Shown here piece after piece: positions 1 to 64,000 of a stretch of 64,000 bases of DNA. Positions within the stretch are counted from its first letter, which is position 1, and each line of letters starts with the position of its first letter. Below the pieces are notes generated by a model. The model saw nothing but the letters and a program-made list of their open reading frames with translations, was not told where the DNA came from and made no database searches. The position numbers and the translations under genes are program-made. Origin of the DNA: Astropecten irregularis (lineage: Eukaryota; Echinodermata; Asteroidea; Paxillosida; Astropectinidae); NCBI GenBank assembly GCA_963971285.1, contig OZ020262.1, positions 6,543,036 through 6,607,035 on the forward strand, in the 5' to 3' direction.

Positions 1-810
1 TTTACATAAGTAGACTGACGTTTGCCCAATAAATAAACAACCCCAAAAGTGTATACTGTATAATACATACGGTACTTGAATTTCAGTCGTTTTGGGTCCA
101 TTTTGCCAAGCAGAAACAAACTTTTCGCAAACTTGATTAAACAAATATTGCGAACAGCCTTCCGAACGCGACGATCGCTCGAAAGAAGGTGTAAACATAT
201 CGCGTACGATGCATCATGAACACCGCATGCCCACCACGTGGCCGCATGGCCCGGCCCATGCAGCAGCAGCATTGCATCCAGAAAATTCCACGATGTGTAA
301 TGTGCACCGCACCATTCAAAGCATACGTTGTACACCAGTACACAGTCGCCAATTCGCAATCAGGCCGGAAGTGGAAGCCTACATGTCTTACGTACAACGT
401 GTGTATTTGGTGCATGCATTCAAGTTGTGCTCGGTACCGTGGATTTCGGCCTGCTTCAATGCAGATTTTACGGTAAGAAATGTGACATGTCACGCTGAGC
501 AAGTTATGAAAGATTCTGACTGAATATTCTGTAAGGTTGCCGGCACCAAATCATCGCAAGATTCCCAAACACGCACGTAGATCGAGACCAGAAACTGAAT
601 GTATACGTCGGCGCAACGATCGTTGTAGCATGTTTTACACACTCCTACATACAGCGCTATGCATCATTTGATCGTGAACATTATCGACACGTGCGTAATA
701 TAGCGCTATCATTCATTTTTATGAATCGGAGCTCGGGCAACCGCTAATTTTTTCAAAGCGTTTTCCGGTTTTCAAAAGCTCCGAAAATGCACAGCACTAT
801 TCTCGATTTT
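1..810. other. No recognisable gene (probably ATG3 intron)
   Basis: Overlapping short open frames exist on both strands between about 137 and 523 but have no family similarity and no splice context. As ATG3 exons follow on the + strand, this is likely intron. Confidence 0.5.
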
Positions 811-1213
811 ACCAAACTCACTGTAACTTATTCATTCATTCATTCATTCAATTTGTTTTATTAAAGATTTTAAGTTCACGGCCACAGGACCGAATTGCGT
901 TAAGAATTTACAAATACATTTTTAAAAACTTCCATCATTAAAAACCTGGGATAAAACAAATAGAGTTTATTTAAGAATAATTAAAATGAGAATTGTTTAA
1001 AAGGCAAATAAGATGAGGAATTGTACTCGTAAGCATACGATTGGTTTTACATCGCAGCTTTGTATGTTGTTGTGTGTTGGTTCTTACTATCAATCGTAGG
1101 ACTTATGATGCATTGCAACCCCACGTTGAAGTCGTATGATACGATGGCTATTAGGGTTATCATTTGTAACTCAAGTTACGATCGATCGTAGGGCTTTGTG
1201 AAATTGACTACAT
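811..1213. mobile_element. MITE family 1, copy 1 (interrupted)
   Basis: Ends resemble ACCAAACTCA and GGGCTTTGTGAAATTGAC, with the family core TTACTATCAATCGTAGGACT and GTTACGATCGATCGTAGGGC. About 250 bases of unrelated sequence sit inside. Confidence 0.55.
832..1082 (-). mobile_element. Possible retroelement tail inserted in MITE copy
   Basis: The stretch begins with (TTCA)n and interrupts what looks like a family-1 MITE, whose left end (ACCAAACTCACTGTAACTTA) stands before it and whose continuation (TTACTATCAATCG) follows it. A short tandem tail at one edge is typical of a LINE or SINE 3' end in reverse orientation. Confidence 0.4.
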
Positions 1214-1420
1214 GTTTCTTAACCCCTTCACCTCTAAAGCAATAGAAGAAACATCTGTGTCGACCCACTCTATTTGTTACTAGTGTTTGTGTATTGTGTG
1301 TGGTTCCGCAAGCCTGTAACATGTTACAAGGGAAAAATAGTTGAGAATTTTGATCGTCTGTTTACAATTTCCTTTTTGCAATTGAGAAATTTGACCTTAT
1401 GTTTTTAATTTTCTTTTCAG

Positions 1421-4151
1421 CTTTTGAAGAAAGCGGAATGCTAGAGGCTGAAGATAGTGTAAGTGATACTGTTCATTTAAGGCTTGAAGGCTCAATTTGG
1501 TCTAAGTGCTAAGAATGTGCTGTAGGGATACTGCACAGTGTGGTATTTGAAGGACATTGGACTGTAGAGCCCAGGGGCTGATTTCACTAACGCTTAGCGA
1601 TCATCGCTAAAGCCCAAATCCATCGCTAAACGGTAAATTGCTACACAAAGTAGAGATCGATTCTCCATTTAGCGATGAATTTAGCTCTAGCGATGATCGC
1701 TAAGCGTTAGTGAAATCAGCCCCAGGCACTCTAAGTATGGGGGCTTGATGGCCCAACTTGGTCCAAGTTCAATGAATGTGCCATAGGGATACTACACAGT
1801 GTGGTATTTTGAAGGACACAGTACTGTAGAGCCCAGACACTGTAAGTATGGGTGCTCGATGGCCCAACTTGGTCCAAGTTCAAAGAATATGGCAAAGGTA
1901 TACTGCATTGTGGGATAGGAAAGGAAGATTAGAAATAGGAGATGGCCTTAAGGCCTTAAACCTAACCCTCTGCACCTACCACACAAGACAAACTGCTATC
2001 CACACATTAAAACAGTCTCCACTGGGAAACTGGATCATAAACCACACTGCGGTGTATTGTGGTATGCAGGATGCCACACTTACCACACACAAGTGTGGCA
2101 TGTAGGTGGGTTAGGGTTAAACTATTAATTTGATGCTTTTTTAACCTTTGGGGCAGAATACCCATAATAAAATGCCTAGATACTAACTCTTCGCCACTTG
2201 TTGTATATCTGCCGAATTTCAGGCTACTTTGGATACGTCCAAGTTGCAGAAAGAAGAAGGAGCTAGCAGCAGCGACAGTGGAATCCTCCAAACTCGCACC
2301 TACGACCTGAACATCACCTACGACAAATACTACCAGACCCCCAGACTATGGCTGTATGGATATGACGAGGTACGTCAACTTGCTTCACGATCTTCTCGAC
2401 TTACATTTCAAATCTACCAACTCTTGACTATCGTTATTCAAATTAGAATTACTCTTCACCAATGTATATCAGCACTGCATGCTAAGTTTTTTGGAGTGCA
2501 TATGAAAAGAATAATGTGCTGGCTCAAGTGGGATTCGAACCCAGAACCTCCTGCTGCCCACTTTACTGAGCAAGCACCTCTAGGCTCTAGCCCATTTTTG
2601 GGGTCAATTTCACGAAGATAATATGATAAGCCCTGCGATCGATCGTAACTTCAGTTGTGAAGGATAACCCATCATAGGGGACCTATCCCACGTAGGGCTT
2701 CAATGCATCAAAAGTCCCATACGATTGATAGTAAGTTACGAAGAGGTTGGTGAAATCAACCAGTGGACTCGAACCCACAATCTGTAGATTGATCACAACA
2801 CCTTGAGTACGACACGCCAGACCACTAGGCCTCTGCAGGCCACTGACGATTTTCAGTTTCTTGTTGTTTCAGAATCGCAAACCGCTGACCGTAGAGCAGA
2901 TGTACGAGGACATCAGCCAGGACCACGTCAAGAAGACGGTCACCGTTGAGTCGCATCCCAATCTCCCCCAGACCATGTGCTCAGTCCATCCATGCAGGTA
3001 GGTGACATCAACCGAACTGCCGCCCGACTCTCTCTACAACCAAGTTGCCCAGACTGTATGAGAACCATTTCGTTTCAGACAGCCAAGCAAAGAGGAAACA
3101 AAACCTCTAAATTTCAGAATCCATTGTAGAAGAGGAGTTTGAAGAAGAGTCATGAAATGAGATTACCCAAGGACCAAAAGCTTCTTCTTTTCGAGTCACT
3201 ACGCTAGTTACTGAGTCACTAGATAAGTCCACTCCAGTGTTGGATGCGTTGCATGGCAGGGGGAGTAAGTGCCATCAGATCCTCAGGTGTGCATGGCTTT
3301 GGCATAAGTGAGCTGACAAGGAGATGTTGCATGGTCTGCTCCTCTCCGCACAGGCAGCTGGTGTCTTCAGTGTCGCTGTACCCCCATTTTGCAAGGTTGG
3401 TTTTGCAACGGCCGACAGCAGTTCCAAGTCGGTTGAGGCATGACCAGAAAGGCCATGCTTCACTGGCACCTGGGGGTAGGGCCTCCTTGGGGTTTGTTAT
3501 GGGGACCATATGAAGTGACCAAGAGCTAACATCTCGCCATCTCGTCTTGTCCGTCTACAGACATGCTGACGTCATGAAGAAGATCATTCACACAGTGGCT
3601 GACGGCGGAGGAGAGTTAGGAGTTCACTTGTATCCTTTTTACTTCCACCTCTAAACCCAATGAGGCAAAGTCTTCTTATGTAAACCATCCCAGTTTGAGA
3701 GACTTCTAACACTGGCTATCAAGACGCCATCAGGTGAGGCTAGCTTTATTCTCCATCTCTGTCATTTTTATTACTACTACTATGTTGGGACCGCCGGAGC
3801 AATGTCGCGAGCCAAACCTCGAATCATTGCCTGATCCAGCATGCAGGAGCGTAGCTCTTTGGCACTGGTGAGGCCTGTATCTCTCTTGAGCTGGTCCATG
3901 AAGGTGAGATGCCTCCTCCCATGAGTGGCATGGCCTTGCTTTGGCCCCCACAAGATGGTCGGGCAGGCAGACAGCTCCGGATGCCGGACACAGTGTCCAG
4001 CGAGCTTCATACGTCGCTTGTCATTATATTAGTTTTCTACATCAGATTTCCTTAACTCACTCCGAACAGATACCTTTTAATCTTCCTGAAGTTCGTGCAA
4101 GCTGTTATTCCAACGATAGAATATGACTACACCCGCCAATTCACCATGTGA
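1421..4151 (+). CDS. ATG3: ATG3, autophagy E2-like conjugating enzyme (3' part of gene)
   Basis: This is the C-terminal half of ATG3, the E2-like enzyme that transfers Atg8/LC3 proteins from ATG7 to phosphatidylethanolamine on growing autophagosomes in the cytosol. Exons are 1421-1458, 2223-2369, 2873-2997, 3561-3629 and 4070-4151 (TGA stop). All have GT-AG borders and the phases join without a break, giving 152 codons. The family signature [20 protein letters not shown] is followed by [12 protein letters not shown], and the active-site cysteine lies in SVHPCRH, split across the third intron. The C-terminus, [10 protein letters not shown], matches the nearly invariant end of animal ATG3. The N-terminal exons must lie upstream of the window, because nothing in 1-1420 encodes them. 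Introns contain a MITE, tRNA-like SINE pieces and LINE remnants on the minus strand. The family call is close to certain; only the short 38-base first exon relies on similarity ([12 protein letters not shown]). Confidence 0.95.
1480..1945. repeat. Tandem repeat of about 110 bases, interrupted by a MITE
   Basis: Three diverged copies of a unit containing GGCCCAACTTGGTCCAAGTT, ATAGGGATACTACACAGTGT and CTGTAGAGCCCAG follow each other in the first ATG3 intron of the window. The junction of copies 1 and 2 is split by the MITE at 1575-1722. Confidence 0.75.
1575..1722. mobile_element. 148-bp MITE with perfect inverted ends and 3-bp target duplication
   Basis: The ends are GGGCTGATTTCACTAACGCT and its exact complement; pairing continues for 35 bases on each side. 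CAG flanks both ends (1572-1574, 1723-1725). Comparison with the other tandem-repeat copies, which read GAGCCCAGAC at this point, supports a CAG target-site duplication. Three-base duplications fit PIF/Harbinger-type or related transposases; family assignment is inference. Confidence 0.8.
2600..2760. mobile_element. MITE family 1, copy 2
   Basis: It starts GGGTCAATTTCACGAAG, carries CGATCGATCGTAAC and AGGATAACCCATCAT, and ends GATAGTAAGTTACGA then GGTGAAATCAACC. Ends are inverted copies of each other. It sits in an ATG3 intron. Confidence 0.75.
2755..2850 (-). repeat. tRNA-like SINE fragment in ATG3 intron
   Basis: Read on the minus strand it has GGCCTAGTGGTCTGGCGTGT and ATCTACAGATTGTGGGTTCG, a pattern shared with 34910-35000. 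Another tRNA-like piece (GTGGGATTCGAACCCAGAAC, 2527-2600) lies just upstream. Confidence 0.5.
3219..3512 (-). mobile_element. LINE remnant, C-terminal part of a reverse-transcriptase ORF
   Basis: The minus-strand frame has [38 protein letters not shown] and QHLLV, a Cys/His-containing segment found after the polymerase domain of many animal non-LTR retrotransposons. It is short, without its polymerase, and sits in an ATG3 intron. Confidence 0.65.
3774..4015 (-). mobile_element. Second LINE remnant
   Basis: The minus-strand frame ([20 protein letters not shown], then [17 protein letters not shown]) resembles the extreme C-terminus of non-LTR retrotransposon polyproteins, typically with a GHxxR pattern and a basic RRGRP-like turn. 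Family is not assigned. Confidence 0.55.
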
Positions 4152-4282
4152 TGTGCTCCGTAACGAAATTTAAAAAATAACCAAATGACATCAGAGGCCA
4201 AAATTAAAAACGGGAAAGCAAACAAACAAACAAAGTGTGCCGCAAAATCTGTACAATGAAGATGCTAACCTATATTCATGGA

Positions 4283-4460
4283 CTAGGGCTAAATGAAGCT
4301 ACTTAGCACAGAAAATGTGGCTTTAGCTAATGCGGGTCACCGGTGAAATGTACACTTGATGCCACCTGCTTGTGACCGGTACCCGGCTATCTGTTTGCCA
4401 AGCTGAAATCTTTCAATAAGCAGGTTTTCCGTGCTTAGTAGCTACTAGCTACTGACCCTA
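4283..4460. mobile_element. Palindromic MITE in ATG3 3' region
   Basis: Left TAGGGCTAAATGAAGCTACT and GCACAGAAAA pair with right TTTTCCGTGC and GCTACTGACCCTA. Related in its GCTTAGCAC-like ends to family 2. Confidence 0.55.
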
Positions 4461-6930
4461 TTTGCTTAAGTGTGTTGTACTGTAAGCTACAAAGTGATGT
4501 TCAGAAGAAAAAAAATTGCTATGTCGCACTTATCATAAAGCATATAATTATCTTGTTTCTTCAATGGGAACTTGTGAAGTGCACTATAAAATACATGTTT
4601 GTATTTGTCCTTTAACCATTCTCTGTCAGTGTATGAACCATACGTGGTCTTAACATCATTACATTAAAAAAGATAACAAAATACATGTACATCATAACTG
4701 AAAATATGTATACTTCATGCAAAACATATAAATGTCACATGTGTCCCAGCATTCTATGATATAAGTGTGAAGGTGTCTTTATTGTGTCCAAATGTTTAAA
4801 AAAGAAACAAAATCAGAGCTTTTTTGTGAAATTGTCCCTTTTAAATCAGCTTAACTGCCACAGGTTTCAATAGACAAACGAAAATTGCAACATAAATCTA
4901 ACTACTGCTTGGCAATGCATATCTGGTCAATAGTTCCATTCTACAGTGCAATTGGGGGGCCTTTGATATGTCAGCAGACATAACCACACACTTTCAGCTA
5001 GTTCTGAGCAGTTTTTAGCTTTGCATGGTCGTTTTTACGTGGGCCTACAACCATCGATAGCAGTAGAGAAGCCTTAATCAAAAGTCTTTCAAAACATCTT
5101 CATTCTTAAGTGCACAAAATTTTTTGCATGAATTCACTTACATTTTGAAACATTTGTGCGATAAACAGAAGGCATATGCGGCTTTTCACATATTTTTGTT
5201 TGTTTGTTTTGCTTGTCTGTTTGTTGTTTACATTTTTAGGTCATTCTGGGTTCATGTGATTTGTTTTTCACCGATATCTTGATTTGACTCACAGTATCAC
5301 ACAAGACGTGACAATATGCCATTATTGGATATACATGTAATGTGCTACATTCTTATGACAAATGAATGCACAACTACGGTATTATGGTAAACAAACAATA
5401 ATTGTTATCATTACAAGAAGTATTGGAATGTGCACAGCTGTTGTTGTTGTAATTGTTGTTGTTTATATCTTCAGCTTTGAGATTGATAATCAACAGGAAA
5501 GGTCATCTGCAGGGCGCTCGGGGGAAAGAATTGTAAAAGTGTGGTTCTCCAGAACTGATTTGGTCTTATGTACGTCAAGCCATTTTATGTAAGAATTTTC
5601 TAATATGAAAGAGTGTGCATACTGGTCGGGCCCAGCTTCTGAGAAGCCTGGGCAGGCTTGGACCTTCAGGCCTGAAATCTTTCTCTTGTGGACTAAACTA
5701 CAAGAGCTGCTTAAAATCTGTCCAGTTTTGGATAGCGACTGTCAAAGATCAATGTGGACTCAACCATTCAATTAGGTTTTCGCCAACTATGATCCAGGAC
5801 ATAGCATGGGCTTGAAGTAGGCAGTTCAAGGCTTGGAATTATAGAAGCCCAAGACCCCAGGAAAAGCTCAGGCCTGGTCCGGCTTTTCAGTGGCTTGGCC
5901 CAATCAGCATTTGATTCTTTTCTCCCTGACTCTTTGTCAACCATTATTATAAGAAAAGTTCCATCATTTTTTTTTTTATAGGTTTTTGCTACTCATTTTC
6001 TTTTGAAGTAAAACTGGTCATTACCCATGAAATATCAAATTGACAGAAACAATGTTAATTGTACATAAAGGTATTCCTCTGAAATGCATGTGGAAAAAAC
6101 TGACAGTTATTTTATTTTGAAATAAGACCATGTTATGCCAAGTGTCAATATTTCTGGGCAACTTAAGAATGCACTCTGAAAAAAAAAAACTAGAGAATTT
6201 CAAACACTTGTGTTTCAAGGACTGTCTGTGGGACAATGCATTGTCTATTTCCTTTGTCCCTCAGTATACATTGTCCATGTGTACTAAGCACACATTTTGT
6301 AGGCCCTACACCCAAGGCTAACTTTGAACAAAAGAAGGCATTTCGAGGACAAGAACGGGTTTATTGATATTCCGTCTAAAATCCTTCTAACTTTTTGCAC
6401 TACTGAAGTTTGGTGTACCGTGTTCAGTTAACTCCTTGCCTGCAAGTTACTGAAAGAAATAATCTCATGTGACTTGGACCGATGCCATTATAAAATGTAT
6501 CCACCTCAATTGTTGTTGGTATAATGATGACAATATGATTTCCCCTTTGGCTTATTCTGCGATTGTTTCTGAATTCAAACACACTTGTAATGGAAGAAAG
6601 ACTTATTGAGGAGGAATGATATTATATATATAGGAATTGAACTTGTAGCATTTTACGAAGCAATCATTTGTAAATATTTACTTCCAGTTTACGGACGAAT
6701 AGTTATTAATTCTGCGTATTAAGTTGATATCAGATATGCTATATGCGTAGAATGGTCGACAGAGAATAATAAATAAAAAAGTCCAGTGTAGCAGAAATAT
6801 AACTTTTGTTGTCATGGAAACCCATTATTAACCAGTGTTAACTTGTCACTGTTTATCATACTGTGGTTATTTATTGCAGCTCTTAGCAAGTTATTAAAAA
6901 AAATCCATATTTAGTTTTTACGAAATCGGG
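4461..6930. other. AT-rich non-coding stretch after ATG3
   Basis: Only short simple runs (TTTG repeats near 5195-5225) and no coding signal. It may be a long ATG3 3'UTR plus spacer. Confidence 0.5.
6768..6777 (+). terminator. Possible distal poly(A) signal of ATG3
   Basis: Overlapping AATAAA hexamers occur in an A/T-rich stretch 2.6 kb after the ATG3 stop codon. The intervening stretch lacks coding signal and could be a long 3'UTR, but nearer variant signals may be used instead. Confidence 0.25.
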
Positions 6931-7180
6931 AGGGCCAATTTCATGGAGCTGTTATAAGCACAACAAATTGCTTAGCACAAAGGTTGCCCAATAAAACAAA
7001 GCACCATTAACAAATTCAATTATTCATGGTCAGCGAACAACACTGGCAGCCAAAGAACAATCACAAGTGATACAAAACACATGGAAATTAGTGTTGAACC
7101 TATTTTAAGACAGCTAGAAATTTCATGGTAAGCATTTAAATGTTTGTGCTAAGCAGAGCCGTGAAATTGACTACAGGTTA
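6931..7180. mobile_element. MITE family 2, copy 1
   Basis: Starts AGGGCCAATTTCATGGAGCT, contains GTCAGCGAACAACA and CAATCACAAGTGATACAAAA, ends GTGCTAAGCAGAGCC. It is collinear with the copy at 50031. Confidence 0.75.
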
Positions 7181-10123
7181 GTACCGTACAAAATATAAAA
7201 TGTCACTGAGAAATCTTATTCTAGTTATTGTTAGGTCTAATAATTATTATTAAAATTAAAACACATGAAATGAAGGACGCCCTCACATATCGGATAAGCC
7301 CCGCCCCTAACTATGCCCTTTAACGTTTTGTATTGCAAGCGCTATTGTTCCTCCAAAGTTTGTTGACCTGCCTAGTAATCGTCATGCGCAGACCGCAGCG
7401 ACGGTCAACAAACTTTCCACGCGCGCTTTATCCTTGATGATGACTTTCAACATGCACTGCTGCATCCGCATCATTATGCATGCAATAGTCTGTGCAGTGC
7501 AAACCGAGCATCTCACCTGCAGTATCATTACATTGGCTCCAAGGATTACAGCCAACAGGCAAATGATCACAATCGTCTAGTATTATTATTTTATTAATAT
7601 TAAACCATTTGATGTCTGTTGGTAGTTTTGGTTCTACAAAATACGGCGATTTGGGTAATTACAGAGCGAGGAATTCGGCTAGCCACTTTCATCATTTTTT
7701 GCTCAACGTCTACACGACTAGACTACGCACATCGACAGCTAGAGATCGAAGGCGTAGGCGGGCCGTGTACGTACGATCCTTGGGGCATATTTTCATGAGT
7801 TTACCGGTTGTGTTTACCCGCGTCTTCATACGGTGAGTCTGTCTTTAAATTGCCTTTGTATAAAATGGAATGAATTTCTTCTCTTGTATTTTGATTTATC
7901 AAACTTGTACAGTCAGCAGTTGTACCATGTCTTTGTACGCGATATCATCTTTCTTTTTCTTTTTCTTATAACCACTATTTATGCATTTACTAGGTTAGTG
8001 ATAAAGACAACATTTGGGCTGGTAAATCAGTGTTGACCATTGTCCTAGTTTGTCTTCGATTTGTTTGCTGGTACATTGTTAATTATAATGATAATAGGCA
8101 TTAATACTCATTTTCAGTACTCTGTACAAATATACTGGTACGTGCACAACATGGGCAATGGGCATAGTAAGTAATTAGTCTACTAACAACTTAGTAAAAA
8201 TGTAAATCAACAATATTCAAGCCTAAGTGTAGATAACAACACAAAATTGGTAAATATTATCAGTCTATTTCTACCTCCATGGTATCAGATGCACATCAAG
8301 GCATGTACACATTAATGTGAAAATTAGCGATCGCTATACATATAATTATAATTATGTGAGAACAAGGAACTGCTTGAATAGTGTGTGCTAGCTACCGCCA
8401 TAATACCGTACATGACCGCAAAGATATTATACATATGTAATTCAAGTCATGGGTCATTAGATTTTATTTATTGGCATCATTACTTAAAATTGACGCTGCA
8501 TAAATGAAATGAAAGTATAATTAATCTCCACGTCAGATCGTGAACCAACAAAACTATAAATAGATATACTGTACATAATTTATGCATGTTGAAATAAACA
8601 ATAAAGAATATCATCTTTAGAGATGATATATTCTTTACCAATTGTCACCATTTATTATACAAAGCCTCATAATTCAAGAAAATTAAAGCTCCCCCAAAAA
8701 TTGAAAGGGCAAAATTTAATATCGCTGTATAGAATGGTGTGGCTATACAGGTCGCACGATTATTATATAAAAAATGATGTAATTGTTTCTCCTTTAAAAA
8801 GAATTTAAACTCAAAATGTTGTGGTTGATTCCCTTATCTGACATCAGTTCTGATCCAGTGAAAACCTGTAGCTGTTTATTCGGCAGGAAATGCCCTGCTT
8901 AAGCATCCCGCTCTAGATGTTTCACTCTATCCGGTTTAAGGTATCGATCATGGGTTGGGTCTTTATCCACGGGATTTGTAGACAAACAAAACTGGATTGC
9001 ATTAGTTTCTGTGGCGTTGCAGCATTTCTTAATTTCTCGTTCTCGTTTTGGCGTTAAGGAGGGGGGGGGGTATATTCGAGTAAACAAGGTTTTATTATTA
9101 TTATTGCTTCGATCAATTTTTAAATAAAAGGACGTCGATCTTAACCCGCAAATTAATCAATCGTACTTAAATACCATGACAATGGAAAGTTCGTTTACCT
9201 ATGGGGTGCCACCTAGAAAGTTTGCTTTGCCTATACATGTACTGTGTACATTGTGTGAAACCGAACTGCCGAAAGTACGTGCAACAGACCGCTGTCGTGA
9301 CGCAAGCGCTGTGCACCACATCCCTTCATTCATAAAAATAATCCCAAGAACCGCACTGGGCATGCGCGAAGCCCGCTGTGACAAAGGGTCAGTGTCAGGG
9401 CAACGAACTTTTGCTAGTGGACGAGTAGGGGTGAACAAACTTCTGTGGTTGGGTAGGTCATCCGTGTTTGTGTAGGCGTGGTAATTGGAGATCGTGGAGG
9501 GGGAGGTAGAACTAGATGTCGTTGTTGGGATGTACATAATTATGTAGGGCAAAATTGCCGTTTTTTTCATCAAAAGATTGTTAAATTTTGTTTTGTTTTC
9601 GGGTGTTTGTTTGTTTGTTTTTCGATCCATCGCCTCAAAAATCGGTATGTAGGCCTAAATAGACCTACGTGTGATTATGTCTGAAAAGAGCGCACTCTTA
9701 AATCCAAATACTGAGATATGGTGTCTATATCGTCCCCAAAACAAGACCTAAAAAACCACAAAAATTGTTGGGAACAGGCCAGCTCGTCTAGTCTTCACCC
9801 CTGTGGTCAATACCACACACGATGTAAACCGTACGTGCGATCAAGGTGCATAGTACATGGTGGGCATTATACATGCACTCACGTATTTGCAATGACTTAT
9901 CATCAAAGTCAACCGTGCTACACTATCTTCCTATTGTTGTCAGGGTATTAGTTTTTATGGTGCAATAAAACACGAACAATGGGATTCTTCATGATAAGAT
10001 TATTATGTGTCCGGGATTGACATAAGGATCTAATTGCTGTCATTTGAACTGATACCCTGGGCTATCCCCTGCTAAAAATACACTTTTTTGTTGATTATAA
10101 TTTCGTTCTTTTTTCTTGACACA
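7181..10123. other. Spacer between ATG3 and PNPLA4-like gene
   Basis: Apart from the candidate 5' exon at 7700-7831 I see no supported feature. A G-run at 9060-9070 is simple sequence. The open frames at 9176-9630 overlap on opposite strands and lack similarity. Confidence 0.4.
7700..7831 (+). other. Candidate non-coding first exon upstream of PNPLA4-like gene
   Basis: A locally CpG-rich stretch ends in CATACG followed by a consensus GTGAGT donor at 7832. A pyrimidine-rich acceptor (TTTTTTCTTGACACAG) occurs at about 10124, just before the PNPLA4-like start codon at 10186, so the two could form a 5'UTR exon pair. No protein similarity is seen in the open frame here. This is weak inference. 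Confidence 0.2.
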
Positions 10124-10185
10124 GAAACCTTGGCAGGTGCACTTTAACTGCACGCTCAGTTGGGCTCGTTGAGGTGCGCCGCACG

Positions 10186-12783
10186 ATGACGAAATCGAAT
10201 CAGAAGACAGGGGGCGCTATTGACAGCACACTGACGCCCTCACTCGACACAAATGGGTGTACAGATTGCTCAAAGATGCAATCGGTTAGTAGGTCTTTCA
10301 GAAATACATAATTTGATACTTAATTCCTAACACAGCAAAATAACTTGACAGAGGCCTACATGTCGCTATTTCACCATCTTTAATTCGCTTAGAATGGTCG
10401 CTGAGGGCGCCCTCTCGAATGACGTCACAGTGTCTGAGAGTTACATTATTTTATTCTCTGGTTATCACTTTACTTATGTCACTATAGAAAAGTGTTGCAC
10501 GAAGGAAAAAGACCACCAGCCCACATCAGTCCTTGAACCTTCAGGACGAGGTCAACATTTCCTTTGCAGGGTGTGGCTTTCTGGCCATCTATCACCTGGG
10601 CGTGGCCAAGGGCCTACTGAGGAATGGACAGGATGTCGTGTCAAAGGTCAACCGATGGGGCGGGGCATCAGCGGGCGCCATAGCAGCTGCATCCATGGTG
10701 TGCATGCCCAATAAACTCGGGGTGAGGACCTAGAAAGCAAACTAACTTTTCCCTAGCTGTCAAATTTTTAAACCATAATTATATCCTTCTATTCTTCATT
10801 CATTTATTTATTCATCATTGTTATTTTTTTTTCTAGGATGCTATACAGATGATACGCGATTTTGTCGACGTCATGCAAAAGCAACCACTGGGAGCTCTGA
10901 CGCCCGGGTTTGACGTCATGGGTTACCTGCGAACAGAGATAGAGCGCCACCTACCACCCGGTTCACACAAACGAGCCAGTAAGAAACTCTACATCTCGGT
11001 CACGAGGGTTTCTGACCGGAAAAATATCCTGCTGTCGGAATTCAGCTCCGATGAGGAACTTATCGAGGTAGGTTTGGGCAAAAGTTGCCCATAAAGGCGA
11101 CTTTAATGGTCATTACGAAAACAGGCTTGAGGCTAGACTTGGGACTTATTTTGCTACCGCCATTTCGGGCCCACTGAAACAAAACCACATGACGAAGCCG
11201 ACATGGGCCACATGACGAAGCCGAAGAAAGGCTCCAGCTTTGCCATGTATCTCAAGCCCTTCATTTCATTTAGGACACAAAATGGCAGTAGCAAAATCAA
11301 TCCCAAGCCTTATTTCGTAACTGAGGTAATGTACAGGCATCAGATATAATTATCCGCCTCAGAAATTAATGCCTTTGCGTGTTTTTTTTACTCAAGTGCG
11401 AACGATTTTCACCAATTCTATTTTAGGCGTTGGGGTCTTGTGTAGTGACCAAGTCCTTCATTTCTTAAAGTTATCTCATCGTGGATTGCCACAGGCACAC
11501 CATACATTTGAAATATAAAATGTATTTTGTATGTTTCTTACCTAGGCCTTATTATGCAGTTGTTACATTCCAGTGTATTGCGGTTTCAAGGTGCCTACAT
11601 TCCGAGGACAGGTAAGTGCAAATGACAGTCGTTTCATTCTTTATTATTCAAATGAATGCTTCCTATCTCGAGACCCGCTGGCCAACTTTAGGCCGACTTG
11701 GAAGGGAAGTTCTATGTCATCTTTGAAGAAAAGCTTGAATTGTCCAAGAGCTTCAGAAAGCAATTGATTGGATAAAGTTGCAGAATGCATGTTTAACTAT
11801 TAGTTCATTTGTGCCGTTTTCGTTCATGCTTATTATGGAAAAAGTAAAGTGAAACGACATACCTATCGCCTTTCATTACATATTAACGTTTTACCGCCAA
11901 TTGCTGCCTTTAGGCTTCGTACAATCTTCCGTTCATAATTTAAAGCGCAGTTGCATGCACTAGCTTGCTTTCATGCAGCTATAAGTAGTAATCTTTTTAA
12001 GCGCTTACCATCCGTCGGTAAGTAAAATAGGTAGATAAGAAGAAAGCGATTTCTTGTGAAAAAAAAAACACTTTGGCAAAATACATGCACAAACAGATGT
12101 TGACGGCTGTTGCGCTGTCTGAAGGCCAACGGCCTAAAATTATGTTTAAATGAGGATTAATGGATCTGGTTTGGGTATTTTAAGTGAGACGCATTATAGG
12201 TAGTTATCCTTCCTGTTTGGCTTATGCCTAAAATGCTGCACTTATAATGATGGACGGCAGGATAGCGCGGTTAAGTAGGCCGCCAAACTGTCGCCTCTTT
12301 TTTTATTGGTTTAACATCTCACTTTAAGATTGATTCACCATTCAAGATGTTATCTTCGTGCTTCTTGAAATCCACCACTCCTACAGTGGATACTTCAGAC
12401 CGTCTCCATGTGTGGTGGAAGTTTGCTTTTGAATTAAAGACTCCTTCTTAGTGTTACATTTTTTTTGTATTTTACAGAAATACATTGACGGAGGAATAAC
12501 GGTGAACATGCCGATCTACCCGGCAGGACGGACGGTGTGCGTGTCCCCGTTCAGCGGGCACCTGCAGGATATCTGCCCGGCCGACGACTCGTGGCTCGGC
12601 ATCAGCTGTGTGGTGGCCGGTCACAGCTTCCGTGTGTGCTCGCAGAACGTCTGGCGGGCCGTGGTGGCGCTGTTTGCTCCCAGCCACGCCACGCTGGACG
12701 AATACCTGGAGCGCGGGGTGGACGACGCCACGTGCTTTCTGAAAGTTCACGGCCTCCTCAAGAAACAGATCACGAAAAGCTGA
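10186..12783 (+). CDS. PNPLA4: PNPLA4-like patatin-domain phospholipase/retinyl ester hydrolase
   Basis: This encodes a patatin-like serine lipase, closest in pattern to vertebrate PNPLA4, which acts on triglycerides and retinyl esters. Exons are 10186-10284, 10488-10721, 10837-11067, 11546-11611 and 12478-12783 (TGA); all introns are phase 0 and the joined frame gives 311 residues. The oxyanion motif GCGFL is at about residues 61-65, the nucleophile elbow GASAG puts the catalytic serine at about 94, and the second member of the dyad is the aspartate of DGG at about 214. The SPFSGHLQDICP stretch is typical of this family. The fourth exon (22 codons, ALLCSCYIPVYCGFK...) was found by matching the expected family segment after a TTACCTAG acceptor. 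Human PNPLA4 is about 253 residues, so the N-terminus is longer here: exon 1 and the first part of exon 2 (a basic KSVARRKK stretch) add about 50 residues. This start is the least certain part. No transmembrane segment is obvious. Confidence 0.9.
11112..11320. mobile_element. MITE family 3, copy 1, in PNPLA4-like intron
   Basis: Shares long segments with 59565-59783: GGCTTGAGGCTAGACTTGG, TTATTTTGCTACCGCCATTT, GAAGCCGAAGAAAGGCTCCA and AAATGGCAGTAGCAAAAT. The outer ends (ATTACGAAA, TTTCGTAA) are inverted. Confidence 0.8.
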
Positions 12784-13878
12784 TCAGGGCCACTCCCCGA
12801 ATTCCCATGATGGAAGAACATTATCCGTGTAACCAAAACAGAACTGTAGAATCTATCACCCTAACAGTCTTTCAAGGGATCATTATTCCAACGGATTTTT
12901 ACTTTGACAATCAAAAGAAAGTTTCAAGTTAAATCATGTTAAAAATGCATCACTCAAAACTTTTGTCGTCTTGGTATGTTGTGGCCAAGTGCTAGTCTGG
13001 TGCTTCATGGACGCACTGTTTATACATTCCTTGATGGACTGTAGGTGCCAGACTAGCCACGGTGAACTTAAAGACACACGTGTGACCAGTTTCGTTTGTC
13101 TACCTGGGAGTTAAAGAGGACATGTGGTGGTAGATGTGGGCCCTTGAAGGACCTTAAAGTTGCAGCAAACGTATACCATCAGCAAAACACTGAAGTTGAC
13201 CGACAGGTTCCCACGCTCTCACGGCACACAAAAAGGAATCATCCACCCCGACTACATTACATGCCCTGAATGTGTCACATCTCTCCCTGGGTTGCCCTGG
13301 GCTATACTGTGTTCACACGCTCAGCCGAGGGCAACTGAAACTCCACAGTCCTCAAGGATTGAACATTTGTCACGATTGTCAATTAAGCCAATGTGAACAG
13401 AACTTAGACTTGCCACCGTCTATATTATAGCACAAGTGCCGATTTCACAAAACACCACAGATGTGAATTTACATGTATCTTAATTGCACAGTAAGGAGTA
13501 TGATGATATGTCACAATCCAAATCACTTTGACAATTCCTCTTAAGATTAGGCCTATAGTATCAGTATTTTGTGAAAGCCAGTCCAGATGGAACCTGTAAA
13601 AAGTTATTTTTGTTTAATCATATCAACTATTTTTTATGTATTTTATCATTTTTTGAGATGGCTAATTTGGCCATTTTGTTTTTTATTTCTAAGATACATA
13701 CTTACATTCCTATCATGGACGCCTTACATCAAAAGTGCTCAGTTCAGTGTTCGACCAACATAAGATGGTTAGAATTGAACTTGTTCTATTTAGCTATTTT
13801 GGCTGCTTATGTGTAAAACATTCCAGTAATTGAAAGCCTGGACTTGATCTGTATTATATTTTGCGTTCTCTTCTTGTA

Positions 13879-13884
13879 AATAAA
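13879..13884 (+). terminator. Possible poly(A) signal of PNPLA4-like gene
   Basis: AATAAA lies about 1.1 kb after the PNPLA4-like stop. The sequence in between carries no recognisable gene and fits a 3'UTR. Confidence 0.4.
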
Positions 13885-16407
13885 AGGACTTGTTATGAAT
13901 GAAATCATTATGCAAACGCCAATTCAGCACCGTTCTTATGTTACAACCCTTGTATTGTACAAACCTGCACAGGCAGAAGACCATTATTACTGTAACACAA
14001 AATGTGTTTGATTTGCTTGTTATAAGGCCAGCATCAACAGCAATATTAACAACAACAAGAACGGCAGCAACGACTTGTCAACAACAGCACTGGCAACAGC
14101 AGTACCACCAACAATGACAACAACGATTAAATCTTATAATAGCATCTTCTTTTCTTATGCTCGACAACACATGATGGAGTGATTTCAATAAGGTGTGTCA
14201 TGCTCGGTGGGGGCGCCCTCTGCCCTAGGCATTGTGAGATGTTAAGGGCAGTAGAGATTCTTGGCTGTTTACGCAGACACGGAAGTTAATCAGGTGCAAA
14301 CAGACTTAAAGAAACACGACGTATAAAGTTCATCGTTGCCAATGCATTGAAATGTTAATATTACTAACTAATGCAGAGCCTCAGGCCCATCCAAGGTTAA
14401 TGTCATCATCTAAAAGAAGTTCCCTGAAGTTATGGATGACAAAGTAGCACTAAAGAAAGGAAATGGAATTTTTGAATCACAACTTTCATTATTTTGTAAA
14501 GTGAGTGCCGCCAATCATACGCCACTAGTTTGGGATTACCGATCACGAAACTTCACAACTCGAGGTAAGTCATGGTAAGTCATGGTAACACATTCCACTC
14601 GAATATCCTGTATCGCATTGCAAAGTTCAGACATAATACTGGATTTCACTTTCGATGGTGCGAGTGAGACTTAACATCTTCGGGGCAGTTTACCAGTCTG
14701 TAATTATGGGAAAAAATGTTTTCACGACAACAACAGTCAACAGCACACGCACCGTGCACGGGTCGCGAGAGCCGACGGGCATCATGAGCCGTTTGGCCGG
14801 TAGGAGACGTGCCATCGTCATGGTGATCGTTCTCGTTCATGTTTCGACAAAAAAAGGATCGTTTTCAATCGAGGCAATCCGTGATATGTTTCACTTAGGG
14901 TTCCTTAGCTTGTTTGTTTGTTTGCTTGCTTGTTTATTTTGTGCGCGGCCCCGGTCAGACAGAGCAGAGCTAAACAAATAAATAAACAAAACTTTTTGCC
15001 GTTTCTCCAATTAAACACCTTCAGCCCTCCGATATTCCACACAACAGAAAGCACACACGGGGCTACTTTTACAGGTAACTTGTAGGTTCCCAAGTGTTTT
15101 GTGGGGTGGTATATAATTATGGGATAAATACATGGAACGAACTCACCGAACTCAGCAAAATGTCACGGACGAGTCGTGCACGTGCATGCATGGGGGCTGA
15201 CATCTTGGCTCGCGCCTTTATTCAAACTGTACACATAACGTGTAGTTCATGTTACGCATGTAATTAACGCAACGCTTGTTAAATCACCGCGTAGGCTACA
15301 CCGTCATATGGGAATTGACAGTTTCTTTTATGATTTCGTTTGAAATTTGCCCCCAATTAACTTGTGCCTTATAATACTTGAGCAAGTTCATTCACACCAT
15401 ACTAATATTGTTCTGATAATCTATGTTCTACCACACTCAGCGTATAGGTTATACAATGTACATCATGGTTCTAACTCCTTCTAGCTCCATGGTTATACCA
15501 TCAATCACACACGTGCTTAACAAACTACAAAATAATGCGAAGGCAACTTAGTAGGACATGATCAAGTTTTTCAGAAACGGATGTACGAAAACTGAGATGG
15601 GAAGGCTCCTTGACTTTGCTAAAATGACACAGCACAGATGTTGCAATATGCTCCATGCAGGACAATATTACTCCTTATTATGTAAACTTTTATAATCCAA
15701 ACTCTTGAAAAGCAAAACGAACCAAAACATCTGAAGCGAAGGCTTTGTGGGGAATGTGTGCTGCGCCTGTTATCTTTAAGTGGGTGTCCCAAATCCTTAT
15801 GGGACAAAGTGGGTAAACACTTCACTATCTTGCGTTTGAGATCTCAATTTGCTGTTTCTCTCAATAATTTGAAGAGGACCACAGTTAACAGACCAAACAT
15901 GGGACATTTCTTACCTTAAAAAATAAGTGAGTTTTAAGTTTTAAATTGCAAGATGCATCACCTTCACTGTTGTATAAGGAGTCTATGGGGTGAAGAAGGC
16001 TTTATTTAAGTATTTCACGTGATGTCTTATCTTTTAGAGTTCAAGTGCAAGAATGCAATCTCTCGCCTCACATTTGTAAACAAATGACCAATCACAAGCC
16101 AGGAAGTTGTAGTCTTGACTTAAAACGTACACGCTCGTCGTGGTTCTTCGTGACATAGCGCCCTCTAACGGCCAGCCTGATCCGCTCGCAATGCAAGTAT
16201 ATAGGTGAGATTGTGTATTAATTTTTTTTTATGCCATATTTTGATAAGAATTAGTGCACACATTCTAATATCTATTACACGCGTCTTGGGCCAAGACTAT
16301 TAGCACTGCGTATCCCTGATGGGATGTGTCTGGGCGACTTTGCCAAACTTAGGTTCATTTTCACAGCAGAGCTCAGAGTGTCAGAAGTTTAACTGGAGAT
16401 TTAAAGA
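13885..16407. other. Spacer between PNPLA4-like and fibrinogen genes
   Basis: Holds an ACAACA-rich simple stretch (14030-14130) and no recognisable coding sequence. The promoter of the fibrinogen gene should lie in the last part, but no clear core element is visible. Confidence 0.4.
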
Positions 16408-19400
16408 ATGATGGCTCTACGGTGTCGACTATGTGCCTTCCTGGTGTTGTCGTTAGCAGTGACCAGGGGGAGTCTGGCTAGCCCGGACCCCGTTTTCCAG
16501 ACGAATGACGGCGAAGGTGGGACCTGCCATTACGAACTCAAGATCTCGACATCATCCTGTCACCAATGCAAGGTGGGAGTTTTGTTTACTTGTTTACTTG
16601 TTTATTTGTTTACTTGTTTGTTTCTCAAGCGGTTGGGAGTCAGTTGATAACAGAAACTTTTTACCGATGGGAAACAAGTGATTTTTCTTCACCCTCGTTT
16701 TCTTTGGGCATTGGATATCAACATGTCGCGGTAGAAAGGCCGTCAGCATACCAACGTCTAGAAGTCTCAACTCGACAAGTTGAAGTGCTGTACTAAGATA
16801 TGGAAATTTCAAACATGTTCTAAACAACCTTTTTTAAAAAACAACTTCTATTAACGAAGGTATTATAAGCTATCAGTAAGATGTATCATAAAGAAATAAA
16901 TTCCGCTTTGAACAAGCAAACCACTATACTATTATGGGATAACACAACAAAATGTATTTTACTATGAAAAATAACGCTCTTAGTCAGAAATCAGTAGGGC
17001 AGAAATACGACAGATATTTTTTTTCTGAGAAAGAAAAAAATAAAAATGTCCAAATAAAACTGAGGCAACTCGCGATATGTCAACTCTAAACAATCATCTT
17101 AATGACGCGAATGTAAAACAAACAAAGGTATTATGGCCGTGATTTAGTTTTGAATTCCAAGGAATGAGAACCGGTTGACATGCATATTTTAGCACCGTAT
17201 TGGATGTCATAAATGGGTTAACTTTCACTTCCTAGTTGGATCAAGTGTTCGACTGGGATGTATCATGCACAGTAGACGGGGCAAAGGGGACAGACATTGG
17301 GCTCCATATCAGCATGTCTGAAGAATGGTATGGTTATGATTGTGACTGGAGCAGTGTCAATGTAAGAGCCTATAGGCTATACGCCTTGCTATACTGTCGT
17401 GCCGAACTCAAATAATTTTACATGTTGGCACGGTAATAGTACGGCGTTTAGCATCAATTTGGCTCGGCACATTGAGTTCGGCAAGCTCTTTGGCTCGACA
17501 GGGTCTGCCGCACTATCACAATACGGCAGTGGCACGACAAAGTTCGGCGTTTAGCGCAACTGCAGTGCTACTGCCGTGCTATTGCTGCACTCCTTTGATT
17601 TAAGTTCGGCACCGTAGTAGCAGGGCGTATAATCTTGGCCTAAGGGAACCTTAACAACAACATCAGAAACAAAAACTCTCACTAAAGAACTTGGCCATGA
17701 GCCTTTAAGGAAAAATCCCGGTATATACAGTACACGCAACCAAAGGCTAATCAGTTATCATGTATGACAAGTTTTTTATGTTTATTTTCTTCATACCACT
17801 CCCATTACTTCTAGCGACGAAAAGGCCTTCTCTTAGTTAACAGACCACTCCTGGGCTAGAAAACTTTATAGTCTGTGATTTATTTTATCTCATGGTGCCA
17901 GTTTGACGGTGCGAATGACGTCATCGGCGAAGTGAGAGAGCGTCTAGCTTCAATTGAAGAACAGATTCAGCGAATTCTCGGTAAGTCTCGCGCATTCACG
18001 ATTTTCCATATGAAAATTCTTAAAGTGAAAATCACAGGGATTGTTTTCATCCATGAACACTTAATGTATATCAATAGATTTAATTTTGGAGGACTGATTT
18101 AATTAACCAGCAGCCACAGCGCCCCCTATCGACCAGGGAAAATCCCGGACCGCCTCGCTTCAGGAAAATGACGGCCTTGCCTTGCATGTACTCGCCAATG
18201 AGGGCGCCAGACCGGAGGGTGAAGCAATTTTGCCGAAGTTTTCGGGGACGGTGAATGAAAACGAGGAAGGCAAACAAGGATTGTTACACCTTGCCGGTGA
18301 GGGCGTCCTGTTCGTCAATCCACCAGGGACTCATGGACAGTCAGAAGTTGCAGCCCCTGGACACGAGGATGAGAATCCTGTGGAAGGTTTGTATACTATT
18401 TAATGATGTTTGGATGAACATTTTGCATCCTCCTTCTCAGGAACTATGTCCCAAACTATTTTTTCAATTATTTGAAAGGGAAAAAACAAGATTTCTTGCA
18501 AAAGATGATGACATAACACTTTTGTCCAAGACTCCAAAAGCGAACTGAAGAACCATCTTGATGTGGGTTAAGCAGAGCAAGTATGATTACCTCTTTGCAG
18601 GACTAGAATCTACAATGAACTTCGCACAAGTCACTGAACTACCAAGTGTAATATCTATGGCAACCACCAATGAAGACTTGGAACACTCTTCATCAGACGA
18701 AACAGCTGTTGACACTGCCGGGACTGAAACGGGCAAGAAGCACAAGAAACGACACTTCAACACACAGAGTGTCCTTGCTGGCAGAGCTGCGAGCAGCGAT
18801 GTTCACTCCACCTCCAAGCCTGAACCATCACCTTCGGTGACTGACCCACCATTGATCGGTGGCGATGACGTGGGTCTTGATTCCCGACCTCGGTGGCGAC
18901 TCTACAACAAGCCAGCGGTCGCCGACCCTCCCCGGGACAATCCCAAGACCGTCGAGCCCCTCGGTAGAGCCGGGGTCCTCTGCATGGACGGGTGCAGCTG
19001 CTTGAGGTCATGGGGCTACTGGCAGAGCGGCGAGTATGATATCAGCAACCCGCCGGCATCGGGCAGGAAGGGGGAGTGCGTACGGGCATACTGTGACATG
19101 GTTACTGATGGTGGTGCATGGACCGTCATCCAGAACAGAGTGGTAAGTTTGCACATGCAGTGCCTGTTGAACACAAGGTGGTGACACAGACGAGGTTTCT
19201 AACTGGACGAGAAGGGATGGCAGGACCAGAAGCACTGAGCAGGGATAATCAATAACTACCACCCAAGGCATGTTCAGAATTCCTGCATATTGCCCGAGTC
19301 CAATCAATCACTAAATTGTAACCGTTTTTCAGTTTACAGGTCTTCATTCCTCTCCAATCTTGACCTCTCCTATTTTGTTTTCATGGGATCAGGACGGTTC

Positions 19401-20674
19401 GAGAAACTTCTACCGCAAGTGGTCCAAATATGCCAGTGGCTTTGGTCGCTTGGAGTCGGAGTTCTGGCTCGGTAATGACCTGCTTCACGGCCTGACGGCA
19501 CGGGTGGACTACCAACTCCGAGTCGGTAAGGCAATCAGCTGCAATCCATGTCACCCACAACATTATCCAGTTCACTTGATCCCAGTGCTTCATGCAACAT
19601 TATAATGCGATGCCCTATTTCACGCAACTGACCCGATTCGTAATTGGTCTGGTTTGGCAGAGTTCAGCGACTGGGACGGTGAGGATGGGTACGCCCTCTA
19701 CGACCGTTTCATAGTTGGCAGCAGTGCCGAGCTGTACCGACTGACACTGGGCAGGTACCTGGAAGGAAGCCACGGTGACTCGCTCTCATACCACAACGAC
19801 AGCTACTTCAGTACCTACGTACGTTTACTACTGCCGATGTTTCTAATTGGTGTTAAGACACGTATAACTTGAGGGGTTTACGAAACGGAGGCTCGGGCTC
19901 CGACTCGAGCTCAGTCTCAGGCTCTGTCTCAGGCTCATACTCAAGCAGGGGCTCAGGCTCAAGCTCGGTCATCCATGCTGAAAATATAGGTTGAGGTTTT
20001 TCATTGAAGCTGAAGTCCTGTTTTTCCTTTTCAAACAAGAGAATCTACTTCCGAACCGCAGCCAAAAACCTTTATTTGACACCCGGTTTTTTATAATGGA
20101 TTCACGAAATGGAGTAAGACCATGAGCCCAAGCATCCGTTTCGTGGCATTCTTAGTATTTCAATTTGTTCTCTCCTTTAAATTAATTGAAATGTGAACGA
20201 AGGAAATTGACTGGTGAGTTATCCAGCCATGGCACTATCCTGTCAATTACCTTTGTTCGTGTGTCAGTAGAAGTCCTGAAACCACTCACATATACCGCTA
20301 TATGTGTCCCAAGGATAATTAATTTGTATAAGAAATTGTAAAATTTGTACAACATTAAAATCTGCCGACTTAAAAGGCTGACGTTCAGTTTCTTTCAAAT
20401 TTTTCTCTCTTTGATTTGTGTCCGTCAGGATCGGGACAATGACGCATCTCCCGGAGCGAACTGCGCCGAGCTTCGCCAGGCGGGGTTCTGGTTCAAGTCC
20501 TGCAACCAAGCCAATCCCAACGGCCGGTACATCCATGAGGCCATCAGTAGCACGGGACTGAACGGTGGCATCATCACCTGGGGCACCTGGCCCGGCCACG
20601 GCTACAGCTACGCCCTCAAGACCTTCCGGATGATGATCCGCCCCGTCCACTACGACCAGATTCTGTATTATTAG
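16408..20674 (+). CDS. Secreted fibrinogen-domain (FReD) protein
   Basis: Eight exons (16408-16572, 17236-17361, 17902-17980, 18114-18386, 18601-19142, 19393-19525, 19661-19818, 20429-20674) join into a 573-residue open frame. The start has two ATG codons; the N-terminus has a hydrophobic signal peptide (LCAFLVLSLAVT). Residues of about 40-97 form a small Cys/Trp-containing region I do not recognise (SSCHQCK, YGYDCDW). Exon 3 looks like a short coiled coil (VIGEVRERLASIEEQIQRIL). Exons 4-5 give a long, polar, low-complexity spacer. The C-terminal 235 or so residues are a fibrinogen-related domain: VRAYCDMVTDGGAWTVIQ, EFWLGNDLLHGLT, the DRDND calcium-site pattern, and WFKSC followed by NPNGRYI. 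Such proteins act as extracellular pattern-recognition lectins or matrix/clotting-like factors; which one cannot be told. Alternative acceptors for exon 4 (18111 or 18114) change one residue. The family is certain, the subfamily unknown. Confidence 0.92.
17369..17643. mobile_element. Old palindromic MITE in fibrinogen-gene intron
   Basis: Left CTATACGCCTTGCTATACTG and GTGCCGAACT pair with right AGTTCGGCAC and AGCAGGGCGTATAATCTTGG, with mismatches. The interior is rich in TTCGGC and GGCACG words in both orientations. Confidence 0.6.
19872..20147. mobile_element. MITE with internal GGCTCA-type microsatellite, fibrinogen-gene intron
   Basis: Ends TTTACGAAACGGAGGCTCGG and GAGCCCAAGCATCCGTTTCG are inverted. 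After the left end an imperfect hexamer array (19890-19970, GGCTCA/GGCTCC) follows. The Glu/Pro-rich open frame on the minus strand is only the translation of this array. Confidence 0.55.
20255..20320 (+). repeat. Diverged SINE tail in fibrinogen-gene intron
   Basis: GTTCGTGTGTCAGTAGAAGT, CTGAAACCACTCACATA and CCCAAGGAT match in order the tail of the SINE at 63432-63620. Confidence 0.5.
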
Positions 20675-20841
20675 ACACAAGAGGGCGGTTTTACCAGGAG
20701 AGCTTGGATACAAAATGGCAGCATATGCATTGCTACAAACAGAGACTTGACTATATTGTACAGTATCAACGGTAACACGTTCTCCGATCCCATTGTATAT
20801 CCACGAAGGGACTTTCGTGGCTGCATGGCCTCTTTCCACGA

Positions 20842-21021
20842 AGCCCATACGATCAATCGTAACTCGAATTACGAAGGATAACCCATCGTAAAAGGTTGCA
20901 TGCAATGCATCATAAGTTCTACGATTGATAATAAGTTATGGGGTCGATTTCATAAAACTTACGACGCGTAGCAGAGCTTTATGAAATCGGCCCATGATGA
21001 GTTAGGTGAAATCGACCCAGG
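20842..21021. mobile_element. MITE family 1, copy 3, with a second small palindrome nested in it
   Basis: The family core (CGTAACTCGAATTACGAAGG, AACCCATCGTA, CATCATAAGTTCTACGATTG) is present. Near the right end, between AAGTTAT and GATGAG, 55 bases are inserted (20940-20994) that themselves begin GGGTCGATTTCATAAA and end TTTATGAAATCGGCCC, an inverted pair. Confidence 0.7.
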
Positions 21022-21856
21022 GATGTATCATGAAGGGAAAAATGGGCATCGGGTTAGTTGTTTTATTGCATAAAGAGTTAAATATTTAACTCTATGTTTT
21101 ATTTGCAAAGATGCCGCAACTTAACTTAATATCACCCCATTTATTTGAGTTAGGGATAATTCACATATTAAATGGGTACTGTCTGTGTATGTTTTCGAAG
21201 GGATTCTTTCTTTCGGAAAAGTTTGTTCACTTATTATACATGTAGTAAAACTTTAGATGCAGACGCATATGAACTTTTCAGCACGGCCAACTGGTCACCC
21301 AAATCGTCACCGTTTTCATGAAGTGACGAATTTGCGCACGAAATTCGTCCCTTCGGATTCGGAAGTTCGGATCGGAAAACTATAAAAAAAAAAAAAAAAA
21401 ATAGCTGCATGCGCGTCGCGCGTCGTTTTGTTCCGGTTCCGGGCGCGCTCTTATTTCGTCTCTGCGTGAAACCTAAAAATAGCACGGCGCGCTAGTTTGG
21501 CAGGCACGCGCGCAACGTCGTTTTGTTCCGCACGCGCTCAATTTATTCATCCCTTCGTATCGGTTATTGTGCATCTAGGCCTATGCACTGAATTTGTCCC
21601 CATAGCTAGAGCAACGTGCTTTTCAGTTTTTAAATTCGTCCCGGACGAATTTTAGTAAATGAAAACTTAATGGCATTAGTAATAGGTGATATTTGCCTTT
21701 AAATTAATTTCATGCTCTTATTGATTTTATCTGAATTTTGAGAAAACAATTTCTACCCAGAAAGAAACTTTACTATGAATTCGTAGTGTTATGAAAATCA
21801 CCATAAATATGCTGAAAGTAGACATTAAAATTAAAACAATTTCAAGACCACTACCA

Positions 21857-22230
21857 ATGGCCTGGGAGAACTTACATCTAAACGGCTGATTTTCTACCCA
21901 GCCCCTCTTTCATAGACTGTGTACAACCATAGACCGCTAAGCACAGGCCCGGGAGAACGCCCAAACGGCTGATTTTCTACCCAGCCCCTCACTCACAGAC
22001 TGTGTACAACCATAGCCCGCTAAGCACAGGCTTGGGAGAACGCCTAAACGGCTAATTTTCTACCCAGCCCCTCACTCACAGACTGTGTACAACCATAGCC
22101 CGCTAAGCACAGGCCCGGGAGAACGCCCAAACGGCCGATTTTCTACCAAGTCCCTCTCTCATAGACTGTGCACCATATAGACCGCTAAGCACAGGCCCGG
22201 GAGAACGCCTAAACGGCTGATTTTCTAACT
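21857..22230. repeat. Minisatellite, unit about 83 bases, four to five copies
   Basis: The unit contains GGGAGAACGCCCAAACGGCT, GATTTTCTACCCAGCCCCTC and CATAGCCCGCTAAGCACAGG. GGGAGAA recurs at 21864, 21951, 22034, 22117 and 22199, so the period is steady at 82-83 bases after the first copy. It lies between the fibrinogen gene and ABCC4. Confidence 0.9.
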
Positions 22231-22299
22231 TCCCTATATACATGTGCACAGCCAGCCATATTGGCGGTTCAAATTTGATTTTGTGGAAATCACTACCCT

Positions 22300-22446
22300 G
22301 GGGTCCATTTCACCAAACACATCGTAACTTACTATCAATCACAGGACTAACGATGCATTGCAGCCCCACGTAGAAGCCGTCACACGATGGGTGTCTTTCG
22401 TAACTCTAGTTACGATCGATCGTAGGGCTTCGTAAAATCGACCCTG
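22300..22446. mobile_element. MITE family 1, copy 4
   Basis: It starts GGGTCCATTTCACCAAAC, includes TCGTAACTTACTATCAATCA and GTTACGATCGATCGTAGGGC, and ends AAATCGACCC. Orientation is opposite to copies 2 and 7. Confidence 0.75.
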
Positions 22447-22654
22447 GCCTACAAGAACCGGTGAGGCCGATTTCTTTACTTGTTTGCTTCCTTTTGTACA
22501 TAGGTCTTTTTTGTTTAAGAAATTAATTTCAGACATGAAGATGTTTCATCTAGACGTAGGCTAAATATGGTAATGAAAATTAACAATCAAAGTTATAATT
22601 AAAGATATAAAGATATAGAAAAATGAACAAAGAAACTCGGAAGCAGAATTCGAA

Positions 22655-22885
22655 CTAGCGACGTCTAGAACACAGCACCGGCCCCTATGTTGGTGGTGTC
22701 CCTAATAGTAAATCATCTCTGTTCGTTTGGCAGTCAGAAGCCATGAAATCACTTACATACTGCTAGCGACGTCTAGAACACAGCACCGGCCCCTATGTTG
22801 GTGGTGTCCCTAATAGTCAATCATCTCTGTTCGTTTGGCAGTCAGAAGCCATGAAATCACTTACATACTGCTATACCCCAAGGAT
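22655..22885. repeat. SINE with a 108-base internal tandem duplication
   Basis: Two almost identical blocks (22655-22762 and 22763-22870) run from CTAGCGACGTCTAGAACACA to ATCACTTACATACTG, differing at only about one base. They are followed by CTATACCCCAAGGATCA, the SINE tail also seen at 63600. The preceding GAATTCGAAC resembles the B box of a tRNA-derived head in reverse. Confidence 0.8.
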
Positions 22886-24123
22886 CAAATAAAATCCAGT
22901 CAGTTTCCATTGTGGTTATTTGAAGATAATAAAAGATAGATAGTGTGAATAGATATATGAATTTCAAGTGAATTGGTAAAGGGCAAGAACAGTTTTAAGC
23001 TTCCATTTGCTGTCTTGACAGAAACATTTTGATGGTTGTTCAAACGCAATGAAAGATAAACAATTTTCAAACAAAATGAAAGATTGAGTCTTTTTAATAA
23101 TCACGAAAGCAATTAATGAAGCCCTTGTAAATACATGTGCCTGGGTTTTCATGCTGCTGACATCAAAATGTGTTAGGGTTCTTTTGTGATATCTTTCGAA
23201 ATTCGTTTGCTCATGTTGGTGTCTTCAAATAAAAGTTGTACGACAAGCTCGACCGTGTCGCCCATTTGATCTCCCCCGTCCCTGCCGGCGAGCTGAAGTC
23301 TCAATCCCCGCTCCGTGTATATTCTGCACAGTTTGGGTTTCCTTGCATGATTGTATACATGAAACTGTCACCTCGGATCGACATAATTAAAATTTATGAT
23401 GCTTGAAGAAAAGAAAAAGAAAAAAGAAGAAAAACACTTCCAAACTTTCATATAAATTGAAACTTTATCCAAAACCGTAATGAGAAATGGGTGTTATTTT
23501 GCCGACAAAGTGTTGGTTTTTCGGCTAGCTTACCGATTATAGTTCACCTGCGGGGGTCGGCATATCCGCAGTATAAAGAACACTTTTGCAACTTTCTTTA
23601 AACTAAACCAGACATTGATATGATATGACTCGTTAAAACAAACATACATAAACCCGTCAACACCCAATGACTTCAACAGCCAAGTCCCCCGCAGCTGCTG
23701 CCAAAATCGAAAGGTGGGCTGGCGTATTTCCAAAGCGGCCCTTGGGATGTGTCCGGGCTCTCGTGACGACAGCCCAAACAATCACGGCACGGAAGCTGCC
23801 ATTGAAACACACGGTTGGTGTCAAAGCGTACAGGACAGCGGGTAAACTTGACAAGTCACTTTCAGTCTATGTTTGACCTGGATTTTTATACAGGAAATTC
23901 GATCAAGGACACGTTACTCCGCCCATGGGCATTGGGCATGGACCAATCGTAACAGGACGATGGGGTGAATTTATCGAAAGATCGATTGGGAAATTTGATG
24001 TGTAAGATTATTATATTTTAAACGATGTTTAGCTTGTACTGTAGTATAGAGATGATGGTATAGATATAACATGTGGGCCACTGAACGGACAATTAGTGTG
24101 TGTATGTTTGTACAAGTGTGATC
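22886..24123. other. Spacer and presumed promoter region of ABCC4-like gene
   Basis: No gene is recognised. A CCAAT word occurs near 23942. The short frame at 23667-23876 has no known relative. Confidence 0.35.
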
Positions 24124-39485
<15,362 letters not shown>

Positions 39486-40950
39486 ACCTCATGATGTATC
39501 GTCCCATTACGGTCAGCTTGTGAAGACTAAGAAAGAAAAGTTCTCAAAAAGTCATCATTCGAACGATTTGGAAAGGTTTTTTTCGCACACTAAATTATAC
39601 ATACAGACCTTTTCAAACAAGTTTGTATGATTCCTTGAGCAATTGTTTCTGCTTTTGGGAAAAACAGTTTCTTTTAACAGCGTTCAAAAGACATCAGAAG
39701 CAACGGACAACCTATGTAATGAGGCAATTAATAGTATGGATATGCAGTTTTTGTGGGGCCAAAGTTCACTGATTGGCTGTCAAGAGGTTGGTATGGTCAC
39801 TCATGGTCAGACGGATCTGACCATTATTCAAGATCTCCATAGATAAGTCCATTATGGAAATAATTGTTCGTGGTATTTTTAAAAGTAGGAAGCTGCAATG
39901 TAATGTTCATGTTTATTGAGTGGCAGATTTCAGGACATATTTTGTTTGCTATAGTTTTCTACCTGCCAATTTGTCAAACGGTCAATAAGTCTCGAATCCA
40001 CTTTACCATAGTTAGTTTAAACAGTTTTTATTTATTCCTAATAATAATTATACTATAGCAATATGGAACAATCGGTCAAATTATCTAGTATAACATTCGA
40101 CCTTATAAACTTATTTAAACTTTTATTGTTATATCTTGGTGTATATTCTCCTTAAAATACGTCATTATTTACTGGTAATTGTGCCCTTGTTATCGCTCGT
40201 ACCTGTTTTAAAACTTTTTAAAATAACCTCATAGCTGATTGCAAAGTATTATTTAACCTTCCTTTTTAACTTTGTCCATCAAGTACAACATTTATTTTAT
40301 TGATATTTAAGCTAATGTTTTAGTTAACTCATTAAGTGCCACCATTTTCATACGTAATGCATCAATGCTTTGAATCAGAAAACTGAATTATAATTATTTA
40401 GGGCCTATATTTCACTGATTTTGAAAATACAACATGTCCTGTTAATTAGTCCATGAAGTTTAAAATCTGTATTTTCTGTTCTAATTATTCCAAATTGTGT
40501 TTTTAATTTCGTTTATCAATAATACCCGATAAAATCTAAACGACCGAATTGTTTCTGTTCTTTTGGCAAAAGTGTATCCATATAGTAGCGTCTTTCCCTA
40601 TTTCATCCGAAACGTTGACAGTGCCTGTGAAATGCTCACAAGGAATTGGGACTAAATGCAAATGAATATAAACGGCCCTGTATTTTGCAATGACATCATT
40701 ATTATATGAAACAACGTCTACATTTTGAAGAATCTCTTGAAGGCATAATTATTTGACAAATTCCAGATGCTAGGCCTGCTTCACATTTCAAAAGCATCGC
40801 TAAGAAAAGTTCCCACAACCAAGCTTATCAATCAATTAAGCAATCAATTAATTATTCAATAATGAAATAATACATTTACAAACGCCAATTGCCGTTTGTA
40901 AGTGGGACCACGGTTGACCCGGATATGCACCCACTGAATAAGTAAAACAA
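39486..40950. other. ABCC4 3' region, AT-rich
   Basis: Follows the ABCC4 stop codon and carries no second gene. A canonical AATAAA is not evident in the first kilobase, so the 3'UTR end is unclear. Confidence 0.4.
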
Positions 40951-40951
40951 C

Positions 40952-41168
40952 GACCGACAATAATTATTTTTGATCATTAAAAGATCAAAAAAAATGGTGA
41001 AAAGATTTAAGAAATTGTGTGTGTGTGTTTCACTGTTCTCTCAAAAAGTCGGCCCCGTATGGGACTGGAAATTTCACAGATGACTGTTGCTGTATCTACT
41101 TTGATATTTTTGCTCATGAATCTCATGCATTTCTTTCACAAAAACCAAAGTATAATATTACCTTTGAC
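40952..41168. mobile_element. TTAA-type MITE, family 4, half copy
   Basis: Shares the core (TGATCATTAAAAGATCAAAA), CCGTATGGGACTGGAAATTTC, and the right end CCAAAGTATAATATTACCTTT with copy 1. The left half is missing. Confidence 0.65.
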
Positions 41169-41379
41169 TGTTAAAATGCTTGACCTCGAACACGACCTGT
41201 TTTCATTATTCAGTCAGAGGGATTTTCCCAATACGTACGGCACGACTGCGTATGCATAATAGCACAAGGTATATTTTACATCAGCTCTTTCATAACTATA
41301 AGGGCATTTCAATTTCCGTTCACGTCGCGATAAATCTTTTGTGAGTGTTGGTATTGCAGACATTATTCAGGTGGTTCGA

Positions 41380-41387
41380 TCACGTGT
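41380..41387 (+). promoter_or_regulatory. CACGTG E-box upstream of orphan first exon
   Basis: TCACGTGT lies about 160 bases before the ATG at 41546. It has the CACGTG core of CLEAR sites but only part of the flanks. It would fit a promoter for the 41546 exon; this is inference. Confidence 0.3.
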
Positions 41388-41545
41388 CATGTCGTAGTAT
41401 GTCCGGGTATGGCATTATGTATATCATAGCCACAAACAACGTCGTGCTAACTTATATACCAGTTACATTGATCACATGAGCTCCAACTGTTGCAAATAGA
41501 CCTACATTGCATGCATATAGACCGTAGGGCCTACTACCGACCAAC

Positions 41546-41588
41546 ATGGTTCATTTCTCGGTCCTGATCGTGGCCTTGGTGTGCTGGG
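41546..41588 (+). CDS. Orphan or alternative signal-peptide first exon of LAMP type
   Basis: An ATG in good context (CCAACATGG) opens 14 codons (MVHFSVLIVALVCW) that look like a signal peptide and end at a GTAAGT donor in phase 1. The size of 43 bases and the phase are identical to the first exons of LAMP copies B and C, and it joins in frame to exon 2 of copy A at 44136, giving 383 residues. It may be an alternative first exon of copy A, whose nearer first exon is at 43587, or the leftover of a lost copy. A hAT-type element lies 350 bases downstream in the putative intron. No other exons for a separate gene are seen between it and 43587. Confidence 0.5.
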
Positions 41589-41940
41589 GTAAGTTGGGGG
41601 AGAGTTCACGGTATAGTTCAGGCGAAATATGTGGTCCCACGTACATTAGGTTGCTCGGTATTATGATACGTGCAGACTTGTAATAGTTACCCATAGATTA
41701 TTATTATGATTGGATTCAGGTATTGGGCGCAGCATAATTTAAGATATTAAACAACTGATTTATTATTTTCATCAGCATTTGCTATGTTTGAATTATAGGT
41801 GTGCTTACATGTACACAGCCTAAAGTTCAAGTGTTCGTTATCTTATTATACTCATACATTGTTGTTGTATTCATCACGCGGTGTAGGGCCCTAGGTTTGT
41901 TTCTGATAGATATAGGCTTTCGACGTCATGATGACGTAGT

Positions 41941-42789
41941 CAGGGGCGTAGCTACGGGGGGGGGGCCTGGGGGAGCACGTGCCCCCCCCCCCACAAATTC
42001 GGTGTGCCCCCCCAGGTGCCCCCCCACAAAAAATCTTGGGTATAGGAAAAAAATTAAGCGTTATCTGTAGGGTATGATAGCTATAAAGGAAATAAAAAAA
42101 CAACTTAACAGCTTCTACTGTTCCAAAATAATATTTTTTTACTTTCAGCAAATGTTCCTGAGTCCTTAAAACCCTACAGTGAAGAAATCTGTGCAACATT
42201 TCAGTGTAAAAATGCAATTTTCTTACGCGCTTACAGTTGCGAACTTCAAAACAGCCTGTCTGCCATTTTGTCTGGTCTGGCTATAATATAGTTAGTCTGG
42301 TCCCCAGATTAAATTTCTCCCGCTCAAGAGTGTTGGATTAAAAAGAAATAATGAAGTAATAATATAAATAAATGAATATATTTATCGGAACAATTGCTTC
42401 CAAAATAAGGCTCAGATTGCACAAGAGAATATCTAGAACCCCTGAGCTTCCAGGGCCCTTATATCATATCCATGATTTTCCAGGGAGCGTGGAAATAAAA
42501 TACGCCAATTCAATAGCGACGGGTGCGTTTCGGGGAGATCAAAGCTAGCTAATTTTGTCTTCCCCCTCTTTTTCTGCTCTTTTTGGGGTCTTTCTGTTTC
42601 CCTTTTTTTTTTTCTTTTTTTTTTTTTTGCTTGAAGAAAAGTTTGCCCTACGCCCGCTGGATCCGCCCCCCCCCCGCATTTCTCATATTTTGCAAATCTC
42701 CAGTTTTGAAAAAATTCCGGGTGCCCCCCACAAAATTCCAAGGCCCCCCCAGTGCCCCCCTGCTGAAAAAAATCCTAGCTACGCCGCTG
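41941..42789. mobile_element. Non-autonomous hAT-type element, 849 bases
   Basis: The element is bounded by an exact 8-base duplication GACGTAGT (41933-41940 and 42790-42797). Its inverted ends are CAGGGGCGTAGCTACGG and, on the other strand, CAGCGGCGTAGCTAGGA. An 8-base duplication with CAG.GGCG ends is typical of hAT transposons. The interior has C-runs, poly-T and no transposase-like frame. Confidence 0.85.
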
Positions 42790-42954
42790 GACGTAGTCTC
42801 AATAGTGACACATCAAACCCTCCACTACAGAAACGAGTGGATTTGTTGACAAAATATAGAGAGAAACTACGAAACGTAAACTGCATCCTTTAAGTTGTGG
42901 AGTGTGTTTCATTATGGTCTATAGGTCTATAATGTATATCTACATTGGGTGTAT

Positions 42955-43077
42955 TCGTTTAGCTCCCCCGGGTCGACACCAGTGAACCTCGTCACCATTC
43001 TCTCGCTTGTTTTGTGCAGTATAACACGATCATTCCCAGTAAAGGCTGACCCGTGTTAGCTAAACGAATGCACCCAT
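42955..43077. mobile_element. MITE family 5, copy 1, upstream of LAMP A
   Basis: Ends TGGGTGTATTCGTTTAGCTC and GTTAGCTAAACGAATGCACCCA are inverted. The interior (GGGTCGACACCAGTGAACCT, CTTGTTTTGTGCAGTATAAC) matches copy 2. Confidence 0.85.
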
Positions 43078-43094
43078 TATAGACCTAGTTATAT

Positions 43095-43104
43095 GTCACG
43101 TGCA
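43095..43104 (+). promoter_or_regulatory. CLEAR-like E-box upstream of LAMP copy A
   Basis: GTCACGTGCA matches 8 of 10 bases of the TFEB/TFE3 CLEAR consensus GTCACGTGAC. It lies about 490 bases before the copy A start codon. A further CACGTG is at 43367-43372, closer to the start. Binding is inferred from the known rule that lysosomal genes, LAMP1 among them, carry such sites in vertebrates. Confidence 0.35.
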
Positions 43105-43312
43105 GTGACGTAAGGCCATGCAGTAAAATGAAAAAGTCCCAGTACATGCAATATGACTATGAGCAATGTCAAGCAGTTTACTGATTACCATAACAATGCA
43201 GAAAAGGTATGATAAAAGGAGATATGGTTTGTTGGGTATGGTATAATAGTAACTTCCGATCGACAAAGGTCACTTTGCACTGCTGCTATGCTACATCACA
43301 TCAATAAGAGTG

Positions 43313-43320
43313 CATAAAAG
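43313..43320 (+). promoter_or_regulatory. Possible TATA-like box of LAMP copy A
   Basis: CATAAAAG about 267 bases before the ATG at 43587 resembles a TATA box. Without transcript ends this is only a candidate. Confidence 0.2.
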
Positions 43321-43586
43321 TTATTGATTAATAATAAGTGGCGATCTCACACAGTGACACGTACCGCACGTGCGTTTGCATGCAACGGCTTGTATTATTG
43401 AGTGAGGTGCACAGTGCTATTTGTATTGACTGTATAAACCGGTCTCCCGCGTACCAGTCGAAGTACGATAGCTGAGTATGTAGGTTGGCACGGGAGACCC
43501 CTAAGCTTTCTGGGAACACCGAGCGTAATTCTCACCGCCATTATACCCGAGGAATATCGGTCTGTTCTCCCGCCGTGTGACACGGC

Positions 43587-46186
43587 ATGATGAAGCTCCA
43601 CGCACTCGTGCCCCTGCTCCTGCTCGGTAAATATGCCTGCCGTTCCGTTAGCAGCAATTTCAAACGGTGGATAGATTGTTGGCGATCTCTTACCTCAAAC
43701 ATTGCCGTTATATTATACACAGAGCCACCATTTTGAAAATCAAAGGTGTGCACATTTCGAATGGCCAGTTATTCCATGTCTGTGTGCCAAATGGCTCGTT
43801 GGTGAATGGTGGCAGTACAATTCCTGTATTTTGAAATGAAGTCCTAGAGTATTTTAAAAAGAAACGGTTGGATGTTGGACGAGGTAGACTTGTCTAGGGA
43901 CACTGCAGTGTCAGTCTAATAGATTACGATTGCCAAGTTAGCACTACACGTAGCTGTTGTAGACTGGTTCCCCTATTCTATTCGGTTCTCAGTTACTCAT
44001 CCTTATTTTACCTTGCAAAAGGCAATGCTTGATTCTCAAACTACTAATTTATCTCGTGGTGGCGTTCGATAGGTTTAAGAATGTTAATAGTAGATAATGT
44101 ATTTGTCTTAAACCTTTTTTGTGATGAAATGTCAGGGTGCTGCCTTGCTGCATCAAACAGCAGTCAAACAACCCCCACTGAGGGTGCAACAACCACGTTG
44201 AGTACGGCGTCCACCGTGATGACGACCGTTCCGCTCACAGCCATGACGACACCGGCACCCACGACCGTCCATCTGACCACAAATGCCCCTACAACACAGG
44301 GACAGACGACGGCGATTCAGCCAGCTCCACCAGCGACCACCACGCCACCGGGCACGACACCGATAGGCACGACAATGGCAACGACCAGCAGCCCCGAGTT
44401 GCCGACGTCAACAGCCAACTCGACTTCCCCGGTGACCGGCAACGGCACGACAGCGGCCGGCGGTAACACCACCAGCGGTGAACCCACGACGACCGTCCGG
44501 CCCACAACTCTTCCTCAAACTACGCCCGGCAATCATGCCACCGTGTGGGAGGTGTTGGGAGGCCCGGACAACAACAGCACGTGCCAAAAGATGCAGTTCA
44601 ATGCAGACATCACAGCCACTTATTACGACACAGATAACATGGTCAGTATCTTTCTCCGTCTTCTCATCTTAGTCCATAAATTCCCCTCACGAAGGCGCCG
44701 TCACAACGCCACATTTGAAGATGACCATTTTGGCCCCAATGCCAAACAATCACAAAAATGAATCATATTGTTTTCCATGGGAAACAATAGTGATATTTGT
44801 GTCAAACTCATTTCACTTTAAGTTCGACAATAATCAAGAACAGTCTTGGAGATGCGGTTTGACCATGGTTTACTTGTATTTTCTTGGCAACCAGTTAAGA
44901 ACTGTTACGATCTCCGTCCCGCCTACATCCAACGCTACCGGCGATTGCTCGTCTGCCGTGGTGAGGTCCTTCAGCCTTGCCTTCGTTCCTCAGGGTGGGA
45001 TGGAGACATGGACGATGTCCTTCTTCTTCGCAGCCAACAAGACGTCCATGGACTACCAGCTGAAGTCCATCAGTGTCCAACTGAGCTACGGAGACCTCGT
45101 CAACTCCACAAGAGAAGGTACGTCTTCTTTTTGTACGGATGCAAGCAGGGTCTCAAGCATCCATATCCAGATGCCATGACCGTCTCATTGCTTTATGAAG
45201 ACACAAATATCGTAACATCCAAACTTATACAGATCTCCTTACTGGGTGCATTCGTTTAGCTCCCCCGAGTCGACACCAGTCAACCTCGTCCCCATTCTCT
45301 CACTTGTTTTGTGCAGTAAAACACGACCATTCCCAGTAAGGGCTGACCAGTGTTAGCTAAACGAATGCACCTAATATGTGGTGCGACCCACGGCACTGAG
45401 TGTGAGGCATCAAACTACCATCCTCGCCGCAGTCTAAATGTTTCATGTCGACTATAAGACACGATTCCGTGGTCAATACAATTAATGTTGTTCTTGATTT
45501 TTTTTGCAGGACAGGGTACGTACTACTTCTCCTCGTCGGGGCGCCCTCTAGCGGGAATAAGTGCGCCCTCTGGGAAATCCTTCGCTTGCGACTCGGGCAG
45601 AGTCGAGTCAGGCGGTGAGGAGCAACTCAGCGTGTTCCTGACCCAACTGCGACTGCAACCGTTTGCGAACGAAGCCGGTGGAGATTTTGGAGAAAGTGAG
45701 TAGACGAATTGCCCATTTGAAGTTCGTCAACTTCTTAACACTCGGGCTCTTTGGTAATTATCAAAATAATAAGGAATATCCGGTTACATGTTGGGTTTGT
45801 CGGCTACACTCTTCCACGGTGTTTCTATTTGGCGACACTTGAAGTGTAAAATCTACACCAGGATGTCAACTTTGCTCTTTTAGAGCATATGGCATATAAA
45901 ACACACTGGTTTCGTTTGAAGACCGCAGATATATGCATGATACCTCTTCAAAAGCTCTAGTTTTTCTTCTTGTTCTTTTCTCCTATCAACAGGTGTGCAA
46001 TGCCCCTACCCAACGGCACCGCCTCCGGTCACCCAGAAACCGATGGATTCTGCTTGGATGAACGTGGGAATAGCCTTCATCGTTTTGTTTAGTGTATTGC
46101 TCATAGGCACTAGTGCATTCTGTGTCTACGTCAAAAAGCACAAGTTACAATCCAGCGACACATACAGCCTAATGGAGACTTATTAA
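43587..46186 (+). CDS. LAMP-family protein A (lysosome-associated membrane glycoprotein)
   Basis: Five exons: 43587-43626, 44136-44641, 44895-45117, 45510-45695, 45993-46186 (TAA); the joined frame is 382 residues. Exon 1 is a signal peptide (KLHALVPLLLL). Exon 2 is a Thr/Ser/Pro-rich mucin-like stretch of about 130 residues that runs straight into the start of the LAMP domain (NNSTCQKMQFNADI). The four luminal cysteines are in STCQK, GDCSS, FACDS and VQCPY, the usual LAMP arrangement of two disulfides, and LQPFANEAGGDFGES matches the conserved end of the domain. One membrane helix (VGIAFIVLFSVLLIGTSAF) is followed by a short basic tail ending YSLMETY, whose YSLM fits the YXX-hydrophobic sorting signal read by AP complexes. 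Many NXS/T sites suggest heavy glycosylation. Unlike copies B-D, no intron separates mucin region and LAMP domain. An alternative first exon exists at 41546. The family is clear; LAMP1, LAMP2, LAMP3 and CD68 types cannot be separated. Confidence 0.88.
45243..45372. mobile_element. MITE family 5, copy 2, in LAMP A intron
   Basis: Collinear with 42955-43077 over the full length: TGGGTGCATTCGTTTAGCTC, GAGTCGACACCAGTCAACCT, and end GCTAAACGAATGCACCT. Confidence 0.85.
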
Positions 46187-46244
46187 AACAAGATCATGAC
46201 TTTCCTGTTAGCAACAAGAAGGCAATTACGTTTAGTGGTCTTCG

Positions 46245-46612
46245 TTAAAGGGATGGTACAGAACTGGTTTTTGCGACAAAACCATTGCTGACAGTGAAAG
46301 CACATTATGTAATCCATCATAACTGACAACCCTGTAGAAGTTTGAGGTCAATCAGCCATCTGGGTCACGAGAAAATAGTGAAAACCCGTGTACAGAGAAC
46401 TGTACACATTTCAACGAATGAATAAAACGCTTCGAAGCGATTTATTCCCATCGGAAAATAGTTTTATTTATTTCTCAACGAATATGGCATTTCAGACAAA
46501 AACATTTCATGGGATGTTTTCTCCTATCATCACCATTATACTGTGTACGTTTTATGTGAATCTCTGATCATGAAGTGTATTTTTGCTTACCAAATCTGTA
46601 CCATCCCTTTAA
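46245..46612. mobile_element. TTAA-flanked MITE downstream of LAMP A
   Basis: TTAAAGGGATGGTACAG at the left and its exact complement CTGTACCATCCCTTTAA at the right bound 368 bases. It starts 58 bases after the LAMP A stop, so it is probably in the 3'UTR. Confidence 0.75.
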
Positions 46613-47013
46613 TTGTAAGAAAGGTCTGTTGGCCGCGGAGATGGCCATAGAACACTGATCGCAACGTCGACACAATTCCATTTTTTTTCAGACGCAGCTT
46701 TATTTCCACAAGAATCATTTTCTACCATGTCGCCCTTCACTTTCCAATCTCCTAAGAATTCAAATGCAACTTCAGATGCATTTAAAGATTTTGCGTTTAT
46801 TTTATGAATTTCTACATGCATATTTTGCATATTTTGTTGCGGCCGAATATCTTGAGAAATATTTGGAAAGATATGCCCATGGTTTTTGTTTTCTCTTTGA
46901 GAGTAAAAAATCTTCTTCTTTTTTCAAGATAATGAATGGATAGAAAACCAAGACTATCCTGAACTGTGATAACGCCATTGTACAAACTCCATCATTAATA
47001 TTCAACATCCGTG

Positions 47014-47323
47014 CCAATTTTGTAATCCATTTTGTTGTTGCATAAGTATTGTACCCAGACTTCAAACACTGCTTTCCAATTTTGTAATCCATTTTGTTGT
47101 TGCACAAGTATTGTACCCAGACTTCAAACACTGCTTTCCAATTTTGTAATCCATTTTGTTGTTGCATAAGTATTGTACCCAGACTTCAAACACTGCTTTC
47201 CAATTTTGTAATCCATTTTGTTGTTGCACAAGTATTGTACCCAGACTTCAAACACTGCTTTCCAATTTTGTAATCCATTTTGTTGTTGCACAAGTATTGT
47301 ACCCAGACTTCAAACACTGCCTT
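47014..47323. repeat. Minisatellite, exact 62-base unit, five copies
   Basis: CCAATTTTGTAATCCATTTT recurs at 47014, 47076, 47138, 47200 and 47262, always 62 bases apart. The units differ mainly at one base (GCATAAGT or GCACAAGT). It lies between LAMP A and B. Confidence 0.95.
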
Positions 47324-47896
47324 ACTCGAATTTATAGTGCTCACGTTAGCAACGCATAAACTGCTCGTGAAATTTAGCTAGGATTCATTTTGTACCCAAG
47401 ATTGAACTAGTTTAGGTTTAATTGCAGATGTTTTGCAATCGGATTAATTAAAAGTGTACATATTTCAAGAAGATAAAACGCAATTTGTATATTATAGTAA
47501 GAACTTTAGATATTATTATTTTTACACTGTGTATTGTTTTCTTTCTTAAAAAAAAATTGAACCCATGCCTGAGCAATAATGGCTCGTAAGACAAAGTAGG
47601 ATACAACATTTGCCATTGTCGTGATTTCAAATTACTAGTCACCGCAACCATTTTAGAAGTATTGGTGTCATTGCAGCTAGTGTCAAGCTTGTATTCAAAC
47701 TATAGATTCTATTGAAATTCGTTCTTATTAAAGATGTCACTCAATTTGCCGCACTAGAATTCTCTTGAATCTTTTTTTAATAAAGGTATTTGCAAAGTGC
47801 AGGAGAAATTTGAAGTGTCATTTGGTCTTAATTTAAAAACAAACAACCAAATATAATATAATCATCGAATATAAAAACGTGGACACCGCAACATAG

Positions 47897-47990
47897 GGCT
47901 GGATAGCTCAGTTGGTAGAACGCCGATACGGTATTCGGTGAGGTCGCGGCCTCGCATCCAGCTGCAGTCAGTTTTTGTTCACTTTTTAAT
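47897..47990 (+). repeat. tRNA-derived SINE fragment
   Basis: GGCTGGATAGCTCAGTTGGT and AGGTCGCGGCCTCGCATCC resemble the 5' and 3' parts of a tRNA, but the anticodon loop has eight bases and the length is only about 67. The text after it (CAGTCAGTTTTTGTTCACTT) looks like a SINE body. It lies about 650 bases upstream of LAMP B. Confidence 0.6.
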
Positions 47991-48530
47991 GTTTTATCTA
48001 GAGGTTTTTATATCTACAAAATAAGGATTTGCGGAGACACCATCTAGAATACACGTATTGGAAGAGGTTTGCCCGTTCTGAGAAGAGCCGCTGAGTACGA
48101 ACTCGACGTTTCAGCCAGTGTGCTCTGGCCGTGCACTCGGGGGAGAGTCGGGGCATGTTTTCGCCACTAAAACACCGGGTCCATGCAAGACAGCCGGGAA
48201 CAGACCGCAGATTCTTTGAAGATACAGTCCTAAATAATTATGTAGAATTTTGACGGTTGTATAGAAAACAGATATCGATTGAAAATAAATGGAATAAACG
48301 ACTGTTGCATATTAGCACGAGAACAATAATATTAAAAGATATTAAAAACAATGTAAAATATACGACTGTTGCATGTACCACCTATATTCCAAGTCAGCAA
48401 ATGAACTTATTGACTTCTGACACCCAGAGTAAACAGGTTGAGCTGTAAAACCGCCAGATAAAAACCGAGATATTCATTTCAGTTGCTGTGCAAATAACAC
48501 GACGACTGGCAAACAAGCAAATTGATATCA

Positions 48531-48539
48531 TCACATGAC
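48531..48539 (+). promoter_or_regulatory. MITF/TFEB-type M-box upstream of LAMP copy B
   Basis: TCACATGAC lies 79 bases before the copy B start codon. TCACATGA is the M-box form bound by MiT-family factors and differs from the CLEAR consensus at one central base. The position just upstream of the ATG makes it the best-placed of the sites in the array. Confidence 0.4.
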
Positions 48540-48617
48540 GTTTCTGCTATCAGATAGTGGCGCCATTTTGTTCGGGGAGTGTTAGAATAGAATTGTCTGC
48601 TATTACTACAAGGCACC

Positions 48618-51600
48618 ATGGCGAAAATGATATTCTGCTTTCTTCTCGTCGCATGTCTCGGTAAGTTTGTATTCATTACCCCATAAAATTACCAAAAGCA
48701 GATCACGCTCATTTGAATGTAATCACAGAAACGCAACACGCGAGTGATGTCTGGTAAAAATTAAAGCAAGTTTACAGCTCTTTGCATTGGGATTATACAA
48801 GGCTATTCATATTTGTTTTCTCAAATTACATTGCCTCGTACAAGGCCATCGGTCGCTTTAAACTGTATTTTGCATGCCAGTGTAGCTTTCACGAATACAG
48901 ACAGAGTGTTTGTCAGGTTTTTAGGACATACAGGCCTAGTGTGGGCACCTTGTTTACGGCGACAAATAGATTGGTATCTCGTATGATGTGGACATTTAAA
49001 AACGAATTTCTCAAACTGTTCGTCACTTAAAAGGGATGGCAGGGTTCTCTCAGTTCTCTCTGGTCTCTCTACTCTTTAGACTACAAAAATATTAACAAAT
49101 GTCAGGGGTTATCCTCCGCCCTATGTTGGAGAAAACCAGTCCCTCGCACTGAAACAAGACCGATGGTCTATTCACAGTGTATGTAGGACTATTATAGGGG
49201 TACCTAGTCCACATCAAGGCAGCGATGAATGCCTCCCCCCCCTATGGTGTGGAGAAACCAGTCCCTTACACTGAAACAGGACTGGATGGTCTCTTCACAG
49301 TATAAATATGACTGGAAGGGTATCTAGTCCATAGCAAGGCAGCAATCAATGCCTCCACCTCTATGATGTGGAGAAACCAGTCCCTCACATTGAAACAAGA
49401 CTGATGGTCTCTTCACAGCATAAATATGGTTGGAAGGGGTACCGAGTCCACAGCAAGGCTATTATGGAGTGGAGAAACTAGTCCCTCACACTGAAACAAG
49501 ACTGATGGTCCCCATACAATCAGTTGAAAGGGTTGCCACTTGTTTCACTCCAGGAAGTATACCGATACGAATTCAATAAGACAAGCAAGATAAAGAAAGG
49601 ACATTGAGTTTATGATATTCGCAACAATGACGATTGCCGTGCCATTATTCTTTAGGCTTCGCACCGGGCATGTCACAGATGAATTCAACGACTACTGAGA
49701 CTACAGGAACAGAATCGACGAATGGCACCACGATGGCAGCAACCAGCAGTGGGCTGGAGCCCAACAGCACAACGAGCTATACCAACCACACCGAGCCGCT
49801 GACTTCCATGGCCACGGACAACTCCAGCAGCAACGCCACGCTGGTACCCACCGAGAAGCAGGCCACAAGCCTCCCCGTGACAAGTGCCCCCGTGGCTAGA
49901 AAGTAAGCAACTCATCGTACCCCTCTCCAGAATCTTAAGTCTTATGATTCCAAAATGTAGAGAGAGCGAGGATGGTTTCAAATATTTATAGCTGTAGATT
50001 ACAGAAGCAGGGATTTGAACCCTGGACCATGGGCCCAATTTCATAGAGCTGCTTAGCACACCAAAATTGCTTAGCACAAAAACAGGTTGCTCAATAAAAC
50101 AAACCTCTATTGAAAATTCCATTTGATATTAATGGTCAGCGAACAACAGCCAACGAACAATCACAAGTGATACACAACACGTGGATATTTGGTTGTTAAT
50201 CCTGTTTTTACTAACTTAAGACAGAAATGTCATGCTTAGCGAGTTTTTGTGCTAAGCAGCTCTATGAGATTGGCCCCAGATCTGTAGTACCATACAACAG
50301 CAGACCCCTGTAGCTAATGACGGTAATTTATTAAGACAGGTTGTTTCTCAAAATCTACACAATGAATTCTTCCCAGGTACACAGTGAATGGAACTGATGG
50401 TGTTTGCATACTGATGATGTTCTCTCTTGATATAGACATCCCCTTCAACAACACAGACGGCCAGGTACGTAACACTGTACACATCACCAATCATCAATGC
50501 AAGCAAAGAGACTTGGGTATGTTTGTGGACCTAAGGGCTCCGTAAGGGATACTTGTCCATTATGCTACTTTAAAATTCAAAACTTCTTATTTGTCACGCC
50601 CCTCACAGATGGACACTAACAAGTTTACCTTCCCGGACAACACCGTTGCGTCAGGCAACTGCTCTGACGAAAACAGCCGCTCGTTCGTCTTGACCATCCC
50701 GGACTTCGAGGACTGGTCGCTCCGCTTCGACTTCGATACCGTGGACTCGGAGGAGGACGAGTCTGCGTACGAAATGAGCGCCGTCTACTTCAGGTGGAAG
50801 TACGAGGAGCCGTTCTTCGATAGTGCGCAGCTGATGAGTATGTCTAGATTCCCTCCTCTGTAGCTTTCGCGTCAGGGCTGGGCTCACCCAGAGGGGAAGA
50901 ACGGGGGTATCCTTCTATTTGATAATAGACCGTTTGGATAAAAACGGAGTCAAACTTAATAAAACTATGTCCAAATCTAAGAGTTCATTTAGAAATAGTG
51001 CCGAGATATCAATGATGAGGTTCAGTGAGAAATATCGTCTGAGTAATCTCAATGGGCTTCATTGGAGCTGTCTTGTTTCTAAGAGTTTCCTTTCCTTTGC
51101 CGAAATCTTTCTAGATCAGACCGATGAAGCAATGACGAAGGACCGAGAGGTACTGAACGTCCAGGCTGAGACCGGCATGACGTTCCAGTGCAGTAAGCGA
51201 GAGATACTGGTGCAATCAGTTGTCATGAACTTGAAGAACTTGAAGTACCAGCCTTTTGCGGAAGAGTCGGAAGAGAAGGGCGACTTTGGAGAAGGTAACA
51301 GCATTTTCTGATCGCCGCTGCTGCTGCTAGCGTCCTCTGCCCTTCCAACCCTTGTCTTGGCCCCTAGCCCTACCTGTACACATGCTCCTGTATCTGCTCC
51401 ATCCATTTCCCTACTTCCACCTTTGTAGCTGTACCTGTCAATCCCACTGGCCCATAAGGTTGGAAGTTTCTTCCTCCAGTCAGCCCTGTCCACGGCTACA
51501 ACTTTGGCTTCCCTCCAAGAATTCCATCCTAGGCCCTTTCTTTCCTTATCACATGCCCAAATCCACTTCCATCTTCTCAATCTAACTTCATCGCCTCAGA

Positions 51601-52099
51601 AGAGTATCTGCTACTACCCATGACTTTTCACCCTGCACTTGCTCCTGAGTCAGGTCCAGGATCTGTTACAATGTTCTAACTCTTGCTCCAGCCTCGGTGC
51701 CCCGTTGCTCCGGTGCCCCGGTGCCACTGCCCTTGCCCTTGCCATTGCCCTTGCCCTTGCCCGTGCCCTTGCCCTTGCCCTTGCCCTTGCCATTGCCCTT
51801 GCCCTTGCCCCCGCCCCACCTGCCCCTACCCCTGCCCCCGCCCTGCCCCTGCTGCTTACAAACATCCCTCCATTTCTCTACTCATGTCGATGTTAATTTT
51901 TGTTCTGACAGCACAATTATGTGCCGAGGATGTTCCGACAAACAGCCCACCGGGCACCACCCAAGCATCGACGGACAAGACCGGTATGATTGTCGGCATC
52001 ATCATCGGGGTCCTGGCAGCAGTCATTCTCATCCTAGGAGGGGTCTACTTCCTCATGAGACACAAGCACAAGCGAGAGTCGTATAAAAGTTTGGATTAA
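48618..52099 (+). CDS. LAMP-family protein B
   Basis: Six exons: 48618-48660, 49656-49902, 50377-50464, 50609-50837, 51115-51294, 51912-52099 (TAA); the joined frame gives 324 residues. Exon 1 is the signal peptide (MAKMIFCFLLVACLG). Exon 2 is a Thr/Ser/Asn-rich mucin-like stretch of about 80 residues. Exons 3-5 encode the LAMP luminal domain: KYTVNGTDGVCILMMF, then GNCSDEN, the FRWKYEEPFF motif shared with copy C, FQCSKR, and YQPFAEESEEKGDFGEG. The fourth cysteine is in AQLCAED, followed by a Pro/Thr hinge, a membrane helix (MIVGIIIGVLAAVILILGGV) and the tail RHKHKRESYKSLD. The tail motif is YKSL plus one residue, close to the classic GYXX-hydrophobic end but with Ser instead of Gly. It lies head to tail with A and C. 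Expected place is the limiting membrane of lysosomes or late endosomes; function beyond that is not readable. Confidence 0.92.
49124..49540. repeat. Diverged tandem repeat, unit 100-125 bases, four copies, LAMP B intron 1
   Basis: GGAGAAACCAGTCCCT recurs near 49127, 49251, 49370 and 49471, followed each time by CACTGAAACAAGACTGATGG or a close variant and by TAGTCCACAGCAAGGC. Confidence 0.85.
50031..50277. mobile_element. MITE family 2, copy 2, in LAMP B intron
   Basis: Ends GGGCCCAATTTCATAGAGCT and GCTCTATGAGATTGGCCCC are inverted repeats; inner GCTTAGCACA pairs with TGTGCTAAGC. The middle matches the copy at 6931. The sequence just before it (AGGGATTTGAACCCTGG) looks like a tRNA-derived SINE piece. 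Confidence 0.8.
51699..51850. repeat. CCCTTG hexamer microsatellite in LAMP B intron
   Basis: About 20 imperfect CCCTTG/CCCCTG units lie just before the last LAMP B exon. Pro/Leu- and Cys-rich frames here are produced by the repeat. Confidence 0.9.
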
Positions 52100-52153
52100 A
52101 ACTGAAAAACGGGGAGGAAATTGCATACATGAGAAATCATTTCAGCTGAGTGT

Positions 52154-52291
52154 TAGGTCGTGTCCCAATCCTCTGGATGCGACCGCAAATAACACACAAG
52201 TCTATGGAAATGGCTGCAGACACTGGATGGTGGCTGCCATAGGTATGTGCGTAATTTGCTGCTGCAGCCAGAGAATTGGGACATGGCCTTA
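52154..52291. mobile_element. Palindromic MITE in the 3' region of LAMP B
   Basis: TAGGTCGTGTCCCAATCCTCTGG on the left pairs with CAGAGAATTGGGACATGGCC on the right. It starts 55 bases after the stop codon. Confidence 0.6.
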
Positions 52292-52295
52292 TATT

Positions 52296-52301
52296 AATAA
52301 A
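52296..52301 (+). terminator. Possible poly(A) signal of LAMP copy B
   Basis: AATAAA occurs about 200 bases after the copy B stop, just beyond a MITE-like palindrome (52154-52291) that would then be part of the 3'UTR. Confidence 0.4.
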
Positions 52302-52311
52302 AACCGAGGAT

Positions 52312-52520
52312 GGGTACTTAGGGAGACATTCTCATATGGTCGTGCACAGACTTTACTTACCTATTCCTAAACAATACATCCTCAAAACCAATGAACTTGA
52401 AATTGACAAATATGTCTTTAAAAGGTAGCTGATACATTAGGGAGACATCGAAAAGTCTCCTTAAGTCCCGATGTCTCCGAAATGTTCACTTTCAGACGCT
52501 AACAAGTCTCCCTAATACCC
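52312..52520. mobile_element. Small MITE with GGGTACTTAGGGAGAC ends
   Basis: GGGTACTTAGGGAGAC at the left matches GTCTCCCTAATACCC at the right in inverted form; an inner TTAGGGAGACATCG and GATGTCTCC add a second inverted pair. Confidence 0.5.
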
Positions 52521-54530
52521 TACTTGTAATTATATACTTTTAGACCCTGAAGGGGAAACAATATTGTTATTGACATTAACACAGGGAAACAGAGGATAGT
52601 GTTAACGTCAGTTAATTAAGAATGATACCTTTTCGTATAAGGATAACATTGTCAAGATACGGTACTATAGCTTAAGACAGACAAATTACTACTTGAAGCT
52701 TCTGTGATTTTAAAGATCTTTCACTGAAATCTTTTTTTTTTACCGTATATTGCGGAATGAACTTATTATAATAGATTCCATACTGCTAACAATTCAGAGG
52801 TGAGTTAATATTCGTTTGGCAAATCCTACATCTAACTGGCGGCATGACGAAAAAAAAAACGAAATAAAAATGCAAATGAATTTATCGTAAACAGAGAATT
52901 GATATCTTATGTTTGTAGCCTTATCAGTATGTGTGTAAATATTTCTCTGAGATGAAGCATTGTATGGCAATATGGAGTTTGTACTTTGGAAACAATGTAA
53001 TTTTCAAGCTATGCTGTACTCCAAGCGCCATATAGCCAACTAAACAAAATAAATAGGTAAAGAAATAGAGAAATAGATAAGATGATCCTATCGGTTTTGA
53101 ACAGTTAAATTTGTTAAGGGTCCCTAACATTATACCAGTGACATTTGGTTTATATCAATTTAACTCTTCAGAGTTTGATTACAATGACCATTTTTTGCTT
53201 TGGTGCCACAAAATTTGTTAAAAACACGACAAATCCCAAATCCTCAAGTTTAATTTTATTAAACTAAATCTGTTCTGAAAAGGACCCTTTCCTAGTGCTG
53301 TTTAACAATTTGGTCCTATTCCTCTGTTAGTTTTAATTCTAAACTAACCCTGAGGCCTCAGTAGGAATTGTACAATGGTATTATCTTTTATATTTAATTT
53401 CAGATCTGAAATTACCATCGCTTGGTAATCGTTTTGATGCTTGTCATTGTCATTCCGATTGATTCTTAACCACTGCAGCAATGGCGACAACATCCTGTTT
53501 TTATTTTAAAGAGAGAAAACTGGCTACTTTAGTACTTGTATTTAATTTCAATAACAAGAGATTGACAGTAATGCTGGTGCTAAAATTTACTGAAAGATTG
53601 TTATCTAGAATTGTGTGTATTACCCAGTCGGTTAGAATGTACTGCATATGTATAAAGCCAATAGTTATTTTACACTGCGGAACAGGATCAAAGTACACGC
53701 TGGTTAATCGAACTTCAAGTGGGCACTGGTACCCGGCGCATCATCGGTTGATGTTTGTGCTGTTCACGTTGGTGGTGCCGTGGACCAGTTATGTGAGGAA
53801 ATGTAATGTGAAATAAACAAATAACAACACAGTTTGCCTTAGTACTACATAATTGTCGTATGTTTTTGCATGGACTGCCATTATACCCATCAACTAAAGG
53901 ACACATTTCGCTTTTGATAACGTGTTATTTATAGCGTAATGGCGGCATCCTATCGACGCCATTTTGGAGGTCATATCCAAAATTTCAAAATATAACCAAC
54001 GTTTGCTAAACATGCTCACAATTTGCAATCTTGAATCTGTAAAATTTTATTTCATACCAAAAATTTGATTGCAATTTACCTGACGATAGAGGGCAGCATA
54101 TAGGAAATAGATATTATTTTCAGTATGTGCGCCATTTTGTGCTCTTAGAATCATCCATGAAAATGTATACAAAATTGAAAACTTGCCAAAGCTACAGAAG
54201 AGGACCTCTGTTGTCATTGTATATAAGCACACACATTAAAAGTTTGTGTGGCATGACAAACAGATTACACTCATCTTAGCTAATTTATTTACAACGAAGA
54301 TTTTATCGATCATCGCTCAAAGTCCGGGAAAAGGTTGAGCTTGTTTGGCCTCTAGAACACGAACACACTGCTCTAATGTAATGCTCTAGTTGCACACGGA
54401 ACCTTTTGTTTTTGTTTCATTTTACATGACTTGCCAAATAACCTATATCATACTTTATAGTACTTGAATCTCCCACGGTTATATGTTGTATGCAGATCTA
54501 TTACATGCTGCCCTATGACCAAAATCCAAA
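52521..54530. other. Spacer between LAMP B and LAMP C
   Basis: AT-rich, no gene recognised. The 111-residue frame at 53481-53816 starts in a plausible place but has no family similarity, so I leave it unannotated. Confidence 0.4.
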
Positions 54531-57484
54531 ATGGTGGAAAGATTTTACCTTCTGCTCCTGATTGCCAGTGTAGGTTCGTGACTAATAATATTGTTCGTTT
54601 TCTTTAGTATTATAATGATAACCATTTTGAGTATTCTGTTCCAAATTAATGACAGTATTTTGAAAATTTTGGATAAATTTGTAATGTTAATGTCAGTTGT
54701 TAATGTCAACTACTGTTAAGGCTTTGGCTTCAGACTTCGTTTTCATGTATAGACCCCTGGACTTAGCCAAGACAGCCAAGGGTGTCAATCTATTGGCCTA
54801 AGCCTGGTACTGAAAGGCTAGCCAAGCCGTAGCTGTGATTTCGAAAAGGCGAATAGTTTTGGATATAAGAATGGAGCTTCGTTAACGTGTTGCTAATTCT
54901 ACTGCACTGAGCCTAGCGACGGGTCAGCCCCGTCCTGATTACATTTTCTTTCTCTAGGTCATTTAGCCAAAACAACCGCGGACACAACAGCTCCAGTTGC
55001 GACAGTCGGATTGGCCACGACAGTTAACGACATGACTACCAATGTCACCACACAAGAATCAATCACATCGACCGGTACGGTGGCCCCTACAACACATGGC
55101 GCTGCTCCCATCATCCCAAGGTAGGGAAACATAACCCCACGCAGTTGATCTGATACCAAAAATGTATCGGATACAATCGCATGGTTTAATCGAAATTTGT
55201 GTCTAGACGAGACGAGACAATCCGACACATCACATGTCGACACATCACAAGTCGAGAAATGACGAGATTAGGCGAGACATCTCCAATCTCGTCTTTGAAA
55301 TCTGGCTTTTTTCACTATTCATCTTTACAAGTTTGAAGCTTGAACTACGTTTTGTACTGTATTTTTGTCTATAGGTACGTTGTGCTGAACTCTGATGGAG
55401 AAACGTGCATGTTGCTGCAGTTTACTTTCAATGTGTCAATCAACTATACAACAAAGACAGGACAGGTAATATTCAATCTGGTTTGAATTTCCTAATTAGT
55501 CATTATTACATCGCTGAGAACCTCTGGTTGTAAGAAGTTTCAATAGCAAATTGGAGGACTATATGGAACACATTGAACGATGTAGGCTACAGAGACACTA
55601 ACTAGGATCGTCCCGACGTGGAGGAATGACTATGGTCGATTTCACGAAGCCCTACGATCGATCGTAACTCGAGTTACGAAGGATAATCCATCGTATGGGG
55701 ATTATCCTATAGGACTGCACTGCATCGCAAGTCCTAAGATTGATAGTAAGTTACGATGAGTTTGGTGAAATCGGTCCCTGTGGGCATAATTGTGGTTTCC
55801 ACAGGAGAAGACGACCGTAGTTGCATATCCCCAGCTTGGCGAGGGACAACCACAGGGCAACTGCACCGGTGACTTCAGGCAGTTCCTTCTCACCTTCAAG
55901 CAGTACCCAAACTGGCAAATCGGACTGGACTTTGCCAAATTCGTCACGCCGCTGAGACCGGGGGTCGTCATGTTCATAGTGACCAAGCCGGTGTTCAGGT
56001 GGAAATACCAAGAGCCGTTCTTCCCGGGTGATATTCCCGATGCAGGTGGGTAAGTGGTGGCTGGGGTGTAACTAAGCCCTCAAGCAACGTCCTGACATTA
56101 CCTTACAGTTCACTTTACCACTGTCATGGCGTCTTTTGGCTGTAAAATACCACGCAAAGCAGACCGTGATATTTATCGTTTCAGACCAGTGACTTGCCAA
56201 GGTAGGGCAAGCAAAATGACTCTTCCAGCATCCTCCGTGCACAAAATCACCCAGAAATCGGAATACGTTCAAGAAACCTATCATTAACAAGTTGGTAACC
56301 TTCCTTGGTTGGATATTTAATACTATTATCGGCAGCAAAACTTTGTGGCACAGTACAATCAGGGTTCAAATGAAAGAGACAAGAACTTCAAATTAAATTG
56401 AATTTGACTCTTTAAAGACTCTACAGAGATGTGGAGTTCTGTACACGTTGACAATCATCTTAAAGTTAATGGTTAACAGCCTTACAACCGTCTAACCAGC
56501 ATTGTGTTTCTCCCAAGGTAAAACCGATGAAGCCGCTTTCGACTTGAACAAACTGGATATACAGGCGGCGGCCGGACATACCTTTAAATGTGACAACCGG
56601 TCGGTGACCAATCCACCAGCCAATTTCACTCTCATGAACATCATGTTACAGCCGTACGCCCAGGAGTCCGAAGACAAGGGCGATTTCGGCATCGGTAAGT
56701 GGCTGGTCTTGGACCGCTCATTTCAACAGCTTTATCAGGTTTATGAGAGGAATACCCTCAGAGAACAGAACAGGAAATCGATTGAGGCTATTACAACAGA
56801 ATGTAGGATTCTTTAACTGTTTAGCGTCAGTATGTCAGCCCGAGCATGTGTTCCGTAGGTCTGGGGTTCGAATCCTGAATATTTGTTATTCCTTCTTTTC
56901 TCAACTGGAATCATTTGACAGAATTGCGTACAGTGGTTTAATCTGGCATCGAAGAGTCAGTGGTTAGCCACCAGAATCATGTTCAGATGTAACCGAGGTG
57001 TGTTTATCAAGGAAGAATGTTTGCTGAGCACTACCGGGCTGCGCTAGTTCAATAATCAGAACAGGAAAATAACAAATACTGGGTATTAGAATATCACATT
57101 ATTCTGGGTATCCTTGCCGGTTACCAGTTACCTCGCTGGTTACCATGCAGTCACCTGTATACTTGAAACTAGGATATTTCACAAATTTCGTGTTGGCATG
57201 TCATATCTGCCTTCACAATTATCTTGGGATTAAGAATTATCATTATTTTATTACCTTTTGTTTCCTTTCTTTACTCTTCACAAAATGCAGTCGAAGAGTG
57301 TACGAGGACCTCACCGACGTTTCCTCCTCCCCAGCTGCCGACCACGGGGGCGCCCTCCATCGGCACCGGAGGGGTCATTGCCATAGTGGTCGGAGTTCTT
57401 GCCGTGGTGGCTGTGGGTCTTGCATTCGCCGGTACCATCTGGTGCAGACGCCGGGAGAGGGCAGGCTACAGCGGTCTGACGTAA
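54531..57484 (+). CDS. LAMP-family protein C
   Basis: Six exons: 54531-54573, 54958-55120, 55375-55465, 55805-56045, 56518-56694, 57291-57484 (TAA); the joined frame gives 302 residues. Exon 1 (MVERFYLLLLIASVG) is the signal peptide. The mucin-like exon is short, about 54 residues, so this is the least mucin-like copy. The LAMP domain has RYVVLNSDGETCMLLQF, GNCTGDF, the motif FRWKYQEPFF shared with copy B, FKCDNRS, LQPYAQESEDKGDFGIG and the fourth cysteine in EECTR. A Pro-rich hinge, one helix (GVIAIVVGVLAVVAVGLAFAG) and tail RRRERAGYSGLT follow. GYSGL is a textbook lysosomal GYXX-hydrophobic signal at the usual distance from the membrane. Exon phases (1, 2, 0, 1, 1) equal those of copy B exactly, so the two are recent or well-conserved duplicates. 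A MITE ends 26 bases before exon 4. Confidence 0.92.
55634..55778. mobile_element. MITE family 1, copy 7, in LAMP C intron
   Basis: A well-preserved copy: GGTCGATTTCACGAAGCCCT and CGATCGATCGTAACTCGAGT on the left, GTAAGTTACGATGAGTTTGG and TGAAATCGGTCC on the right. It ends 26 bases before exon 4 of LAMP C, so it probably holds the branch-point region of that intron. Confidence 0.8.
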
Positions 57485-57885
57485 TCATGACGAGTCTCAA
57501 ACGAAGGATTGTAGGTTCTCGAATGACACGCGTGTGACCTCTGAACTTATGCTAGGCTGGAGTGTCTGGCGCCACCTAGCGATGACAGCCTACATTCAAA
57601 ATACAAAAACTTATGTTAATTATTCATAATTATAAACATAGTTATTTAATCCTCCCAATCACATGCGAGAGAAGGTGTGGAAGCAAGAAACAAAAACGCT
57701 TACATATGCATGTATTTTATCATGAACAAAATAATGAAATGCAATTTCAAAATTCTTGAAAATCTTAAAGATAGATCGGTATTATCATTGTCTCCTCGAT
57801 GGCCCCGTACGTCATCTTTGAGTTACAACTTCGAAGAAAAATTCATTGAAGAGATGTTTTGATAACGAAGTAAATTCACATTCTC

Positions 57886-57891
57886 AATAAA
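57886..57891 (+). terminator. Possible poly(A) signal of LAMP copy C
   Basis: AATAAA lies about 400 bases after the copy C stop codon, followed by a T-rich stretch. Confidence 0.4.
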
Positions 57892-58424
57892 TTGGAATCT
57901 TTTTGTATATTTCAGATTGCTGGGATGATATTACACGATTGTCATTTATTTGACTTTGTGTTCATAACTTATCCATGATACCATTATGGTATACTTAAAA
58001 GACAACATCAATATACCCCAATCGAAGATTTAATCTCCCGTTCGAGATAAAAATCCTTCATCCATTTCAGATTCTTAAAGAATAAAGACCCCAATATAGA
58101 TATATTGTTTTCATATTTTATGTTGTACAATGAACGCACACAGAAAAACTCGCAGATCCAAACTGTTCTGAATTTACTCGATCGATCCATTTCAACCATC
58201 TAACCCTGTATGACCACCGCCCACTAGTGGCAGTATACTTAGTAGTTGGTTTTGTTGAAAGCCGTGCACAAACATGTATCATGCGAGCATACCAATTATG
58301 TCAAAAATAAATAACATTTCGCAATGTGTCTTTGAAATTAAATTTGACCCAATGTACATTACACTATGCAAAAATACGTAACCGCACTTCGGCTCTGTCT
58401 GGCTCCAAGCAAGTATGGGCCGGT
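57892..58424. other. Spacer between LAMP C and LAMP D
   Basis: AT-rich spacer with no gene or repeat recognised, leading into the E-box-bearing upstream region of copy D. Confidence 0.4.
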
Positions 58425-58434
58425 GTCACATGAC
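58425..58434 (+). promoter_or_regulatory. CLEAR/M-box site upstream of LAMP copy D
   Basis: GTCACATGAC equals the CLEAR consensus except for A in place of G at the centre, a form accepted by MiT-family factors. It is about 350 bases before the copy D start. A second E-box, TCACATGTGA, lies at 58668-58677, 108 bases before the start. Confidence 0.4.
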
Positions 58435-58784
58435 TTCAGCACGCGGACAATTACAGTGACGGGATTTCCCACGATCCAGTAACAATTTATTTCTGATGCA
58501 ACCAAACGTCACAACGAACGCAGCGAGAGGCCAGCGAGCGACTGGTAAGCGAGTCTAGGCAAGCACAAAATACACGACAGTAATAATATCGTTTTATCGG
58601 CTGGATTTACGTATAGCGGACTGGTATTGGCAAACATTGCGCAAAAAACCCTCGACCTTAGCAAACTTCACATGTGACTCGAGTTGCAGTCATCAGTCGA
58701 TCAGAGTCCACTTTAGGAGAACGTACTGCATTTATTTCACTCCACAGTTTTTCTGTGTCTGCAATACGAGCATAATACTGCGAG

Positions 58785-61700
58785 ATGATGGCTTCGTCTA
58801 CTACTGTACTGGTGCTGTGCCTGTTTGCGTTTTCCGGTAAGGATGTTACATGATATTGGGCTGTTCTGAAACTTTACAGGCCTATACATATGGATCAATA
58901 TTCGACTTATAGTGTGGACGCATGGTTTTCCCATGTAGCATAGCTGTTTAGCACACCGTGTAAAGCCTACCATTCTAACCGTTTTACTCCTTCAAAAGAC
59001 TTGTCTACTGACATACTGTAACAATGGAGCTATGTTCCATGCTGTAACCTATAAAAGCATTCTGATATTCTGATATTACATATAAACGAATAGAGACTGA
59101 GCTTCAGTTTGATGGTGGTGGGCGGATGCCTGACACAAACCCGTACGTGTACCATGCCTGAGGGTACGGTGACCTTGTAGGTCATAGTAGCATATTCCAC
59201 CATGTTGATCGGTGTGTGTATAATACGTATACATAATTCATAGGCAGACTTGTATGGTATTCGATTCGTATATTGTGCTACGAACAATAATTATTTTACA
59301 CAATGTAGGCATAGTGAGCCGCGCGGTATCAGATATTTTCAGAACTTTCATTTCCGCAAAAGCGGGTAACAGCGGGCCACCATAATTATGAGGCCTACAG
59401 TTACAGAGTATTTCTAGTGGGTTCGTAATTTTGTACGTTGATAAGGTACGAAGTTCAAATCGGCCGTGGCATGCAGGTTTTCCTCGGCCCAGCCTCGATA
59501 GGCCCACACGGCACAACTGTATCAATTTCAAGAAATGTACTGAACCGCTAAAAATACGAATTTTAGGGCCTTTACGAAACCTGGCTTGAGGCTAGGCTTG
59601 GTACTTATTTTGCTACCGCCATTTGAGACCCACAAAACGAAAGGGATTGGGCCACATGATGAAGCCGAAGAAAGGCTCCAGCTTCGCCATGTATCTCAAG
59701 CCCTTTATTTCATTTAGGACACAAAATGGCAGTAGCAAAATAAATCCCAAGCCTAGCCTCAAGCCTCATTTCGTAAAGGCCCTTTGTCTCTAGCTCTTCC
59801 ATTATCATGCAAAAAAATACAGTTGTATATACAGTTTATAGTACACACTATTTTATACTTTATCATCTAACCATGGTGTTCATGCATTAAGCGCGTTATT
59901 ATCAAAATGTCAGTTTAAACACGGCTCTTGTACTTTGAACCAACATAAAGGCAAACATCAAATAACACTTATCAAAATGTGAGCAGGAAATATGAAAACA
60001 ATTCATATGGACCTATTTTTAATTAATTTCTGATGGGGAGACGGGATGTTTATATTTTCCAACATCAAAAAATGGTATTTCTGATTTCAGGCGGGCTTAA
60101 AATAAATTATTTTTAAGAAGAGAATTGTACCATACCATGACAATCAACAGGTATAACGATTGGGATTTTATCCGTTCTACTTTGGACAAAATTGATAACA
60201 GAATGCGAAATGCTTTCTTATAAACTGGACTGAAAATAAGTTTTTGCTATTGCTCAATTTATGCAGCTGGCAGTGGAAGTTTAGCTGCCGTGGTCGCGAA
60301 TTCCACGACGATAAATCCGACTAATGTTACGATCAATTCGACGACTCCGATGTCCAGTGTTCCGACCAGTTCGACAATCGCAGCGGGCAATACTACAACC
60401 GTTACACCCACTACTGTAACTGCAACGACCAGGGTTACGACCGTTACACCCACTACTGCAACTGCAACGACCAAGGTTACGACCGTTGCACCCAACACAA
60501 CAACTGCAGCGAGCAATGTTACGACCGTTGCACCCACCACTGTAACTGCAACGACAAAGGTTACGACCGCTGTACCCACCACTGCGACACAGGTTACGAC
60601 CGTTGCGCCCAACACTACAACTGCAGCGAGCAATTCTACAACATTTGCACCCAACACAACAACCCCATCTAGCAATGCTACGACTGCAGGACCCAACACA
60701 ACTGAAGTTACGACCGCTGTGACTGGAAATAGCACTGCAAACACAACGGGCGCCGCCAGTACGACCATTCCTGCCACCGTAACCCCAAAGCCATATGTCC
60801 CCAGGTAGGTGACACATCAATTGGACAAAATAAACATCACATTTGGCTTCGTAAGATCAAATTGATATAGATTTTAAGGATAAATCTTGGTATTTTGTGA
60901 ATATGAGATCGCACCAGTCTTAACTTTCCGAAATTAGCGAAACACATGAAGAATTTCAGATAGGCCTAAACCGGCGGGCTTTGCAATTTATATGTGAAGA
61001 CCTGGGCTTGATTTCACCAAGCACTACGATTAATCTTAAGATGAGTTGTCAGTATCACCATAATGATTGGTATTGTGACATCACACTTTGCTTAGCAATA
61101 AGATTGATTCATACTTAAGATCAGTCTTAGTGCTTCGTGAAATCGGCCCATAAGAAGCCCGAAACTTTTTCTACCAAGGATACATTCACATCGGCAAATG
61201 ACACAACTCAACTCGAAAAGACAGCAAAATAGAAGTGATAGTTAAGAAGCAACAACATATGGAAATGTATGTTACCTATTTAGTTTTGATTTTCCCTTTT
61301 TGTGTGTAGTTTTCGCGTCAACAATTCGGACGGCGAAGTTTGCATGTTGCTGGATTTCAACGCGACCATGGTGCTGAAATACAAGACGAAGAAAGCAGGG
61401 GTACGTATTAAACGTAATACGCCATAATCAGGTTAAATTTTTCCTAACTAGACTCTTTTTGCAGATGAAAAGCAGCCTTAAAGGTACTATCATACTTTGG
61501 TAGCATACCGAAACAGAAATCTTCACATATTTACCTATAACTTACAATGTATCAAGATGGTGATGGTAGAAACATACCGTTAGACGTTTTTTCTGACTGA
61601 AATGCTGTATTCATTCAGCAAAAAGTAAAACCAAATTGTCCAAAAGAATTTAGATCTTCGGAAGATCAAAAAACCTGTGAAAAGATTTCTGAAATACCGT

Positions 61701-64000
61701 GTGCGTTGTGCACTGTTTTCTCAACAAAAAGTGGGCACCGTATGGGACAGGGAATTTCAAAGATGTCTGCTTTCTTGATATCATTGCCCAGGAATCTGCA
61801 TTTCTTTGCCAACAAGTATGAAATTCCAAGTGAGCAAGTATGCCTAATGTATATGCATATCTTAACTACACATCTCTGCGACTATTTGCTTTCTTTGTTT
61901 GCTTTTACTTTGATTCCCTTGCGGTATCAACTGAGATAAAAAAAAAATTGAGCATTTGTAGTTACTACTTTTCTCAATCGCTAGCTCTGTCACAAAGTCC
62001 TTTGCGATAAGACAGTGATATCAATTTGAATCAAACTTGACATTTTGGTTCGTGTGAGCTAGAAACAAAATGAAACATTGCGTGACTTAATTACTTATGG
62101 TGATGTCAGAATTTACGCACGAAGTCACGAGACCTGTTGTGCAACTAGAGGAACCATCAGGTAAACTCGTGATCCAAAAGGCCCACCATATTTAGTAGAA
62201 AAGTCCTCGATGACGTGGATGTGACAAGGACGACCAGAAATGAAACTACAGATCTGAACATTGATAAGAAGCATGCCGGAATTGCGACACAAATGGAAAT
62301 CCCTAGTCTGGTTTCCAGCCAACATATTGTTATCTTAAAGCCATTACAACGGACGGCTCTTTATGCTACAGTATTTAGCTAATGGTTTCTCCTTTTTCCT
62401 GTAACAGGAAGACAATTGCTGTTTTAAGCATTCTGTTCTTATGTGTATACCACCCACCTGAAAAGGAGCATTCAGTGCAAAAACAAAAATGAAATCAGTT
62501 TCTGGTTACAACCTATTGCAAAGATGACGTCACAATGCTCCCAAGCAATGACAATGGAGCATTCAGTGCACCCCAAAAAATGAAACCAGTTTCTGGTCAT
62601 AACCTAAAGATGACGTCACAGTGTTCCCAGCCAATGACAATGGAGCATTCAATGCCATAACGAAAAAAATGAAACCACTTTTCGATCACAACCTAAAGAT
62701 GACGCCACACTGCTCCCAGCAAATGACAATGGAGCATTCAATGTCAAAAAATGAATTCAGTTTTTGGTCACAGTTTTTGCTAATGGATATGGAAATTATT
62801 GTTTGCGCACGTAAACAAAATAAAAATGTGAAACAAATAACCAAACAAACAAACGAACAACAAAACTAATTTAAAAAAGCAAAAAAAGTTAAATTAAATA
62901 AAAAGAAGCCAGACGACCGACAGACAAACAGACAAAATTACCAATCATCTTTTTTCGTCACCGGGAACAATTCTTAATAATCAGACACTTTTCTGTGCGT
63001 TTCTTTCAGGTCCAAACCTCTGTGATACACATCACCAATACCACTGACTACGAGGGCTTTTGCGACAGCGACACACTGCGTAACTTCACTCTGTACTACC
63101 CGGACAAGAACATGACGTGTGCCGAGCTGGTGGTGTACTTCAACGTGACAAGTAACACCACCTACTACAACCGCCAAGGGATCTACGTGCGCTACATCGA
63201 ACCTTGCTTCCGTCCAGATGCTCTCAGATACAGTAAGCATACCAGTGCTGTTTACCTTATATGCACACTTTAAGAACTCCTCCAACTGGATGCCCAAAAG
63301 TATCTTTTAAGGGCAGTTTTATAGAATTGGTAAATATCAAATATCACTGAAGGGTTTTTATTTTCTTGTAAATTTCTTTATAATCATCAAATTATTGCGA
63401 GGGAAACTGACTGAATTTGAAGTAATTGAAAAGTGAGTAAAGTAAAATTGAATGGAGCGGGATTCAAACCGGCGACCTCCTGAATACCGTACAGGCGCTC
63501 TACCAACTGAGCCATCCACCCCTACGTTGGTGGTGACCCCAATAGTCAATTGTATCTGTTCGTTTGGCAGTCAGAAGCCATGAAACCACACACATACTGC
63601 TATACCCCAAGGATCATTTTATCGATACTCGCAGCAACGCTGCAACCTGGGAACGGTACATGGGGATCGCTGAAAGACATGTATAATATTGCTCTTTCTT
63701 CTTCATTTCAGATGAAATTGGCGGAGGCCTCTACCCAATATCTTACAGTAAGTTTAACAGTTCTATTATCATTATCAGACGTAGATAGAAATGTCATATA
63801 ATCCTCTTTGTGATTCAACAAGTTAATCCAAACCGGTGGCGGTATGTTCGATATCATGAAATATGTTTGTCTTATTCACTTGTTGACTAGTCAATTGCAG
63901 CTACCATGACGCCTGCCCCAATTCGATATCCCAGTTGTTTGCTCGATCACAACAGTTTGATAACGAAAACTATTCGATCCCAACGGCCGTGACTAACGAC
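58785..64000 (+). CDS. LAMP-family protein D, divergent, cut by window end
   Basis: Exons seen: 58785-58836, 60267-60804, 61310-61400, 63010-63232, 63712-63747 and probably 63891 to beyond 64000. Exon 1 is a signal peptide (TTVLVLCLFAFSG, two possible ATGs). Exon 2 is the largest mucin-like exon of the array, about 179 residues of nearly pure Thr/Ala/Val/Pro/Asn with an imperfect internal repeat around VTTVAPTTVTATTK. Exon 3 (SFRVNNSDGEVCMLLDF) starts the LAMP domain. Exon 4 has GFCDSDT where B and C have GNC, plus two additional cysteines (MTCAE, EPCFR). A 36-base micro-exon (EIGGGLYPISY) and a following exon with INCSYHDACPNS are inferred from phase-1 continuity and have no counterpart in B or C. 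The membrane helix and tail lie outside the window. Being a LAMP relative is well supported by exon plan and position; whether it still goes to lysosomes is unknown. Confidence 0.82.
59565..59783. mobile_element. MITE family 3, copy 2, in LAMP D intron
   Basis: Complete copy with ends AGGGCCTTTACGAAACC and TTTCGTAAAGGCCCT, inner GCTTGAGGCTAGGCTTGG matched by CCAAGCCTAGCCTCAAGC. A palindromic element with inverted ends of about 40 bases. Confidence 0.85.
61478..61830. mobile_element. TTAA-type MITE, family 4, copy 3, in LAMP D intron
   Basis: Starts TTAAAGGTACTATCATACTT, has the GAAGATCAAAAA centre and ACCGTATGGGACAGGGAATT. The right inverted end is eroded. Confidence 0.65.
62464..62775. repeat. 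Tandem repeat of 86-91 bases with CRE-like TGACGTCA, LAMP D intron
   Basis: GGAGCATTCA recurs at 62465, 62556, 62642 and 62731. Units carry AAGATGACGTCACA in the first two and AAGATGACGCCACA in the third, so two of them hold a full palindromic TGACGTCA. Confidence 0.85.
63432..63620 (-). repeat. tRNA-derived SINE in LAMP D intron
   Basis: On the minus strand the head reads GGATGGCTCAGTTGGTAGAG then GGTTTGAATCCCGCTCC, an A box and a B box of RNA polymerase III type. On the plus strand the tail ends TTCGTTTGGCAGTCAGAAGC and ACTGCTATACCCCAAGGATC, shared with 22655-22885. The anticodon loop is malformed, so it is a SINE and not a tRNA gene. Confidence 0.8.

Follow-up and report, generated by a model that had tools for sequence, protein, structure and literature searches.

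Which kind of LAMP-family protein would be encoded by four genes standing head to tail in the genome of the sea star Astropecten irregularis, and how did such an array arise? LAMP proteins form a glycocalyx on the lumenal face of lysosomes and take part when lysosomes fuse with phagosomes or autophagosomes (PMC3409847, PMC9221867). One LAMP domain adjoining the membrane helix is given as a feature of the family (PMC3409847), and vertebrate LAMP diversity is traced to whole-genome duplications in a lineage whose vertebrate ancestor possessed one LAMP (PMC9221867). The window analyzed here is a stretch of 64,000 nucleotides (C27:6543036-6607035, + strand) from a genome of 475.7 Mb in 168 contigs. 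An earlier note on this stretch had described four consecutive LAMP-family genes and had read them as a lineage-specific expansion. Gene models were built by reading the + frames of the window plus the next 80 kb (L001), and four head-to-tail + strand models, termed A to D, were obtained at 43587-65755 of window numbering:

43587-46186, + strand: gene A, 5 exons (43587-43626, 44136-44641, 44895-45117, 45510-45695, 45993-46186), 382 aa, tail motif YSLM, PF01299 at 1.6e-10
48618-52099, + strand: gene B, 6 exons (48618-48660, 49656-49902, 50377-50464, 50609-50837, 51115-51294, 51912-52099), 324 aa, tail motif YKSL, PF01299 at 2.3e-11
54531-57484, + strand: gene C, 6 exons (54531-54573 with a weak donor and least certain, 54958-55120, 55375-55465, 55805-56045, 56518-56694, 57291-57484), 302 aa, tail GYSGL containing the motif YSGL, PF01299 at 9.5e-7
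58785-65755, + strand: gene D, 7 exons (in the window 58785-58836, 60267-60804, 61310-61400, 63010-63232, 63712-63747; beyond 64000 L001:465-602 and L001:1547-1755), 428 aa, tail motif YGNL, PF01299 at 2.4e-6 for the domain

All introns of these models are bounded by GT-AG, and the intron phases 1, 0, 1, 1 are common to A-D. In gene A, the stalk and the first cysteine of the domain (C1) are encoded in one exon with no intron between stalk and domain, and in gene D the exon carrying the third cysteine (C3) is interrupted by an extra phase-1 intron, leaving a 36-nt exon at 63712-63747. The end of D had been expected outside the window; exons 6 and 7 were indeed located past 64000, extending the gene by 1755 nt (1.8 kb) and completing it with a helix and a YGNL tail. 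A coding exon of D considered at 63891-64000 was dropped when the true C3 exon was found at 64465. Poly(A) signals occur downstream of every A-D stop codon, the first of them at 197-402 nt, which is weak evidence in AT-rich DNA.

The first exons, placed by hydrophobicity and donor only, are the least certain part of the four models. At candidate limits of hydrophobicity above 1.8 and donor score above 0.5, one candidate exon end each was found in the spacers of A, B and D and none in that of C; the background at the same limits amounted to 3 matches on the rest of the + strand (43 kb) and 6 on the - strand (64 kb). For the first exon of C, looser limits gave three candidates, from which one was picked by position, phase and length; its donor GTTCGT is weak. 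With these choices, the first exons of A, B, C and D measure 40, 43, 43 and 52 nt and each ends in phase 1, as the earlier note had described for a signal-peptide exon of 40-52 nt.

Assignment to the LAMP family was evaluated with profile searches. A, B and C exceeded the curated cut-off of PF01299 (27.2 bits), and D passed it with the domain alone (27.9 bits, 2.4e-6) and scored 25.7 bits (1.1e-5) as a whole protein; partial or earlier models of D gave 20.2 bits or no match. Furthermore, a profile of A-D searched against PDB ranked LAMP1, LAMP2 and LAMP3 first, with E values from 1.8e-24 (LAMP1) to 2.7e-5 and the best non-LAMP entry at 0.056. A profile built from A-C, leaving D out, detected four exons of D (i-E 5.7e-10, 1.7e-8, 3e-5 and 4.1e-4), and on reversed sequence as a control its best match reached i-E 3.5. 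The four genes in a row thus hold up as LAMP-family members. PF21222, the LAMP2-type membrane segment, gave no match in A-C (E 10), D (E 1) or in the related genes E and F described below (E 1), and A-D are therefore LAMP-family proteins but not of the LAMP1/2 type. In line with this, each of A-D carries one LAMP domain, and the two-domain arrangement of LAMP1/2 was found in another gene of this genome, H.

The predicted proteins share one architecture, in which last exons and helices were assigned by eye. Stalks of 51-173 aa with 35-46% Ser+Thr precede a domain with the four-cysteine pattern of the LAMP family (pairs about 37-40 residues apart): C1-C2 spacing is 37/37/39/37 and C3-C4 spacing 39/38/38/40 in A/B/C/D, the disulfides themselves being predicted, and D carries extra cysteines. 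In all four models, the LAMP domain lies directly before a single membrane helix, in a type I arrangement with signal peptide. The YxxPhi tail motif is present in 4/4 of A-D and in 0/2 of E/F; such a motif in a short tail is weak and also serves endocytosis at the cell surface. Accounts given before of the four-cysteine luminal domain in every copy and of the helix with Tyr-motif tail in A-C were borne out, and the Ser/Thr-rich exon was confirmed as a rich stalk in all four genes, that of A sharing its exon with C1. As modelled, A-D would be membrane-anchored rather than secreted. In the stalk of D, a further repeat was recognized:

60342-60699, + strand: Thr-rich 42-nt (14-aa) repeats, seven overlapping matches with one spacing of 33

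Regarding the extent of the array, the A-C profile was run in six frames over the window plus 80 kb (144 kb), where only A-C and D were recovered and the next best match had i-E 0.92. More copies past 64000 had been anticipated; no fifth copy follows D in the next 78 kb, and two related genes, E and F, were found elsewhere on the contig instead. The A-B and B-C spacers have the same length (2431 nt), and similarity between the intergenic spacers of A-D was not detected at E 0.01. Fibrinogen_C or ABC-transporter matches occurred in 4/10 neighbouring ORFs scanned; together with the spliced genes and the size of the genome, they are in keeping with an animal. The surroundings and non-coding parts of the array contain the following elements:

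18549-20674, + strand: gene whose Fibrinogen_C domain is divided among exons (PF00147, 1.3e-4 and 7.4e-16)
about 32257-36501, + strand: ABC transporter exons upstream of the array (ABC_tran 6e-9, ABC_membrane 1.6e-10), ABCC-like by look only
43000-43080 and 45297-45377: two copies of an 81-nt repeat (91% identity), the first upstream of gene A, the second in its intron 3
46952-47385: 62-nt tandem repeat downstream of A, whose inner copies match the reference at 98-100% identity
47889-47936, + strand: 48-nt stretch in the A-B spacer, related to the tRNA-Thr-like sequence in D
59565-59783: 60-nt inverted repeat in intron 1 of D, arms 90% complementary and 99 nt apart
63449-63521, - strand: tRNA-Thr-like sequence in an intron of D

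The inverted repeat looks like a small foldback element, and the tRNA-Thr-like sequence and the related 48-nt stretch are perhaps tRNA-derived SINEs.

Searches of the genome with its own proteins placed the array within a larger family. A PF01299 family search of the whole genome returned no match, but it gave a match in 0/14 control genomes as well and is hence uninformative. All nine matches obtained with B were exons of B, C or D, and A returned four matches to itself and two weak ones on the minus strand at C27:14.24-14.26 Mb (E 0.069 and 0.23). H was located at C27:12.096 Mb with domain 2 of human LAMP1 as query (E 0.001). The corresponding genes on the array's contig are:

C27:12095890-12101876, - strand: gene H, two-domain LAMP1/2-type, modelled without its first exon
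C27:14237841-14258302, - strand: genes E and F, a single-domain LAMP pair 7.6 Mb from the array

The exons of E/F matched the A-D profile at i-E 9e-8, 9e-8, 8e-6 and 3e-5, their C2 exons alone ranking at 0.47 and 0.74 below one unrelated match at 0.26. PF01299 recognized F at 2.7e-9 and the domain part of E at 3.5e-10, and a search with E returned E, F and A. Eighteen matches were obtained with D, 11 of them off C27. Four of these 11 were examined and showed membrane-helix similarity only (best i-E 0.046); the remaining seven aligned at query positions 155-229 with E values from 0.12 to 5. H showed PF01299 in two stretches (2.8e-28), PF21222 at 3.6e-15 and the tail RSRSSRSGYQSV. Moreover, a LAMP5-like gene, G, was found on contig C8 through two individually weak matches (E 0.67 and 1.5) to human LAMP5; its exons matched a 12-row profile at i-E 1.9e-4, 7.7e-4 and 1.4e-3 and LAMP5 at 6.8e-6, 2.9e-5 and 1.9e-3, and the joined protein gave PF21222 at 6.7e-7 and PF01299 at 2e-6. 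The genome accordingly holds at least eight LAMP genes, namely six single-domain genes (A-F) and H on the 14.6-Mb contig C27, and G on C8, the count being a lower bound because exon-wise six-frame searching has little power where genes are divergent.

E and F stem from a recent duplication. At the DNA level, E and F share 94-99% identical blocks totalling about 7 kb and two more blocks at 82% and 86%, and domain plus helix differ with about equal dN (0.025) and dS (0.022); the 14 differences over 195 codons are not enough to demonstrate a relaxation of constraint. The segment holding the signal exon of F is absent from E, whose 5' end may be damaged. The tails of both genes lack YxxPhi, are basic and Cys-rich, and are unlike each other.

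In order to place the copies, 15 LAMP domains including G, H and vertebrate LAMP1/2/3/5 were compared in the main tree, with LAMP3 as a partial row and no CD68 row; the invertebrate rows were this genome's own copies. A-F grouped together, apart from G, H and the vertebrate LAMPs, with support 89/92, B+C with 92/86, B+C+D with 82/84, A+E/F with 74/77 and G+LAMP5 with 98/95. In a 15-row tree in which the H row differed by one (wrong) letter, the values were 84/87 for A-F, 92/87 for B+C, 75/76 for B+C+D and 76/67 for A with B-D. Smaller trees recovered A-F at 88/93 (11 rows, without LAMP5), 96/97 (12 rows) and 99/98 (10 rows), and A+E/F reached 61/39 in the 10-row tree. Within A-F, only E+F reaches 95/80. 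AU tests rejected neither A+E+F (p-AU 0.432 and 0.305) nor A-D (p-AU 0.503, 0.388 and 0.311). The A-F branch and B+C are thus fairly steady, and the position of A, with B-D or with E/F, varies between runs; the array may not be one clade and may hold two branches.

The gene structures were compared with this topology. An intron of phase 2 between stalk and domain is present in B, C and D and absent from A, E, F and both H domains; in G, a Ser-rich stretch reads straight into C1 in an exon whose start is not fixed. The simplest reading is that this intron was gained once, before B, C and D diverged from one another, in agreement with the tree; losses elsewhere would be another way. The A-D proteins are 23-35% identical to each other, and the path between B and C (1.86 substitutions per site) is nearly as long as that between human LAMP5 and G (2.04). 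The array is therefore old, unless these genes evolve fast. Since A-F stand apart from the vertebrate LAMP rows, the array does not appear to be the vertebrate gene set in a still clustered state. A tree had been named beforehand as the means of telling an expansion from ancient separate families: A-F do group apart from the vertebrate LAMPs, and the copies are old with an unstable place for A. Of the expansion itself, an additional single-domain branch A-F stands; a recent origin does not, and the array is only part of that family.

Taken together, the best explanation, to which a probability of about 0.72 is assigned jointly for all its parts, is that A-D represent four distinct genes coding for LAMP proteins with one domain and a mucin-like stalk, probably CD68/LAMP3-like endolysosome or phagosome glycoproteins that arose by old local duplications and belong to the branch A-F. 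Judged from sequence, the genes would be transcribed individually, and their products would enter the secretory pathway via the predicted signal peptide. In the lumen, a LAMP domain with two disulfides would bear a stalk that is presumably heavily O- and N-glycosylated and may contribute to a glycocalyx. The protein would span the membrane once, its short YxxPhi tail sorting it to endolysosomes or phagosomes. A-D would have arisen on the same chromosome from a LAMP gene, in an order and at a time that the trees suggest, and A-F would form a branch separate from the two-domain LAMP1/2-type H and the LAMP5-like G, both of which were kept.

An unlikely alternative holds that A-D are ancient separate LAMP families, adjacent since before the chordate split, with at least one of them orthologous to LAMP3/CD68. 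It would account for the low identity among A-D (23-35%), for a B-C path close to that of LAMP5-G and for a gene A that is maybe nearer to E/F than to B-D (74/77), and the layout of stalk plus one domain is that of CD68 and LAMP3, a LAMP domain beside the helix being described for the family in PMC3409847. Against this, A-F stand together opposite all vertebrate rows in every tree (LAMP3 partial, CD68 left out), the partial LAMP3 row of the 15-row tree lying on the other side of the 89/92 branch, and H and G exist separately as LAMP1/2-type and LAMP5-like genes.

The location of the proteins could also be a different one: instead of residing in lysosomes, A-D might act as mucins of the cell surface or be secreted as decoys, which the mucin-like stalks (35-46% Ser+Thr) and the missing YxxPhi in the related E/F would fit, but a membrane helix, a YxxPhi tail and a LAMP domain are combined in all four, making this reading improbable as well. 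Decay or mis-modelling of one or more copies, e.g., C or D, is considered very unlikely; the weak donor of C, the 25.7 versus 27.2 bits, split exon and extra cysteines of D, and the related copy E without the segment bearing the signal exon of F point that way, whereas open frames of 302-428 aa over 4-6 introns with four cysteines and YxxPhi kept in A-D speak for intact genes.

Under the preferred reading of A-D as old local duplicates with an endolysosomal or phagosomal role, the closest known counterparts are CD68 (macrosialin) and LAMP3 (DC-LAMP), which likewise possess a Ser/Thr-rich stalk, one LAMP domain, one helix and a short tail with a Tyr motif. This layout of stalk and single domain suggests, by analogy, phagocyte or endolysosome glycoproteins. 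CD68 is likened by layout and not by sequence, the partial LAMP3 row lies outside the A-F group in the 15-row trees, and unlike CD68/LAMP3, A-D stand four in tandem. LAMP1 and LAMP2 share the LAMP domain, the four cysteines and the Tyr-motif tail with A-D (LAMP1 at 1.8e-24 with the A-D profile) but differ by two domains and PF21222, and H represents that type in this genome. LAMP5 (BAD-LAMP, UNC-46) belongs to the same family and, as A-D, has one LAMP domain; A-F do not group with it, and its counterpart in this genome is G (98/95).

A literature search of titles and abstract openings, with subscription journals partly covered, yielded no report on tandem LAMP arrays or echinoderm LAMP families among the matches listed. 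The array itself is an ordinary event, tandem duplication of long standing among genes of a known family, and is of moderate interest for its separate branch and for the loss of the tail motif in E/F. More speculatively, and with odds clearly against it, the lineage might have built its own single-domain, mucin-stalked LAMP branch in parallel to CD68/LAMP3. Within that branch, E/F, having lost the sorting motif and showing no trace of purifying selection since their duplication (on the 14 differences given above), would be turning from lysosomal glycoproteins toward cell-surface phagocyte mucins. In this animal, whose copies A-F fall outside the vertebrate rows, one gene of LAMP1/2 type and one LAMP5-like gene accompany six or more single-domain copies, of which four stand in tandem. 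Should relatives bear this out, it would represent an independent way of acquiring many LAMPs and could help to show which parts, i.e., stalk, tail motif and domain, vary freely as lysosomal glycoproteins multiply.
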